A stretch of 64,000 nt of DNA. It comes from Marinoscillum sp. 108 (GTDB lineage: Bacteria > Bacteroidota > Bacteroidia > Cytophagales > Cyclobacteriaceae). Position numbers and translations under genes: made by a program. Of the stretch, positions 1 through 64,000 are shown piece after piece. Within the stretch, counting starts at the first letter, position 1. Each line of letters begins with the position of its first letter. The DNA is taken from positions 1 through 64,000 of the forward strand of contig NZ_LR734808.1 of NCBI RefSeq assembly GCF_902506655.1, in the 5' to 3' direction. The notes beneath the pieces are model-generated. The model was not told the origin of the DNA. It made no database searches and saw nothing but the letters and a program-made list of their open reading frames with translations.

Positions 1-2
1 TC

Positions 3-2471
3 ACCTACACTGCTGGTGATGGCAACCTGGTTGACAATGGAGATGGCACCTGGAGCCTGACGATCCCTGCAGGCAATGCGTTGACGGAAAACACTTATTC
101 GGTGACCGCTACGGTAACCGATGCCGCTGGCAACAGCACCAGTGATGCTACAGATGGAGAATTAACCATCATTCTGGAGGGAGTGGATACAGATGGAGAC
201 GGTATTCTGGATGAAGACGAAGACACGGATGGAGATGGAGATCTTGCCAACGATGACTGTGATGCTGATGGTACACCAAACTACCTGGACGCTGATCCCT
301 GTGATACAGACGGAGACGGCCTGGATGATAGCGAGGAAGACACAGACGGAGACGGTAATCCATACAACGATGATTGTGACGAGGATGGTACTCCAAACTT
401 CCAGGATGCAGACACTTGCGACGATGGCACCGATACCGACGGTGACGGTGTAACGGACGTAGAAGAAGACATTGATGGCGATGGTGATTCTACCAATGAT
501 GATTCCGATGGTGACGGTACTCCGGATTATCTGGACACAGATGATGATGGCGATGGTATCCTGACAGAGGATGAAGACACTGATGGAGATGGAGACCCTA
601 CAAATGACGACTGTGATGCTGATGGTACGCCAAACTATCTGGACGCTGATCCCTGTGATACAGATGGAGACGGCCTGGATGATAGCGAGGAAGACACAGA
701 CGGAGACGGTAATCCATACAACGATGATTGTGACCAGGATGGTACTCCAAACTTCCAGGATGCAGACACTTGCGACGATGGCACCGATACCGACGGTGAC
801 GGTGTAACGGACGTAGAAGAAGACATTGATGGCGATGGCGATCCTACCAATGATGATTCAGATGGTGATGGTACACCTGATTACCTGGACACCGATGATG
901 ATGGCGATGGTGTCTTGACAGAGGACGAAGACACGGATGGAGATGGAGATCTTGCCAACGATGACTGTGATGCTGATGGTACACCAAACTACCTGGACGC
1001 TGATCCATGTGATACAGATGGAGATGGCCTGGATGATAGCGAGGAAGACACAGACGGAGACGGTAATCCATACAACGATGATTGTGACCAGGATGGTACT
1101 CCAAACTTCCAGGATGCAGACACTTGCGACGATGGCACCGATACCGACGGTGACGGTGTAACGGACGTAGAAGAAGACATTGATGGCGATGGCGATCCTA
1201 CCAATGATGATTCAGATGGTGATGGTACACCTGATTATCTGGACACAGATGATGATGGCGATGGTGTCTTGACATTGGATGAAGACACTGATGGAGATGG
1301 TGATCCTACCGATGACGACTGTGATGCTGATGGCACGCCAAACTATCTGGACGCTGATCCATGCGACACAGACGGAGATGGTCTGAACGATGAAGAAGAA
1401 GACACCAACGGAGATGGTAATCCATACAACGATGATTGTGACGAGGATGGTACGCCAAACTTCCAGGATTCGGATAGCTGTGATACGGATGGGGACGGTA
1501 TCCTGGATGAGGATGAGGACCTGGATGGCGATGGAGACCCTACCAACGATGACTGTGATGCTGATGGTACACCAAACTACCTTGACGCTGACCCATGTGA
1601 TACAGACGGAGACGGCCTGAACGATGAAGAAGAAGACACGGACGGAGACGGTAATCCATATAATGATGATTGTGATGCCGATGGTACTCCAAACTTCCAG
1701 GATGTGGATAGCTGTGATTCTGACGGAGACGGCATCCTGGATGAGGATGAGGACCTGGATGGCGATGGAGACCCTACCAATGATGACTGTGATGCTGATG
1801 GCACACCAAACTATCTGGATGCTGATCCCTGCGACTCAGACGGAGATGGTCTGAATGATGCGGCGGAAGACACAGATGGCGATGGTAATCCATACAACGA
1901 TGATTGTGATGCTGATGGCACTCCAAACTTCCTGGATTCAGATAGTTGCGATACAGATGGAGACGGGGTACTGGATTCAGATGAAGATGTGAATGGTGAC
2001 GGGGATCCTACCAATGATGATACTGATGGCGATGGTATCCCTGATTTTTTGGATACAGATGACGATGGTGATGGAATAGATACAAAAGATGAAGATGGCG
2101 ATAGAGACGGTGATCCTACCAACGATGACTGTGATGGGGATGGCACTCCAAACTATCTGGATACAGACCGATGTCCAAAAGTAGAGCCTCGTAGAGGGTT
2201 TACGCCTGATGGCGATGGTATCAATGACTTCTTTTACATCAAAGACATTGAGAATTATCCGAATAACACTGTTCAGATTTTCAATAGATGGGGAAATAAG
2301 GTATTTGAAATCAAAGGATATGACAACCAGAATAATGTATGGAAGAGTGATGTCAACTCTGGTTTGAGAATAGGAAGTGACAATAATGTACCTTCTGGTA
2401 CCTACTACTACCTGATTCAACTTGGGGACGGTAGTGATCCGATTTCAGGTTTTGTGGTCGTGAACAGATAA
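3..2471 (+). CDS. Asp-rich Ca-binding repeat protein with type-B T9SS C-terminal domain (5' partial)
   Basis: The reading frame is open from the first bases, so the N-terminus lies outside the window. The visible part starts in a bacterial Ig-like domain (DGTWSLTIPAG, then TDAAGNST). About 600 residues of Asp/Gly-rich calcium-binding repeats follow (DTDGDGLDDSEEDTDGDGNP type), resembling thrombospondin-3 or EF-hand-like loops. The last ~95 residues (GFTPDGDGINDFF, IFNRWGNKVFE, SGTYYYLI) are the gliding-motility-associated C-terminal domain of TIGR04131 type, the type-B sorting signal of the type IX secretion system. The protein is therefore expected outside the outer membrane, with the repeats stiffened by calcium. 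The repeats are near-identical at DNA level, which implies recent duplication. It is probably an adhesin or surface filament, but no enzymatic domain is visible and the ligand is unknown. Confidence 0.9.
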   Translation, partial: TYTAGDGNLVDNGDGTWSLTIPAGNALTENTYSVTATVTDAAGNSTSDATDGELTIILEGVDTDGDGILDEDEDTDGDGDLANDDCDADGTPNYLDADPCDTDGDGLDDSEEDTDGDGNPYNDDCDEDGTPNFQDADTCDDGTDTDGDGVTDVEEDIDGDGDSTNDDSDGDGTPDYLDTDDDGDGILTEDEDTDGDGDPTNDDCDADGTPNYLDADPCDTDGDGLDDSEEDTDGDGNPYNDDCDQDGTPNFQDADTCDDGTDTDGDGVTDVEEDIDGDGDPTNDDSDGDGTPDYLDTDDDGDGVLTEDEDTDGDGDLANDDCDADGTPNYLDADPCDTDGDGLDDSEEDTDGDGNPYNDDCDQDGTPNFQDADTCDDGTDTDGDGVTDVEEDIDGDGDPTNDDSDGDGTPDYLDTDDDGDGVLTLDEDTDGDGDPTDDDCDADGTPNYLDADPCDTDGDGLNDEEEDTNGDGNPYNDDCDEDGTPNFQDSDSCDTDGDGILDEDEDLDGDGDPTNDDCDADGTPNYLDADPCDTDGDGLNDEEEDTDGDGNPYNDDCDADGTPNFQDVDSCDSDGDGILDEDEDLDGDGDPTNDDCDADGTPNYLDADPCDSDGDGLNDAAEDTDGDGNPYNDDCDADGTPNFLDSDSCDTDGDGVLDSDEDVNGDGDPTNDDTDGDGIPDFLDTDDDGDGIDTKDEDGDRDGDPTNDDCDGDGTPNYLDTDRCPKVEPRRGFTPDGDGINDFFYIKDIENYPNNTVQIFNRWGNKVFEIKGYDNQNNVWKSDVNSGLRIGSDNNVPSGTYYYLIQLGDGSDPISGFVVVNR
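193..1254 (+). repeat. Three tandem 354-bp coding repeats (118 aa each)
   Basis: Near-identical units begin at about 193, 547 and 901. Each encodes three ~39-residue Asp-rich subrepeats (DCDADGTPNYLDADPCD, then DGTPNFQDADTCDD, then DGTPDYLDTDDDGDG). Differences between units are scattered substitutions such as DEDGTPN/DQDGTPN and DSTNDD/DPTNDD. The period keeps the reading frame. Confidence 0.85.
1310..2010 (+). repeat. 234-bp coding repeats (78 aa) following the 354-bp repeats
   Basis: After the third long unit the period changes to about 234 bp, which is two instead of three ~39-residue subrepeats. Equivalent positions lie near 1343, 1577 and 1811. The shorter period is explained by loss of the CDDGTDTDGDG-containing subrepeat. 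Confidence 0.75.
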
Positions 2472-2509
2472 AATGACCGAAGTGAGTTGATGTTAAGATC
2501 GACCAATAA

Positions 2510-2541
2510 AGCCTTCTGATTTTTTATCGGGAGGCTTTTTT
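2510..2541 (+). terminator. Intrinsic terminator after the Asp-rich repeat protein
   Basis: The stem AGCCTTCTGAT / ATCGGGAGGCT (with G-T wobbles) is followed by a T run and lies 39 bp after the stop codon. The same hairpin occurs three more times downstream, ending each small-RNA unit, so this copy may be the edge of the repeat array. Confidence 0.8.
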
Positions 2542-2610
2542 TATACTCATTTGACAATGTTTGGAGACCAGAAACGGCTGACTCAGGCACTTCACCCAAT
2601 GCTTTGAATG

Positions 2611-2677
2611 ACTCAACGAGTAATAGCTGCCACTCAACGAGTGGATGATTTTGGGGTAAGAACAAACCTTACTTTTG
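2611..2677 (+). promoter_or_regulatory. Twin-palindrome operator and promoter, copy 1
   Basis: ACTCAACGAGT occurs at 2611-2621 and again at 2632-2642, 21 bp centre to centre. TTG at 2651-2653 and TACTTTTG at 2670-2677 fit the Bacteroidota promoter pattern TTG/TAnnTTTG with a rather short 16-bp spacer. Inside the spacer GTAAG (2656-2660) and CTTAC (2668-2672) form a second inverted repeat. With a start near 2682 the palindrome centres fall near -66 and -45, positions typical of an activator. The 21-bp spacing matches what is known for LytTR-family binding sites. Confidence 0.65.
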
Positions 2678-2681
2678 AGGT

Positions 2682-2753
2682 ATAGATTCATGGTTGGATA
2701 TGATCTATGGTTGGGACTAATGGAGCCTTCCGATTTATCGGGAGGCTTTTTTT
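2682..2753 (+). ncRNA. Putative small RNA, copy 1 (~72 nt)
   Basis: The region runs from about five bases after the TACTTTTG box to the end of a T run. The body can fold ATAGAT (2682-2687) with ATCTAT (2703-2708), leaving ATGGTTGG (2690-2697) in the loop. A second ATGGTTGG lies at 2707-2714, next to the terminator stem AGCCTTCCGAT / ATCGGGAGGCT (2724-2747). No ribosome-binding site or conserved ORF is apparent. The assignment as an RNA gene is inference from promoter, body and terminator architecture. Confidence 0.6.
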
Positions 2754-2822
2754 ATGCTGGTTTGACAATGTTGGGAAACCAGAAATGACTGGAGTCGTGC
2801 ACTCTACCTTATCCTTTAAGAT

Positions 2823-2889
2823 ACTCAACGAATAAAACCTGCCACTCAACGAGTGGATAATTTTGGGGTAAGAACAAACCTTACTTTTG
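2823..2889 (+). promoter_or_regulatory. Twin-palindrome operator and promoter, copy 2
   Basis: ACTCAACGAAT at 2823-2833 and ACTCAACGAGT at 2844-2854 keep the 21-bp spacing, although the sequence around them differs from copies 1 and 3. TACTTTTG is at 2882-2889. Retention of the two sites within otherwise diverged DNA argues that they are functional. Confidence 0.65.
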
Positions 2890-2893
2890 AGGT

Positions 2894-2965
2894 ATAGATT
2901 CATGGTTGGATATGATCTATGGTTGGGACTAATGGAGCCTTCTGATTTATCGGAAGGCTTTTTTT
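2894..2965 (+). ncRNA. Putative small RNA, copy 2 (~72 nt)
   Basis: The body is the same as in copy 1 up to the terminator. The hairpin reads AGCCTTCTGAT / ATCGGAAGGCT (2936-2959), keeping pairing through a single wobble, and is followed by T residues to 2965. The inferred length equals that of copy 1. Confidence 0.6.
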
Positions 2966-3033
2966 ATGCTCATTCGGCAATGTTTGGAGACCAGAAACGG
3001 CTGACTCAGGCACTTCACCTAATGCTTTGAATG

Positions 3034-3100
3034 ACTCAACGAGTAATAGCTGCCACTCAACGAGTGGATCAATTTGGGGTAAGAACAACCCTTACTTTTG
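3034..3100 (+). promoter_or_regulatory. Twin-palindrome operator and promoter, copy 3
   Basis: ACTCAACGAGT is at 3034-3044 and 3055-3065, again 21 bp centre to centre. TACTTTTG is at 3093-3100, with the GTAAG-N7-CTTAC inverted repeat just before and overlapping it. Confidence 0.65.
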
Positions 3101-3104
3101 AGGT

Positions 3105-3176
3105 ATAGATTCATGGTTGGATATGATCTATGGTTGGGACTAATGGAGCCTTCTGATTTATCAGAAGGCTTTTTTT
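3105..3176 (+). ncRNA. Putative small RNA, copy 3 (~72 nt)
   Basis: The body matches copies 1 and 2. The terminator stem AGCCTTCTGAT / ATCAGAAGGCT (3147-3170) is perfect here. Across the copies the stem changes by wobble-compatible substitutions, as expected for a hairpin under selection. The unit ends about 70 bp before the hybrid kinase gene. Confidence 0.6.
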
Positions 3177-3246
3177 ATATATATCTATTAATATTGCCCT
3201 AATTGTACGGTGCTCATTATCTTTAATCTTTAGCGAAGACTATTGA

Positions 3247-6200
3247 ATGAGAATACCTGAAATACCTGCCAACGAGCAAAGCCGACTGGAAGCACTACGT
3301 GAACTGGAGATTCTCGATACCCTCCCGGAAGAAGAGTTCGATAATATTACCAAATTGGCCAGTGAGATTTGTCAGGTACCCATCTCTCTCATTACATTCA
3401 TAGACGAAGGTCGGCAATGGTTTAAATCACATCATGGACTCGATGTAGAGTACACCTCGAGAGAAGTAGCTTACTGCGCTCATGCGATCAATGACCCCAA
3501 AGAGATTCTGGAGGTGCACGATGCCTATGAAGATGAACGCTTTCATGATAATCCTTTGGCCGTAGGGGAACCTTTAGTGAGGTTCTATGCCGGTGTGCCT
3601 CTGGTGGATCCGGAGGGGCATGCATTGGGTACACTGTGTGTGATAGATCATAAACCCAATCAGCTTTCGATAGGTCAGAAGGAGGCACTGAGAACTCTTG
3701 CCCAGCATGTGATGGCTATTCTGAACGTGCGTAGTAAAAACATCGAGTTGATAAAGAGTCAACAGAAGTTTCAGGACTTGGTCAACCACATGGATGATAT
3801 GATCTATGAGCTGGACTCAAATGGGTACTTTAAGTTTTCGAACATCAAGCTTCAGAAGCTCAGCGGGTACAGTGATCAAGAATTGTCTCAGATGTCCTAT
3901 TTGACGCTCGTTAAGGAAAATGCCAGATCAGAAATGATAGCTTTTTACAATGAGCAGAGGACCAAAAAGCAGTCCAAAAGCTATTATGAATTTCCAATGA
4001 TCACACGCCAGGGAGAGGAGCGAATGATTGGTCAGAATGTGGTCATAGATTTTGACCAACATGGGAAACTCTCTCGTGTGATGGCCGTGGCAAGGGACGT
4101 TACAGAATTGCATGAGCAACAGCGCGTATTTCGACTGCTTTCAGAAAACTCAAAAGATCTCATTTGTCTGCATGAACCCGACGGTACATACATCTATGTG
4201 TCCTCATCGGTAAAAGATCTTTTAGGGTTTGATCAGGAGGAAATGATCGGTCGGAATCCGTACGATTTCATGCACCCCGAAGATAGGGATCGCCTAAGGG
4301 AGAATCCTCATGCCCAAACGCTCAAGGGAAAAGAAATAGGAGGGGTTCAATATCGCATGAAAACAAGTGCTGGGAATTACCTGTGGTTGGAGTCGTACAC
4401 CAAACCTATTGTGATTGACGGGGAAGTAGTGTCCTTTCAGACTTCATCCAGAGATATTTCTAAACGAAGGTTCAATGAGCTACAAGTTCAGAAGAGTAAG
4501 GAGAACATTGAAGCCCTCATAGAAAATACAGAGGACGCCATCTGGTCGGTGGATAGAAAATTTCGATATAAGATAGCCAATGGTGCTTATAAAGCATTGA
4601 TCAAATGGCTGGTTGGTCGTGAACCTGAAATTGGTGAAAGTGGTCTGGATGTTGGTGATAAAATGTTTCAAGACCTGCTTCAGCATTATAGAAAATCCCT
4701 TGACGGGAAAAAGTTCAATATCGAATACCAGCTGACTCATAATGGAGTGAGGCGGTATTTTCAGAAGTTTTTTAATCCCATAAGGAATCAGGAAGGAATT
4801 ATCACCGGGGTTTCTGTATTTGCAAGGGACATCTCCTACGAAAAGAAAATACTAAGAAATGCAGATAGGTATCGGGAGGGATTGCAGCTTCTTAATATCA
4901 TCTTTTCCAATACAAGTCTGACAATGGATCAGCAGATTGGAGAGGCCTTGAAAATCTCATGTGAGTACCTCAAAATGCCTTCCGGGATTATCGGTCAGGT
5001 AGAAAAGGGCTTTGTGACGATTAAAAAGTATTATTCCTCAGAGCCTGTACCGATCAAGGAGGGAGATAGGTTCCCATTCGAAAATACTTTTAGTCAGTTA
5101 ATCTACGATTATGGAAGAACACTGGCCATCGAGAACGTGAGCCAGTCAGATTTCAAAGAAGTCAGTAGCTTTAAAGCTTTCAAGGTAAGTTCCTTTATAG
5201 GTGCAAGTATCTCGGTAAATGGAGTTCGCTATGGTACGATAAGTTTTGGCTCTACCGAACAGCGTGGAGAATTTTTCGATTCCAATGAAACGGACTTTGT
5301 GGATATTCTGGCGGGCTGGATAGGATTTAATATTGAAAAGCAGTTATACGAGAAGCGATTGCGCTCCGAGCAGGATGTACTTCGCGCGTTTGTTCACTCA
5401 GCCCCTGCAGCCATTGCCATGTTGGATGAGAATCTGACCTACCTGGCCGTGAGTAGTCAGTGGAAGGTGGATTATCAGTTGGGAGACCGTGATCTCATCG
5501 GAGCGAATCATTATGAGATATTTAACAACATACCTGATTCTTGGAAGGAGGCCTATGAATCAGGCCTTCAGGGCAAGGAATCCCGAAAGGAAAGGGAGCT
5601 TTTTGAGATGGGCGGCCAGACTCGCTGGCTGAAATGGGAAGTGCGGCCGTGGTATACTTCTAACAAAGAAATTGGCGGGATCATAGTTTTCACCGAAGAT
5701 ATCACGAGGCAAATCACACAGGAAGAAGAGCTGAAACTCGCGAAGAATGAAGCCGAGAAAGCATCACAAGCGAAAGAATTTTTCTTGTCCTCTATGAGCC
5801 ATGAGATCAGAACTCCAATGAATGCCATCATTGGTATTTCGAACATCATGCTGTATGAAAACCCCCGGGCCGACCAGTTGGAAAATTTAAAGCTGTTGAA
5901 GTTTTCTAGTTCTAATCTCCTGGTATTAATCAACGATATTTTGGATTTTAATAAAATCGAAGCGGGTAAAATGGAGCTGGAACTGATTGATTTTAATCTG
6001 AAAGAGGTGGCCATGAATGTTTATCAGACCATGCTGATAAGGGCTAATGAGAAGGGGCTGGTGTTCTTGTTTGATTATCAAAATGGCTTACCCGAAAACT
6101 TTGTTGGCGACTCTGTTAGGATCACCCAAATCCTCACAAACCTGTTGGGAAATGCCATCAAATTCACGGAGGAAGGCATTGTGAAGTTTAAAATTGAGGA

Positions 6201-7245
6201 GAAGAAACGATTAGGGAAGGAGGTTATCCTGGGCTTTACGGTGACAGATACAGGAATTGGTATTCCTAAAGATAAGATTGATGCCATTTTCGAAAATTTC
6301 ACCCAAGCGAGTACCAACGTGGCTAGAAAATTTGGTGGCACGGGGCTGGGCTTAGCCATCACCAGAGAGCTCCTTAAAATCATGGGTTCGGACGTGACTG
6401 TAGAAAGTGAAGAGGGAGAGGGGTCTGTTTTTACTTTTGACCTGAAGTTGCCCATTGGTTCTTTGAAGTCCCTCCAGCAGGATTATTCGGAGATAAGTGC
6501 TGTAGCACCTGAAAGTTCGAATACCGGAATTCGTTTACTAGTGGCGGAAGATCACAAAACAAACCGGGAGATACTTGCCAAATTTCTAGATAGGTGGGGT
6601 TTTAAGTATGATTTCGCTGAAAATGGACTTGAAGCCATTCAAATGGCAAGTAAGAAGAATTACAGCATGATTCTCATGGATATTCAAATGCCCGTAATGG
6701 ACGGTTTTGAAGCAACCAGAGAAATCAGGAAAATGAAAAATCCGCAACTAAAGGATATTCCAATTTATGCACTGACAGCCTCTGTATTGCTGGGAGTGCA
6801 GGAGAAGGCAATCACTGCCGGAATGAGCGGATACATTAGCAAACCATTTGATCCAGACGAACTTTATGCCAAAATCACGAGTGAATCCATTCGACTTGAG
6901 TATGAAACGCCTGTGGTAACCAGGGATGTACTGAGTCATGAAGCGATCACACAGATGAGCCTCGGAGATGAGGAATTCAAAGAGGAACTCTACAGATATT
7001 ATTCATCCGAATTTCACAGATTGCTTGGTGATCTGCATAGCGCCTTGGAACAGGAAGATCGTGATATGAGACATGCCAGTATTGAAGAACTTACAAAGCT
7101 TAACAAAGGTGAGATCATGCCAGATTTAACACCACTGCTTCAGGCGCTCAATGATGAGCAATCTGCGGCTGATCTCAAAAGAATTCCTGCTGCTCTTTAT
7201 GAATTGATACATACTTTGACTGCTCGTCATGATAGGGGAAGCTGA
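3247..7245 (+). CDS. Hybrid sensor histidine kinase, GAF-PAS3-GAF-PAS-HisKA-HATPase-REC
   Basis: This is a 1332-aa cytoplasmic hybrid kinase with no membrane segment. Domains in order are GAF (~20-165), three PAS (~170-540), GAF (~540-700), PAS (~708-828), HisKA with H-box SMSHEIRTPMNAI (His852), HATPase with N-box NLLGNAIKFTEEG, DTGIGIP and GGTGLGLAI (~952-1068), and a receiver with LLVAEDH and MILMDIQMPVMDG (Asp1145). The ~110-residue tail after the receiver is helical and Hpt-like in position but lacks an HxxK phosphorylation motif. Phosphate would therefore need an external Hpt, and the next gene supplies one. A TATCTTTA box at 3218-3225 lies ~20 nt before the start. The gene directly follows the small-RNA array. 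Confidence 0.93.
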   Translation: MRIPEIPANEQSRLEALRELEILDTLPEEEFDNITKLASEICQVPISLITFIDEGRQWFKSHHGLDVEYTSREVAYCAHAINDPKEILEVHDAYEDERFHDNPLAVGEPLVRFYAGVPLVDPEGHALGTLCVIDHKPNQLSIGQKEALRTLAQHVMAILNVRSKNIELIKSQQKFQDLVNHMDDMIYELDSNGYFKFSNIKLQKLSGYSDQELSQMSYLTLVKENARSEMIAFYNEQRTKKQSKSYYEFPMITRQGEERMIGQNVVIDFDQHGKLSRVMAVARDVTELHEQQRVFRLLSENSKDLICLHEPDGTYIYVSSSVKDLLGFDQEEMIGRNPYDFMHPEDRDRLRENPHAQTLKGKEIGGVQYRMKTSAGNYLWLESYTKPIVIDGEVVSFQTSSRDISKRRFNELQVQKSKENIEALIENTEDAIWSVDRKFRYKIANGAYKALIKWLVGREPEIGESGLDVGDKMFQDLLQHYRKSLDGKKFNIEYQLTHNGVRRYFQKFFNPIRNQEGIITGVSVFARDISYEKKILRNADRYREGLQLLNIIFSNTSLTMDQQIGEALKISCEYLKMPSGIIGQVEKGFVTIKKYYSSEPVPIKEGDRFPFENTFSQLIYDYGRTLAIENVSQSDFKEVSSFKAFKVSSFIGASISVNGVRYGTISFGSTEQRGEFFDSNETDFVDILAGWIGFNIEKQLYEKRLRSEQDVLRAFVHSAPAAIAMLDENLTYLAVSSQWKVDYQLGDRDLIGANHYEIFNNIPDSWKEAYESGLQGKESRKERELFEMGGQTRWLKWEVRPWYTSNKEIGGIIVFTEDITRQITQEEELKLAKNEAEKASQAKEFFLSSMSHEIRTPMNAIIGISNIMLYENPRADQLENLKLLKFSSSNLLVLINDILDFNKIEAGKMELELIDFNLKEVAMNVYQTMLIRANEKGLVFLFDYQNGLPENFVGDSVRITQILTNLLGNAIKFTEEGIVKFKIEEKKRLGKEVILGFTVTDTGIGIPKDKIDAIFENFTQASTNVARKFGGTGLGLAITRELLKIMGSDVTVESEEGEGSVFTFDLKLPIGSLKSLQQDYSEISAVAPESSNTGIRLLVAEDHKTNREILAKFLDRWGFKYDFAENGLEAIQMASKKNYSMILMDIQMPVMDGFEATREIRKMKNPQLKDIPIYALTASVLLGVQEKAITAGMSGYISKPFDPDELYAKITSESIRLEYETPVVTRDVLSHEAITQMSLGDEEFKEELYRYYSSEFHRLLGDLHSALEQEDRDMRHASIEELTKLNKGEIMPDLTPLLQALNDEQSAADLKRIPAALYELIHTLTARHDRGS

Positions 7246-7282
7246 ACTGGGAATGAGGGGTACTGAACATACATTGAGCAAC

Positions 7283-7328
7283 ACTCACCGAGTATCCACT
7301 CTTCAGGAGTTTTTAAGCGGTATTTTTG
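7283..7328 (+). promoter_or_regulatory. Possible promoter with two ACTC/GAGT palindromes
   Basis: ACTCACCGAGT (7283-7293) and ACTCTTCAGGAGT (7298-7310) share the half-sites of the small-RNA operators, but the spacing is 16 bp and the core differs. TATTTTTG at 7321-7328 fits TAnnTTTG. The second palindrome followed by TTTTT could also be a weak terminator for the kinase gene. Confidence 0.4.
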
Positions 7329-7344
7329 AACAAAAAACCAGGAG

Positions 7345-8610
7345 ATGCCATTAACACTCGAAGAGATAAAGTACCAACACCTTAAAGGTTCCACTCAGAT
7401 TCTTTTGGCATCTTTTGATGGCAAAGTCTTGGCATCATGCAATACCCTGGTACCGATTCCTGTTGGATATGACCTGTTTGATTCTAATTCATTTTTGCAA
7501 AATCCCTCCCTCAGGGACCAGCTGGCATTGAATGAAGACCTGTATATACATGGTGTTCGTCTAAATCTGGAGGGTACAGAAGCTATTTACGATTTACACT
7601 TGAGTCTCTCTTCCACGGGATCCAATGAGGATCAGATCATCTTTTTTCTGGAAGATCGCACGCGTTCGGTCACCTTCGTCGAAGATGAAGAAAGTGAAGA
7701 AAAATTGCATGAGTTTATCTTAAAAATATCCACTCCGCTGGATATTCTGAAAGAATTATCCCTTTCAGACAAAGGTGGAGAAGGTAAGTCACCTGCCAGG
7801 GGGCTCATTATGGCTTATTTTGATCGGTTCATTCACGGAGTGCATCATTCACAGATCAATTTTCCAAGTGAGGAAGTGCCTTTTCGGGTAGAACATATTA
7901 GTGTAGCGGTAGAGATGTGTTTTGAAAGTATGATGGAATCAAGGGGGCTTAAGCTTGCCTCTGTGGTGGGATTCGAATCCAAGTTTTTGATTGGTGACCG
8001 TTTAGGTATTCTTCAGGTGGTTTTTCAGGTTTTGGGGTTCCTGCTGACAGATCAGAAAAGTGGACATGTACAGGTGAATTTTAACTATCTCCCCAAAGAA
8101 GAACAATTAGAAGTTGAAATATCAGGATCCCCAGACAGCAATGTCTATGGGGATATAGTAAAGGCCATGGAAAATGAAGGTGAATTTGGGATTTCTGCTG
8201 AAATGACGCTGCAGTTATTGTTTGATTGCCGTGCAGTAGCCTACCATGAGCCGGTTCAGGTGGCCAATTTGACCTTGAGTAAGAAGGAATTTCCATACCT
8301 CTTCGGAATTACCGGGGGAGATCTCTCACTGGTCAAGGATATTTTTCAAACCATACTCGTTTCACTTGCTATGGATATGGATGATTTTGAGAAAGCCATA
8401 GCTCAGGAAGACTGGGAGTTGATCGGGAGGGTTGCCCATAAGATGAAACCCAATTTTTCGAGCCTTCAACGAAAGGATATAGCTGAATCGCTACAGCATA
8501 TCGAGGAGATTACCACTGGTCAGGACCTTGCCGGGCTGGAGGAGAAACTCAAAGATTTTATTAGAAGTGCTAACGAAGCGCTGGAGAATTTAAAAAAGTA
8601 TAAAGTATGA
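7345..8610 (+). CDS. Pseudo-histidine kinase with C-terminal Hpt domain
   Basis: This is a 421-aa protein whose last ~110 residues are a histidine phosphotransfer domain: AHKMKPNFSSL places the phospho-accepting His at residue 365. The N-terminal ~115 residues look PAS-like. Residues ~122-135 (FILKISTPLDIL) align by eye with a HisKA H-box (SHEIRTPMNAI) that has lost its His. Residues ~213-255 (GDRLGILQVVFQVLGFLL) resemble the DSVRITQILTNLLGNAI region of HATPase domains, without the N-box Asn or glycine-rich boxes. I read it as a degenerate kinase retained as a phosphotransfer hub between the upstream hybrid kinase and the two downstream receivers. Its stop overlaps the next start (ATGA), showing co-translation. 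The Hpt call is firm; the pseudokinase alignment is inference. Confidence 0.8.
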   Translation: MPLTLEEIKYQHLKGSTQILLASFDGKVLASCNTLVPIPVGYDLFDSNSFLQNPSLRDQLALNEDLYIHGVRLNLEGTEAIYDLHLSLSSTGSNEDQIIFFLEDRTRSVTFVEDEESEEKLHEFILKISTPLDILKELSLSDKGGEGKSPARGLIMAYFDRFIHGVHHSQINFPSEEVPFRVEHISVAVEMCFESMMESRGLKLASVVGFESKFLIGDRLGILQVVFQVLGFLLTDQKSGHVQVNFNYLPKEEQLEVEISGSPDSNVYGDIVKAMENEGEFGISAEMTLQLLFDCRAVAYHEPVQVANLTLSKKEFPYLFGITGGDLSLVKDIFQTILVSLAMDMDDFEKAIAQEDWELIGRVAHKMKPNFSSLQRKDIAESLQHIEEITTGQDLAGLEEKLKDFIRSANEALENLKKYKV

Positions 8611-8972
8611 TCAAGCAAATCAGGTGCGTAGTAATAGATGATGATTTTGCCTCAAGAGCTATCCTAAAAGGATTGATTCGGCAAGATGAGAGGCTCATTC
8701 TCGTAGAAGAGTGTTCGGGATCAGCTGATGGAGCAGTATCGATTACCAAACACAAGCCGGATCTTGTTTTTCTGGATTTGATGATGCCTGGTTTGGATGG
8801 ATATGAAGTTTTGGAGGTGCTGGATTATATGCCTAAAATCATTGTGGTTACCACAGAGCGGAATTATAAATCCGAAATATTCAGTGATCGGATTTCAGAG
8901 TACCTCTACAAGCCTGTAGAAAGTTTAGAAATGTTTACAAAAGCGGTAGATCAAGCAATGAAAACTTATTAG
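8607..8972 (+). CDS. Single-domain response regulator (CheY-like)
   Basis: This 121-aa protein is a bare receiver domain: acidic pocket VVIDDD at the N-terminus, phosphoacceptor Asp57 in LVFLDLMMPG, switch Thr in VVTT, and the conserved Lys in LYKPVE. No output domain is present, so it should act by protein contact or as a phosphate sink or shuttle. It overlaps the Hpt gene by four bases and lies 10 bp before the LytTR regulator. It is a likely acceptor of phosphate from the Hpt protein. Confidence 0.9.
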   Translation: MIKQIRCVVIDDDFASRAILKGLIRQDERLILVEECSGSADGAVSITKHKPDLVFLDLMMPGLDGYEVLEVLDYMPKIIVVTTERNYKSEIFSDRISEYLYKPVESLEMFTKAVDQAMKTY

Positions 8973-8982
8973 ATTTGATTTA

Positions 8983-9681
8983 ATGGAACGGCTTACATGT
9001 ATTGCAATAGATGATGATATGGTGGCTTTGAAGATTGTTTCTTCACTTGTTGAAAAAACGGATTTTCTGAAGTTGGTAGGTACCTATCAAAACTCAATCA
9101 AAGGCGCAGCGGCTATTGTCGAATTGAAGCCGGACATCGTTTTTCTGGATGTTCAAATGCCAGACCTAACAGGCATGGAGATTTTAGCAAGTCTCCAGTC
9201 AAAACCTCAGGTTATTCTGGTGACCTCTCAGGAGAAGTTTGCCGTGAAGGCGTTTGAGTTTGATGTAGCAGATTATTTGGTTAAACCAATAGAGAATTTT
9301 GGCCGGTTTCTTAAAGCCGTCACCAAAGCCAAATCGAACATTGATGACAAGGAGCCTATCTCTTCTGATTCTAAGAATCTTTTTGTGAAATCAGAATCAC
9401 TCCTCATTAATCTGAATCTGAAGGAAATTCTTTATGTGGAAGCTTACGGAGATTATGTGAAGATCCATACGAAAGAAAGGACTCATGTGGTGTACGGTAA
9501 ATTGAAAGATACAGAAGAAAGCCTCCCCGAAAGTGAATTTGTGAGAGTGCATCGCTCTTTCATAGTGCGTATTGATAAGATTAAAAATATAGATCAGGGA
9601 AATCTTCAGATAGAGGATAAAATCATCCCTGTGAGTGCTTCTTACAGATCCCATCTGCTGGAAAGCATAAAGACTTTATAA
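8983..9681 (+). CDS. LytTR-family DNA-binding response regulator
   Basis: The 232-aa protein has an N-terminal receiver (IAIDDD; phosphoacceptor Asp56 in IVFLDVQMPD; Lys in LVKPIE) and a C-terminal LytTR DNA-binding domain (~130-230), recognisable from EILYVEAYGDYVKIHT, FVRVHRSFIVRIDKI and the closing VSASYR. LytTR proteins bind pairs of ~9-bp direct repeats two helical turns apart. It is the only DNA-binding protein in this phosphorelay cluster, and the three small-RNA promoters upstream carry twin sites at exactly that spacing, so they are candidate targets. Its phosphodonor is probably the Hpt protein. Confidence 0.92.
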   Translation: MERLTCIAIDDDMVALKIVSSLVEKTDFLKLVGTYQNSIKGAAAIVELKPDIVFLDVQMPDLTGMEILASLQSKPQVILVTSQEKFAVKAFEFDVADYLVKPIENFGRFLKAVTKAKSNIDDKEPISSDSKNLFVKSESLLINLNLKEILYVEAYGDYVKIHTKERTHVVYGKLKDTEESLPESEFVRVHRSFIVRIDKIKNIDQGNLQIEDKIIPVSASYRSHLLESIKTL

Positions 9682-9770
9682 TTCCTCGACCATTTTTTCC
9701 AACCATGGTGTAAGAATGTCGTTCCCTGAGCGACTATTTGTGTTTATCTATTTTAGAGAATGAGAACATT

Positions 9771-10601
9771 ATGGAAAAAATGACAGATAAAAAACACATA
9801 GATGGACGCTCCGATATACTTTCCAATGAGCTCATCAAGGAGATATCGGACAGGAAGCACGCTCAAAACCTACTATCTGTATTTGTAAAGTATGCCCCCG
9901 GAGCCATTGCTTTGTTTGATCGGGAGATGAAATTTCTGGTAGTGAGTGACAGGTGGTACAGAGACTATGATCTGTCTGAGAATGATATTACAGGTTCAAG
10001 TTACTATGATGTTTTCTCAGGAGCGACAGACAAGCACAAATGGGAGTCTTATCACCAAAGAGCCTTGAAGGGTGAAAAGCTGCGCAATGAGGAGGACCGA
10101 CTGATAAAAGAGGATGGAAATGTGATTTGGCTTAAGTGGGAGATGCTTCCATGGTTTGACAAATTCGGAGTTATAGGTGGGGTTATCATGTCCACTGAAG
10201 TCATCACCCACAAGAAGAAACTTGAGGATGACTATAGAAAGAGCAGGCAGCTATTGGAAATGGCCATCGAGACTGGTCAGATTGGATTTTGGCATTGGAT
10301 GGAGCAAAATAACCGACTGGAGTGGAATGATCAAATGTTTCGGCTTTTCGAATTTGACGAGTCTGACTTCACGGGAGATGGCGAAACGTTTTTTGATATA
10401 ATACACCCCGATGATGAGGCTCGAGTGCGGGGACTACTCAATCGGGCGATTGCAGAAAGAGGCCAATATCACACTCAATACCGTGTAATATGCAAATCCG
10501 GGGTGAAAAAATTTAAAGAGCACGGGAAGGTTTTTTTGGATGACGGTCTTTTGAGAATGACTGGAATTTGTCAGGAAATTTCCGAATTGAACTTATCATA
10601 A
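9771..10601 (+). CDS. PAS-domain protein without output domain
   Basis: The likely start is the ATG at 9771 (276 aa); an in-frame TTG at 9738 would add 11 residues. It contains two PAS domains: ~35-150 (APGAIALFDREMKFLVVSD) and ~160-275 (PAS_3-like, GFWHWMEQNNRLEWN, then FDIIHPDDEARV). The first PAS closely resembles the last PAS of the hybrid kinase, sharing the pattern APAAIAMLDENLTYLAVSS and the ending WLKWE-P-WY/F. There is no kinase, GGDEF or HTH domain. It may be a sensory adaptor for the kinase, or a remnant of a duplicated kinase gene that lost its catalytic half. The ORF is intact. Confidence 0.8.
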   Translation: MEKMTDKKHIDGRSDILSNELIKEISDRKHAQNLLSVFVKYAPGAIALFDREMKFLVVSDRWYRDYDLSENDITGSSYYDVFSGATDKHKWESYHQRALKGEKLRNEEDRLIKEDGNVIWLKWEMLPWFDKFGVIGGVIMSTEVITHKKKLEDDYRKSRQLLEMAIETGQIGFWHWMEQNNRLEWNDQMFRLFEFDESDFTGDGETFFDIIHPDDEARVRGLLNRAIAERGQYHTQYRVICKSGVKKFKEHGKVFLDDGLLRMTGICQEISELNLS

Positions 10602-10743
10602 AGTGCCACTCAAAGAAAGTTAAGTGCATCTCAGCGGCAACAAATGCCAGATTACCGTTGAATTAACTATTTCTAACCTGAAAGTACCCACTGTGGTCGA
10701 AATTTGGGACTGAATACCCTGCATTGAGAGTAGCTTCGTACCT

Positions 10744-11670
10744 ATGAACTTGTTGCGAACAATTACCTTTTTCGGATCTCTTTTATTCTTGTTGAACCTG
10801 ACGTCAAATGCCCAACAGCGACCGATGTTTACACAGTATATGTTTAATGGATTGGTGCTCAATCCTGCATACGCAGGAAGCCATGAGTCCATTAGTGCTA
10901 CGGCGCTTTCCAGGATTCAATGGGTAGGCATTGATGGGGCACCCGTCACGCATACTTTTTCAATTCATTCACCGATTCCCGATAGAAATATTGCCATAGG
11001 TGCAGTTTTTTCTAATGATCAGATAGGAGTGACCAATAGAAATACTTTGAACTTGTCATATGCCTATAGAATTGAGATGCGCAATGCCATACTTTCTATG
11101 GGGCTTCAGGGAGGGTTGACCTCTTCTAAAGTGAATTATGATGAGATCGGCGCTAATGATCCCAATCTTCAATACAATGGCTCGGCGCTATTGCCAAACT
11201 TTGGATTGGGGCTCTATCTCTATGGGAAACGCTATTATGCCGGTATATCTGTGCCCACAGCACTCAAAAACTCCTGGGCAGGAGAGGGTGATGCCAATAA
11301 TAGTGATGGATTTAGTTCAGTGGAAGTGCCACACTTCTTTGGTACATTCGGCTTTTTGGTGGACTTATCTCCGCTGGTGAAATTGAAGCCCAGTATATTG
11401 GTGAAATCTGTCGATGGAGCTCCTATAGAATTCGATTTTAATGCCAACTTGATCCTTGATGATAAGCTATGGATTGGTGTTTCTTACAGATCTTTCGACG
11501 CACTCAGTCTTTTGCTGGATATTCAACTCTCTGCACAGTTCAAGTTGGGATATGCTTATGACTACACCCTTTCAGAACTAAGTCAGGCAACTACAGGATC
11601 ACATGAGATTATGCTCAATTACCGATTTGTATTCTCCAAGTCGAAGATCGTAACCCCTCGATATTTTTAG
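10744..11670 (+). CDS. PorP/SprF family type IX secretion system membrane protein
   Basis: The 308-aa protein has a signal peptide (~1-22, ending SNAQQ) followed by the family hallmark MFTQYMFNGLVLNPAYAGS and a repetitive beta-strand pattern expected for an outer-membrane barrel. PorP/SprF proteins work with type-B T9SS cargo, anchoring or completing secretion of proteins with TIGR04131 tails. The nearest type-B cargo here is the Asp-rich repeat protein at the window start, on the far side of the phosphorelay genes. A TAGCTTCG box at 10731-10738 lies five bases before the ATG, with TTG at 10704. Confidence 0.9.
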   Translation: MNLLRTITFFGSLLFLLNLTSNAQQRPMFTQYMFNGLVLNPAYAGSHESISATALSRIQWVGIDGAPVTHTFSIHSPIPDRNIAIGAVFSNDQIGVTNRNTLNLSYAYRIEMRNAILSMGLQGGLTSSKVNYDEIGANDPNLQYNGSALLPNFGLGLYLYGKRYYAGISVPTALKNSWAGEGDANNSDGFSSVEVPHFFGTFGFLVDLSPLVKLKPSILVKSVDGAPIEFDFNANLILDDKLWIGVSYRSFDALSLLLDIQLSAQFKLGYAYDYTLSELSQATTGSHEIMLNYRFVFSKSKIVTPRYF

Positions 11671-11760
11671 AAAAGGTAAAGTTTTTGCTCATCTTACAGT
11701 TTTGATATCCGGTTGATGGCATTGTATATTACAAATGCTGCTATGGTAAAAATGAAATAG

Positions 11761-14103
11761 ATGATTTACCAGTTTTCCTTAATCTACAGGAGTGTGTCGT
11801 ATCTGACCATCCTGACCGCTCTGGTGGTGATGTATGGCTGGCTGCGGGGTATAGAGTTGGTTCAGATTATTGTCCAATCATGGCCTTCTATGAAGTTCAA
11901 TACGGCCCTGTGTTTCTTTCTTTTAGGGGGGGTACTCCTTTGCACTCTTTATAGAAAGAAGCTCTTCAAGATTCTTTTGGGAGGTGTCCTGCTGTTTGTC
12001 GCATCCATATCATTTATAGAAAATCTTACTGACCTGGAAGTGGGTCTTGACGTGTTGCTTGTGCCGGGGCTCATGTCTGCAGGAACCGCCCTCTGTTTTG
12101 CGTTGATGGGCCTGGCTCATCTTGTCATCTATGCTGATTCAGTTGAGTGGCGCAAAATGAGCCAATACCTACTCCACTCCGTGACGGTGATCTCCTTCTT
12201 TGCGATGATTGGTTTTGTCTACGGAATTTCAGGAGAAGGAAAGCTCATGTTCATTTCGTCCATGGCCATCCATACTTCAGCCTTATTCTTCCTGAGTTCA
12301 ATAGCCTCTTCATTGATTCATCCTTCATTGGGCTTCACCGCGCTTTTGATTGGTAAAAAGCCTGGCAATCTTCTTGCGAAACGCATGTTTCCACTCATGG
12401 GGAGTTTGATACTTGTTTTGGGTTATCTGGTGATAAAATACTGGGAGACAGGGGAGATCAGTCCAGAGACAGGCCTGACACTTTTTGGGATGTCAATTCT
12501 GATCATTGCTCTGACATTCATCTCCATGATCGCTATGGAGCTCAATAGGACAGATATTAAGAGATCCGAAGCGGTGAGGGCATTGCGAGATTCCAATGCC
12601 AATCTCGAGAAAACCGTAGCAGAACGAACGGCACTTTTGAAGGATAAAATGGAGCTTTTGAATGCAACTACCAGTGCAGCAAGAATTGGAACGTGGGAGG
12701 TAGATTTGGAGGCTGGAAAAGTGACCTGGTCAGAAATGACCAGGGAAATTCATGAAGTGCCAATTGATTTTGAGCCTGATCTGACTACAGGAATCAACTT
12801 CTTTAAGGAGGGTGCTCATCGATCCAGAATTGAAGCTACAGTGCAGGAATGCATTGCAACGGGGAAACCCTATGATGTGGAATTGATGATAGTCACTGCT
12901 ACGGGTGAGGACAGATGGATTAGAGCCATCGGTACTCCGATTCTCAGGGATGATAAGGTGATCAGGCTGCGCGGTACCTTTCAGGACATAGATGTGCGAA
13001 AACGGGCTGAAATTAAAATATCTGAGGAGAGTATTTTCCTTCAAACCCTAATTGATAACATTCCAATTAACATATATACCAAGGATTTGCTCTCTAGGAA
13101 AACAATGATCAACCGAAGTGAGTTGGAATTGATGGGCTTGGATAATTCCTCTACGGTGATAGGGAAAACTGATCATGAGTTGTTTCCAAAGGAGTCTGCT
13201 GATATCTCCAGAAAGGAAGATGTGGAAGTGATGAAGACGGGGATTCCTATTTTGTCCAGAGAGACCAGTATGGACCTTGGAGAGAATAATAAGCATTGGT
13301 TTCTGACCTCCAAAATACCAATTAAGAATTCGGAGGGGAATGTGACTGGCCTGCTGGGGGTCAGTGTGGATATTACCGAGCGAAAAGAGAACGAGGAAAA
13401 GCTAAAGAATTATGCCATACTGGAGTCCAAAAGCGCCGAGATGGAACAGTTTGCTTATGTTGCATCTCACGACTTGAGGGAGCCTGTTTTGACCATAAAG
13501 AACTATCTTAATATTCTGTTTGAGGATTACGGAGAAAAATTGGGTGAGGGTTCCAAGAGGTATTCAAATACCATTTTGAATGCTTTGAACAGGATGGAAC
13601 TGCTTATAGGTGGGCTTCTGGATTATGCAAGGCTGAGCAGGCAGAAGAGTCTGGAACAAGTGGATTTAAATGAGGCGGTCAAAAATGTGCTGGAAAGCCT
13701 GGATTCTTTGATTGTGAATAGTCAGGCCACAGTAAAAGTGTCTAAATTGCCAAGAATTAAGGGGTACCCGATTGAAATTGAGTTATTGTTTCAGAATCTG
13801 ATCACCAATGGCATTAAATTTCATCACCCGGATCGCCTGCCTGTTGTAGAAATAGAGCGGAAAAAATATGGGAGCGGGTGGATGTTTTTGGTTAGAGATA
13901 ATGGAATTGGTATAGAGCCTGAATATATTGAAGAGGTTTTTGTGATGTTCAAAAGACTCCACTCCAGAAGGCTGTATGAGGGCACCGGTATCGGGCTTTC
14001 ACATTGCAGAAAGATAGTTGAGCTTCACAATGGTAAGATATGGGTGGAGTCAGAACCGGGTATCGGTAGTGTGTTTTATTTTACAATAGATATTAACGAG
14101 TAA
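11761..14103 (+). CDS. Membrane-bound PAS sensor histidine kinase
   Basis: The 780-aa protein has an N-terminal membrane domain of about eight hydrophobic segments (~10-265) of no family I can name. A coiled linker with the SNANLEKTVAERT pattern follows, then two PAS domains (~300-420 and ~425-545), a HisKA domain with FAYVASHDLREP (His570), and a HATPase with DNGIGIEP and EGTGIGLSHCRKIVELH. The H-box and the FKRLHSRRLYEGTGIGL stretch place it in the subgroup of phytochrome-like kinases that often pair with Rcp1-type receivers. Such a receiver is encoded 3 bp downstream. Confidence 0.9.
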   Translation: MIYQFSLIYRSVSYLTILTALVVMYGWLRGIELVQIIVQSWPSMKFNTALCFFLLGGVLLCTLYRKKLFKILLGGVLLFVASISFIENLTDLEVGLDVLLVPGLMSAGTALCFALMGLAHLVIYADSVEWRKMSQYLLHSVTVISFFAMIGFVYGISGEGKLMFISSMAIHTSALFFLSSIASSLIHPSLGFTALLIGKKPGNLLAKRMFPLMGSLILVLGYLVIKYWETGEISPETGLTLFGMSILIIALTFISMIAMELNRTDIKRSEAVRALRDSNANLEKTVAERTALLKDKMELLNATTSAARIGTWEVDLEAGKVTWSEMTREIHEVPIDFEPDLTTGINFFKEGAHRSRIEATVQECIATGKPYDVELMIVTATGEDRWIRAIGTPILRDDKVIRLRGTFQDIDVRKRAEIKISEESIFLQTLIDNIPINIYTKDLLSRKTMINRSELELMGLDNSSTVIGKTDHELFPKESADISRKEDVEVMKTGIPILSRETSMDLGENNKHWFLTSKIPIKNSEGNVTGLLGVSVDITERKENEEKLKNYAILESKSAEMEQFAYVASHDLREPVLTIKNYLNILFEDYGEKLGEGSKRYSNTILNALNRMELLIGGLLDYARLSRQKSLEQVDLNEAVKNVLESLDSLIVNSQATVKVSKLPRIKGYPIEIELLFQNLITNGIKFHHPDRLPVVEIERKKYGSGWMFLVRDNGIGIEPEYIEEVFVMFKRLHSRRLYEGTGIGLSHCRKIVELHNGKIWVESEPGIGSVFYFTIDINE

Positions 14104-14106
14104 AAG

Positions 14107-14523
14107 ATGAAACCGAAAATCGATTGTATTCTTCTTGTGGATGATGATGAGGATTGTAATTTCTTTCACGAGCGTTTGATTAAGAAAATGGAATGTGCGG
14201 ACCGTGTCGAAGCTTCTTTGACAGGAAATGACGCCCTGGATTTCCTGAGGTCTTCTGTGAATGGACAGCACCCACGACCCAATCTTATTTTGTTGGATAT
14301 CAACATGCCAGGTATGGATGGATGGGGCTTTTTAGAAGAGTATAACAAGCTTTCAGAGGATCAGAAAGCGCAAATTGTGGTGGTGATGCTCACTACTTCG
14401 CTCAACCCCGATGATAGGGTGAAGGCCGAGAGTGACCCCAATGTGGGCGCTTTTGCCAATAAATACCTGGATGAAGAAAGCCTGTTGGAGATATTGAAGG
14501 CCAATTTCCCCCATTTTCGTTAA
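14107..14523 (+). CDS. Rcp1-like single-domain response regulator
   Basis: The 138-aa receiver begins ILLVDDDEDCNFFHERL, has its phosphoacceptor at Asp64 in LILLDINMPGMDGWGFLEEY, the switch residue in VVMLTTS, and the conserved Lys in FANKYLDEE. The longer loop and the ANKYL ending are typical of Rcp1/CheY-like partners of phytochrome-type kinases. It begins 3 bp after the kinase stop and converges with the LuxR-type regulator gene 12 bp further on. It has no output domain. Confidence 0.9.
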   Translation: MKPKIDCILLVDDDEDCNFFHERLIKKMECADRVEASLTGNDALDFLRSSVNGQHPRPNLILLDINMPGMDGWGFLEEYNKLSEDQKAQIVVVMLTTSLNPDDRVKAESDPNVGAFANKYLDEESLLEILKANFPHFR

Positions 14524-14535
14524 CAAACAACGACC

Positions 14536-17466
14536 CTACGAGTACTCGAGCATGTAATCTACCAGATTGGTGTCTCTGCTGATGTCTAGTTTTTTCCTGA
14601 GCCTGTAGCGGCTGATTTCCACCCCTCTCACTGAGATATTTAATAAGTTAGCAATCTCCTTCGAGCTCATATTCATTCTCAGGTAGGCACATAGTTTGAT
14701 CTCCTGAGGGGTAAGCGTAGGGTTATCCTTCTTGATGTTGGAAAGGAAGTCCCCATGAACCTGATCAAAATGCTTGGTAAACTGTTCCCAACCTTCATCT
14801 TCAGAGAGGTTTCGGTCGATATCTCTGATGATCTTTTTGAAGTTGTCTTTCGATCCGGACTTTGAAGTTTCTTTGATGGCATTCCTAATCTGAAGCATAA
14901 ACTCATTTTTATTGATGAGGTGCATGGTGGTAGTGGCCAATTCACGGTTCTTGTGATCGATTTCCGAACGAAGCTTGTCATTTCTAAGCTTACTGATCTG
15001 TTCTTCTGATTTTTTGGACACCTCCACGATCTCATTTTCTTTTCGTAAGAGCTCGCGCTTTTGCTTGAGTGTAAGCTTCTTCTTTTCATAGCTGTGCCTC
15101 ATGCTAAGCACAAGCATAGAGGCACCGAAAACTACGAGGAGACCGAGCCCATAAAACCCGTAAGCAAGCTTAGAGCGGTACCAGGGTGGATATACCTTCA
15201 GCTGAAAGCTTGCTTCATCACTGATATCCCCAAAGACGTTTTTGGCTCGTACTCTAAAGGTGTATAATCCTTCAGAAAGATTGGTATATTCTTTTTCTGT
15301 CGCAGTATTCCACTCAGACCAGTCTTTTTCAAAATTCTCCAGCTGGTACTGAAAGAGTATCTGATCCTGACCGTCATAGTAAGGTGATGCAAACCGAAAC
15401 TTAAGCGATGAAAAATAAGCTGACAGTGAAACAGGTTCATCTGAGGCCAGTTGACCGGTCCCACCATAGATCATGCGATCTTCGTCTGTCGTAGCTTCTA
15501 TGCTCCTAATGAATGTCCTAAAGGGCTGATCTCTCAGGTACTTCATGCTGGGGTTGAAATGAACAAATCCTTCTTTCGCACCAAAAAAAACATTTTGATG
15601 GTCAATCACATGAATGTTCTCCAGGTCATCAGAAAGCAGTGGTTTTATTTTAGTAAAAGCAGCTGTGTGTTTGATGTAACTCCCATATTGAGTGCGCTCC
15701 AGATAGCCTAGCTCCATATCATTGAGAAAAAAGACATTCCCACTGAGGTCATGGGCCATGGCGGTAATGTGAGCTTCTTTGGGAAAGTACTGTCCCATTT
15801 CCGGGTCACTCACAAAGGTGTCTTGCTGGGCATCATAATTATAAATTCCCGTTTCTGCAGGAAATACAAGTTTGTTGCCCCCCAGACCGAACACGTTGAT
15901 AAGGATGTTAGAAGGCAGGCCTTTGTTTTTCCCGTAAAAGGATATGTTTCTAATGCGATCTTTTTCTTTATTAAAGTCAATTTTGAAAATCCCTTTGTAG
16001 CCATGGGTCATAAAGAGCATAGAGTCTCCCGCAAATTCAAACACCCTGCTTGATTCACTAAATTCCTCCAATTCATTTTCTACCTGGTATTGGCCATCCA
16101 CTTTTTTGAAAATCACAAAGCCGTCGTAGGTGCCGGCCAGTATTCGGTTATCTCCGATGGAGTTTTCAAACTTCCAGGTTCCGGTGTGGTCATAAAACTG
16201 GGTGGCCAGGTCATCTTCCACCAGAAAAGCCCCTGCATGATGAGCCAGGAGCAGGTCCGTGTTGATGCTTTGAACGTTGTATACTTGCCCGCCAGAGTTT
16301 TTTACTAGTTGATAATCGGCTAATTCAGTAATTGGGTTTGGATTGGCCCCCTGATAAAATAGCCCATTGCTGGTGCCGAGGTAGAGTTTGTTGTCATGGA
16401 GGGTGGCGCAGTATCCAGTGCCGGGTAAGCCGGACTGTTCATTAATCACAGAAAAAGGGGATGCCAGTTCTACCATGCAGATGCCGTTGTTCAGCCCTAC
16501 CCAGAGGTTATTGAATTGATCCTCATGCAGGGCTAGAACCGTACGATTGGTGAGGCCTTTTCCTTTGGTAAGGTGGTTAATAACAGCACCATTTTGAGAA
16601 AGAATGACGATCCCGTTATTCTGAGTACCAATGGCAATGTTGCTGTTTTCCAGTAAAATGGCTTTGTTAATCAGAGAATTGGATAGAAAATCGGTAATGG
16701 GCAGGTTCCATCTTCTAAAGATCCCATCTCTGTAATGATAGACAGTTCCATTCTTTTGGAAGATCAAGAGGCTATTGTTCTGGTAGGGGACAATTGCGGT
16801 TATTTCATGATCTTGGAGGACATGGCTACCTGGTATGATAGAGAAACTCTTTCCATTCCATTTGGCTAAACCGGAGGAAAGGGAAGATGCATAGAGCCCA
16901 TTGGCTACCTGGAAAACAAGATCATAGTCCACCTCATGATGGAGTTTACGAACAGTTTTTCCATCATATACCACCAGACCGAGATAAGAACAGAAGAAAA
17001 TATTGTTTTCGTACTTGACGATCTTCCAGATGTCTTCCAGATTTCGATCATGTTCATCCAGAAGACCTAGGAGGCTTTCGAATACCAGGTTACCCTTGGC
17101 ATCTGCTTCGAAGTATCCGATCTGATTTTGACCACCAATATAGATGCGGTTGTCAGCATCCACAAAGACAGAGCGAGCTCTGGTGTTGTTTTCTATCAGA
17201 TACCTTCTCCAGCTATTTCCATCGTATTCGAGCAAGCCAAAATTGTTGGCGACATAAATAAAACCCCTGCTATCCCTGCTGATGTCCCAGTTTTGAATGC
17301 CCCCTTGATAATCGTCAGTATTATAGGTGTTGGTGAGCGGTATTTTGGAAAATCTATAATGATCAGGTTGAGATATTGCAATATTTCCCAAAAAAAGACC
17401 GATCACAAGTAAATGTGAGTAGTGAATGGAGGTTTGATTCTTAAATAAACTGTACTTCTGGAGCAT
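14536..17466 (-). CDS. Propeller / Y_Y_Y / LuxR-type transmembrane regulator of the glucan locus
   Basis: The 976-aa protein has an N-terminal signal or membrane segment (~18-32), about 650 residues of two-component-regulator propeller repeats (NLWVGLNNGICM type) forming a periplasmic sensor, a Y_Y_Y domain (~690-760, LSEGLYTFRVRAKNVFGD), a membrane span (~767-790), a coiled coil, and a C-terminal LuxR-type helix-turn-helix (~910-970, LTPQEIKLCAYLRMNMSSKEIA). It has the sensor of a hybrid two-component system but no kinase, so signal would pass directly to the DNA-binding tail. It is transcribed divergently from SusC, 253 bp apart, and is the obvious local regulator of the locus. Confidence 0.9.
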   Translation of the reverse strand: MLQKYSLFKNQTSIHYSHLLVIGLFLGNIAISQPDHYRFSKIPLTNTYNTDDYQGGIQNWDISRDSRGFIYVANNFGLLEYDGNSWRRYLIENNTRARSVFVDADNRIYIGGQNQIGYFEADAKGNLVFESLLGLLDEHDRNLEDIWKIVKYENNIFFCSYLGLVVYDGKTVRKLHHEVDYDLVFQVANGLYASSLSSGLAKWNGKSFSIIPGSHVLQDHEITAIVPYQNNSLLIFQKNGTVYHYRDGIFRRWNLPITDFLSNSLINKAILLENSNIAIGTQNNGIVILSQNGAVINHLTKGKGLTNRTVLALHEDQFNNLWVGLNNGICMVELASPFSVINEQSGLPGTGYCATLHDNKLYLGTSNGLFYQGANPNPITELADYQLVKNSGGQVYNVQSINTDLLLAHHAGAFLVEDDLATQFYDHTGTWKFENSIGDNRILAGTYDGFVIFKKVDGQYQVENELEEFSESSRVFEFAGDSMLFMTHGYKGIFKIDFNKEKDRIRNISFYGKNKGLPSNILINVFGLGGNKLVFPAETGIYNYDAQQDTFVSDPEMGQYFPKEAHITAMAHDLSGNVFFLNDMELGYLERTQYGSYIKHTAAFTKIKPLLSDDLENIHVIDHQNVFFGAKEGFVHFNPSMKYLRDQPFRTFIRSIEATTDEDRMIYGGTGQLASDEPVSLSAYFSSLKFRFASPYYDGQDQILFQYQLENFEKDWSEWNTATEKEYTNLSEGLYTFRVRAKNVFGDISDEASFQLKVYPPWYRSKLAYGFYGLGLLVVFGASMLVLSMRHSYEKKKLTLKQKRELLRKENEIVEVSKKSEEQISKLRNDKLRSEIDHKNRELATTTMHLINKNEFMLQIRNAIKETSKSGSKDNFKKIIRDIDRNLSEDEGWEQFTKHFDQVHGDFLSNIKKDNPTLTPQEIKLCAYLRMNMSSKEIANLLNISVRGVEISRYRLRKKLDISRDTNLVDYMLEYS

Positions 17467-17647
17467 GTTGTGTTATCTATGAAAATGAATATAAATAGGA
17501 AAAGTGTAAAAAACCCATTATTTCCTTCCAAAGGCATTTTTTGTATCCCATTGTTGTGGTATTGATGAGGTGTAAAATGTAGTGTGATGTAGTATTGATG
17601 TATTGTGTTTTCGACTTGTGAGAGACCCTTTCGGATAAATTGTGCAA

Positions 17648-17677
17648 ACGTTTTCAAGCAAAAGGCTTCAGAAACGT
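17648..17677. promoter_or_regulatory. Inverted repeat in the regulator/SusC intergenic region
   Basis: ACGTTTTCAAGC (17648-17659) and GCTTCAGAAACGT (17665-17677) form an imperfect inverted repeat about 43 bp before the SusC start. It is a candidate operator for the LuxR-type regulator. The rest of the 253-bp intergenic region is AT-rich, and I could not fix the promoters in it. Confidence 0.45.
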
Positions 17678-17719
17678 CATCGTTTAATTATTAAAAACAC
17701 AATTAATAAAGTCGATTAG

Positions 17720-20700
17720 ATGGGAATTTTACAAATCATTCAATTTCGAGGATTTTTCACTCTTCTGATGCTGTGTGCCGCTGTGTTTACAGCCTCAGCT
17801 CAGGGTAGAGTAATCTCCGGCACCGTGACAGACGGTGGTGATGGCTCAGAGATGCCAGGTGCTACCATTCTGGAGAAAGGTACCAGCAATGGTACCATTA
17901 CAGATATCGATGGGAAGTATCAACTGACCATCACGGGGGATGATCCGGTTATCATCGTCTCCTTTGTAGGCTTTGAATCTAAAGAGATCAAAGTAGGAGC
18001 TCAGTCCGTGATCAATGTGTCTCTGGACATTTCGCTATCAGAACTCAGTGAGGTTGTGGTGATCGGGTATGGTGTTCAGCAGAAGCGGGTAGCCACGGGC
18101 TCCATCTCCAAGGTAGACGCCAAGGACATTGAAGGATATAAAGTAGCCAACGTGCTTTCCGCTATCGACGGCCAGGTTTCTGGAGTGATTGCCGGTGAGT
18201 CTTCCGGACAGCCAGGATCTAGTAAGTCTGTTTTCATTCGTGGTATCAGCACCAATGGTGACAATTCTCCACTATACGTGGTGGATGGTCTTACAGTAAG
18301 CGGTATTGATAATCTCAATCCATCGGATATCGAGTCGGTGGATGTATTGAAAGATGCTGCATCTACGGCGATCTATGGGGCGAGAGCTGCCAACGGAGTG
18401 ATCATTATTACTACTAAAAAAGGTAAGGATGGCACTGGAGTGCTTTCTTATGAGGGATTCACTTCATTTTCTAATCCATGGAAAATGCCCGAAATGCTCA
18501 ACTCCGAGCAGTATATCGAGCTTACACGTGAAAAGTTCGCCAATAGCAATAGAACAGCCGCTTTAGATGCACTTGGCTTTCCAAATGCCGGGGATGCCAC
18601 TGCAAATACCAACTGGATGGATGTGATCACTGATCAGGCGACTATGATCAACCATCGCCTGACAGCTACGCTGAATAATTCATACATATCGCTCGACTAC
18701 TGGGATCAGCAAGGGGTGATCGGAGGTGATAAATCAAACTATAAGCGATATGCCATCCGACTGAATAGCACTAAGAAGGTGAATGATTACTTCACCGTAG
18801 GTCAGAATTTCTACCTCAACCGTACCGAAAATCAAAACCTGGGAGTGAACAATGCTTTTGGAACGATGGTGGCCGATGCCTTTGCGTATGACCCTACCAC
18901 CGATGTATACGACGCTGATGCAGAATATGGTTTTGCTCAGTCTAATTGGGTGCAGAAGGAATACATCAATCCATTGAGTCGCCTGTTCTTAGCGGACAAT
19001 TCCGGGCATGCGGATCAGATTCAGGGCAATGCATACATAAAGTTTGAACCCATCAAGGGACTGACCTTTCAAAGTGATCTGGGTATTGATTTTAGCTGGT
19101 ATGATTACCGATCCTTTACTCCAGACTACAATTATCACCCATCTTTCTTTAGTGTGAACAATAGTATTTCACAGGGATATGGATTTGGGCAAAGAATTCA
19201 GTTTGAAAATTACGCCAACTATACCAAAGATTTGGGTAATCACTCTCTGAACGTGGTACTGGGAACTTCTTATTTGGGATCGGAATTCCGCACAGCAGGA
19301 GGTTCCACACTGAATATTCCCGATGCGGCTAAGTTCAATGATCAGTTTCAGTACATAGACGCAGGTCAGGATACCAGTGATTTGGCTTTTGGCCGGGCCA
19401 GTGTGGATTATAGATTATTGAGCTACTACGGTCGTGTGATTTACGATTACCGTGATAAGTACCTCTTCAGTGTTACTCTTAGACGCGATGGATCGAGTCG
19501 GTTTGGAGCCAACAACCGCTGGGGGTTCTTTCCTTCTATGTCTGCTGGTTGGGTGATTTCTGATGAAAATTTCTTCCCCACGAGTCCCATCAGTTTCCTG
19601 AAAATCAGGTCGAGCTGGGGTGTGAATGGTAATGACAGGATAGGTGATCTGGGCTATTCCTCTCAAGTAGTGAACGCTTTCAGCTATGCGCTGGGTGTAG
19701 ATCATGCACTCAATCGTGGATCCGCTTTGGCCACTGTTCCTAACCCTAATCTGAAATGGGAGGAGAGTGTGCAGTTCGATGTGGGTTTGGAAATAAAACT
19801 CTTCAATGATCAGCTATCAGCAGAATTTGATTATTACGTCAAAACCACTAGGGATCTTTTGGGCAATGAAATTGTGCCAGGGTACCTGGGTGTGACGGAT
19901 TTCCCTCTATCTAATCTTGGAGAGATTCAAAATAAAGGATTGGAAGCGTCAGTAGCATATAAGCAAAGAATTGGTGGACTTACATTGAACACCCGCTTAA
20001 ACTACACCACCTTTAAGAACACTGTAAATGAAGTACCTGGTTCATCTACCTACATCAACGGGTGGAGCTGGCCAGTGCGGAACGCTGCCATCACCAGAAT
20101 GTCTGAAGGCGAACCTGTTGGCCACTTCGTGGGATACAAAACCCTGGGTATTTTCCAGAGTGAAGCGGATGTGTTTTCACACCTGAGCAGCAGCGGGGAT
20201 GTATTGCAGTCTGACGCATCACCTGGAGATTTGATTTTTGCTGACGTGAACAAAGATGGGGTGATCAATACGGATGACATTACCTCTATCGGATCTCCAT
20301 GGCCAGATCACATCTTAGGGCTTAGCTTTTCTGCCAATTACAAAGGATTCGATTTCAGTGCGCTATTCTCCACTCAAATAGGTCATGACATCTTCCGTAC
20401 CTATGAGCGATCTGACATCACTTTTACCAATTATCAAACCTTTTGGCTGGACAGATGGACTGAGGAGAACCACAGTACTAAATACCCAAGATTGGTCTCC
20501 AATGATCCAAATGGTAACCAGCGACCTTCTGATTTCTATGTGGAAGATGGCTCATTTCTTCGCTTGAGAAACATCCAGATAGGCTACAATATTCCAGCAT
20601 CCATTTTGGAGAAAATTAAGCTGACTGGTGTGCGGGTGTACCTCTCTGGAAACAACCTGCTAACGGTTACCAATTACACCGGATTCGATCCTGAGATCGG

Positions 20701-20791
20701 TACCAACGGATGGATTCTTGACTCTGGAATAGACAAGGGGTATTATCCATCTAACAAGACCATTGGTGCGGGAGTGAAAATCACCATGTAA
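17720..20791 (+). CDS. SusC/RagA-family TonB-dependent outer-membrane transporter
   Basis: This 1023-aa transporter starts with a signal peptide (~1-27, ending ASAQG), a CarboxypepD_reg-like domain (~30-105, RVISGTVTDGGDGSEMPGATI), a TonB-box-like stretch (SELSEVVVIGYG), a plug domain ending TAIYGARAANGVIIITTKKGK, and a long beta-barrel. SusC proteins import oligosaccharides captured by their SusD lid. The SusD gene follows immediately, and the enzyme content downstream points to beta-1,3-glucan oligosaccharides as cargo. It is the first gene of the putative operon. Confidence 0.95.
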   Translation: MGILQIIQFRGFFTLLMLCAAVFTASAQGRVISGTVTDGGDGSEMPGATILEKGTSNGTITDIDGKYQLTITGDDPVIIVSFVGFESKEIKVGAQSVINVSLDISLSELSEVVVIGYGVQQKRVATGSISKVDAKDIEGYKVANVLSAIDGQVSGVIAGESSGQPGSSKSVFIRGISTNGDNSPLYVVDGLTVSGIDNLNPSDIESVDVLKDAASTAIYGARAANGVIIITTKKGKDGTGVLSYEGFTSFSNPWKMPEMLNSEQYIELTREKFANSNRTAALDALGFPNAGDATANTNWMDVITDQATMINHRLTATLNNSYISLDYWDQQGVIGGDKSNYKRYAIRLNSTKKVNDYFTVGQNFYLNRTENQNLGVNNAFGTMVADAFAYDPTTDVYDADAEYGFAQSNWVQKEYINPLSRLFLADNSGHADQIQGNAYIKFEPIKGLTFQSDLGIDFSWYDYRSFTPDYNYHPSFFSVNNSISQGYGFGQRIQFENYANYTKDLGNHSLNVVLGTSYLGSEFRTAGGSTLNIPDAAKFNDQFQYIDAGQDTSDLAFGRASVDYRLLSYYGRVIYDYRDKYLFSVTLRRDGSSRFGANNRWGFFPSMSAGWVISDENFFPTSPISFLKIRSSWGVNGNDRIGDLGYSSQVVNAFSYALGVDHALNRGSALATVPNPNLKWEESVQFDVGLEIKLFNDQLSAEFDYYVKTTRDLLGNEIVPGYLGVTDFPLSNLGEIQNKGLEASVAYKQRIGGLTLNTRLNYTTFKNTVNEVPGSSTYINGWSWPVRNAAITRMSEGEPVGHFVGYKTLGIFQSEADVFSHLSSSGDVLQSDASPGDLIFADVNKDGVINTDDITSIGSPWPDHILGLSFSANYKGFDFSALFSTQIGHDIFRTYERSDITFTNYQTFWLDRWTEENHSTKYPRLVSNDPNGNQRPSDFYVEDGSFLRLRNIQIGYNIPASILEKIKLTGVRVYLSGNNLLTVTNYTGFDPEIGTNGWILDSGIDKGYYPSNKTIGAGVKITM

Positions 20792-20825
20792 TTCAATGAA
20801 CTACGGGTTAAGAAAATTTAAAAAC

Positions 20826-22442
20826 ATGAAAGCATTCAAAATAATTATTATCGCCCTCATACTCTGTGTCGCTTGTAGTGAGGAGACCTTAGAGGTGAAG
20901 CCAGTGAATCAATACCTGTCAGAGAATTTCTATTCTACCAATGAACAGGTTTATGCGGCCCTCATCGCGGCGTACGACCCCATAGGGTGGTCTATGGCCT
21001 TTGGTCAGTGGGTTTCACCTGTGATGTTTGGTGAGATCAGATCGGACAATGCCAATGCTGGCGGGGATCCTTCAGACAATGACCAGCCTGCGTGGCAGGA
21101 GCTGGATGATTTTAGGGAAACCAACACCAATACCCTGCTGCAGCCGATCTATCGTAAGCACTATATTGGTGTTTTCAGAGCCAACCTGGTGATTCTTCAG
21201 ACTGAACTGGCCACTCCTGAGGTGGAGCGCTACAAAGCCGAGGCTAAGTTTTTGAGAGCATATTATCACTTTGAACTTTTCAGACATTTTGGACCTTTGC
21301 CAGTAGTCACGGAGCTGCTAACACCAGATGATATCAATCTGGAGCGAAGCACTATGACCGAGATGATGACGGCCATTACCGATGACCTGAAGGCTGCCAT
21401 AGATGTATTGCCCACTACATTATCAGATGTGGAGGTTGGAAGAGCATCAAGGGGTACTGCGCAGGCGTTGTTGGGCAAAGTGTACCTGTATTGGGCTGAT
21501 TTGGATGGTGACGATCCTGCCAAATTTGACCTGGCTGCCCAGTATCTCCAGGAAGTTGTGAATTCAGGTCAATATGCCTTAGTGGACGACTTTTCTACTT
21601 TGTTTGATTACGGCACCAAAAATCCAATAGAATCTGTTTTGGAGATTCAGCATACGAACCTATGGCCTGGGGATTGGGGCTGGTTTGAAGGCATCGAAGC
21701 GAATGGAATATTGCAGCTATGCGGAATTCGCGGGCTGTGTTCTGGTCATCCTGAGTATGCAGCCGGGTGGGGGTTCATGTTACCTACTCAGGATTTGAAT
21801 GACCATTTTCTTCCGGATGATCAATATAGGAGAGATGTGGCTATTGTGTCGATACCAGAGCTTACTCAGGAGGTGGCAGACGCCGGAGCGGCGGATTGCG
21901 GTGTTGTAGTAGACATTACCCAGGTCAACCCTCAGGATCATACGGGTTTCTGGCAGCAAAAATTCTCAAACTACAAAGCATACAATGGCAATAACGTGAA
22001 TGGGGGAGACCCTAACCTGACTAAGGATGCGAATACCTATGCCATCAGATATGCTGACGTTCTCCTCATGCTGGCAGAAGCAATGCACAGAGGATCAGGC
22101 TCTGATGGGAATGCACTTACCTATATAGATATGGTGCGTGAGCGTGCTGCAGGCCCCGGTGATAATACCGGGAGTTTCAAGACTGGGCAGACCATCATGA
22201 CTGAGCAAAACTGGACATTGCTGGATCTGATTTGGTATGAGCGCAGAGCTGAGCTGGCAGGCGAAGGTGATCGCTGGTATGACCTGGTCAGGAGTGGTAG
22301 AGCTACATCAGATCTTTTCAGTGGTGATCCGATTCGTTCTGGCAATCTGGATCCTCAAAAAGTGTGGATTCCTGTGGCGCTGGAAGAAACCAGTGTGGCA
22401 CATCAGATCTCCACCTATCCAGAAAACGAACTTTTCCAATAA
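20826..22442 (+). CDS. SusD/RagB-family substrate-binding lipoprotein
   Basis: I place the start at ATG 20826 (538 aa) because it gives a clean lipoprotein signal with lipobox LCVAC; an upstream ATG at 20796 would add ten polar residues. The protein shows SusD family features: the N-terminal NQYLSENFYSTNEQVYAAL, the TPR-like region AEAKFLRAYYHFELFRHFGPLP, and the C-terminal WYERRAELAGEGDRWYDLVRSG. It is expected on the cell surface as the lid of the SusC barrel. The 34-bp gap to SusC indicates co-transcription. Confidence 0.95.
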   Translation: MKAFKIIIIALILCVACSEETLEVKPVNQYLSENFYSTNEQVYAALIAAYDPIGWSMAFGQWVSPVMFGEIRSDNANAGGDPSDNDQPAWQELDDFRETNTNTLLQPIYRKHYIGVFRANLVILQTELATPEVERYKAEAKFLRAYYHFELFRHFGPLPVVTELLTPDDINLERSTMTEMMTAITDDLKAAIDVLPTTLSDVEVGRASRGTAQALLGKVYLYWADLDGDDPAKFDLAAQYLQEVVNSGQYALVDDFSTLFDYGTKNPIESVLEIQHTNLWPGDWGWFEGIEANGILQLCGIRGLCSGHPEYAAGWGFMLPTQDLNDHFLPDDQYRRDVAIVSIPELTQEVADAGAADCGVVVDITQVNPQDHTGFWQQKFSNYKAYNGNNVNGGDPNLTKDANTYAIRYADVLLMLAEAMHRGSGSDGNALTYIDMVRERAAGPGDNTGSFKTGQTIMTEQNWTLLDLIWYERRAELAGEGDRWYDLVRSGRATSDLFSGDPIRSGNLDPQKVWIPVALEETSVAHQISTYPENELFQ

Positions 22443-22481
22443 TTAAAAGAACCCAAATCAATTAATCTAAACTTAAATCTA

Positions 22482-24227
22482 ATGAAGAAGCAAATGAAAA
22501 ATTATATCCGAAATGGATGGCTTTTAATGAGTGCGCTTACACTTGTTTTTCTGGCCTCATGTAATGAAGACGAGCCAGAGCCCAAAGAAGTGGTTGCGAG
22601 TTTTCAGTTCGAACTTGGCGAGACTAACTTCCTGGAAGTAACTTTTACAAATTTCTCTCAAAACGCCACAACTTATGCATGGGATTTTGGTGATGGCGAG
22701 ACATCTAACGAGGAAAATCCGGTACACTCCTATGCAGCAGCAGATACTTATGAGGTAAAGCTTACAGCCACCAATGATGCTGGTGAATCAGCTACAAGAA
22801 CTCAGTCAATTACCCTATCTGATCCGGACGAAGAACTGACTAAATTGGCAGGTGTGGAATCCAAAACATGGATTCTTCAGAGAGAGGGAGTAGTATTGGG
22901 TATAGGGCCAGCTGGCGGTGATACCCAGTGGTGGAGTTTCGGTGGTGTGACCCCACATGGTGATCGTCCTTGTATTTTGGATGATGAGTATACATTTAAC
23001 CGTGCGGACCTTTCCTTTGACAAAAACACGAATGGAACCCTCTTTACAGACGGAACTGGCAATGGCGGATGGAATAATACCGTGCCAGATGTGTGTAACA
23101 GTGAGTCTACTGTGGATTGGATGTCTGAGGGAAGCATCGATATGAGCGCTTACAAGAGTGGTGGAGATTATACATTTGAGTTGAGCAGTAATACATTGAC
23201 TATTTCAGGCGATGGTGTTTACATAGGTTTGGCCAATAAGACCAATGCTGGTGATATAGGTACTGCGCAAAGCCCTCAAAATAAGATTGTTTACTCAATC
23301 ATTAAATTGGTGGATCATGATGATGTGGATTCACTGCAGCTGGCTATGCAAGTAGACGGAGGGGATGTCTACTGGAGTTTCTTCCTTGTGCATTATGATG
23401 ATGCTTCTTTGATGCCTCCAATTCCTTCAGCTGAGCCTAGAGCAGCATTTTCATCAGCCGCTGAAAATCTGGTAGTGACCTTCACCAACTCATCAGCCAA
23501 TGCGACAAGCTATGCGTGGGATTTCGGCGATGGTGGTACTTCTACAGATGAAAATCCGGTACACACTTATGCAGAAGCTGGTGATTACGATGTAACACTT
23601 ACTGCCAAAGATGACAATGGTTTGACTTCAAGCGTAACACAAACGGTTTCTGTAAGTGCAGCTACTTATTCATCTGAAATATGGGCGTCTGCTGAGGGTA
23701 AAGTATGGACACTTGCCCCTGTGGCTGGAGCTTTCAGAGTAGGCCCGGCTATTGGAAGTGGAGAGTGGTTTGCCAGCTCCGCCGATGATGCCACTGCTCG
23801 TGCTTGCCAGTATGATGATGAGTTTATATTTGCAACAGATGGCTCCTTTACCTTTGACTCCAAAGGGGCAATGTATGGCGAAGGCTTTATGGGTGTGGAT
23901 CCTGCCGGATGTGTGAATGATGGGGATATCGGTGGAGTTTATGCAGGTTTCGTGACCAGCACTGGTTACACCTTTGCCACCACTGACGCTACAGACACAG
24001 ATCGAGCATCTGTTACCGTCACAGGTACTGGCGCCTTCCTTGGATTTAATAAAGGATATAATGGTGGAGAGTACAATGGCTCAGACGCTGCACTCCAGGG
24101 AGCTACCACCTACAAAATCTTCTCCTACTTTAACGACGGTACAGTAGAGCGAGTGGATGTAGCTGTGGACATCTCTGCAGAGCAGAACGGAACAGCCTGG
24201 TGGACAATGATTTTGGAAGCGCAGTAA
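22482..24227 (+). CDS. PKD-domain surface glycan-binding lipoprotein with internal duplication
   Basis: The 581-aa protein has a lipoprotein signal (LVFLASC) and two repeats of the same two-part unit. Each unit is a PKD domain ([20 protein letters not shown] near 65-85; [20 protein letters not shown] near 345-365) followed by a ~170-residue domain of no named family. The latter domains share KTWIL/KVWTL, a W-x-S motif, [22 protein letters not shown], a Gly-rich middle and a closing YKIF/YSII strand. Its position right after SusD suits a surface glycan-binding protein, and related PKD proteins occur in laminarin loci. Binding to glucan is inferred from context. Confidence 0.8.
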
Positions 24228-24247
24228 TACTTCTTCATATTTACTTC

Positions 24248-24281
24248 AAAATCGGGTGTTTTTGAAACACCCGATTTTTTT
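24248..24281 (+). terminator. Intrinsic terminator inside the glucan locus
   Basis: The perfect stem AAATCGGGTGTTT / AAACACCCGATTT with a 3-nt loop and a T run lies between the PKD gene and the first GH16 gene. It could give partial termination, so that SusC/SusD/PKD mRNA is more abundant than enzyme mRNA. Confidence 0.85.
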
Positions 24282-24307
24282 ACCCTTTTCATTAGAAAAT
24301 AGAATAA

Positions 24308-25507
24308 ATGCACTTTTTAAAAAAAAGCTTCTTACCCTCATTGCTCATTTTATCACTTCTTAGTTGTGATTCCAACGAAGGTGAGCCCTCACCTCAATTA
24401 CCCGGTATCTCGATCAATGATCTAGAAATTTCCGAAAGAAAGGAAGATTTTAGCATCACCCTGGATGTTACACTTTCTGAAGTTTCAGCTGACCTGGTTG
24501 TTGTTTCATACGAAACCGTGGAAGGATCAGCTGTGGCTGACCAAGACTTTAAGCATATCACCGGACAGCTTATTTTTCAAGCTGGTTCTGTGCGTGAAAG
24601 CATCACGCTAACCATATTTAGCGATGAAAAAATGGAAGACGATGAGTCCTTTTCGATACGTCTTTTTGATCCGGCAAATGCCGTAATGAATGATAGTTCG
24701 GCGTTGATCGTCATCAAAAACTTTGACACTACACCGCCACCCAACGAGCTTGTGATCCCAACTCAGGGGTACACCTCACCAGAGAGTTATGACGGTTGGA
24801 ATCTTGTATGGCAGGATGAGTTCGATCAGGAATCTCTCAATACCGAAGATTGGACCTACGAGATTGGCAACGGCCATAGTGGGTGGGGAAATAATGAACT
24901 GGAATATTATACAAATGAGAATACCTCTATGGTGGATGGCAACCTGGTGATTACTGCCAGGAAGGAATCAAGAGGAGGGTACCACTATACATCATCGAGA
25001 ATCATCACCAAGAACAAACAGGAATTTAAGTATGGACGGGTGGATATCAGAGCCGTGTTGCCCTTTGGTCAGGGTATCTGGCCTGCATTGTGGATGCTGG
25101 GTGCTAACATTGATCAGGTAAGCTGGCCGGCTTGTGGTGAAATTGACATTATGGAGTTGATTGGAGGGAACAATCGGGACAATACTACACACGGAACTGC
25201 TCACTGGAGCGGCGCCAATGGGTATGCCAACTATGGGGGAAGCAAGAAGTTAAGCTCCGGAATATTCGCAGATGAATATCATGTATTTTCTGTTATCTGG
25301 AATGAAAGTTCTATCACGTGGCTACTCGATGGAGTCGAATTTCATGTGATAGACACCACCCCGGCAGATCTTTCTGAGTTTAGAAATGACTTCTTTTTCA
25401 TATTTAATGTGGCCGTAGGGGGAAATTGGCCGGGAAGTCCTAATACGAGTACTGTTTTCCCACAATACATGATTGTGGACTACATTCGCGTCTTTCAGAC
25501 ACAATAG
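24308..25507 (+). CDS. GH16 endo-beta-glucanase (laminarinase-like) with Calx-beta domain
   Basis: The 399-aa lipoprotein (lipobox LLSLLSC) has an N-terminal Calx-beta domain (~35-140, ending DDESFSIRLFDPA) and a C-terminal glycoside hydrolase family 16 domain (~155-399). The catalytic motif EIDIME places the nucleophile at Glu278, the helper at Asp280 and the acid/base at Glu283. The family signature WPALWMLG precedes it and NVAVGGNWPG follows. Family members of this type endo-cleave beta-1,3- or mixed-linkage glucans. The Calx-beta part is probably a spacer or binding module. Exact specificity cannot be read from the sequence. Confidence 0.92.
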   Translation: MHFLKKSFLPSLLILSLLSCDSNEGEPSPQLPGISINDLEISERKEDFSITLDVTLSEVSADLVVVSYETVEGSAVADQDFKHITGQLIFQAGSVRESITLTIFSDEKMEDDESFSIRLFDPANAVMNDSSALIVIKNFDTTPPPNELVIPTQGYTSPESYDGWNLVWQDEFDQESLNTEDWTYEIGNGHSGWGNNELEYYTNENTSMVDGNLVITARKESRGGYHYTSSRIITKNKQEFKYGRVDIRAVLPFGQGIWPALWMLGANIDQVSWPACGEIDIMELIGGNNRDNTTHGTAHWSGANGYANYGGSKKLSSGIFADEYHVFSVIWNESSITWLLDGVEFHVIDTTPADLSEFRNDFFFIFNVAVGGNWPGSPNTSTVFPQYMIVDYIRVFQTQ

Positions 25508-25523
25508 AAACTAATACAGTAAA

Positions 25524-26357
25524 ATGATTAATTTATTAAAGTGGATACCTGGGGTACTTATTACCTCTCTGACCTTATACAGTTGCTCGCAAGTGAAGAG
25601 TGGAAGCCTTTCAGAACAACCTGAGGAAAAGAGATTGGAATTGGTGTGGGAGGATGACTTTACAGATCCTGTACTTGATGATGAGAAGTGGACCGCTACG
25701 ATCGGCGATGGATGTCCTGATTTTTGTGGTTTTGGAAACAATGAGCTGCAGTATTATTCTGACCGGGAGAAAAACTTAAGAATCGAAGACGGCAAGCTGA
25801 TCATTCAGGCCTTAAAGGATACCTTGGGCAATGGTGGCTATTCGAGTGCGAAGATCGTGACTAAGGGCAAGGGTGATTGGAAGTACGGTAAAGTGCTGGT
25901 GCGGGCAAAGGTTCCTTATGGGCGTGGGACCTGGCCAGCTATATGGATGCTGCCTACCATGGATGGAGAAAGAAAATGGCCTCTGGATGGAGAAATTGAC
26001 ATTATGGAGCATGTAGGCTACAATCAGGGAATGATTTACGGCACCATCCATTCCAAGAAGTATAACCATCTCATAGGTACACAAAAGGTGGACAGTATAG
26101 CCTTGCCGGATGCTCATGAAACCTTTCATGACTATGGTTTTGAGTGGTCGGAAGAGTCCATGACCTGGTCCATCGATTCAGAACCTTATTATACCATTCA
26201 CAAGGGGGATGAAGGCTACGAAGGATGGCCTTTTGATCAGCCGTTTCACCTTATTTTCAACCTGGCTGTAGGAGGAAATTGGGGTGGGAAATATGGTATC
26301 GAAGACAGTATCTGGCCTCAGACCCTTGAAATAGATTTTGTAAAAATTTACCAATAA
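25524..26357 (+). CDS. GH16 endo-beta-glucanase (laminarinase-like) lipoprotein
   Basis: The 277-aa protein has a lipoprotein signal (LTLYSC) and a single GH16 domain with catalytic EIDIME (Glu157, Asp159, Glu162), preceded by WPAIWMLP and followed by NLAVGGNWGG. It lacks the accessory domain of its neighbour and starts 17 bp after it. The two enzymes are about as diverged as separate family members, so they may split the substrate range, for example long versus short or branched versus linear glucan. Confidence 0.93.
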   Translation: MINLLKWIPGVLITSLTLYSCSQVKSGSLSEQPEEKRLELVWEDDFTDPVLDDEKWTATIGDGCPDFCGFGNNELQYYSDREKNLRIEDGKLIIQALKDTLGNGGYSSAKIVTKGKGDWKYGKVLVRAKVPYGRGTWPAIWMLPTMDGERKWPLDGEIDIMEHVGYNQGMIYGTIHSKKYNHLIGTQKVDSIALPDAHETFHDYGFEWSEESMTWSIDSEPYYTIHKGDEGYEGWPFDQPFHLIFNLAVGGNWGGKYGIEDSIWPQTLEIDFVKIYQ

Positions 26358-26361
26358 GCAC

Positions 26362-28647
26362 ATGACAAAATACCTAAGCCTGGCGATAATCATTTCCATT
26401 ATTTTCGGTAGTTGCACACCTGCTACCGAAACCAATACCATTTCGGACAAGACCATTTCTTACAAAGTGGATAGCCTCATGTCGCTGATGACGCTAGCGG
26501 AGAAAATCGGTCAAACCAACATGTATAATGGTACATGGGAATTTACAGGTCCTATTCCTGCTGACAATAGCAGTCAGGAGAAGGCTGAGCAAATCAAGAA
26601 TGGGATGGTAGGAGCCATGATCAACGTGCTTTCTGCGAAAGCTACCAGAGAAGCTCAGAAAATGGCCGTCGAAAATAGCCGCTTAGGGATACCACTGCTT
26701 TTTGGATATGATGTCATACATGGGTACAAGACCATGCTTCCTGTGCCGCTGGCACAAGCTGCCAGCTGGAGTGATGATGCTGCCCGCCAGGGGGCGGAAA
26801 TAGCTGCTAGGGAGGCCGCTTCCGCAGGCCAACACTGGACGTTCTCACCAATGATAGATGTGAGCCGGGATGCCCGATGGGGGCGAATCATGGAAAGCGC
26901 AGGAGAAGACCCCTACTTGAGCTCAGTGATGGCCAGAGCGTGGGTGCAGGGATATCAGGGAAAAAGCCTGGCTGATCCTGTTTCCATAGCCGCTTGCGCT
27001 AAGCATTTTGCGGCCTATGGTTTTGCAGAAGCAGGCAGAGACTACAATACCGTGGATATATCGGATCAGACATTGTACAATGTTGTTTTTCCACCGTTCA
27101 AGGCCGCATCTGATGCAGGTGTGGCTACTTTTATGAATGCATTCAATGAAATTAACGGAGTTCCGGCCACAGGGAGCACGTTCTTACAGCGTGACATTCT
27201 TAAGGGGGCCTGGGGATTTGAGGGGTTCATGGTCTCTGATTGGGGATCCATAGGAGAGATGGTGACTCATGGGTTTGCACGGGATAATAAGCATGCTGCG
27301 GAGCTGGCAATGAATGCCGGTAGTGATATGGACATGGAATCTCGCGCATACGAACGAGAGTTGGAAGGGCTTATAACAGAGGGTAAGGTAGATATAGTGG
27401 CGCTGGATGATGCCGTAAAACGAATTTTGAAATTGAAGTATGCACTGGGCCTGTTTGAGGATCCTTATCGGTACTGTGATGAGCAAAGAGAGAAGGAAAC
27501 CTTGCTGGCTGTGGAAAATTTGCAGGGCGCCAGGGAAATTGCTCGAAAAACAATGGTTTTGTTTAAAAATGAAAACAATATTCTTCCCTTATCTAAAGAA
27601 GTGAATTCCGTTGCAGTGATAGGGCAACTCGCTGGTAGTAAGGATATTCCTCTTGGAAACTGGAGAGGTCAGGCAGTCACTAATTCTGCTGTTTCTTTAT
27701 TGGAGGGTGTACAAAGTGCGGTGAGTGATCAGTCAAAAGTGGCTTTCGCAGAAGGGTATATTCTTTCCACGGGCACAAGGGACTTTATCCATGAGTTGGA
27801 TATTCAGCCAGGGGACGAAAGCGGGTTTGCTGAAGCCATCAGGTTAGCCAAATCCTCCGAAGTGGTGATCATGGCTGTTGGTGAAGATTGTTTTCAGACA
27901 GGTGAGGGCAGGAGTCAGGCTGACATTGCACTCAAAGGAAATCAGCAGCAGCTGTTAATGGAGGTTTTAAAAGTCAATAAAAACGTGATTGTGGTATTGA
28001 TGAACGGCAGGCCATTGGCTATTCCTGAGGTTATGGATCAGGCCCCGGCAATTATCGAAGCATGGTTCGCCGGGTCTGAGGCAGGCAATGCCATTGCTGA
28101 TGTGATTTTTGGAGATTATAACCCTTCAGGTAAGCTTCCGGTATCATTCCCTCACCATGTAGGTCAGGAGCCTCTGCACTACGACCGCAAGAATACAGGA
28201 AGACCTGTTACTAATGACTTTGATAGTGGGCTTGTCTTTTGGTCGCACTACACAGATGCACCCACAGAATCTTTGCTTCCATTTGGGTTTGGGTTGAGTT
28301 ATTCCACGTTTGAATATTCCAACTTTTCCGTTACCCCAAAGGAGAAAGGAGCGACCGTCACCGTGGATGTTACCAATTCATCCAAAATAGATGGAACGGA
28401 GACGGTTCAGGTTTACGTTCGGGATGTCGTGGCCACTGTGACACAACCCGTCAAGCGACTGGTGGATTTTCAGCAAATGGAGGTATCAGCAGGAGAGACC
28501 AGAAAAGTTACTTTCGACCTATCAGAGGAGGACTTTGGTTTTTATCATAAAAACTATGACTTCTACGCAGAAGATGGTGTGTTCGATGTAATGATAGGAG
28601 GAAACTCCAGAGATTTACAGTCTATAGGGGTAACCCTCTCATTCTGA
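26362..28647 (+). CDS. GH3 beta-glucosidase (BglX-like)
   Basis: The 761-aa enzyme has a lipoprotein-type signal (IIFGSC) and the full three-domain layout of periplasmic GH3 beta-glucosidases: N-terminal barrel with KHFAAYG and catalytic nucleophile Asp293 in GFMVSDWGS, alpha/beta sandwich (~390-620), and a fibronectin-III-like C-terminus (~660-755). It would release glucose from oligosaccharides imported by SusC, completing the pathway. It starts 5 bp after the GH16 gene and is the last gene of the locus. The following 153 bp show no clear terminator. Confidence 0.93.
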   Translation: MTKYLSLAIIISIIFGSCTPATETNTISDKTISYKVDSLMSLMTLAEKIGQTNMYNGTWEFTGPIPADNSSQEKAEQIKNGMVGAMINVLSAKATREAQKMAVENSRLGIPLLFGYDVIHGYKTMLPVPLAQAASWSDDAARQGAEIAAREAASAGQHWTFSPMIDVSRDARWGRIMESAGEDPYLSSVMARAWVQGYQGKSLADPVSIAACAKHFAAYGFAEAGRDYNTVDISDQTLYNVVFPPFKAASDAGVATFMNAFNEINGVPATGSTFLQRDILKGAWGFEGFMVSDWGSIGEMVTHGFARDNKHAAELAMNAGSDMDMESRAYERELEGLITEGKVDIVALDDAVKRILKLKYALGLFEDPYRYCDEQREKETLLAVENLQGAREIARKTMVLFKNENNILPLSKEVNSVAVIGQLAGSKDIPLGNWRGQAVTNSAVSLLEGVQSAVSDQSKVAFAEGYILSTGTRDFIHELDIQPGDESGFAEAIRLAKSSEVVIMAVGEDCFQTGEGRSQADIALKGNQQQLLMEVLKVNKNVIVVLMNGRPLAIPEVMDQAPAIIEAWFAGSEAGNAIADVIFGDYNPSGKLPVSFPHHVGQEPLHYDRKNTGRPVTNDFDSGLVFWSHYTDAPTESLLPFGFGLSYSTFEYSNFSVTPKEKGATVTVDVTNSSKIDGTETVQVYVRDVVATVTQPVKRLVDFQQMEVSAGETRKVTFDLSEEDFGFYHKNYDFYAEDGVFDVMIGGNSRDLQSIGVTLSF

Positions 28648-28721
28648 GCACTCAGCAGCTGCTTGTCCATTGTTTGTGAGGATAATTTGGTGAAATTCAG
28701 GTGGTTTGGTTCCTAAAGAAT

Positions 28722-28767
28722 ACCTAAAATAGGGGGTTGCTATTATAAATATTTTTAAGGTACTTAG
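28722..28767 (+). promoter_or_regulatory. Possible operator and promoter of the 3542-aa surface protein
   Basis: ACCTAAAATAGGG (28722-28734) contains the interrupted palindrome CCTA-N3-TAGG. A TTG at 28737-28739 and TACTTAG at 28761-28767 could be promoter elements. Similar palindromes precede the S74 gene and the region at 52250. This is a weak match to the promoter consensus. Confidence 0.35.
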
Positions 28768-28800
28768 TACTTTACAAAGAATTTACCGAACAGCATTTCT

Positions 28801-31800
28801 ATGAAGACCAAGATTATCACCGCATCGATTGTAGTTTTATCCCTGATTGCTAATGTGTTGGGTGCTCAGGAGATAAGGAAGGCTACTGAATCTGAAATTT
28901 CCACCTATAAGGAACAACTGAGTAAAAAAACGGAGGAACACAGGACGGACCTGACGGCTAATCCTTCTGCCAATACTACCAATGTGGCACAGTCAACTCC
29001 CAAGGCTCAGGAGCAGACCTCTGCCCAGAAGATTGAGGAGAAAATGGCCCTTGAAAATACTGATAAGTCTATTGAATACCGCGAGCTGGCGCTAGAACGT
29101 GTTATTAAGGAGTTCAATGAGAAAAAGCAAAAACCAATGCAGGATGTGGGACAGCCTTCATTTGAGCGGGTGACCCCAAAATCGGCGGAGGATTTAAAGG
29201 AGTCTGGCGATGTTTTTTTAGAAGATGAAGATCTAAAAGCCCTTAAACTTTCCATCCACCAAAAAAATATTGATGATCAAAAAAGACTCATAGAAAATGG
29301 CTTTGGTTCGGCTAATGAACGAACCTCAGTGCGCAACACCAAAGCGGCTGAGGTTAAACCCACTAGCACCAAGGATGACTCATGGTATCAATCTCTTACT
29401 GGAGGCTCTCAATCTCATAATATGGGTACATGGGCAGATCGGGAAGAAGAACTGAAGCGACAGGCCAGAGAAAGATCCCAACAAAGGGTCACCAGGGATT
29501 CCAGACAAGCCGAACGCATCAGTTTTCAAGCTGACTCTACGGTGACTTCCGATTCACTGGCTTTGGTGGATTTATACTTTGCGTTGAATGGGGATTTCTG
29601 GTACGATAATTCCAACTGGCTATCCGGCCCCGTCAATACCTGGGCAGGTGTTGACTGGGCTAGTTACGAATACGAAGAGGTAGGAGATACAAGCTCCACC
29701 TTCAAAACAGTGGTGTTTGTGACAGGATTGACCCTATATGATAATAATCTTTCGGGTGCTTTACCAGCTTCTATCGGTGATTTGGATTCATTGTCTTATT
29801 TGAATTTGGGTTATAATTCGATTACCGGGGATCTGCCAGCAGAAATAGGCAACCTGACCAAGCTAAGTTACCTTGATATAGGAGGTAATTTCTTCACCTC
29901 ACTGCCTGGTACAATTGGTAATCTTACAAACCTGGATGGTTTAAGTATTTGGAATAGAACTTATGATAACGAAGGTTATTTTGTTACAGATGGAATGACT
30001 GATCTGCCCACAAGTCTGTGGACGCTTACTCAGATTAACAGTCTGGATCTGGGAGGACATCAATTAAGTAGCATTCCAGGTGAGTTGGGCAACCTTACCA
30101 ATCTTGGATACTTATGGCTATGGGGTAACGCTCTTCAAAGCCTTCCTACATCCATTGGTAATCTGGCGAACCTGGAGGTTTTATATCTGGATGGTAATCA
30201 AATCACATCTGTTCCTTCTGAGATCGGCAGTCTTACCAAACTAAGAGAATTGAATTTAGGTCAAAACCAACTGACCGAACTTCCGGAAGCTATCGGAAGC
30301 CTGGATTCGCTTCGTTATTTGTATGCTCACAACAATCAACTTACGTCGCTGCCTACAGGGATAGGAAGCTTACCGAAATTGGAATACATTGGTCTTTGGC
30401 ACAACTTCCTGACCACTGATATTTCCGATTTCTTTGGGTTAAGCACTTTGCAATCATTGGTTATTTATGACAATCAACTCACAGGAACACTCGATGGTGT
30501 TTCAGGATTAACCAATATTCATGAACTTTCTATCGGGTCAAATCAAATCAGTGGGAGTATCCCACCGGAAATTGGATCGCTAACAAATTTGAATTACCTG
30601 TGGGTGGATAATAACCAGTTAAGTGGTTCACTACCTGCCGAACTTTTCGAGTTACCTGCCATTCAGCAAATTGATGTTGGCTATAATCAGATTACAGGAG
30701 AATTCCCCGTGACTTCAGGAACAGAGTCTTTATACCAGTTAAGATTAGGTGGAAATGGAATCACCGCACTCTCCTCAGGTATTGGAAACTTCCCAGGCCT
30801 GGTTTCATTGTCTATCGAGTTCAATGAAATTAGCGGTTCTTTGCCCGCGGAATTAAGTGGGGACACATCCCTCGTTTATTTTTATGCCTATCGTAATCAG
30901 CTTTCAGGCACTATTCCTGAATCTTACTCTAGTCTGACTCATCTGGCGGAACTGGTGCTTGACGATAACCTGTTCGACGGGGAGCTGCCAACTGCTATCG
31001 GTAGCTGGACGGAAATGTCCCTCTTCAGTATCTCTCGAAATGGCTTTGTTGGAGCCGTTCCTGCGTCATTGAATAATCTGGAGTTTTTGCAGGAGTTATG
31101 GATAGACAATAACCAACTCACCAGTCTTCCCGATTTGAGTGGACTATACTCTTTGTCGGGTGTTTGGGCGTATAACAATTACTTTGAGTTTGATGACTTT
31201 GAGCCGTTAATGCAGACCTACGCCGGGTTCAATTTAGGACCTCAGTATATCCCGGAACCTACTTTTGAGATTGTATCTGAGGGAACGGAGGTATTAATTG
31301 ATGCTACTGTTGGTGGAAGCCAGAATCACTATCAGTGGTACTTCAACGGAGAGTGGCTGAACGCAGGTGATACTTCAGTACTGGTGATTTCAAATCTGAA
31401 TCGTGAATCCGCTGGTACCTACTGGTGCGAAATTTATAATGATTCCGTCACCAATCAGACGGGTCTCCATTTGTATAGTGGGGATCAGACCTATTGGATT
31501 TCGGCACCCGTATCCCCAGGCGATTCGCTTGCCCTGGTGGATATATACAAGGCCACCCGTGGCAGGGACTGGTACAACGCCAACAATTGGCTGAAGTCGC
31601 CGGTGGCGATGTGGGAAGGTGTATTTCTGAAAGATGGGAGGGTGACCAAATTAGATTTGTATGATAAAAATATGCAACGTGGCTTACCTCCTTCTATTGG
31701 GGATTTGGACGCCCTGGAGTGGTTAAGTTTATACTATAATCCTGGCCTACAATCCATACCCGGGGAGTTGTATTCTCTTACCAACCTCCATTATTTGGAT

Positions 31801-34800
31801 TTGGACATTACAGGGATTACTAAAATTTCGCCATCTATTAGTCTTCTCACCAACATGGATACCCTTTGGATTGGGGGAAACAATTACGAAACCAAAATTC
31901 CCGTAGAGGTTTTCAGTCTTACGAAACTCAAAGTACTGGAAATGGCTGGTGCCGGATTTAGAGGAGCTATTCCAAATGAAATAGGATCATTGACTGAGCT
32001 AGAAGCCTTGTGGATCAGTAATATGCCAAAAGTGAGAGGAGATATCCCTGCTTCAATGGCATCCCTGTCTAAATTGTCGTTTTTGAACTTGTCCGGTACA
32101 CCTTTTACAGGAGGGCTGGAGAATATTGCCGGGATTACCAGTCTGAAATCGCTATTTCTCTACAACAGCCCGCTTGCTCTGACCACTTTGCCTTCCAGCT
32201 TGTCGGGCCTGACGAATCTTGAGAGCCTCAATATGAGTGGTGGAGATTTTTCTGCTGGACTTCCTGCTGTGATTTGGGAGTTCAACCAGTTGAAGAGGTT
32301 GACCCTGGCTTATATGCAGATAACTGAGGTGCCGGCAGAGTTATCTGCCCTGAGTCTTGAATACCTCAATATTGGAAATAATTCTATTACTGGTGGGCTT
32401 CCTGCAGATATGAACGTGGATCAAATGAAGTATATCTACTTTCATAACAACGAGATAGATGATATTTCGGTGTTGGAAAATGCCAGCTTATTAGAGACCT
32501 TGATAGGATATAATAACCGTCTGGACTTTGCAGACCTCACTCCACTGGTCTCTTATTTTGAAAACAATCAGGGATTCTTTGATGTCTCTTATCAACAGCC
32601 TTTGCCAGTCTCTTCTGACTACATTCAATTGTCCGTAGGAGAGTCACTTAATCTCAGTGTAGATATTACACCTGATAGCATTACCTATATTGATTGGTTT
32701 CATAATGGGTCCTATGTGGGCTCTGGTACTACATTCACTATAGATTCAGTCACCAATCCACATTCAGATGGGTACTATGAAGCATATCTCTATCACGACG
32801 TGATCTCATCTCTGGCAGGGTTACAGCTTTACACTCCACCTGTGGAAGTACAGGTAGTGGAAGCAGTATTGGAGGCAGATTCTTCAGCTTTGGTTGCATT
32901 TTACAATACTATAGACAACTCATCCGAGCGATTGTATAATTGGCTAGAGGGTCCGGTGGAAACCTGGGAAGGGGTAGAAGCTTACGGGGGCAGGGTATAT
33001 GGACTTAGCCTGTATGGGCTGGAAGGTAGCTTATCCGGAACTGCCCTGTCAGGTTTGGATGCTTTGTCTTTCATTTCGATATACGGAGGAAACCTTGCGG
33101 GGGGCATTCCAGCTGAAATCTTTTCATTACCCAACCTTAATTTTATTGACCTGGCATACAACAACCTATCGGGAAGCATACCTCTGGAAATCGGTAACGC
33201 TTCTCAATTAGGCTATATTGGGTTTTCCGGAAACTTACTGTCAGGTGCTATCCCTTCAGAAATTGGCCAAATAGGCAATCTTAATGAGCTCTTCTTGGAT
33301 AACAACCGCCTGACCGGAGCAGTGCCTGAGAGTTTTAATCAGGTCCAGTGGGGTGCTCTTGGGTTGGACAGAAACCATCTGGAGGATCTTCCGGCAGGAC
33401 TGGATACCGCACTGATGTATGCTTATCATGTGAACTTTGAATATAATCAGTTTGATTATGAAGATTTAGCACGTGCCTCGGGTAACACTGTATATTCAGA
33501 TTATACTTATGCTCCTCAGGAAAGCACACGGGATATTTACTTCACGGGTGATGCCACGGTGGGTGGTACAGTTACGCTTCATGCTGAGCGTCAGGACCCC
33601 AATGACGAGTTTTACTGGTATAAGGCAGATAAGAATTCCTATGAGCCCTATTATTTTGAGTTTGGGTATACTGGTACTGATTCTACATTCACCTTTACCA
33701 TAGATTCAGACTGGGATCAGACCAAGTATATGGCTGTCGTAAGAAATTCGGGCTATAAAAACGGTGATTATCGCTTCCTTTCTAGCCAGTTGGTTGTAGA
33801 TCCATATGAAAGAAGATTTGCATCCTCCATGTCGGCTAGTCCTATTGAGGCGAGTAGCTCGGGATCTGACATAGGCGGAGTGGGAGCACCCGATACACCA
33901 CCTATTATGGAGGGTGAAGGCTGGGAATGGTGGCTCTATGATAGCTGGTGGCATAATGCCATTGAGCCCGATTTGGACACCTTGAAAATGTATTATTCAG
34001 ACAGTGCCATTGCCATCGATTATGTGAGACTTCATTCTCCTGGCGGTGAACTAAATGTCACCACAATGACCCTTCATGGCACTGGTGGTGAAAAACTTGT
34101 AGTACCTGTTTATCGGGAAATTTATCAACATGAAAACCAGCTGAAATTTCCGAAAACAAGTTTTTCGGTGAATCAGATAGACTTTGCTGTGACCAATGGT
34201 TCAGTTGATGCTATAGAAATTGGTGATTCAGGAGCCGATGGGATTGATCCACCGATGTTAAGTGATTTTTATACGGAAATAGGTAGGGATTACCTTTTTG
34301 TAGAAGTGATTAATCCGGGATTTGCGGACTATATCGTTCTGGAGAGAGGTACTGATGGGGTGAATTTTGACGTGATTGATACCATAGGTTTTACCGGCTG
34401 GTATTTCGATGCGGTTTCACCAGGCACTTACTATTATAGAGCAAAAGCAGGTTATCCTACTTTCGGAGCTGAGAGTGGTTACTCAAATGTCCTGGAGACA
34501 GGTAATTGTAACCCTGTAGTTCCTTTGGATAAGGTTTGGGCTGGTGTGAGTACTGGCTTGGGTGATTATGAAGGAATCACGAGCACCAGGGACTCTGTGT
34601 TTATTTATGAATCATGGAGCTACGCCACCTTCAATGTGTCGGATATGACAGCGGGCTGGTATGATCAATTCTGGGGCTATCATGAGGAGCTTGGTTTCTT
34701 TAGGGAGAAGTGTGATAATTTGAGTGGCTATTCTGAATACGGACAAGTATCTGAGGTCAGTGCAGTGTATGAGAATGACACCCTTTATTTGGAATGGAAG

Positions 34801-37800
34801 GATTTTGGAAACAACCTTCATGTAATATCTAAATTCTACGTGATAGGGGATGCTCCCGAAAATGAGCTTTACGAATTGTATGAGCCTGAAAATGTTACTG
34901 CTTATCTAATGAGCAGTGCCTCAATAGGGCTTACCTGGAACTCTTCTGATGGCGCCAGCGAATTTGTCATTCAAAGGTCAGAAGGTGATGCCACCAATTT
35001 TGCGAATGTAGATACCGTAACCAATCAGCTAAAATATGCAGATGTCAATACACTAGACGGTAGACACTACTACTACAGGGTGATTGCTAAGGCAGGTAAT
35101 CTTACTTCATATCCTTCAGAAGAAGCTAATATCATTCATAAAGCATCGCTATTTGAACCTGTTTCCAACGCAGTGACAGAAGATATTACCAGAACGAGTT
35201 ATGGCGGGTCATGGGCAGATTTTGATGGAGATGGCGATGATGACCTTTATGTCACAAATGCATTTGAGCTTGCAGCGAATTTCCTTTATGAAAACACGGG
35301 AAATGGTACTTTCAAAAAGATCATAGGGACGATAGCCACTACGGAAATCGGATTTACCAGATCTGCATCATGGGGAGACTATGACAATGACGGGTTTACG
35401 GACCTCTTCGTGCCATTTAATGGAGAAGGAGATAGAGTTTATAGAAATACCGGAAGCAAGAGTTTTGTGAAAACGAACGCCGTTGTGGCTACCACTACGA
35501 CAGATTTTGGATCAGAATCGGGTGTTTGGGTGGATCTGGATAATGACGGAAACCTTGATCTCGTTACTTCTGCAGGTTTTGTCTTTACCAATGATGGTGC
35601 CGGCGCTCTGGCTCTGTCAGCTACATTAGAATCTCCTGATGGTTTGCTTCCTGACTTGCCAATACTTATCTGGACAGTGAGCAATGTTGATTTTGATAAT
35701 GATGGTGATCAGGATATCTATTTCACAGGAGACCAGCAGAACATGCTCTTTGTGAACGATGGCACCGGTCAGCTATTCTATGTGGAGAACACCATTTCTA
35801 ACGATTTTGTAAGAAGTCGGGGCTACACCTGGGCAGATTTCAATAATGACGGTTTCCTTGATTTGATCACTGGCGACCGAAATACAGAGGCACTTGGTAT
35901 GTACCTCAATGATCAGAGTGGTGGTTTTGAGTTTTTGCATATTACTGCGCTGACCAATGACTATGATGGAGAAGATGATGTTCAATTTGGTAGAGGATAC
36001 ACCAGTGGTGACATGAATAATGATGGTTGGCAAGATCTGGTCTGGACCATAGAAGATAGGGCTTATATTCTCTATAATGCCGGTAATCTCACTTTTGACC
36101 TGGTAGATGTAGATGAGCAGGCATTCCCGGCTACCAACATTTTCTCGCACGTTTCACTGGCTGATGTGAATGGAGATGGTGCATTGGATATTTTCTTGCC
36201 TAATCAGGATTTCAATGGACACAACTATATCTATGTGAACAATGTGAAAACCAACAACTGGATTAGCGTAAAGCTGAAGGGAATTGAATCCAATAGATCC
36301 GGTATTGGTGGACGAGTAAGGGTGAAGGCGAACAATACCTGGCAGGTTCAGGCCGTGACTTCTCAAAATGGTATTAGCAGTGGTAATAGTTTGCGAACAG
36401 AATTCGGAATAGGAACCGCCACGGTGGTTGATAGTATTGCCGTGGATTGGCCATCGGGTCTTACCACCTATGCACTGAATGTTACTCCAAATAAGTTCAT
36501 GACCATGGTGGAGGTTCCAGTGGCATCCGGACCTACAGTAAATGAGGGCGATTCTACAGCCCTGGTAGCACTCTATAATGGTACTGCTGGTGCTGGTTGG
36601 ATTAAGAATGAAGGCTGGTTGGAAGGATCTCCACTCGCATGGGAAGGAGCTAACTTTGATGACAATGGAAGGCTGGTTTCACTGATTCTTAATGATAACA
36701 ACCTGGTTGGAACGATTCCTACAGAGATTACCAACCTTACTGCGTTGGAGGTGCTGGATCTTAGTGGAAACCAACTAACCGGAAAAATTCCGGAAGCACT
36801 GGGTAATATGACCACTCTTTATAACCTTTCGTTGAATGATAATCAACTGCAAGGAACCATACCAGCTTCTGTGGGGTCTTTGGTCAATCTTCAAAACCTG
36901 GATTTGTACAACAATAACTTCCTGGGAGAACTACCTGCTACTTTAGGTAGCTTATCTGAATTGAGACAATTTGAGATCCATAACAATGGCTTCATCGGTT
37001 TTGTGCCAGCCAATATTGGTACGTTGACCAATTTGCAAGTATTGCGTTTGGATCACAATGATTTTGAAGGACCTCTACCTGAAGGATTGGGAGGCATGGC
37101 AAGTTTGCAAGTACTTTATGTGAATGACAACCACTTCACAGAGTCACTTCCCGCTACTCTCGGAGGGCTTAGTGAGCTGTTGCAGTTGAAGGTTCAGAAT
37201 AATGAGTTTTCAGGGGATCTGCCTGCGAGCTTGTCTGCGCTTACAGGTATTCAGTACATAGATATTAGTAATAACCTCTTTTCTGGCTCATTGAGTCCAT
37301 TGGCTGAGTTGGATACCATTTATTATCTAAACGCTGACAGAAACAGGTTCACCGCTCTTCCCGATTTCGCTTCTAATTCTGCTGATACCATTTATGTAAG
37401 GAATAATTCGCTTGATTTCGAAGGGTTTGAGTTGAACGCGAGTTTGATCCAGGATGGAAGGCTTTTGGTTAACCCTCAGGATTCTCTTTTTGCCAGAGTA
37501 GACTCACTTCACAATGTTGGGGTCGGGATTGAGATCTTCTTCGAAATAGGAGGAGCCTCAAATAGCTATACCTGGAAGTTTAATGGCGAGGTGCTCGAAT
37601 CCAGTGATGGCATTGATGTTTTTGAGAGCTCAGTGTTGATTGCGAGTCCTGATACTCCTAACGAAGGTGAATATATTTTGGAGATTACCAATGAAAGCTT
37701 CCCGGATGTGAAGCTGGTAACCAGGCCATTTAATCTGAAACTATCTTCACTTGAGCGGGACAGACAAGCTTTATTAGCATTTAAAGATGCTGTGGATAAA

Positions 37801-39429
37801 GGCGCTTTCAAATTCGATCTGACCACCTGGACAGGAGATGTTTCCAGTAGTTGGGAAGGTGTGACTGTAGAGGAGAATAGGGTTACCGCTCTGTCTTTGC
37901 CTGCGGAGATTGATACAGACCTGACTGACGGTGATCAGAGCAGAATACTGGAGGGTAATGTACCACCATCGTTTGCTGATTTGAGCGGTCTGGTTACTTT
38001 GAATTTGAAAGGTAACTACCTAAGGTCTTTCCCGAATGTCTCCAAGTGGCCTTCTATTACCGCGGTTGACATTAGCAATAACAGGTTGGCATTTAAAGAC
38101 ATCATTCCAAACCTGGGACTGAAGAATACAGCTACATTTAATTATGTTCCTCAGCGCAGGTATGACGAGACCGTTTATGACACCATTCAGGCAGGTGAAA
38201 ACCTTCAGTTGGGTATCCAAATGAGTGGCACAGGCCTTCAGTACCAATGGAAATTTGGGGCTTATATCCCGGGACAGCCTTATAACAATGATGTTGCCAA
38301 TATCACTGGAGCCAATTCCAGAGTACTCCAGATAGAGAGTATTGACTACAGTAAAATGGGAACTTACAGGGTTGAGGTTACTCATCCTCAGGTACCTGAT
38401 CTCACCATTACTAGTAGAAATAAGAACATCATGGCAAGTACTGATATCTTCGGGACCGTCTTTGCCGACAATAGCAATACTTTGCTCACGGATGGTCAGG
38501 TAATTATCTACAGAAGAACTCCAGCTGGGCCATTTGTTTCAGAGGATACCACAGAGGTGGATGCTACCGGATTATATGGATTCAGTAATGTGGTTTTGGG
38601 AGATTTCATTGCCTTGGCCAGACCCGTTCGAAGCATCTTCCCAAATACCATTCCTACCTATTATGAGCAGGCTGAGCTGTATGCTGATGCCACCACCATA
38701 GAGGTGAGAGAAAGGATAGAGGGAGTTGATATCCAGATGATCTTTTATCAGGATCCTACAATTATTGAAACCGGTGCGGATTTCGTAGGAGAGCTGTTTA
38801 CTGATATTGAAGATCAGGGAATTGTTGATGAAGAAGGCTCCAGAGTCAATGCTCGACGAAAAGTTAAGCGAGCGGCTTGTTCCATGCGTAGGTTTGTGAG
38901 GAGTGGAAGAGGTGTCCAGGAGGACATTTATGAACTCTACGCTTATGTGGAATCGGACGACGAAGGAAGGTTTAACTTCGAGGGTGTAGAAGAAGGTAAA
39001 TACCTGCTGAACATTGAATACCCCGGAGTTCCGATGGACCCGAGTTCAGATATTGAGTTTATAGTAGGAGGAGATAAGGAAAATCAGTTATTTACGCTTA
39101 CTGCTGTGATTACGGAGAATGGAATTGAGGTGGAAGCTACTGAAGTCTTATACTCTCTGAAACCATATATTAAAGATGTAAGGTTGTATCCAAACCCTAC
39201 TGAAAGCATACTCACAGCGGACTTTCTGGTTTACCGAAAACTCAATGATCTGAAGATGGAAGTAGTGGATGTGAAAGGTATTAAGCTATGGGAGCAGGCG
39301 CTTAACCCTAAAATGGGAGTTCAAAGCACCAGAGTAGATTTGACTACCTATCCCACAGGAGTATACTTCATAGTCTTTACCGATGAGGCCGGAACGTTTA
39401 GGCAGCAGGTGAAGATCGGCAAGAAATAG
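28801..39429 (+). CDS. Giant multidomain LRR / FG-GAP / ASPIC-UnbV surface protein with type-A T9SS signal
   Basis: This 3542-aa secreted protein has a signal peptide (~1-22), a charged coiled segment (~30-240), and leucine-rich repeat blocks at ~255-800, ~905-1270, ~1360-1560, ~2581-2880 and ~2982-3090, several opened by an LRRNT-like pattern (DSLALVDLYFALNG, SALVAFYNT, STALVALYNG). Ig-like domains lie between blocks, FnIII-like stretches near 1830 and 2020, FG-GAP/VCBS repeats at ~2133-2470 (WADFDGDGDDDLYV) and an ASPIC/UnbV domain at ~2480-2571. The end is a module shared with two neighbours (~3210-3450) plus a type-A T9SS domain (~3458-3542, LYPNPTESILTADF, closing RQQVKIGKK). It is probably an adhesin or polymer-binding surface protein; ligand unknown. 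The reading frame is continuous over 10.6 kb. Confidence 0.9.
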   Translation: MKTKIITASIVVLSLIANVLGAQEIRKATESEISTYKEQLSKKTEEHRTDLTANPSANTTNVAQSTPKAQEQTSAQKIEEKMALENTDKSIEYRELALERVIKEFNEKKQKPMQDVGQPSFERVTPKSAEDLKESGDVFLEDEDLKALKLSIHQKNIDDQKRLIENGFGSANERTSVRNTKAAEVKPTSTKDDSWYQSLTGGSQSHNMGTWADREEELKRQARERSQQRVTRDSRQAERISFQADSTVTSDSLALVDLYFALNGDFWYDNSNWLSGPVNTWAGVDWASYEYEEVGDTSSTFKTVVFVTGLTLYDNNLSGALPASIGDLDSLSYLNLGYNSITGDLPAEIGNLTKLSYLDIGGNFFTSLPGTIGNLTNLDGLSIWNRTYDNEGYFVTDGMTDLPTSLWTLTQINSLDLGGHQLSSIPGELGNLTNLGYLWLWGNALQSLPTSIGNLANLEVLYLDGNQITSVPSEIGSLTKLRELNLGQNQLTELPEAIGSLDSLRYLYAHNNQLTSLPTGIGSLPKLEYIGLWHNFLTTDISDFFGLSTLQSLVIYDNQLTGTLDGVSGLTNIHELSIGSNQISGSIPPEIGSLTNLNYLWVDNNQLSGSLPAELFELPAIQQIDVGYNQITGEFPVTSGTESLYQLRLGGNGITALSSGIGNFPGLVSLSIEFNEISGSLPAELSGDTSLVYFYAYRNQLSGTIPESYSSLTHLAELVLDDNLFDGELPTAIGSWTEMSLFSISRNGFVGAVPASLNNLEFLQELWIDNNQLTSLPDLSGLYSLSGVWAYNNYFEFDDFEPLMQTYAGFNLGPQYIPEPTFEIVSEGTEVLIDATVGGSQNHYQWYFNGEWLNAGDTSVLVISNLNRESAGTYWCEIYNDSVTNQTGLHLYSGDQTYWISAPVSPGDSLALVDIYKATRGRDWYNANNWLKSPVAMWEGVFLKDGRVTKLDLYDKNMQRGLPPSIGDLDALEWLSLYYNPGLQSIPGELYSLTNLHYLDLDITGITKISPSISLLTNMDTLWIGGNNYETKIPVEVFSLTKLKVLEMAGAGFRGAIPNEIGSLTELEALWISNMPKVRGDIPASMASLSKLSFLNLSGTPFTGGLENIAGITSLKSLFLYNSPLALTTLPSSLSGLTNLESLNMSGGDFSAGLPAVIWEFNQLKRLTLAYMQITEVPAELSALSLEYLNIGNNSITGGLPADMNVDQMKYIYFHNNEIDDISVLENASLLETLIGYNNRLDFADLTPLVSYFENNQGFFDVSYQQPLPVSSDYIQLSVGESLNLSVDITPDSITYIDWFHNGSYVGSGTTFTIDSVTNPHSDGYYEAYLYHDVISSLAGLQLYTPPVEVQVVEAVLEADSSALVAFYNTIDNSSERLYNWLEGPVETWEGVEAYGGRVYGLSLYGLEGSLSGTALSGLDALSFISIYGGNLAGGIPAEIFSLPNLNFIDLAYNNLSGSIPLEIGNASQLGYIGFSGNLLSGAIPSEIGQIGNLNELFLDNNRLTGAVPESFNQVQWGALGLDRNHLEDLPAGLDTALMYAYHVNFEYNQFDYEDLARASGNTVYSDYTYAPQESTRDIYFTGDATVGGTVTLHAERQDPNDEFYWYKADKNSYEPYYFEFGYTGTDSTFTFTIDSDWDQTKYMAVVRNSGYKNGDYRFLSSQLVVDPYERRFASSMSASPIEASSSGSDIGGVGAPDTPPIMEGEGWEWWLYDSWWHNAIEPDLDTLKMYYSDSAIAIDYVRLHSPGGELNVTTMTLHGTGGEKLVVPVYREIYQHENQLKFPKTSFSVNQIDFAVTNGSVDAIEIGDSGADGIDPPMLSDFYTEIGRDYLFVEVINPGFADYIVLERGTDGVNFDVIDTIGFTGWYFDAVSPGTYYYRAKAGYPTFGAESGYSNVLETGNCNPVVPLDKVWAGVSTGLGDYEGITSTRDSVFIYESWSYATFNVSDMTAGWYDQFWGYHEELGFFREKCDNLSGYSEYGQVSEVSAVYENDTLYLEWKDFGNNLHVISKFYVIGDAPENELYELYEPENVTAYLMSSASIGLTWNSSDGASEFVIQRSEGDATNFANVDTVTNQLKYADVNTLDGRHYYYRVIAKAGNLTSYPSEEANIIHKASLFEPVSNAVTEDITRTSYGGSWADFDGDGDDDLYVTNAFELAANFLYENTGNGTFKKIIGTIATTEIGFTRSASWGDYDNDGFTDLFVPFNGEGDRVYRNTGSKSFVKTNAVVATTTTDFGSESGVWVDLDNDGNLDLVTSAGFVFTNDGAGALALSATLESPDGLLPDLPILIWTVSNVDFDNDGDQDIYFTGDQQNMLFVNDGTGQLFYVENTISNDFVRSRGYTWADFNNDGFLDLITGDRNTEALGMYLNDQSGGFEFLHITALTNDYDGEDDVQFGRGYTSGDMNNDGWQDLVWTIEDRAYILYNAGNLTFDLVDVDEQAFPATNIFSHVSLADVNGDGALDIFLPNQDFNGHNYIYVNNVKTNNWISVKLKGIESNRSGIGGRVRVKANNTWQVQAVTSQNGISSGNSLRTEFGIGTATVVDSIAVDWPSGLTTYALNVTPNKFMTMVEVPVASGPTVNEGDSTALVALYNGTAGAGWIKNEGWLEGSPLAWEGANFDDNGRLVSLILNDNNLVGTIPTEITNLTALEVLDLSGNQLTGKIPEALGNMTTLYNLSLNDNQLQGTIPASVGSLVNLQNLDLYNNNFLGELPATLGSLSELRQFEIHNNGFIGFVPANIGTLTNLQVLRLDHNDFEGPLPEGLGGMASLQVLYVNDNHFTESLPATLGGLSELLQLKVQNNEFSGDLPASLSALTGIQYIDISNNLFSGSLSPLAELDTIYYLNADRNRFTALPDFASNSADTIYVRNNSLDFEGFELNASLIQDGRLLVNPQDSLFARVDSLHNVGVGIEIFFEIGGASNSYTWKFNGEVLESSDGIDVFESSVLIASPDTPNEGEYILEITNESFPDVKLVTRPFNLKLSSLERDRQALLAFKDAVDKGAFKFDLTTWTGDVSSSWEGVTVEENRVTALSLPAEIDTDLTDGDQSRILEGNVPPSFADLSGLVTLNLKGNYLRSFPNVSKWPSITAVDISNNRLAFKDIIPNLGLKNTATFNYVPQRRYDETVYDTIQAGENLQLGIQMSGTGLQYQWKFGAYIPGQPYNNDVANITGANSRVLQIESIDYSKMGTYRVEVTHPQVPDLTITSRNKNIMASTDIFGTVFADNSNTLLTDGQVIIYRRTPAGPFVSEDTTEVDATGLYGFSNVVLGDFIALARPVRSIFPNTIPTYYEQAELYADATTIEVRERIEGVDIQMIFYQDPTIIETGADFVGELFTDIEDQGIVDEEGSRVNARRKVKRAACSMRRFVRSGRGVQEDIYELYAYVESDDEGRFNFEGVEEGKYLLNIEYPGVPMDPSSDIEFIVGGDKENQLFTLTAVITENGIEVEATEVLYSLKPYIKDVRLYPNPTESILTADFLVYRKLNDLKMEVVDVKGIKLWEQALNPKMGVQSTRVDLTTYPTGVYFIVFTDEAGTFRQQVKIGKK

Positions 39430-39450
39430 TTTCGAACCTTCGGAACAGTA

Positions 39451-39485
39451 AACGTCCTCTCAGAACCTGAGAGGACGTTTTTTTT
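39451..39485 (+). terminator. Strong intrinsic terminator after the giant LRR protein
   Basis: The 13-bp perfect stem AACGTCCTCTCAG / CTGAGAGGACGTT with a 3-nt loop runs into eight or more T residues, 22 bp after the stop codon. Confidence 0.92.
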
Positions 39486-39511
39486 ATTCAGGCACCTGAT
39501 AGGAGAGAACT

Positions 39512-39557
39512 ACCTATTTTTAGGTACTGCATCTTCATAATGGCATAATTACATTTG
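39512..39557 (+). promoter_or_regulatory. Promoter region of the S74 / LRR two-gene unit
   Basis: The palindrome ACCTATTTTTAGGT lies at 39512-39525, and TACATTTG at 39550-39557 matches the TAnnTTTG -7 consensus exactly, 26 bp before the ATG. The palindrome lies in or just upstream of the -35 region. Confidence 0.5.
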
Positions 39558-39583
39558 TTCTTTAATATATACAACGCGTAATT

Positions 39584-42190
39584 ATGAAATATCTGTCACT
39601 AGTATTTGCCTTATGTTTTACACTTTCATCCTATGGTCAGAAGATTCCTTTTCAGGGAAAACTCACTGAAAATGATGAGCCTGTTACAGGTACGAAGGAC
39701 CTTACATTTAGTTTTGAATCTACCGAATGGACTGAAACACATTCGAGTGTGTCTATTCTCGATGGTTTTTACAGTGTGGTACTGGGGAGCATCACACCTC
39801 TACCAGACGACCTGTTTGAATCTTCCGATGAAGCAAGCTTGATCATATCCGTAGGAGAGATAAGTTTAAGCCCCATTACCATCTATCAACCCTATAAGCA
39901 GAAAGTATTTACGGACACATATGATGGGACCACTGATCAGCCTGCCCTGACTGTCAACAGATCAGGATCCGCGGGATCGAGTTTTGCAGCTGCAGAAGTG
40001 ATCGCGGAGATGGATGATGATTCTTATGCCCTCTATGGGCAAGCCACAGGAGCTGGAAGCAATTATGCTGTATATGGTTACGCCAATGGAGAAGGGGCCA
40101 CTAACTGGGGTACCTTCGGGATAGCCAGAGGTGCTGGAGATGGCTCGGAGGGCTATGGTACGGGCTCATATAACAATGGTGCTGTTGGGTATGCTAGAGA
40201 CAACATCTGGGGCAATACCGGGGTTTGGGGCCGCGCGTATGGAGCCCAGGGAGTTGATAACATAGGAGTAGCTGGTTGGGCTGAAGTGAACAATGGCTCC
40301 GATACCATCCTAAACCAAGGAGTATTAGGCCGTGCTTTGGGCCCGGGGATTAACTATGGTGTTCATGGTATAGCTGAGGCAGGCGTGGAGAACTGGGCCG
40401 GTTGGTTTGATGGTAATGTGAATGTCAATGGAGAATTGATGGTCAATGGCGAGCCTTTTTCTGGAGGTTCATCTACTGGAGTTCCAGATTCCATTGAAGC
40501 TACAGATATCAAACTTTTGAATGCCGAGGGAAAATTGAGAACCCACCTCAATATATATGAACCGACCAATGCTGGTAGTCTCGTGCTTTATGGAGCCAAC
40601 GATTCCACGAAAGTGATTGTAGGAAGTTCCTATTCAGGATATGGTGGATATATCGGTTTATATGACTCTTTAAGAAATCAGGGAGCTCGCTTGTTTGTGA
40701 ATACCAAAGGGGTGGGTAACCTTTATACCTACGATGCTAATCATAAGGTAGCAGGATGGTTTGGTAACCAGGGCAACACCGGTGGCTTTATGCAATTGGC
40801 CGGTTATGATCAGAGTGGGGTTTTTACTGGCGCTACCTACACAGGAATGGCCTCATGGAACAATGGGCTACCCTACTTCATCATGGAGGGGTCATCAGAA
40901 GATCCGTTTACGACCTTGGTGGAGTTCGGTGCCAGTTTGAATGGACAAAGCAGTGAGGTTCCTTATTTCAATATGAATTCGAGTACCCGTGCCATAAATG
41001 GTCAAAGTGCTGCTATTTCTTTGGGAGTGAGTGAGCAGGACCTGGGATTTTTGGAGCTCCATGGTGGCAATGATCGCAATTGGGACGTAAGAGCAGTGCT
41101 CCAGGTAGATTCAGTAGGCTCTCTGGGTACGGCTGGCAGATTGGAGTTACTAGGGCCTTTAGGAGATGTTGATAATAACGTGAAGGGAATTATGCGGGTT
41201 GGGGCGAATAATGATGCGGGAGGTACAGACCCTTCAGGCGTGAGTGGTGAAATGATACTCTTTGGTACCAATACACCAAACGTGATCATGGGGGGTAAAC
41301 AGTGGGAAAATAATGACCTTGCGAAAATGGAATTGTTGGGATCGAAATCTGATGGAGGTTCCTGGGCACTTCCAAACATTGGACTAGACGTATTTTCGGA
41401 TGGTACTTATGATGCTGGTGCGATTAATATGTTCAATACGGTTGATGGAGCCTCATTTCAGACCGTGAGTCTGAGTAGCAACGGTAGCAATAACGGAGCG
41501 CAATTCACCCTTAGCTCGGCAGATGCTACTAATATGGTGACTATAGAATCATCCGCCACTGATGGTGTACAGGGCGGAGAGATTACGCTCTTATCCTCCG
41601 TGCCAGGCAGTGGTATTAGAATGTACGGAGGTACTGATTTCTCTGCCGATAGCAATCCTGTAGCTCAGAGTCATATAGCTGTTCATGACAGTGACTCCAC
41701 CTATGTTAATCTTTGGGGGAGTGGGGACATTGATGTCTCAGGGACTATTTCCGGACAGACTGTGGTGCAAACTTCGGATCAGAGACTAAAAGATAATATA
41801 CAGACGCAGATGAACTCCCTTGAGAAAATCAAATCTCTTCGTGGGGTGACCTTTGAGTGGAAAAGTGACCCTTCGAATGAACAGCACATTGGTTTTATCG
41901 CGCAGGAAGTGCAAGAGATATATCCTGAAATGGTTACAACAAATGAAGATGGATACAAAGCTGTCAATTATGCGGTATTAGTATCATCGCTGGTGGAGGC
42001 CATCAAGGAATTGGATAAAAAGGTGAACATGTTGGCAGATGAGAATGCTAAAATGAAGGCAGAGCTGTCTGCAGCATCATCAAAATCATCCGAAATAGAA
42101 CAGCTCAGATCGGAGATAGCATCTATCAGGGAACTACTCTTAAGCCCAACGAAAGAGTCTGAAGCTACAACAATCGGTCAGAACCGATAG
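39584..42190 (+). CDS. Secreted tail-fibre-like protein with peptidase S74 intramolecular chaperone domain
   Basis: The 868-aa protein has a signal peptide (~1-18, ending SYGQ), a beta-rich N-terminal domain, a stretch of YGVYG/AVYGYA-like Gly-rich repeats (~150-290) as in trimeric tail fibres, and a C-terminal peptidase S74 domain (~727-800). The presumed Ser-Lys dyad is Ser731/Lys736 in SDQRLKD, followed by VTFEWK and HIGFIAQEVQEIYPE. A coiled coil (~800-850) closes the chain. S74 domains trimerise phage fibres and then cut themselves off. Here the gene sits 12 bp before an LRR/T9SS protein gene and has no T9SS tail of its own. The start has an exact TAnnTTTG box upstream. Confidence 0.88.
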   Translation: MKYLSLVFALCFTLSSYGQKIPFQGKLTENDEPVTGTKDLTFSFESTEWTETHSSVSILDGFYSVVLGSITPLPDDLFESSDEASLIISVGEISLSPITIYQPYKQKVFTDTYDGTTDQPALTVNRSGSAGSSFAAAEVIAEMDDDSYALYGQATGAGSNYAVYGYANGEGATNWGTFGIARGAGDGSEGYGTGSYNNGAVGYARDNIWGNTGVWGRAYGAQGVDNIGVAGWAEVNNGSDTILNQGVLGRALGPGINYGVHGIAEAGVENWAGWFDGNVNVNGELMVNGEPFSGGSSTGVPDSIEATDIKLLNAEGKLRTHLNIYEPTNAGSLVLYGANDSTKVIVGSSYSGYGGYIGLYDSLRNQGARLFVNTKGVGNLYTYDANHKVAGWFGNQGNTGGFMQLAGYDQSGVFTGATYTGMASWNNGLPYFIMEGSSEDPFTTLVEFGASLNGQSSEVPYFNMNSSTRAINGQSAAISLGVSEQDLGFLELHGGNDRNWDVRAVLQVDSVGSLGTAGRLELLGPLGDVDNNVKGIMRVGANNDAGGTDPSGVSGEMILFGTNTPNVIMGGKQWENNDLAKMELLGSKSDGGSWALPNIGLDVFSDGTYDAGAINMFNTVDGASFQTVSLSSNGSNNGAQFTLSSADATNMVTIESSATDGVQGGEITLLSSVPGSGIRMYGGTDFSADSNPVAQSHIAVHDSDSTYVNLWGSGDIDVSGTISGQTVVQTSDQRLKDNIQTQMNSLEKIKSLRGVTFEWKSDPSNEQHIGFIAQEVQEIYPEMVTTNEDGYKAVNYAVLVSSLVEAIKELDKKVNMLADENAKMKAELSAASSKSSEIEQLRSEIASIRELLLSPTKESEATTIGQNR

Positions 42191-42202
42191 GAGAAGTACA
42201 GG

Positions 42203-44059
42203 ATGAATATGAAACGATTTTTAAACATCATATTATTCATAGGTATTGGTCATTTTGGGTTTTCCCAGTTTGCCAATACAGCGCATGTGCAGTCTCTTGG
42301 GGGCGGTGTGGCCACCGGAGGTAATTTCAGTACACTGGCAGTATCAGGGGACCCTTCCGCCAGTAGTGAGCTAGCACTCGGGGGTAACCAGGCTGTGTAT
42401 TCAGGTTTTATGCCAGGAAAATACATTATTCTTTCTTTCGGTTTGGAAAAGGATGCGGCAGTTTTGGCGGCACTGTATGAAACACTCGGGGGGGCTGACT
42501 GGGTTACCAACGAGGGATGGTTAGTATCCGAAAATATTGGTGAGTGGGCTGGAGTTACAATCACCAATCAGCGGGTTTCTGCACTTATGCTGCCTTCTAA
42601 CAACTTGCAGAATGAAGTGCCCGAGTTGATCAAAAACCTGGCAAAATTAGAACATATAGATTTTTCTAATAATCAGATCAGAAAATTGCCTGACCTCTCG
42701 GGAATGCCCAACCTGGAGACATTAAAGGTGGAGGAAAATCGATTGGGATTTGAGAGCCTGATTAAAAACAAGAACATAGCAGATTACAGCTATGCTCCGC
42801 AAAAGCGCTATGGTTTTACTAAAAGTGATACCGTAGAGGCCGGACAAGCTTACCAGCTGGTTGCCACTGTTCCGGGTAAAGGGAATGTCTATCAGTGGCT
42901 TTTTGATGATTTCCCCAAACCGGATGAGGCTGTAGAGGTGGCGGGTGCAAATAAAACGAGCCTGATGCTGACCGATATTGACTACAGCAACATGGGCGCA
43001 TACCGGCTGAAGGTAACCAATCCGGCTTTGCCCGATTTGGAGATTGAGACTCGAAATCAAAACATATGGGCGGCTACAGATATCTATGGGAAGGTCTATG
43101 CTGATGATCAGGGCAACTTACTGACTGATGGTCAGGTTGAAATTTATCGAATTTTTGATGGACCATTCACCTTGTCCGATAGCTCGGTAATAGACTCGGA
43201 GGGTAATTATGTAATTGAAGACGTAGTGCTCGGAGATTTCATATTGTTGGTGAAAAATAACCCCGAGACTTTCCCGAATGTATTGCAGACTTATTATATC
43301 AGTAATAATGACTGGATCGATGCAGATACGCTCTTTTTGAGAGAGCAAGCGGATGACATTGACATTGATATGATATTCAAACCTCAGGTTACTCCGGTGC
43401 CGACAGGAGCTAATTTCGATGGAGAGCTCTTTTCAGAGCTGGATGAGACGATCGTGGATGAGGAGGACGGTAGGATATATGCGAGACGGAAAGTAAAGCG
43501 GGCGGCTTGTTCGATGCGTCGTTTTGTGAGGAGTGGTAGGGGGATCGAGGAGGATATCTATGAACTATATGCTTATGTCGAATCCGATGATGAAGGAAGG
43601 TTCAATTTTGAAGGAGTTGAGGAGGGCAAGTACCTGTTAAATATTCAATATCCAGGTGTACCCATGGATTCCAATTCAGATATTGAGTTTGTTGTGGGCG
43701 GCGATAAGGAGAATCAGAGATTCTCACTCGTGGCAACGATAACGGATCAGGGGATACAGGTGGAAGCTAATGAGGTTTTATACTCACTGAAGCCCTACTT
43801 GAAAGATATCAGACTGTACCCAAACCCTACTGAGGGAGTACTTTCCATCGATTTTCTGGTATACAGAAAGCTGAATGATTTGAAGGTGGAAGTGGTGGAT
43901 GTGAAGGGGGTGAAGCTCATGGAACAGGAGTTGAGCCCAAAGATGGGAATTCAAACAGCCCGGGTTGACCTGACCACCTATGAGGCAGGGGTTTACTTTC
44001 TCATATTTACGGATGAAGGAGGTACATTCCGGCAGCAAGTGAAGGTGGGTAGGAAATAA
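42203..44059 (+). CDS. LRR-containing secreted protein with shared C-terminal module and type-A T9SS signal
   Basis: The 618-aa protein starts with a signal peptide (ending GFSQF) and a short domain of the type SLGGGVATGGNFSTLAVSG that often follows signal peptides in Bacteroidota surface proteins. A small LRR block follows (~85-190, LEKDAAVLAALYETLGGADW opens it), then an Ig-like domain (~200-285), the shared module (~286-535), and a type-A T9SS tail (~536-618, LYPNPTEGVLSIDF, closing RQQVKVGRK). It is a reduced version of its giant neighbours. A GGAG sequence seven bases before ATG 42203 supports this start over the ATG six bases later. It is probably co-transcribed with the S74 gene. Confidence 0.9.
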   Translation: MNMKRFLNIILFIGIGHFGFSQFANTAHVQSLGGGVATGGNFSTLAVSGDPSASSELALGGNQAVYSGFMPGKYIILSFGLEKDAAVLAALYETLGGADWVTNEGWLVSENIGEWAGVTITNQRVSALMLPSNNLQNEVPELIKNLAKLEHIDFSNNQIRKLPDLSGMPNLETLKVEENRLGFESLIKNKNIADYSYAPQKRYGFTKSDTVEAGQAYQLVATVPGKGNVYQWLFDDFPKPDEAVEVAGANKTSLMLTDIDYSNMGAYRLKVTNPALPDLEIETRNQNIWAATDIYGKVYADDQGNLLTDGQVEIYRIFDGPFTLSDSSVIDSEGNYVIEDVVLGDFILLVKNNPETFPNVLQTYYISNNDWIDADTLFLREQADDIDIDMIFKPQVTPVPTGANFDGELFSELDETIVDEEDGRIYARRKVKRAACSMRRFVRSGRGIEEDIYELYAYVESDDEGRFNFEGVEEGKYLLNIQYPGVPMDSNSDIEFVVGGDKENQRFSLVATITDQGIQVEANEVLYSLKPYLKDIRLYPNPTEGVLSIDFLVYRKLNDLKVEVVDVKGVKLMEQELSPKMGIQTARVDLTTYEAGVYFLIFTDEGGTFRQQVKVGRK

Positions 44060-44101
44060 CTGTTTCAGTCTATTTTTATTTTAGGTTGTAATTTTAACTG
44101 C

Positions 44102-44131
44102 CGCCCCGATAACTATCGGGGCGTTTTTTTT
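44102..44131 (+). terminator. Intrinsic terminator after the 618-aa LRR protein
   Basis: CGCCCCGATA-AC-TATCGGGGCG followed by eight T residues. The -7-like box of the next gene begins right at the end of the T run, so the terminator and the next promoter abut. Confidence 0.92.
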
Positions 44132-44142
44132 ATCTTGGCGGC

Positions 44143-45222
44143 ATGGAAGAATCGCCTAATGTACCACCTCCATTTAGTTATCGTTTTAGCCCTAATGTTC
44201 CAGAGCTTTTACAAGGGCTGAAATGCTCCTTAGCCATTAGCACTTACCAGACTGGTAAGGTGATTATTTTCTCACCCAAGGATCAGGATAGTCTGGTGCA
44301 GTTGCCTCGAAATTTTAATCGACCCATGGGGATGGCCATTAGCGGCAATAAGTGGGCCATTGCTACAAGGGATCAGCTATTGGTTACCTCTAATGCGCCT
44401 GGGCTGGCAGCAAATTACAAACCCAACCCCAATACCTACGATGCGCTTTATGTACCTCGTGTAAGTTATAATACGGGTACGTTGGACATCCATGATCTGA
44501 GCTGGGCAAAGGACAAACTGATTGCCGTCAACACACTGTTTTGTTGCCTGATGGTGAACAGCGACGAGTTTAGCTTCAAACCGGTATGGAAACCCCATTT
44601 TGTTTCCGAATTAATGCCCGAAGACAGGTGTCACCTCAATGGGATGGCACTGGAAAATGAACAACCCAAATACGTAACGGCCCTGGGAGCCACCAACACA
44701 CCACGTGGATGGAAGGAGGGGATGCTTACTTCGGGCATTCTGATGGATGTAGAGAGCAATGAAATCATCATGAACGATCTACCTGTTCCCCACAGTCCAA
44801 GACTATATCCTGACGGGTTGTTTATGCTATTATCAGCTACCGGTGAAGTGGTAAAAGTAGATCCTCAGACTGGTAAGTATGATGTATTGACCAAGCTGAA
44901 TGGTTTCCTGAGGGGAATGGATCGGGTTGGTGATTATCTTTTCGTGGCCATGTCCCGCCTCCGGCAGGGCAGTTCCTTATTTAAGGAAGCACCTATCGCC
45001 AAAGAGTCCGTCCATTGTGGCGTCAGTATCATCTATATACCATCAGGTCAGCAGGTTGGATTTATCGTATATAATAACACCGTAGAGGAATTGTTTGAGG
45101 TAAAAGCACTGCGCAATACTTTGAGGCCAAATGTACTTAACATGGATAAAGGCGTGCATCAGCAGACCATTGTTACGTCCGACCAGGTCTTTTGGACAGA
45201 GGCCGATGATAAGAAATCATGA
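44143..45222 (+). CDS. TIGR03032-family protein (predicted beta-propeller)
   Basis: The 359-aa protein matches my memory of the TIGR03032 / DUF4915 family: SYRFSPNVPELLQGLKCSLA, STYQTGKVIIF, FNRPMGMAI, LDIHDLSW and CHLNGMAL are typical. The family is of unknown function and probably a six-bladed propeller. It carries no signal peptide and is predicted cytoplasmic, unlike its neighbours. A TATCTTGG box (44131-44138) lies only four bases before the ATG, so the mRNA may be leaderless. No operon partner is evident. Confidence 0.85.
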   Translation: MEESPNVPPPFSYRFSPNVPELLQGLKCSLAISTYQTGKVIIFSPKDQDSLVQLPRNFNRPMGMAISGNKWAIATRDQLLVTSNAPGLAANYKPNPNTYDALYVPRVSYNTGTLDIHDLSWAKDKLIAVNTLFCCLMVNSDEFSFKPVWKPHFVSELMPEDRCHLNGMALENEQPKYVTALGATNTPRGWKEGMLTSGILMDVESNEIIMNDLPVPHSPRLYPDGLFMLLSATGEVVKVDPQTGKYDVLTKLNGFLRGMDRVGDYLFVAMSRLRQGSSLFKEAPIAKESVHCGVSIIYIPSGQQVGFIVYNNTVEELFEVKALRNTLRPNVLNMDKGVHQQTIVTSDQVFWTEADDKKS

Positions 45223-45259
45223 AGATTACCGGGATGGCCTTTCCCATAATTGTATTAAT

Positions 45260-45282
45260 GCGAAATTATGCGTAAATTTCGC
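45260..45282. promoter_or_regulatory. Perfect inverted repeat upstream of the 2270-aa surface protein
   Basis: GCGAAATT-ATGCGTA-AATTTCGC is a perfect 8-bp inverted repeat with a 7-bp centre, 38 bp before the TTG start. An ATTCTTAG sequence at 45297-45304 could be the -7 box. The repeat is a candidate operator for this gene. Confidence 0.5.
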
Positions 45283-45320
45283 CCAATTTTAGGATTATTC
45301 TTAGTAAAAATATAACTATT

Positions 45321-48300
45321 TTGAAATCACTCGCCAATTGTCTTCAAAACCGTAGGAAATCCGCTTATCAAAAACTGAAAAGCAGATTTCTGAAAAAACT
45401 AAAGTCAGCTCAAGCCACTTCCGACCGATCGGCTCACCTGTTGGTGGATCGTTTGCGAAAGCTGGAGCGTCAGCTGGGAATCCATTCCAGCTTAAGCCTT
45501 CGTCACTGGGCGCTGGCAGCTGCTTTTGGGATTATTACCACAGCCGCCTCTTTCAAATCCAAAGCCAGAGGTTCTTATACAGACTACAACTCATGGTATC
45601 ACAGGAGAAATGATCTGGTAGAGTACCAAATGGCTCCCAACATGATGGTGCAGGGGGATACTGCATCCGATCTGAGTGCAGGTCCGTATTTGGGTGATGG
45701 ACTGGTGCTGAAAGAGAAGATAGCTGCCGATTTTGATAATGATGGAGATATTGATTTTGTGGGGTTTGGTTATACCGAGCATGCCCTTTACGTAAATGAC
45801 GGTTCTGCTAATTTCGAACGGTTTCATTTCACCCCGGCCTCCGATGCCAGATTTCGGGCAGCAGTGGCTGATACCGTGGATTCAGATGGCGATTTTGATT
45901 TATTAATTCTTGAAGATATCAAGGGATATTCCAGTTCTCGTATTCGTTTTCTGGAGAATGATGGCTCTGGAACTTTCCAGGGAGATTCGATCATTTTTGA
46001 TGATTCCAATTACATCCGTACGCTGCAGATTGGAGATATGGACAATGACGGTGATCTGGATGTATTGACCGCTCCATGGTATGGTACCGGATCGTTTAAA
46101 TATGAGTTTTTGGTCAACACGGGAACTGGCTTCAGCAGAGCGACACTTCCAAGGTCATTTTATCACCAAACCTACAGCACGAATTCTGACGTGGTACGAC
46201 TTGGGGATTTTGATGGTGATGGTGACATGGATATACTGACCATGCCGGATAGCTATTTTGGGGCCAACTATTACAATGCTTCCTATTACGAGGCCTTTGA
46301 GGTGTTTTTGAATGATGGATCTGGTGGGTTTGGCACTTCGGTGGTCACCAGGTTTGATATAAATTTGAATATTTGGTACTCCGACAGTTTCTTTCATGAC
46401 ATTAAAATAGCCGATGTAGACAATGACGGTGATCTGGATGTGATAGTGGGCCTTGATATTGATCACCCTAATAATGATCGGGTAGGGGTAAGCCTAAATA
46501 ATGGCTCTGGATCTTTTGGGCCGATTAATGCGGTGGTGGTCAATGGCTCATTAAACGGATTTTCGGTGGCCAATTTTGATGATGATGCCGATTTAGAACT
46601 GCTGGTACAGAGCACTGAAATTTTTAGTCCCTATTCGGAGATCACAGAGGTGTTTGATTTTGGGACAAATGCATTCTCAACTTCATTAGCCACTCTTTCT
46701 GCCAGTGTCGGTACTTTCGAGGATTTTGTCGCAGGAGATTTTGATAACGATGGGGATGATGACCTGATCGCAACTAACGAATTAGAGGCATTTCAGTTTG
46801 ATGTAGAAAGTGGAAACTTTAATGTGGTGACTAACCATCTGGTTCAGCCCATTTGGGCATATAATTTTGAGCTGGTGGATGTGGATGGTGATGGCGACCT
46901 GGATGCCATTGGTAATGAAATCGGCCAGTTTTTGGTTAACGACGGGTCAGGTAATTTCACCTTATCACAAAATCTTTCAGACTCCCTGGGATTCGCTTCT
47001 CCTCTGGTGGCCATTGGAGATATTGATAATGATGGTGACCTGGACTTGGTTTTTGCCGGAGAGCCTCATATGGGGGATGAGTATTATTACACATCTGTTT
47101 ATCCATTTGAGTTTTCCAACGGTAAATTTTCTCCATTGGCTCCAGTGGAAGTATTAATGTCCTCATACTCTTTTGAGATTCATGTAATGGCTCTGGCTAA
47201 CCTGGATGCAGATCCAGAGTTGGAGCTGGCCATTGTCAGCCAGGAAGACTATTCATCCAAGTATCTGCAAATCCATGATTTTGTAAGTGGTAATTTTTCT
47301 CCAACCACTATTTCTGAGACCTCAGTGGCTAATTCTGAAGTTGAAAGTATTCTGATCTTTGATGTGGACAATAATGGAGTCAATGATGTGGTTATTGGAA
47401 CAGGGTACTCTGGTGTGAGCGTTTTTGAGAACACCAATGGAGATGCCACTTTTTTTACTCAGAAGCAAGATGTAACTGACGGAGGAAGTTCTGTAGTGGC
47501 ACTGGATACCGCTGATTTCGATGGTGATGGAGATTATGAATTATTGATCGCATTTAATTGGCCTGGTTCCTATGAGCAAAGAATTGCTTATAATGGATCA
47601 GATACCCTTGCTTTTTCCTGGGTGGTCCAGGATGTTGTGTTGTCCAATAAGGCAGGGATTACAGATGCGAATTTTGCAGATTTTGACAATGACGGTGATC
47701 AGGATATTGTTTTCGCAAGTTCGGATTATGGCGATACTTTCATGGAGAACACCGGTAGTGGTTTTGTGGAAGTGATGCCGGCGCCTTATTCTTCCCATCG
47801 CATCGCCGTTGGAGATGTGGATGGAGACGGAGACATTGATTTGTTTGTGACCGAAAGTCCGGAATATGGGCGGGTAAGGTTCCTTTTTAATCAATTGCCA
47901 AATCTGGCGCCTATTATATCAGCTCAGACTTTCACCATTAACGAAAACAGTCCCAATGGCTCAGGGGTGGGGACAGTTATTGCCAGTGATCCGGAAGGAA
48001 AACCTATTTCATTTGCCATTTCTTCAGGGAATGAAAGTGGCACATTTTCACTTAGTGGTGCAGGGATCCTGACCGTATTGGATTCTGCCGCCCTTGACTA
48101 TGAAACCACTGCGGTGTTTAGCCTGGGAGTAGATGTGTCAGACGGTTATAATACATCTTCCAATACTATCACCATTAATTTGGTGGATATCGATGAAGCG
48201 CCGATTGTGACAGATCAGGGTTTTACCGTTTCCGAGGGCGCATCCAATGCGGAGGTGGTAGGTACGGTGGCAGCTGTTGATCCTGAGTCGGGCACCCTGC

Positions 48301-51300
48301 TGTTCACCATTTCCTCTGGAAACGAAAGCGGAGCATTTGAGATTGGCTCTAATTCTGGAGAAATCTCAGTACTGGATTCCACTCAGTTAGATTTTGCCAC
48401 AACACCACAATATGTGCTTAATGTGGATGTATCGGATGGCACTTCCTCTGTATCTGGCATCATCACCATTGATGTGAGTGATTTTAATTATGCTCCCACA
48501 GTAATTGATTACACTTTTTCGGTGGATGAAAATGTGCCTAATGGAACAGAGGTGGGTACTGTAGACGCTACTGACCCTGATGAGGATGCCATGGCCTACA
48601 GCATTACCTCTGGCAATGAATCAGCTGTGTTTGCCATTGATCCTTCATCGGGAATGATCAGTGTATTGGATTCCACTCAGTTGGATTTTGAAACTGTGGC
48701 TGAATATATCCTGGAAGTATCTGTCTCTGATGGCACCAATAGTGTCATGAGTACAGTGACCATAGATATTAACGATATCAATGAGGCTCCGTCCCTAGCG
48801 CCTTATAGCTTTGCGATCGATGAAAATGTGGCGTCCGGTACACTTGTGGGCACTTTGGAAGCTACTGATCCAGAGGAGGACAATATTTTATTTCAAATAA
48901 TGTCTGGAAATGAAAGTGGGGCGTTTGCTCTGGATCCGTCTACAGGTGCATTATCTGTGAATGATTCCTCGGCGCTTGACTATGAGTCAAATACCCAGTT
49001 TGTCCTGGAGGTGATGGTTGCAGACTTAAACAATTCATCCAGCAATTCAGTCACCATAGACTTGAATAATGTCAATGAAGCTCCGGTTTTCACCGATCAG
49101 GTTTTTTCCATTAATGAAAACATAGCAAACGGGATCTCTGCCGGGACATTAATAGCTACCGATCCGGAAGAGGATGCCGTTACCTTTACCATTATCTCGG
49201 GAAATGAAAGCATGGCCTTTAGCTTTGATGAAGTAAATGGAGAGTTCTCAGTGGCAAATAGTTCACTACTGGATTTCGAATCTACCCCGCAGTTCGTCTT
49301 TAGCATAGAGGCTTCCGATGGTGTATTTACAGTCACATCAACTGCCACTATTAACTTGAACGATCTCCAAGAAGCCCCTGAAATATCTGATCAGAGTTTC
49401 TCAATAGACGAAAATTCGGCAAATGGCACCGTGATAGGCACCGTACTAGGTAGCGATCCTGAAAGCGACGCGCTTACCTTTACAATATCCTCAGGAGACG
49501 ATGGGGCAATACTGATCGATTCTGAGACTGGTGTATTAACGGTGGCAGACAGTGCACTATTCGATTTTGAGTTGCAGGAAAGTATCTCAATAGAGGTTCA
49601 GGTTTCAGATGGTGAATTTGATGCAACAGCTATAGTCACCATCAATATCAATGACCTCAACGAGGCCCCTGAAATATCCAACCAGAGTTTCTCAATAGAC
49701 GAAAATTCGCCAACTGGTGCCGTGATAGGTACTGTGCTGGGTAGTGACCCGGAAAGCGACGCGCTTACCTTTACAATATCCTCGGGAGACGATGGGGCAA
49801 TGACGATCGATGCGGAGACAGGTGTATTAACAGTAGCGGACAGTGCGCTATTCGATTTTGAGTTGCAGGAAAGCATCTCTATCGAAGTACAAGTGTCGGA
49901 TGGTGAATTTGATACCAAGGCTACGGTCACCATCAATATCAACGATCTCAATGAGTCTACTGCACCAATGATAGCCAACCAAACTTTTGAAATCCCGGAA
50001 AACCCAGAAGCGGGAGCACTGATCGGGGTGATTGAGGCTACAGATCCTGGGGAACTTCCTTTAGAGATTAAGATAACAGCCGGGAATGACAATGGACTGG
50101 TGTCCATTGTCAATGGAAATGAGTTGGTGGTAAACGACGCTTCGGCCTTCAACTTTGAAGAGGCTTCTGAAATGTCCTTCACAGTGGAAGCTACTAATCA
50201 GACCGAAAGCACCACGGCCATCATTACGGTGAGCATACTTGATATCAATGAATCACCTCAGATTGAAGATCAGGTTTTCAGAGTTGAGCAGGGCAGCGCT
50301 AGCGGTGCTTCTTTGGGAGTGATCGAAGCAACAGATCCTGATGAGGATGCATTGACATATACGATTGTAGATGGTAACGTGAGCAACGCTTTTGCCATCA
50401 ATGCCAGCACGGGTAATTTGTCCGTTAGTAATTCATCAGCGATTGATTTTGATGTCAACCCTGATTTCAGCCTGACGATTAATGTGTCCGATGGAGAGCT
50501 GTCCGCAGGTGCGGAAATTTCAGTGAGGGTGACTACTCTTGAGCGGGATAAGACCGCACTTCTTGAGTTCTTTGCTGCCACCAATGGTGCCAACTGGACA
50601 GCTAGCGCCAATTGGAGCAGTGCCAATACTGTATCTGCCAGCTGGTCCGGTGTGGAGGTCACCGGAGGTCGTGTAACAGGTCTAAGGTTGCCTAATAACA
50701 ATATTGTTGGTAGTGTTCCTGAGTCATTTGCTGATTTAACCGGATTGACGGTGATTGATTTGAGTGGCAATGAGATTAATGGCTTCCCCAATGTTTCATC
50801 TTCCGGGAATCCATCACTCAACCTATCCAACAACCGGTTAGGTATTACAGACCTCTTGAAAAATGTGAGTTTAACATCATATACTTACGCACCTCAGAAA
50901 CGCTATGGTGTGGCCAGACAGGATACAATTCCAGCGGGAGAGGATTATCAGGTGTCTATCGCCGAGGTGAAAACCAATGCAGGGAATAGTTATCAGTGGT
51001 ATTTGGAGGATGTGAGTATCCCTGGTGCCACCTCCATGACTCATATGATCAATGACATTGATATCAATAGCATGGGGCGTTATTCTCTGGAAGTCAAAAA
51101 TCCATTGCTTCCTGATTTGACATTGAATACCAGACGATTTTCCATATGGGCTGCAACGGATGTTTTTGGGAAGGTATTTGCCAACTCCCAGGGAACTGTG
51201 CTGAACAATGGACAAGTGGATATCTTCAGGATTTTTGATGGGCCTTTCCAGATCACAGACAGTGCCGCGCTGGCTTCTGATGGGACTTATGTGATTGAGG

Positions 51301-52133
51301 ATGTGGTGCTTGGAGACTTTGTTCTCTTGGTTAAGCCCAATCGAACAGTCTTTCCGGACGTATTACAGACTTATTATGTGAGCACGAGTGATTGGGACAA
51401 GGCAGACACGCTCTTCCTCTATGAAGAAGCTGAGGGAATAGACATTCAGATGGTGTTTTATGATGAGAAGACGCCTACACCGGGTGGTGCCTCTTTTGTG
51501 GGAACCCTTGAGTCTGACTTTCAGGACGTGATAGGAGGGGAAGATGATCGTATAGATTCCCGAAGAAAGGTGAAGCGAGCTGGTTGTTCGATGAGGCGAT
51601 TTGTGAGGGCTGGAAGGACAGAAGAGGATATTTACGAACTGTATGCCTATGTGGAGTCCGATGATGAAGGCGTCTTCAATTTCGAAGGTATTCCTGAAGG
51701 GAAATACTTGTTGAATATTCAGTATCCCGGGGTGCCTATGGATCCTAATTCAGATATCGAGTTTATCATCGGTGGAGACAAGGAGAATCAAAAATTCCAA
51801 CTGAGAGCGACCATTACAGAAAATGGCATCGTTGTAGAGGCCACTGAGGTGCTTTACACCATGAAGCCTTATTTGAAAGATCTCCAGCTATACCCCAACC
51901 CTACGGCTGGCGTACTGAAGGCAGAGTTTTTCGTTTACAGAAAACTTAATGATCTCAAAATGGAGGTTTTGGATGTATCGGGTGTAAAACTGTTCGAACA
52001 GGCCCTTAATCCGGCTATGGGCGTTCAGAGCACTGAGATAGATTTGACTACTTTTTCAAGTGGGGTCTATTTCATCGTCTTCACAGATGAGTCCGGCACT
52101 TTCAGGCAGCAGATAAAAGTAGGTAAAAAATAA
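45321..52133 (+). CDS. Giant FG-GAP / cadherin / LRR surface protein with type-A T9SS signal
   Basis: The 2270-aa protein most likely starts at TTG 45321: the frame is closed by TAA at 45273 with no ATG between. Its N-terminus is unusual, about 70 basic residues (KSLANCLQNRRKSAYQKLKS) before a hydrophobic stretch (HWALAAAFGIITTAASF), as in extended signal peptides. FG-GAP/VCBS repeats with DxDxDG loops fill ~115-860 (predicted propeller). Nine cadherin-like repeats follow (~863-1735, opening APxIxDQxFxIDEN), then an LRR block (~1738-1850), an Ig-like domain, the shared C-terminal module (~1945-2185) and a type-A T9SS tail (LYPNPTAGVLKAEF, closing RQQIKVGKK). The calcium-dependent modules suggest an extracellular adhesin; the partner is unknown. 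Confidence 0.9.
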   Translation: MKSLANCLQNRRKSAYQKLKSRFLKKLKSAQATSDRSAHLLVDRLRKLERQLGIHSSLSLRHWALAAAFGIITTAASFKSKARGSYTDYNSWYHRRNDLVEYQMAPNMMVQGDTASDLSAGPYLGDGLVLKEKIAADFDNDGDIDFVGFGYTEHALYVNDGSANFERFHFTPASDARFRAAVADTVDSDGDFDLLILEDIKGYSSSRIRFLENDGSGTFQGDSIIFDDSNYIRTLQIGDMDNDGDLDVLTAPWYGTGSFKYEFLVNTGTGFSRATLPRSFYHQTYSTNSDVVRLGDFDGDGDMDILTMPDSYFGANYYNASYYEAFEVFLNDGSGGFGTSVVTRFDINLNIWYSDSFFHDIKIADVDNDGDLDVIVGLDIDHPNNDRVGVSLNNGSGSFGPINAVVVNGSLNGFSVANFDDDADLELLVQSTEIFSPYSEITEVFDFGTNAFSTSLATLSASVGTFEDFVAGDFDNDGDDDLIATNELEAFQFDVESGNFNVVTNHLVQPIWAYNFELVDVDGDGDLDAIGNEIGQFLVNDGSGNFTLSQNLSDSLGFASPLVAIGDIDNDGDLDLVFAGEPHMGDEYYYTSVYPFEFSNGKFSPLAPVEVLMSSYSFEIHVMALANLDADPELELAIVSQEDYSSKYLQIHDFVSGNFSPTTISETSVANSEVESILIFDVDNNGVNDVVIGTGYSGVSVFENTNGDATFFTQKQDVTDGGSSVVALDTADFDGDGDYELLIAFNWPGSYEQRIAYNGSDTLAFSWVVQDVVLSNKAGITDANFADFDNDGDQDIVFASSDYGDTFMENTGSGFVEVMPAPYSSHRIAVGDVDGDGDIDLFVTESPEYGRVRFLFNQLPNLAPIISAQTFTINENSPNGSGVGTVIASDPEGKPISFAISSGNESGTFSLSGAGILTVLDSAALDYETTAVFSLGVDVSDGYNTSSNTITINLVDIDEAPIVTDQGFTVSEGASNAEVVGTVAAVDPESGTLLFTISSGNESGAFEIGSNSGEISVLDSTQLDFATTPQYVLNVDVSDGTSSVSGIITIDVSDFNYAPTVIDYTFSVDENVPNGTEVGTVDATDPDEDAMAYSITSGNESAVFAIDPSSGMISVLDSTQLDFETVAEYILEVSVSDGTNSVMSTVTIDINDINEAPSLAPYSFAIDENVASGTLVGTLEATDPEEDNILFQIMSGNESGAFALDPSTGALSVNDSSALDYESNTQFVLEVMVADLNNSSSNSVTIDLNNVNEAPVFTDQVFSINENIANGISAGTLIATDPEEDAVTFTIISGNESMAFSFDEVNGEFSVANSSLLDFESTPQFVFSIEASDGVFTVTSTATINLNDLQEAPEISDQSFSIDENSANGTVIGTVLGSDPESDALTFTISSGDDGAILIDSETGVLTVADSALFDFELQESISIEVQVSDGEFDATAIVTININDLNEAPEISNQSFSIDENSPTGAVIGTVLGSDPESDALTFTISSGDDGAMTIDAETGVLTVADSALFDFELQESISIEVQVSDGEFDTKATVTININDLNESTAPMIANQTFEIPENPEAGALIGVIEATDPGELPLEIKITAGNDNGLVSIVNGNELVVNDASAFNFEEASEMSFTVEATNQTESTTAIITVSILDINESPQIEDQVFRVEQGSASGASLGVIEATDPDEDALTYTIVDGNVSNAFAINASTGNLSVSNSSAIDFDVNPDFSLTINVSDGELSAGAEISVRVTTLERDKTALLEFFAATNGANWTASANWSSANTVSASWSGVEVTGGRVTGLRLPNNNIVGSVPESFADLTGLTVIDLSGNEINGFPNVSSSGNPSLNLSNNRLGITDLLKNVSLTSYTYAPQKRYGVARQDTIPAGEDYQVSIAEVKTNAGNSYQWYLEDVSIPGATSMTHMINDIDINSMGRYSLEVKNPLLPDLTLNTRRFSIWAATDVFGKVFANSQGTVLNNGQVDIFRIFDGPFQITDSAALASDGTYVIEDVVLGDFVLLVKPNRTVFPDVLQTYYVSTSDWDKADTLFLYEEAEGIDIQMVFYDEKTPTPGGASFVGTLESDFQDVIGGEDDRIDSRRKVKRAGCSMRRFVRAGRTEEDIYELYAYVESDDEGVFNFEGIPEGKYLLNIQYPGVPMDPNSDIEFIIGGDKENQKFQLRATITENGIVVEATEVLYTMKPYLKDLQLYPNPTAGVLKAEFFVYRKLNDLKMEVLDVSGVKLFEQALNPAMGVQSTEIDLTTFSSGVYFIVFTDESGTFRQQIKVGKK
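49380..49957 (+). repeat. Tandem 291-bp duplication (cadherin-like repeats 6 and 7)
   Basis: The unit starting at 49380 recurs at 49671 with few differences. It encodes 97 residues from PEISDQSFSIDEN to VTININDLNE. This is the most recent duplication among the nine cadherin-like repeats. Confidence 0.88.
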
Positions 52134-52154
52134 AGGTAATATGTTCAATATTGA

Positions 52155-52191
52155 GGTCCCGAGAGCGCTGGCTTTCGGGACCTTTTGTTTT
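52155..52191 (+). terminator. Intrinsic terminator after the 2270-aa protein
   Basis: GGTCCCGA and TCGGGACC form an 8-bp stem with some further internal pairing, followed by TTTTGTTTT, about 20 bp after the stop codon. Confidence 0.88.
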
Positions 52192-52249
52192 AAAAAAGGC
52201 TGTTTTGGCTCATTTAGGACACATAACCTAAAACAGGGGATCGAAAAAT

Positions 52250-52295
52250 ACCATAAATAGGGTATTGTCACCGGAGGCACACTCCTTTATCTTAG
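52250..52295 (+). promoter_or_regulatory. Inverted repeat and promoter upstream of a short terminated transcript
   Basis: AATACC-ATAAATA-GGGTATT (about 52248-52266) is an inverted repeat overlapping TTG at 52265-52267. TATCTTAG at 52288-52295 fits the -7 box with a 20-bp spacer. Confidence 0.5.
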
Positions 52296-52299
52296 CCTT

Positions 52300-52370
52300 A
52301 ACAATTCAGAGAATACTTCTGTATCTGTTCACCGCTGGTTAAAAGCCTCTCATTCTTGGGAGGCTTTTTT
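52300..52370 (+). ncRNA. Possible small RNA or terminated leader before the TetR-like gene
   Basis: Transcription from the TATCTTAG promoter would run only ~70 nt before the hairpin AAAGCCTC / GAGGCTTT with T run (52342-52370). The region codes for nothing evident. It could be an independent small RNA, or an attenuated leader of the regulator gene that begins 60 bp further on. Confidence 0.4.
52342..52370 (+). terminator. Intrinsic terminator upstream of the TetR-like gene
   Basis: AAAGCCTC-TCATTCTTGG-GAGGCTTTTTT resembles the AGCCT/AGGCT hairpins of the 2.5-3.2 kb array. No protein gene lies between it and the previous terminator at 52155. Confidence 0.8.
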
Positions 52371-52431
52371 ATTTTCAAATTGTTTTTTTTAATCTCCCCA
52401 ACAATTTCGAGTGCTTCAGGTTTATCCTTTT

Positions 52432-53091
52432 ATGGAAAAGACAGCCACCAAAACAAGAAAAAAGTCATTAAGCCAGGAGGACTTCAAATTGGCTTATATG
52501 GATCACGTACTTACGCACGGCTCCAATCCGGCTTCAGTTTTTGCTTTTGCAAAGGATCTGAAAAGCACTGAGGCACAGTTTTACTCATACTTTAATTCTT
52601 TCAAAGCACTGGAACGAACCATTTGGAGTGACTGGTTTGCACAAACCATCAAAACCATAGAAGAAGATCCAGCCTACGCAGAGTACACCGTGAGGGAGAA
52701 ACTCCTGGGTTTTTATTTTACCTGGCTGGAAATTCTCAAAAATAATCGAAGCTTCGTGCTGAAGCGCTTCGAGGAGATCAGCAGAAAGGAACTTAACCCT
52801 TATTTTCTGGAGGGGGTACAGCCACATTTTAAGTCTTATGTGAATGATTTAGTTACCGAAGGAAAGGATACCACGGAAGTAGCCGAACGGCCATTTACCA
52901 ATCAGTACGAAAAAGCCTTTTGGCTTCACTTTCTGTTTATTACCCGGTTTTGGGTCAATGATGATAGCTCCGATTTTGAAAAGACAGATGCGGCCATTGA
53001 GAAGTCTGTTAACCTGGCCTTCGATCTGGTAGGCAAAGGGCCTTTGGATTCGATGCTTGATTTTGCAAAGTTTCTTTTCCAAAACAAGTAA
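52432..53091 (+). CDS. TetR/AcrR-like transcriptional regulator
   Basis: I choose ATG 52432 (219 aa); a GTG at 52411 would add seven residues. The N-terminal ~65 residues have the TetR helix-turn-helix layout (DFKLAYMDHVLTHGSNPASVFAFAKDLKSTEAQFYSYF reads as helices with YSYFNSF in place of the usual YxYF/F-K-K). The rest is all-helical and resembles the C-terminal ligand domain of TetR proteins found next to ABC1-kinase genes in Bacteroidota. The ABC1 gene here is one gene away (55325), with a convergent peptidase gene between. The ligand cannot be predicted. The stop is 6 bp from the end of the peptidase gene. Confidence 0.75.
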   Translation: MEKTATKTRKKSLSQEDFKLAYMDHVLTHGSNPASVFAFAKDLKSTEAQFYSYFNSFKALERTIWSDWFAQTIKTIEEDPAYAEYTVREKLLGFYFTWLEILKNNRSFVLKRFEEISRKELNPYFLEGVQPHFKSYVNDLVTEGKDTTEVAERPFTNQYEKAFWLHFLFITRFWVNDDSSDFEKTDAAIEKSVNLAFDLVGKGPLDSMLDFAKFLFQNK

Positions 53092-53097
53092 AACCCA

Positions 53098-55221
53098 TCA
53101 ATCCTTCCTGAGTAAGTGCTCATGAAGGAATCCATAGACAAAGGCTTTGTTTTCTACTTTCTCGGAAACATTAGCGGCTCCAGAGTGGCCTGTGCCTTGT
53201 TGTGTCCACAATAGCGCCGGATTACTACCTGAAAGGCCTTGCAAAGCAGCTGCAAATTTGAAGGAATGAAGTGGTGGTACCCGGTCGTCGGTATGGGCTG
53301 TCACCAACAAGGTGGGTGGATATTCAATACCCTCTTTTAGGTTATGATAGGGAGAGTAGGAGGCCAGGTTGAGAAACTGTAAGGAGTCCGAGGCTGACCC
53401 AAACTCCTTTACCCATTTCGGACCAACAGTAAAACGTTCGTAGCGGAGCATGTCCAACACGCCAACTTTTATCACCACCGCTCCGAACAGTTCAGGACGC
53501 TGAGTGAGTACGGCCCCTGCCACGAGCCCGCCGTTGGAGCTGCCTATGAAGCCCAACTTTGCAGGTTGGGTATGCTTTTCATCAATCAGGTATTCAGCTG
53601 CTGCAATCACATCATCAAAGGTGTTTTGCTTTTGATCGAGCCTGCCATTTTTCCACCAATCGAATCCCAGTTCGCCGCCCCCACGTGCGTGCACAAAGGC
53701 AAAAGCTCCTCCTTGTTCGATAAAATAAATAATCCCTGGATCATAGTGAGGGTTGCTGATCACACCAAAACCACCATAGGCAGAGAGAAGAAATGGAGTC
53801 TTTCCGTCTTTTTTGAGTTCGTTCTTATAGACGATGAAGATCGGAATCATAGTGCCATCTTTGGATGGGAAGTATTGGGTGGAGAATTTGAAGGATTGAA
53901 AATCGAAATTGACTCCTGTACGCTCCACCACACTGTAGTCATAGTTGTTAAGATCAAGCTTGCACACTACAGGCGGTATGGTAAAGGACTGTAGCAGGAA
54001 AATGAAATCTCCTGAAGCCTTTTGGTAGCTCATATTGGAGACAGAAACACCCCCGGGTAGGTCTACCTCCTTGAGAATGTTTCCTTCCAAATCCACCACG
54101 GTCATAAATGGCTTACTCAATGCCTGATAGGAAACGACTATTTTGTCATCCATGAGCTCATATCCCGTGATCTGGGCGTCTTCATACTCGGGCGTGACCC
54201 TTCTAATCTCCAGGGGTTTCTGAGCCGTGAAGGCGATAATTTGTGATTTGTTATGGATGGTGGCTTCCATAAACAAATGCCCATGCTTGAAATCGATAAA
54301 CTCAAGGGAATAATTGACCTTATAATGCAGAGGCCTGAAAGCCTTTATATCACTGGTCGGATCAAAATAGAGATAACTATACTGGTTCTTGATTGGGTTG
54401 TGAATTTCTAGTACGTACATGTCCTGCTGATAGGTGCCAGACAGTTGAAAGTCATCATAGGGTGAATTGGTTTTGAAAACTAAGGAGTCATCTTCCTGCT
54501 CTGTGAAAAGTCGGTGGTAGTAGACTTCCGAATCCAAGGTCTGATCTGTGATAGCACCTTGCTGGTACTTTTTATAGAAAAACCCATTGTTTAGCCAGCT
54601 GACGTTTGAGAATTTAACCCCAGTCAGAATTTCTGGTGGAGAAACACTTCCCTCCGTAGATTGAATTTTGATCTCTCGCCAGTCACTTCCATTCCTACTG
54701 TAGAGGTAGGCCAGGTATCGATCGTCCTTCGATGGCGCGAAATTCTCGATAACGATTCGGTCGTTATTTGAAATGAATTTGGGATCAACCAGTACCCGAT
54801 AGTCGTTAAAGGATCGCTCGCGATAGTAAATGCTGGGAGCAGAGAGGTCATCATCATAGAAGAGACGATAATTGGATTCATGGTTGCTGCTAAAGTTGAT
54901 ATTGGCGTAAGTATTCCATCGTTTTTTCTGCAACATATATTCATTGAGCATATTGATGGTATTGTTCCGGTTGGCAAGCTTCCTCAGATGCTTTTGAGAT
55001 ACGTCATTCTGCGCCTCCACCCATATCCGTACCTCTGGCCGGTCGATCTCCTCCAGCCATTGGTATTCATCCATTACCTGGTATCCATGATATTCATTGA
55101 TGGTAGGTCGCTTGATTGTTGGCGGGTATTCCAGGCTTTGACTATTGATAGAAAAAGAGGTCAGGATAATTGATGAGAGTAGAAGTGACGGCAGGTAGGG
55201 TAGTCTGAGCATGTTAAGCAT
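53098..55221 (-). CDS. Prolyl oligopeptidase family serine peptidase (S9A)
   Basis: The 707-aa enzyme has a signal peptide (LLLSSIILTSFSINSQS), the N-terminal propeller of S9A peptidases (starting YPPTIKRPTINEYHGYQVMDEYQWLE) and a C-terminal alpha/beta hydrolase. The nucleophile is Ser562 in GSSNGG; the Asp is in DDRVPPLHS and the His in GTGHSG. It would cleave short proline-containing peptides in the periplasm. Length is normal for the family. A second ATG three codons in is an alternative start. It stands alone, convergent with the TetR-like gene and divergent from the ABC1 gene. Confidence 0.95.
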   Translation of the reverse strand: MLNMLRLPYLPSLLLSSIILTSFSINSQSLEYPPTIKRPTINEYHGYQVMDEYQWLEEIDRPEVRIWVEAQNDVSQKHLRKLANRNNTINMLNEYMLQKKRWNTYANINFSSNHESNYRLFYDDDLSAPSIYYRERSFNDYRVLVDPKFISNNDRIVIENFAPSKDDRYLAYLYSRNGSDWREIKIQSTEGSVSPPEILTGVKFSNVSWLNNGFFYKKYQQGAITDQTLDSEVYYHRLFTEQEDDSLVFKTNSPYDDFQLSGTYQQDMYVLEIHNPIKNQYSYLYFDPTSDIKAFRPLHYKVNYSLEFIDFKHGHLFMEATIHNKSQIIAFTAQKPLEIRRVTPEYEDAQITGYELMDDKIVVSYQALSKPFMTVVDLEGNILKEVDLPGGVSVSNMSYQKASGDFIFLLQSFTIPPVVCKLDLNNYDYSVVERTGVNFDFQSFKFSTQYFPSKDGTMIPIFIVYKNELKKDGKTPFLLSAYGGFGVISNPHYDPGIIYFIEQGGAFAFVHARGGGELGFDWWKNGRLDQKQNTFDDVIAAAEYLIDEKHTQPAKLGFIGSSNGGLVAGAVLTQRPELFGAVVIKVGVLDMLRYERFTVGPKWVKEFGSASDSLQFLNLASYSPYHNLKEGIEYPPTLLVTAHTDDRVPPLHSFKFAAALQGLSGSNPALLWTQQGTGHSGAANVSEKVENKAFVYGFLHEHLLRKD

Positions 55222-55324
55222 TTTCTTTTCAAACAGTTAAGTAAGGTAGATTCCCTCAAACTTTATTTCAAAATAATCCAACCTTTTAGATACACGGTAA
55301 GTTCTACCTGCAATTAACAGAGAT

Positions 55325-56632
55325 ATGAAAGAGCAAGGAAGAATTCCGGTGGGTAAGGTGTCAAGGGCTGCCAAATTTGTGAAAACAGGCGCCAAGGTTG
55401 GAGGAAACTATGTGAAGCACTATGGACGAAAGATCATGGATAAAAATGCCTCCCGTGAGCAGCTGGATCAGGACAATGCAGAGGATATTTATGAATCACT
55501 CAGTGAGCTTAAGGGCAGCGCCCTGAAGGTAGCTCAGATGCTGTCCATGGATAAGAATTTATTACCAACAGCCTACCAGGATAAGTTTGCCATGAGTCAG
55601 TATAGCGCACCGCCATTGTCTTATCCTTTGGTAGTAAAGACCTTTCAGAAATACTTTGGAATGGCACCGACGGAACGGTTTAATTCCTTCTCCAAAAGCG
55701 CTGTAAATGCAGCATCTATTGGTCAGGTGCATAAGGCCACTTTGGGAGATAAAACACTTGCTGTAAAGATCCAGTATCCGGGCATATCAGATAGCGTCCG
55801 GTCAGACCTGAAGCTGGTCAAACCATTTGCTCTCCGGCTCTTTGGACTGAACGAGCGAGAGCTGGATCAGTATATGGATGAGGTAGAAGGTAAACTGCTG
55901 GAAGAAACCGATTATGAGCTAGAGGTCTCCCGATCCAAGCGGATTTCTGAGGCTTGTCAGGCGATACCAAACTTGTTGTTCCCGCAGTATTATGAAGAGC
56001 ACTCTGCTGCTCGCATCATCACCATGGACTGGCTGGAGGGGCAGCACATTCGCGAGTTTCTGACCACCAATCCTACACAGGAAATCAGGGATCAGATAGG
56101 GCAGGCTATGTGGGAATTCTACCATCATCAGATCCATCATATCAAGGCCGTTCATGCGGACCCGCATCCCGGAAATTTCCTAATGCGGCCCGATGGAACT
56201 TTAGGTATCATCGACTTTGGATGTGTAAAAGAAATCCCGGAGGATTTCTATACGGCCTATTTCAAATTGATGAATAAATGCCTTCTTCAGGACGATCTGG
56301 AATTGGTACCGGTTCTTTATGATTTGAGCTTCATTTATGCTGACGACTCTGATAAAGAGAAACAACTCTATGTATCCCTATTTAAGGAGATGATGGGACT
56401 TCTTGGTCGCCCCTTTCATACTGATTTTTTCGACTTCTCGGATGATGCATATTTTAAGAAAATTTACGAACTCAGTGAACGACTGGGAAGTATGAAGGAG
56501 CTTCGAAACTCCAGACATGCCAGAGGTTCGAGACACGGTCTTTATATCAATCGCACATACTTTGGATTGTACCAGCTTCTCAATATGCTGGGAGCCAAAA
56601 TCCGTACGAGTAAACCTGATTGGTTGAAGTAA
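55325..56632 (+). CDS. ABC1/UbiB (AarF) family kinase-like protein
   Basis: The 435-aa protein shows the family signatures: the KxGQ-type extension as LKGSALKVAQMLS, the Ala-rich nucleotide loop as VNAASIGQVHKA, the Lys strand AVKIQYPG, the catalytic-type loop VHADPHPGNFL and the metal-binding IDFGCVKEIP. UbiB-type proteins are atypical kinases or ATPases tied to isoprenoid-quinone and lipid metabolism. In Bacteroidota they are often found near the TetR-like regulator seen here. No membrane helix is obvious at the C-terminus. Confidence 0.92.
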   Translation: MKEQGRIPVGKVSRAAKFVKTGAKVGGNYVKHYGRKIMDKNASREQLDQDNAEDIYESLSELKGSALKVAQMLSMDKNLLPTAYQDKFAMSQYSAPPLSYPLVVKTFQKYFGMAPTERFNSFSKSAVNAASIGQVHKATLGDKTLAVKIQYPGISDSVRSDLKLVKPFALRLFGLNERELDQYMDEVEGKLLEETDYELEVSRSKRISEACQAIPNLLFPQYYEEHSAARIITMDWLEGQHIREFLTTNPTQEIRDQIGQAMWEFYHHQIHHIKAVHADPHPGNFLMRPDGTLGIIDFGCVKEIPEDFYTAYFKLMNKCLLQDDLELVPVLYDLSFIYADDSDKEKQLYVSLFKEMMGLLGRPFHTDFFDFSDDAYFKKIYELSERLGSMKELRNSRHARGSRHGLYINRTYFGLYQLLNMLGAKIRTSKPDWLK

Positions 56633-56679
56633 TTCGGTGGTCATTTCATTTATCCTTAGGGTTTAGCTATCTTTTGAGA

Positions 56680-57912
56680 ATGAAGACAACATACCTGATT
56701 TTTGCATTGGCCATGGCCCTCATTTCATGTGATAATCCCAGTGTTTTGGAGCTGGGCGAAAAATGGCAATCTATTGAGCGAGATTTGCAAACTCAGCTCA
56801 TCACAGCTGGAGATAGTGCGGTCATAGAACTGCCAGAAGGCCACTTTATGTTTACAAAATCACTTTTGGTGGATGGTAATAAATACCTGACTATCAAGGG
56901 GCAAGGTATAGATAAAACAATTCTCTCTTTTGAGATGCAGGAAGAGGGTGCTGAAGGCCTTAAAATTGCTAATGGAGTTAGCATTATCATTGAAAATTTC
57001 ACAATAGAGAATGCCAAGGGTGATAATATCAAGGTCACAGATACCAGGGGAATTACCATCCGAAACGTTAAGTCGCAGTGGACTGGTACCCCAGAGGAAT
57101 CTAACGGGGCCTATGCATTTTACCCCGTCCTATCCAGCAATGTGCTGGTAGAAAATTGTATTGCTATCGGGGCCTCCGATGCGGGGATTTATGTAGGGCA
57201 ATCAGACAGTGTGATCATCAGAAACAACGAAGCCTACTACAACGTGGCAGGCATAGAAAGTGAGAATTCCCGATGGGTGGAAATCTATGGAAATCATGCC
57301 CATGACAACACTGGTGGGGTCCTTGTTTTTGATCTCCCCGGCCTTACCCAATATGGCCACACCACGAGGGTGTTTAGCAATAACATCTATGAGAATAATT
57401 TCAGAAATTTTGCACCGAAAGGCAATGTGGTGGCTACCGTTCCTCCCGGCACTGGTGTCATGCTTTTGGCCACCCGAAACATTGAGATTTTCGATAACCT
57501 CATCGCAGACAATCGGACTATAGGTACGGCCATAGCCAGCTATGACCTGGTGGAAGCAATGGCTACAGCTGAGGAGTCACAGTTGAACGAAAACATAGAA
57601 AAGTCCAAAAAGGATGTAGGCTACGATCCTTATCCTAATGAAGTTTACATACACAATAATGTCTACAAGAATAGCTTCTGGTTTCCTACGTGGAAGAATG
57701 ATTTCGGCTTGCTGTTTACTATGAAATTCCCATTTGTTACACCCGATATTGCTTGGGACGGAATCTCCCCGGATGGGTCTGACTTTGCGCTGTGTGTGGA
57801 GCAGGAAGATGTGAAGTTCGCCAACCTGGATGCTGCGAATGATTTTGAAAATCTCACCACCGACCTGGGGCGGTTCAGCTGTGTGGGAAACTTCGTTGAT
57901 CCTATTTTTTAG
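56680..57912 (+). CDS. Parallel beta-helix repeat lipoprotein (TIGR03805-like)
   Basis: The start at ATG 56680 (410 aa) gives a lipoprotein signal (LAMALISC). The in-frame ATG at 56620 would put 20 extra residues before it, and TATCTTTT (56668-56675) lies only four bases upstream of 56680. The body is a right-handed beta-helix with repeated NxxIxNNxAYYN-type coils (VIIRNNEAYYNVAGIESENS, then VEIYGNHAHDNTGG). It matches TIGR03805, which is normally encoded beside the di-haem protein family that follows here at 2-bp distance. The function of the pair is unknown. Beta-helix proteins often bind or cleave polysaccharides, but no lyase residues can be assigned. Confidence 0.85.
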   Translation: MKTTYLIFALAMALISCDNPSVLELGEKWQSIERDLQTQLITAGDSAVIELPEGHFMFTKSLLVDGNKYLTIKGQGIDKTILSFEMQEEGAEGLKIANGVSIIIENFTIENAKGDNIKVTDTRGITIRNVKSQWTGTPEESNGAYAFYPVLSSNVLVENCIAIGASDAGIYVGQSDSVIIRNNEAYYNVAGIESENSRWVEIYGNHAHDNTGGVLVFDLPGLTQYGHTTRVFSNNIYENNFRNFAPKGNVVATVPPGTGVMLLATRNIEIFDNLIADNRTIGTAIASYDLVEAMATAEESQLNENIEKSKKDVGYDPYPNEVYIHNNVYKNSFWFPTWKNDFGLLFTMKFPFVTPDIAWDGISPDGSDFALCVEQEDVKFANLDAANDFENLTTDLGRFSCVGNFVDPIF

Positions 57913-57914
57913 AG

Positions 57915-59000
57915 ATGAAAATTATCAGCTTACTCTTATTGGTGGTTGTTTTTATGGGTTGTGATTCCACACCCAAAAAGAAGGTGATAGAAGAGGTAAA
58001 CCTGGTGGGTACAGTGGGGCTGGATCAGCCAGAAAAGCTCTCCGATTGGGGCCTGTTTTCGAGGCCACTCAAGGAGCTGTCCCCGGCTGCAGGTGTGCTT
58101 CCGTATGACCTCAATTCTCCACTTTTTTCAGACTATGCTCAAAAGGCAAGGTTCGTTAAAATACAGGATGGTACCATGGCCATTTATGATTCCATGGAGG
58201 TCATGAATTTTCCGGTGGGAACCATTCTAATTAAGATTTTTTATTACGCGAACGATTTGAGAAAGACCGATGGAGAGCCAAGGATTATTGAAACGCGATT
58301 GCTGATACATGAGTCTCAAGGTTGGAATGCGCTCACCTATGTTTGGAACGATGAACAGTCAGAAGCCTTTTTGGAAATAGCTGGCAAGACTGTGCCGGTA
58401 TCATGGACTGACGAGTCTGGAATTCTAAAAAGAGTAAACTATTCGGTGCCCAATCTTGTGCAGTGCAAGAGCTGCCATGAGCGCTCTGGTCAGATGGCGC
58501 CCATCGGTCCCTCGGCGCGGCAGCTCAATCGGGATTATACCTATGAGGCAGGCCTGGCGAATCAGCTGGATCACTGGGCAGAGGCTGGGATACTCTCCGG
58601 TTTACCCGATACACATCACCGACCGAAACTACCCGTATGGGATGACGAGCGCACCGGTGCGCTTGATTTGCGTGCCCGTGCCTGGTTGGAGACCAACTGT
58701 GCACATTGTCACCGTGCGGAGGGGCCTGCAAAGAACACCGGTCTTTACCTGACCTACACCGAAACGGACAGCTATAAGCTGGGTATCAACAAACCTCCGG
58801 TGGCCGCAGGGAGAGGTTCCGGAGGACTGACCTACGGTATTGTGCCCGGTCAGCCGGATCAATCGATCCTGGTTCATCGCATTGAGTCACTGGATCCCGG
58901 GGTAATGATGCCGGAGGTGGGTCGTAAAATGAGACATGAGGAAGGGATTGAACTCATTCGCCAATGGATCACTCAAATGGAGGCTGAGCGACATTTATGA
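57915..59000 (+). CDS. SO2930-family di-haem c-type cytochrome lipoprotein (TIGR03806-like)
   Basis: The 361-aa protein has a lipoprotein signal (VVVFMGC), two haem-binding CxxCH motifs, CKSCH near residue 188 and CAHCH near 267, and the family features PYDLNSPLFSDYAQKARFV, QLNRDYTYE and a C-terminal Met-containing stretch (VMMPEVGR). It fits TIGR03806, known as the partner of the beta-helix family encoded just before it. It should sit in the periplasm or on the outer-membrane inner face and carry electrons. The reaction partner is unknown. Confidence 0.88.
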   Translation: MKIISLLLLVVVFMGCDSTPKKKVIEEVNLVGTVGLDQPEKLSDWGLFSRPLKELSPAAGVLPYDLNSPLFSDYAQKARFVKIQDGTMAIYDSMEVMNFPVGTILIKIFYYANDLRKTDGEPRIIETRLLIHESQGWNALTYVWNDEQSEAFLEIAGKTVPVSWTDESGILKRVNYSVPNLVQCKSCHERSGQMAPIGPSARQLNRDYTYEAGLANQLDHWAEAGILSGLPDTHHRPKLPVWDDERTGALDLRARAWLETNCAHCHRAEGPAKNTGLYLTYTETDSYKLGINKPPVAAGRGSGGLTYGIVPGQPDQSILVHRIESLDPGVMMPEVGRKMRHEEGIELIRQWITQMEAERHL

Positions 59001-59071
59001 GTTAATTTTTACCTTAGCAAACCTTTTCATCCGCCAGTGATGTTCTGAATTTTCAAAAACTTGAAAAATCT

Positions 59072-59632
59072 ATGAAAGAATTGATAACGGCACCATGGCC
59101 CTGGTATGTGGCTGGGCCATTGATCACACTGGTAATGGTATTGATGCTTCTGTTTGGCAAAAGCTTCGGGATATCATCCACACTCAAAACGGTCTGTTCT
59201 ATAGGCGGGGCTGGTCGCTGGAGTGACTTTTTTCGGTTCGACTGGAAGTCAGCTTCGTGGAACCTGTTTTTTGCGGCTGGGGCCATCATTGGTGGGTACA
59301 TCGCTTCCTCGTATATGGCTCCGGAGCAGGCTATCGCGCTCAATCCCGCTACGGTGGCCTCTTTGCAGACTTACGGTATCGACAATGCCGGAGCGGAGTT
59401 TCTTCCCAGAGAGATTTTCAATCTTCAAAACCTCCTGACGGGGCAGGGCTTGATCTTCATGGTGCTGGGCGGTTTCATGGTAGGCTTTGGCACTCGTTAT
59501 GCTGATGGCTGCACCTCAGGTCACGCCATCAGTGGCTTGAGCAATCTCCAGTGGCCCTCGCTGGTAGCTGTGGTTGGCTTCTTTATTGGCGGCCTTATTG
59601 TTACACACTTGATTTTACCCGGCATACTATGA
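59072..59632 (+). CDS. YeeE/YedE-family membrane protein, first half
   Basis: The 186-aa protein has about five hydrophobic helices and the family motif RYADGCTSGHAISGLS with its conserved Cys. YeeE/YedE proteins are linked to uptake of reduced sulfur compounds such as thiosulfate. The second half is encoded with a 4-bp ATGA overlap, so the two probably form one transporter, and a rhodanese gene is close by. A TACCTTAG box is at 59010-59017. Confidence 0.9.
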   Translation: MKELITAPWPWYVAGPLITLVMVLMLLFGKSFGISSTLKTVCSIGGAGRWSDFFRFDWKSASWNLFFAAGAIIGGYIASSYMAPEQAIALNPATVASLQTYGIDNAGAEFLPREIFNLQNLLTGQGLIFMVLGGFMVGFGTRYADGCTSGHAISGLSNLQWPSLVAVVGFFIGGLIVTHLILPGIL

Positions 59633-60045
59633 GCAGGTTCAGATTTTTATTAGCAGGAGTGTTTTTTGGCATTGTATTGACCAAGGCAGAAGTGATCTCG
59701 TGGTATCGGATTTATGAAATGTTCCGGTTCGAATCCTTTCATATGTACGGGGTGATTGGCTCGGCGGTGGTGCTGGGGATTATTGCTGTCCAAATAATCA
59801 AAAGATTCAATATCAAGGATATTTCCGGTAACCCTATTGTGATACAGGAGAAGGCTAAAAGGTTTTGGCCTCCGCTGATTGGCGGAACCATCTTTGGTTT
59901 TGGTTGGGCACTGACCGGTGCGTGTCCCGGTCCTATATACATTCTCATCGGAAATGGATTTATGGCTTTTGGTGTCGTTTTTCTGGCGGCAGTGCTGGGC
60001 ACCTTTGTGTATGGTCTGGTGATGGATAAGCTTCCGCAGAGGTAG
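59629..60045 (+). CDS. YeeE/YedE-family membrane protein, second half (DUF6691-like)
   Basis: Starting at ATG 59629 (138 aa), the protein has four hydrophobic helices and the motif FGFGWALTGACPGPIYILIG with the conserved Cys. It is the usual partner of the upstream half. The overlap with the previous stop indicates translational coupling. Upstream in-frame codons overlap the previous gene and are not needed. Confidence 0.9.
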   Translation: MSRFRFLLAGVFFGIVLTKAEVISWYRIYEMFRFESFHMYGVIGSAVVLGIIAVQIIKRFNIKDISGNPIVIQEKAKRFWPPLIGGTIFGFGWALTGACPGPIYILIGNGFMAFGVVFLAAVLGTFVYGLVMDKLPQR

Positions 60046-60071
60046 GGCAATTAGTGTCAATCATTTTTGGT

Positions 60072-60079
60072 TATCTTTC
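60072..60079 (+). promoter_or_regulatory. -7-like box of the SDR gene
   Basis: TATCTTTC lies 22 bp before ATG 60102. It supports 60102 rather than the upstream GTG at 60054 as the start, since a transcript from here would not include 60054. Confidence 0.5.
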
Positions 60080-60101
60080 GGAGACTAAACCCAAAAATGA
60101 T

Positions 60102-61031
60102 ATGAAATACACTGAAGGCATGCTGCGAGAGGGCGCACTGAAAGGAAAGACGATCCTCGTCACTGGTGGAGGTACCGGATTGGGCAAATCCATGGGCACC
60201 TATTTTTCGGAGTTGGGAGCCAACCTCATTATCACCAGCCGAAAACTGGATGTGCTGGAGGAAACAGCCAAAGAAATCTCTGATCAAACGGGAAACCCGG
60301 TGCTTCCGCTGGCTTGCGATGTACGCGAATATGATCAGGTCGAAAAGGCCATTGCAGACTCGAAGGCTCAGTTTGGCCACATAGACGTGTTGCTCAATAA
60401 TGCGGCAGGCAACTTTATCAGCCCCACAGAGCGTCTTTCTCACAGGGCATTTGATACGGTGGTGGATATTGTGCTCAAAGGCTCTTACAATTTCACCCTG
60501 GCACTCGGCAAAGACTGGATTGCTGACAAACATCCGGGAAACATTCTCAGTATAGTCACGACTTACGCGTGGACAGGTTCGGGCTATGTGGTGCCTTCGG
60601 CTTGCGCCAAAGCCGGTGTACTGGCCATGACGAGATCATTGGCTGTGGAGTGGGCACACTATGGCATCAGAGCCAATGCCATCGCGCCAGGGCCATTTCC
60701 TACCAAAGGAGCATGGGACCGATTGCTACCAGGCGGGCTGAAGGAGAAATTTGATCCAGCCAACAAAGTACCTGTAGGCAGGGTAGGCGTGCATCAGGAG
60801 CTGGCCAACCTGGCTGCTTATCTGGTGTCGGATTATTCGGCCTATGTGAATGGTGAAGTAGTGACCATAGACGGAGGCGAGTGGCTCAAAGGTGCCGGAG
60901 AGATGAATCAACTGGACCAGGTGCCTGAAGAACTTTGGGATGCGATGGAGATGTCCAGAAAAGGAGGCTCAAAGATCAAAATGATGTGGGCATACCTGAA
61001 TGGCATGCGCAAGATGAAGTTTAGGAGATAA
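60102..61031 (+). CDS. SDR-family oxidoreductase, 2,4-dienoyl-CoA reductase-like
   Basis: From ATG 60102 the protein has 309 aa. The NADP-binding motif is TGGGTGLGKSMG near residue 20, followed by NNAAGNF. The usual YxxxK active site reads SACAK here, with Ser in the Tyr position. This is the known pattern of the 2,4-dienoyl-CoA reductase branch of the SDR family, so the change is not a sign of inactivity. The C-terminal NAIAPGPFPTKGAW also fits that branch. It would reduce unsaturated acyl-CoA in fatty-acid breakdown. It is a separate unit from the sulfur genes. Confidence 0.88.
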   Translation: MKYTEGMLREGALKGKTILVTGGGTGLGKSMGTYFSELGANLIITSRKLDVLEETAKEISDQTGNPVLPLACDVREYDQVEKAIADSKAQFGHIDVLLNNAAGNFISPTERLSHRAFDTVVDIVLKGSYNFTLALGKDWIADKHPGNILSIVTTYAWTGSGYVVPSACAKAGVLAMTRSLAVEWAHYGIRANAIAPGPFPTKGAWDRLLPGGLKEKFDPANKVPVGRVGVHQELANLAAYLVSDYSAYVNGEVVTIDGGEWLKGAGEMNQLDQVPEELWDAMEMSRKGGSKIKMMWAYLNGMRKMKFRR

Positions 61032-61036
61032 GTAAA

Positions 61037-61070
61037 GACTGGCTGGAGTATCTCCAGCCGGTCACATTTT
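61037..61070. terminator. Intrinsic terminator between convergent SDR and rhodanese genes
   Basis: GACTGGCTGGAG / CTCCAGCCGGTC is a 12-bp stem with one wobble, followed by ACATTTTT on the plus strand. It lies exactly between the two convergent stop codons. Confidence 0.8.
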
Positions 61071-61080
61071 TCCATGATGG

Positions 61081-61359
61081 TTATGCCATTGCTTTCAGTC
61101 TGTTTACATCTAGCCAGGAGCCGGCATTTTCACAATCAACTCCCTGATGCCTGAGATAGGTATGGGCCTGACCACTGCGATTGCCACTGGCACAGCACAA
61201 TAGTACGGTTCCTTTGATCTCTTTTATTTCCTGTACCCGCTGTGGGATTTCATTGAGGGGGATGTTGATGGAGCCTACCACATTTCCACCTTGAAATTCG
61301 CCAGGGGTTCTCACATCTATCACGGTAGCTCCCTGAGCCATAAGTTCTGAAATATTCAT
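61081..61359 (-). CDS. Single-domain rhodanese-like protein
   Basis: With the ATG at 61359 the protein has 92 aa, the usual size of a single-domain rhodanese. A longer frame from 61410 would add a sequence without homology features. The domain runs from VIDVRTPGEFQGGNVVGSINIP to the active-site loop CCASGNRSGQA, with the sulfur-accepting Cys in LLCCASG. No signal peptide remains with this start, so it is cytoplasmic. The nearby YeeE/YedE pair suggests a role in handling imported sulfane sulfur. Confidence 0.9.
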   Translation of the reverse strand: MNISELMAQGATVIDVRTPGEFQGGNVVGSINIPLNEIPQRVQEIKEIKGTVLLCCASGNRSGQAHTYLRHQGVDCENAGSWLDVNRLKAMA

Positions 61360-61439
61360 TTTGTTTTTTATTGCAAAGGAAGAGGCTCTGAGTATCATGT
61401 TTGGTAACAATGGTTACTTAAGCTCCTGAGTGGTACAGT

Positions 61440-61447
61440 TAACTTTG
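61440..61447 (+). promoter_or_regulatory. -7 box abutting the start of a small membrane protein gene
   Basis: TAACTTTG matches TAnnTTTG exactly and lies four bases before ATG 61452, implying a leaderless or nearly leaderless mRNA. Confidence 0.5.
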
Positions 61448-61451
61448 GCTT

Positions 61452-61691
61452 ATGAAAAAATTACTTGAAAGCAATCAACTCCTTCGCACGTCCGGTCTGT
61501 TATCACTGACTTTGGGGCTAGCTCCTTTTGTGCCGGAGCCTCATGTTTGGGGCAAAGTCCAATGGGTTTTGGGTGGAGCTGCAGGCATGCAGCCTATGGA
61601 TTATTTTGACTTGCTCCTGCACGGAACACCCTGGTTGCTGTTTTTTACACTTTTGATTTATCGGGGATTTCGCTATTTGCTCCCTGGCTAG
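61452..61691 (+). CDS. Small membrane protein of unknown function
   Basis: The 79-aa protein has two hydrophobic stretches (LLSLTLGLAPFVP and TPWLLFFTLLIYRGFRYLL) joined by a polar linker with GAAGMQPMDYFD. I do not recognise a family. Support for a real gene comes from the promoter box just upstream, the membrane-protein composition and the tight fit between neighbours. Confidence 0.65.
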   Translation: MKKLLESNQLLRTSGLLSLTLGLAPFVPEPHVWGKVQWVLGGAAGMQPMDYFDLLLHGTPWLLFFTLLIYRGFRYLLPG

Positions 61692-61758
61692 TGGTGCCAT
61701 ATCTTAGGTCGTGAACAAAAAATCTGCTTTAGGGGTTCTACTCGTATATCAAAGCAGT

Positions 61759-62220
61759 ATGAAAACACCGACCTATTCCCTTCTGTTTGTTTTCCTAATG
61801 TCTTGTGGTGCCATCAATGGCCCGGTGGCTGATGATATGCCAAAACCACATACCGAATTCATCAACTGTTTTTGTGATCAGTACAATTCCACCACAGACT
61901 GGGTTTACTGCACCCCTGTGAATGTGGACCTGGCCGGATTACCGATAGAAAGTGCAGTCATGAGTTATTCCGTCCGGATCACCAGAGGAGGCGATGTGCT
62001 GGAGGCTGAACTCTATGACGTCAAGGGCCAGCAAGCTATACCGCTGACCAGGGTGGAGTCGGTGATCGGGTATGTGATGCATACCCGAAAGACGGAAAAC
62101 ATTGCGGGTTATCTTCAGGATCATGCAAAAGAGCTTGTCATTCGCTTTCGGGTGAATAGGGAGGGAGCCGTGGGCTACATTTCTAATGGCTCGGGTATTC
62201 AGTTGACTTACAAAAATTGA
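61759..62220 (+). CDS. Putative lipoprotein of unknown function
   Basis: ATG 61759 (153 aa) gives a clean lipoprotein signal (LLFVFLMSC). A GTG at 61711, three bases after a TATCTTAG box (61700-61707), is an alternative start that would place 16 residues ahead of the signal. The mature part contains FINCFCDQYN and VYCTPVN, so at least three Cys that may pair, and a beta-rich remainder. I do not recognise a family. Confidence 0.7.
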   Translation: MKTPTYSLLFVFLMSCGAINGPVADDMPKPHTEFINCFCDQYNSTTDWVYCTPVNVDLAGLPIESAVMSYSVRITRGGDVLEAELYDVKGQQAIPLTRVESVIGYVMHTRKTENIAGYLQDHAKELVIRFRVNREGAVGYISNGSGIQLTYKN

Positions 62221-62225
62221 GACAA

Positions 62226-62264
62226 AAAAAAGGGGAATATGAATGCTTTCATATTCCCCTTTTT
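62226..62264. terminator. Bidirectional terminator between convergent genes
   Basis: AAAAGGGGAATATGAA / TTTCATATTCCCCTTTT forms a ~16-bp stem with a short loop, flanked by A and T runs so that it can act on both strands, between the lipoprotein and M61 peptidase genes. Confidence 0.92.
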
Positions 62265-62282
62265 CAGTCAAATCAATAAGGA

Positions 62283-64000
62283 TTACTCGCCCGCTACAAT
62301 CCAGGATTGAAGGACTTTATACTGACTTTCAGTGGGCTCTTCTACAAACTCAAGGAAGTGCTGATCCATTGTCTCGATTTGCAGTGCCTTGGCTTTGAGC
62401 TTTTTGCTCTTCACTTTACCATTTTTCTCACGTTTTACCACCACGGTCACCTTGGTGCCCGGAGTAGTGTTGGCTTTGAAATCACTGATGATCTTACGCA
62501 CTGCTGACAGTTCAAAAGCCTGACCATTGAATTCAGTGATCACGTCGCCCACCTGATAGCCAAGATCTTTGGCGAAAGCATTGGCTTCCGAAAGGTCATC
62601 CACCATGATTTCTCTTTCTTCGGTAAGGGTGATCCCAATATCACCAAAAGTGATTTCACTGCCAGGTTTCTCTGCAATGTATTCTATGCCAGCCCAGCTG
62701 AGTACTTCTGCTATTGGCAATGGCGTGTCGCCACTTACATAAGTCCTTAGAAACTCACCCACCTCAGGGTAAGTAAGTGCCTCTATTACGCCGAACAACT
62801 CGTCATCTTCAAAAGACACCTGCATACCGTACTTTTTGGCCAGCTCTCTCATAAGCCACTGCAGGTCTTTTTCACCATCAGAGTACTTGATGAGGTAGAG
62901 GTCGAGGCACATCCCGATCAGTGCACCTTTGTAATACACGTTGGTGTACATTCTTTCAAATTCCGGTTCCAGGATTCGCTCACTCATTTCTGTGAAGGAA
63001 ACATTAGGGAAACGGTCGGCGGTCCGGAGTTTGTCCTGAATCTCCTCCATGAAGGTCTCTGGCCCGTAGAGGTTGTATTTCACTTGCACATGCATGGAGC
63101 TGTATTCTGTCACGCCTTCATATAGCCAAAGGTGCTTGGACATTTCAGGCTCTATGTAGTTGAACTCACCGATTTCCTTAGAATGGATATTCAAGGGTGT
63201 GACGATGTGAAAAAACTCATGGGCCGCCACGTCTCTTACCGTTTGACCAATCCTATCAGCGCCCGCTTCAGGAAGTGAATATACAGACGAGTAGCTGTGC
63301 TCCAGTGCGCCCATCGCACCGGATAGGGTGCCATCATCGTTGAGGTAGATGAGGTAGGCGTATCTGTCTACCGGCAGTTGCCCACCCAGGTACTTACTTT
63401 GTGCTTCCATCAGGTCATAGATCTTGTCCATAACCTCAGCAGCAGAGAGGGCCTTGTTAGGCGAAAACACAGAAACCAGCACATTGGCATTGGCGATTTT
63501 TCGGGAGATGGTATCCGGTACACTGTACATGATAGGGCCATCTGCGAGAAAATTAAAGTCGTCTGCAAAGAAGAGGTCTTCAGTTGCGTTGACTGTTTTC
63601 TTTCTCAGTGCGGTGGCCCCAAAGGTGTTTTCTCCGTGGGTAATGCTCACCTCATAGGGAGAAAATTTCAACCCATCCAGATAACCGATAAACCCAAAAG
63701 TATTCAACACAAAGACTTTCTCTTCGGCATTGATGTTGGTGCCGCCGGGTTCAAATACGATATTGTCTCCGTACCCATCAAACTTATCCCAGGTGTCATC
63801 TACCAGATAAGTAATCTTATGTAACTGACCACCGTTGGCTATTTTCCACCGGTTGATAGAAAGGGTGTCTACCTGCAGGGAGTTTCCTTCTTTGTCGAAG
63901 GCTTTGAAATCGGAGACGAATCTTCCGAAATCGGAGATGCTATAAGTACCCGGCACCACTTTGGCCATGTGATACTCCAGGTATTCAGCATCTGACGAGG
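62283..64000 (-). CDS. M61-family metallopeptidase with PDZ domain (N-terminus beyond window)
   Basis: The frame is open to the window edge: codons upstream of the ATG at 63968 (reading EYLEYH) continue the typical M61 N-terminal domain before VPGTYSISDFGRFV, so that ATG is internal. The zinc motif HEFFH (63207-63221, in VAAHEFFHIVTPLNIHS) and the downstream YEGVTEY (near 63103-63126) are the M61 active site. A PDZ domain lies at the C-terminal end (about 62640-62430, LGYQVGDVITEFNG). The family includes glycyl aminopeptidases, and the enzyme is probably envelope-located in this phylum. Visible length is about 572 residues. Confidence 0.92.
   Translation of the reverse strand, partial: SSDAEYLEYHMAKVVPGTYSISDFGRFVSDFKAFDKEGNSLQVDTLSINRWKIANGGQLHKITYLVDDTWDKFDGYGDNIVFEPGGTNINAEEKVFVLNTFGFIGYLDGLKFSPYEVSITHGENTFGATALRKKTVNATEDLFFADDFNFLADGPIMYSVPDTISRKIANANVLVSVFSPNKALSAAEVMDKIYDLMEAQSKYLGGQLPVDRYAYLIYLNDDGTLSGAMGALEHSYSSVYSLPEAGADRIGQTVRDVAAHEFFHIVTPLNIHSKEIGEFNYIEPEMSKHLWLYEGVTEYSSMHVQVKYNLYGPETFMEEIQDKLRTADRFPNVSFTEMSERILEPEFERMYTNVYYKGALIGMCLDLYLIKYSDGEKDLQWLMRELAKKYGMQVSFEDDELFGVIEALTYPEVGEFLRTYVSGDTPLPIAEVLSWAGIEYIAEKPGSEITFGDIGITLTEEREIMVDDLSEANAFAKDLGYQVGDVITEFNGQAFELSAVRKIISDFKANTTPGTKVTVVVKREKNGKVKSKKLKAKALQIETMDQHFLEFVEEPTESQYKVLQSWIVAGE

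Follow-up and report, generated by a model that had tools for sequence, protein, structure and literature searches.

Three repeats of about 212 bp lie between two protein genes of Marinoscillum sp. 108, close to the start of the 64,000-nt stretch of contig analyzed here (the window), and they raise the question of whether they are small RNA (sRNA) genes and, if so, which regulator drives them and what their RNAs do. The original prediction, made from the letters of the sequence alone, had described three tandem sRNA genes, each with its own twin operator, promoter and terminator. Our analysis confirms the array, supports by comparison three predicted sRNA genes of that composition tied to the neighboring phosphorelay, and points to an sRNA family that is apparently undescribed, shares one operator and is likely controlled by the phosphorelay. 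The reading that we favor, and that we consider probable, is a circuit in which the phosphorelay acts through a LytTR regulator on sibling, trans-acting sRNAs that each carry two GGUUGG motifs.

Three predicted sRNA genes in tandem

The repeats follow a gene with a CHU_C type IX secretion signal (81-2471, plus strand; listed from its first in-frame TTG, it may begin before the window) and precede a gene for a hybrid sensor histidine kinase with GAF, PAS, HisKA, HATPase_c and REC domains (3247-7245, plus strand). As predicted, three copies of 211-212 bp were found in tandem at 2530-3176; self-comparison placed them in register at 2523-2755, 2735-2967 and 2946-3178, with copies 2 and 3 being 76% and 95% identical to copy 1. 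The two boxes expected in each unit are spaced by 21 bp in 3/3 units and lie, on the plus strand, at 2611-2621 and 2632-2642 (unit 1), 2823-2833 and 2844-2854 (unit 2), and 3034-3044 and 3055-3065 (unit 3). The palindrome ACTC-N3-GAGT is exact in five of these six boxes, all reading ACTCAACGAGT, whereas the distal box of unit 2 is imperfect (ACTCAACGAAT), so that this part of the prediction needs correction for one box. Six such palindromes occur in the window, five of them inside the array, against an expectation of 0.65, and six or more were reached in 0/100 shuffles.

Each unit also has the promoter of its own that had been claimed, with the -7 element TACTTTTG starting 27 bp past the proximal box in all three (2670-2677, 2882-2889 and 3093-3100, plus strand). 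The flavobacterial -7 box is positioned at -12 to -5 in the portion of PMC9723704 available to us, and when starts were placed by this rule they fell at 2682, 2894 and 3105, giving predicted RNAs of 72 nt each (2682-2753, 2894-2965 and 3105-3176, plus strand), the equal length foreseen. Every RNA would consist of a 5' hairpin with a GGUUGG loop, a linker with GGUUGGGA, and an intrinsic terminator, whose stems lie at 2722-2749, 2934-2961 and 3145-3172. From the -7 element through the left arm of the terminator, the three copies are identical, and the differences between their terminators are A-U, G-U and G-C exchanges, in keeping with the claim that pairing is retained. Terminator-like sites are frequent at 2300-3400 (9 vs. 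0.7 in shuffles), and the two copies that were folded, copies 1 and 3, had z-scores of -5.0 and -4.1. Directly behind the CHU_C gene, and in register with the array, lies a fourth terminator of the sRNA kind (2508-2541, plus strand), which is possibly the remnant of a fourth copy that now ends the upstream gene. Searching the window with Rfam (release 15) gave no match at gathering, and at a lax threshold the region 2540-3190 matched only PyrR, RcsR1 and OmrA-B, all far below gathering and none credible.

Recurrence in sister genomes

The original prediction named absence of the RNA body from all relatives that keep the kinase locus as its refutation; on checking, the body recurred in Marinoscillum furvescens, where the kinase locus is kept. 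Six genomes of the genus were compared and are labeled here where needed: G000 is the window genome, G001 M. furvescens, G002 M. pacificum, and G004 and G005 are MAGs. A covariance model built from the three window copies with their terminators (R1) recovered three M. furvescens loci of the same layout among many generic terminators. What this model returned was mostly hairpins with T runs: among the 11 matches inspected in other genomes (L129-L132, L135-L138, L141, L142 and L147, with L133, L139, L143-L145 and matches without loci left out), boxes and GGUUGG motifs were present only in L131, L137 and L141.

A second model (R3), built from three window and three M. furvescens copies and spanning the proximal box to the linker without the terminator, was run on 295 family genomes with stricter filters and on the six genus genomes with laxer ones. 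At E ≤ 0.05, matches occurred in 3/295 genomes, namely the window genome (3), M. furvescens (7) and G094, the last of which (E 0.037) had neither boxes nor the GGUUGG pair and was set aside as chance. The laxer run returned the same 3 + 7 copies and nothing else below E 0.1, so the model search revealed no further copy in the window's own genome; four of the seven M. furvescens copies lay outside the training set and were still recovered at E 8.6e-16 to 2.8e-8. A DNA search with one unit against 59 relatives gave only short partial matches outside the array, the best of which (E 0.002) was a terminator (L010 and L011 inspected). Palindrome pairs elsewhere in the genome, with up to two mismatches, were likewise rejected: L034 and L035 lie inside genes, and L032 and L033 are intergenic but showed no suitably spaced TAnnTTTG.

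The seven M. furvescens copies are spread over six contigs among unrelated genes, and their predicted RNAs measure ~76-82 nt vs. 72 nt in the window. None of them lies beside the kinase, which counts against the favored reading, and all seven are on contigs other than that of the kinase operon. Copy L170 sits after a gene that, by eye, resembles the CHU_C gene of the window in its repeats and last residues, linking the copies of both genomes by position. In G003, R3 found no match at E ≤ 5; its kinase match is partial (6-419 of 718) and an HPt match is lacking at E ≤ 1e-8, consistent with the favored circuit. By contrast, G005 speaks against it, since the operon is present there and the sRNA was not recognized, the best R3 match (E 0.113) lacking boxes and amounting to a hairpin plus T run. 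In the same genome, two CAACGAG cores 21 bp apart (4696 and 4717; L058 4696-4723, minus strand) lie upstream of the kinase and precede a divergent PAS-like gene (3931-4647).

M. pacificum and the MAG G004 each have one structured, sRNA-like element directly before the kinase. These two elements are 88% alike over 83 nt, keep terminator pairing through changes in both arms, and have AACG-like repeats ~22 bp apart (by eye); their 5' hairpin displays GUGGUUAGG, with the motif present once, in the loop, as GGUUAGG. R3 missed them at E ≤ 5, just as model R2 missed the window RNAs. Given that neither model connects the two groups, we regard these elements as diverged orthologs of the window RNAs on the basis of place, layout and the GGUUAGG loop, and not of sequence statistics.

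Structure and invariant motifs of the RNAs

Covariation was counted on ten of the 12 sRNA sequences, three from the window and seven from M. furvescens; the G002 and G004 elements were left out because MAFFT alignments that included them put the stem out of register. Across the eight pairs of the 5' hairpin and the seven of the terminator, 99.3% of cells were standard pairs, and four pairs had double changes. Covariation amounted to 0.357 vs. 0.229 in shuffles and was reached by 0/500 of them, and when the stems were slid out of register, paired cells dropped to 29-64%. Other counts were weaker, with the number of double-change pairs reached by 36/500 shuffles and that of further pair types by 457/500, and with only two species behind the ten sequences, the alignment cells are not independent. 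At column pair 9-37, the double change is also seen inside M. furvescens, where L170 has it.

The predicted +1 is the base that opens the second hairpin pair (column pair 6-40) in the window copies and in 5/7 M. furvescens copies, and lies one base earlier in L169 and L170. A start at the second pair would place the outermost U-G pair just outside the RNA, a detail at odds with the favored reading. All ten copies of the two species agree in the loop sequence UGGUUGG and the linker sequence UGGUUGGGA; these motifs are partly paired in some predicted folds, so it is not certain that they are fully single-stranded. Comparison between the species shows the sRNA genes as predicted, their limits, the operator-promoter layout that they share, their structure and the variation in copy number.

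A phosphorelay operon with the same promoter layout

Downstream of the kinase, and also on the plus strand, follow genes for an HPt phosphotransfer protein (7345-8610), a stand-alone receiver protein (8607-8972) and a LytTR response regulator (8983-9681) that we propose as the activator acting on the boxes. The LytTR domain of the regulator was matched at E 6.1e-22, and the protein shares 65-74% identity with its four orthologs. Full-length kinase orthologs were present in four of the five other Marinoscillum genomes searched. A protein search over named genomes gave 18 loci, four of which spanned the whole query at 42-52% identity: M. furvescens DSM 4134, M. pacificum MRN461, a Marinoscillum MAG and a MAG titled Rickettsiales. 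The order kinase, HPt, LytTR is kept in G001, G002, G004 and G005, and the small receiver gene was found in the ORF list (at least 110 aa) of G001 and G005 only. PBTY01000084.1, a contig titled Rickettsiales bacterium, bears the Marinoscillum-type operon, and its record title is probably wrong.

In the sRNA copies of both species (10/10), the box cores are exactly 21 bp apart, and 27-28 bp separate the proximal box from the -7 element. The M. furvescens copies keep the operator as a direct repeat with the core CAMCGAG and have often lost the palindrome; conservation as direct repeats rather than as palindromes suits the LytTR regulator. VirR and RgaR both belong to the LytTR proteins. In the parts of the reports available to us, VirR boxes are described as imperfect direct repeats on the same helix face and at a fixed position to the promoter, with VR-RNA among the targets (PMC2838878), RgaR repeats precede the sRNA gene spoZ, with critical G residues at -51 and -72 (PMC10602386), and the LytTR protein AgrA sits as a dimer on a pair of direct repeats that precede its promoters (PMC4227749). 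Likewise, 10/10 sRNA copies have, upstream of the promoter, a pair of direct repeats separated by about two helical turns, and the linked LytTR regulator has a box at the internal promoter of its own operon in 5/5 genomes.

This internal promoter lies before the HPt gene, where AMCGAGT, 27-28 bp and TAnnTTTG recur in all five orthologous operons, each with a LytTR ortholog. In the window, the box ACTCACCGAGT (7283-7293, plus strand) stands 27 bp before the -7 element TATTTTTG (7321-7328, plus strand), with a weak distal half-site, ACTGAACATAC, at 7262-7272 (plus strand). Shuffles of the five kinase-HPt gaps matched the pattern in 0, 0, 0, 0 and 1 of 20000 cases, for a pattern that was written after the gaps had been viewed and with the HPt start of G004 taken as the ATG that matches the G002 start, downstream of the box. 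Two observations count against the favored reading here. The distal half-site is weak at all HPt promoters, with 3/8 matches to CAACGAGT in the window and 1-4/8 at the 21-bp offset in the other four, and the box with a -7 element lacks specificity on its own, given that a looser AACGAR pattern gave 28 sites in six genomes vs. 44 in the reversed control. Still, the sRNAs share their promoter layout with the HPt-LytTR genes, which suggests the LytTR protein as the activator of the two sets, and we infer both its binding to the boxes and activation as the direction of control.

A box-like promoter was also seen elsewhere in the window's genome, at G000:C1:1884793-1884834 (minus strand, L098), where ATTTAACCAGA, 10 bp, ACTCAACGAGT, 27 bp and TATGTTTG precede a short frame that was read by eye as starting MFEKLFGKK and that may be a protein-coding gene of the regulon.

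Proposed circuit and alternative explanations

We propose that the hybrid kinase, the HPt protein and the receiver form a multistep phosphorelay that phosphorylates the LytTR regulator. The regulator, as a dimer, would bind the direct-repeat pair and bring RNA polymerase to the TAnnTTTG promoter that lies 27-28 bp further on, thereby turning on its own HPt-REC-LytTR genes and every sRNA gene copy simultaneously. Activation of all copies together would let one signal yield a large and fast RNA output, and the array and the dispersed M. furvescens copies do have the look of an amplifier that boosts a signal pathway through small RNAs. Given that M. furvescens has the genes standing alone at unrelated places, the RNAs probably act in trans. 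Their two GGUUGG stretches would most likely serve as redundant seeds that pair, close to where target mRNAs start, with sequences of the CCAACC type. That they pair with mRNA rather than titrate a protein is a guess, favored because the doubled motif in loop and linker resembles LhrC, with titration as the main rival. TCCCAACC is not enriched in the window (4 vs. 2.9 expected, three of the four being the sRNAs themselves), and we therefore propose no target.

Titration would mean that the RNAs are decoys whose two GGUUGG motifs capture an RNA-binding protein other than CsrA, in the fashion of RsmY, RsmZ and CsrB. We see this as possible but the less likely option by some way: a doubled short motif that is invariant in 10/10 copies of two species would serve a decoy well, as would the many gene copies, but G002 and G004 have the motif only once, as GGUUAGG in the loop, and no candidate for the titrated protein can be named. 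CsrA (PF02599) itself was over the cut-off in 0/6 genus genomes, compared with 3/14 control genomes; sub-threshold matches in three of the six reached E 0.018 and 18 bits at best vs. a cut-off of 27. CsrA as the titrated protein is thus excluded at the family cut-off, and since it stays below that cut-off in 6/6 genomes, this is not an Rsm system.

It is unlikely that the boxes are bound by a regulator other than the LytTR protein of the operon. Their assignment as LytTR boxes comes from comparing sequences, and in the window copies ACTC-N3-GAGT is palindromic, as for a helix-turn-helix dimer; several M. furvescens boxes, however, lose the palindrome and keep the direct repeat, and the box is kept at the internal promoter of the operon in 5/5 cases. 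We consider it very improbable that the repeats act in cis, as tandem promoters and attenuators setting expression of the kinase at 3247. The RNA genes do stand directly before the kinase in G000, G002 and G004, but each unit is ended by its own terminator, and in M. furvescens 7/7 copies are off the kinase-operon contig, with no copy upstream of that kinase.

Even less credible, and already largely refuted, is the reading of the units as a mobile or repetitive element (MITE or REP-like) with regulatory look-alike parts, which the dispersal of copies in M. furvescens and their tandem arrangement in the window might suggest. When the seven M. furvescens loci are compared in pairs, the RNA averages 0.91 identity, the proximal box 0.90, the -7 element 0.87 and the distal box 0.70, and the mean falls to 0.47 for the upstream 60 bases, 0.36 between the boxes, 0.49 in the spacer and 0.49 for the downstream 60 bases, near the shuffled controls for those four stretches (0.47, 0.29, 0.46 and 0.50). 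That conservation stops at the operator pair, promoter and RNA speaks against a larger element having transposed recently, the compensatory changes in the stems speak against a mobile element of any such kind, and no record of the phage collection matched the array at E 1e-5. That the units encode a small protein can be virtually dismissed: the window copies do contain a frame that opens with ATG (ATGGTTGGATATGAT...), but the corresponding codon is GTG in the seven M. furvescens copies, where the frame lasts for 4 codons in four of them, 12 in two and 26 in one, and the double changes track the stems.

Relation to known sRNA systems

For the favored circuit, from phosphorelay through LytTR regulator to sibling sRNAs, the best reading by analogy is that it works like the csRNAs, LhrC and VR-RNA/SpoZ, yet is a member of none of these. 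Near-identical stand-alone genes with a common operator, as in sibling sRNAs, are represented by three window and seven M. furvescens copies, all with box pairs. Several sRNAs downstream of a phosphorelay are familiar from Qrr (LuxO) and RsmY/RsmZ (GacA), the likeness that the original prediction had drawn. The likeness does not extend to membership, with Rsm out by the CsrA result and Qrr not recognized, given the lack of an Rfam match and a promoter of the TAnnTTTG type. The lack of an Rfam match equally sets the window RNAs apart from the csRNAs, VR-RNA and SpoZ.

The streptococcal csRNAs (CiaRH) are, in the part of PMC4211561 at hand, siblings present in 2-6 copies by species, in tandem or distal, under one response regulator; the window RNAs resemble them in all of this except that the proposed regulator is a LytTR protein fed by a phosphorelay, and that motifs and phylum are others. 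Listeria LhrC is a multicopy sRNA tied to a two-component system (LisRK), and, in the sections of PMC4132741 available to us, its UCCC motifs in loops and single strand are redundant sites. One short motif repeated in loop and single strand is what the window RNAs share with it, whereas the C-rich UCCC binds G-rich sequence ahead of the lapB start codon and the window motif is GGUUGG. VR-RNA (VirR) and SpoZ (RgaR) of clostridia are likewise sRNAs driven by a response regulator on two direct repeats, but they are described as single sRNA genes and belong to another phylum.

Within Bacteroidota, FopS of Bacteroides thetaiotaomicron is a 14-copy sRNA family with sigma-ABfr promoters (PMC11697453, as far as available to us). 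FopS RNAs are described there as a single-stranded 5' part plus terminator, with an as yet unknown regulator only suggested, whereas the window RNAs have a conserved 5' hairpin and a defined operator adjoining a phosphorelay, and do not share the FopS architecture. The claim that the phylum has no described equivalent therefore has to be narrowed: multicopy sRNAs are known in it, and a phosphorelay-controlled set was what our literature search did not find. Sibling sRNAs under one response regulator, LytTR-driven sRNAs and multicopy Bacteroidota sRNAs are each already known; their combination, phosphorelay/LytTR sibling sRNAs in Bacteroidota, was not found in full-text literature searches that covered few subscription papers. 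To our knowledge, sRNA control in Bacteroidota has few worked-out cases beyond FopS/GibS and Rfp18.

The locus offers a compact, testable circuit, with phosphorelay, proposed regulator, operator and RNA output all in view, and its output RNA is multiplied differently in sister species (three tandem copies in the window, seven dispersed ones in M. furvescens), indicating that sRNA copy number can shift within one genus while each copy retains its operator. The phylum of the window is described as being without Shine-Dalgarno sequences in the part of PMC6847099 available to us, which raises the question of how a GGUUGG sRNA would control translation there. A more far-reaching version, which we find doubtful, is an independently arisen Bacteroidota counterpart of Gac/Rsm or Qrr: a phosphorelay-LytTR circuit that would scale its output by sRNA gene number (1, 3 or 7 by species) and whose doubled GGUUGG would bind a whole class of mRNA leaders or an RNA-binding protein with global reach, the phylum lacking Shine-Dalgarno control and these genomes CsrA.

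Elsewhere in the window, giant proteins are encoded at 28801-39429 (3542 aa; LRR, Ig and FG-GAP) and 45321-52133 (2270 aa; cadherin and FG-GAP), both ending in a secretion-system C-terminal sorting domain. The 868-aa protein at 39584-42190 has a C-terminal Peptidase_S74 chaperone of endosialidase domain, which is otherwise known from phage tail fibers.
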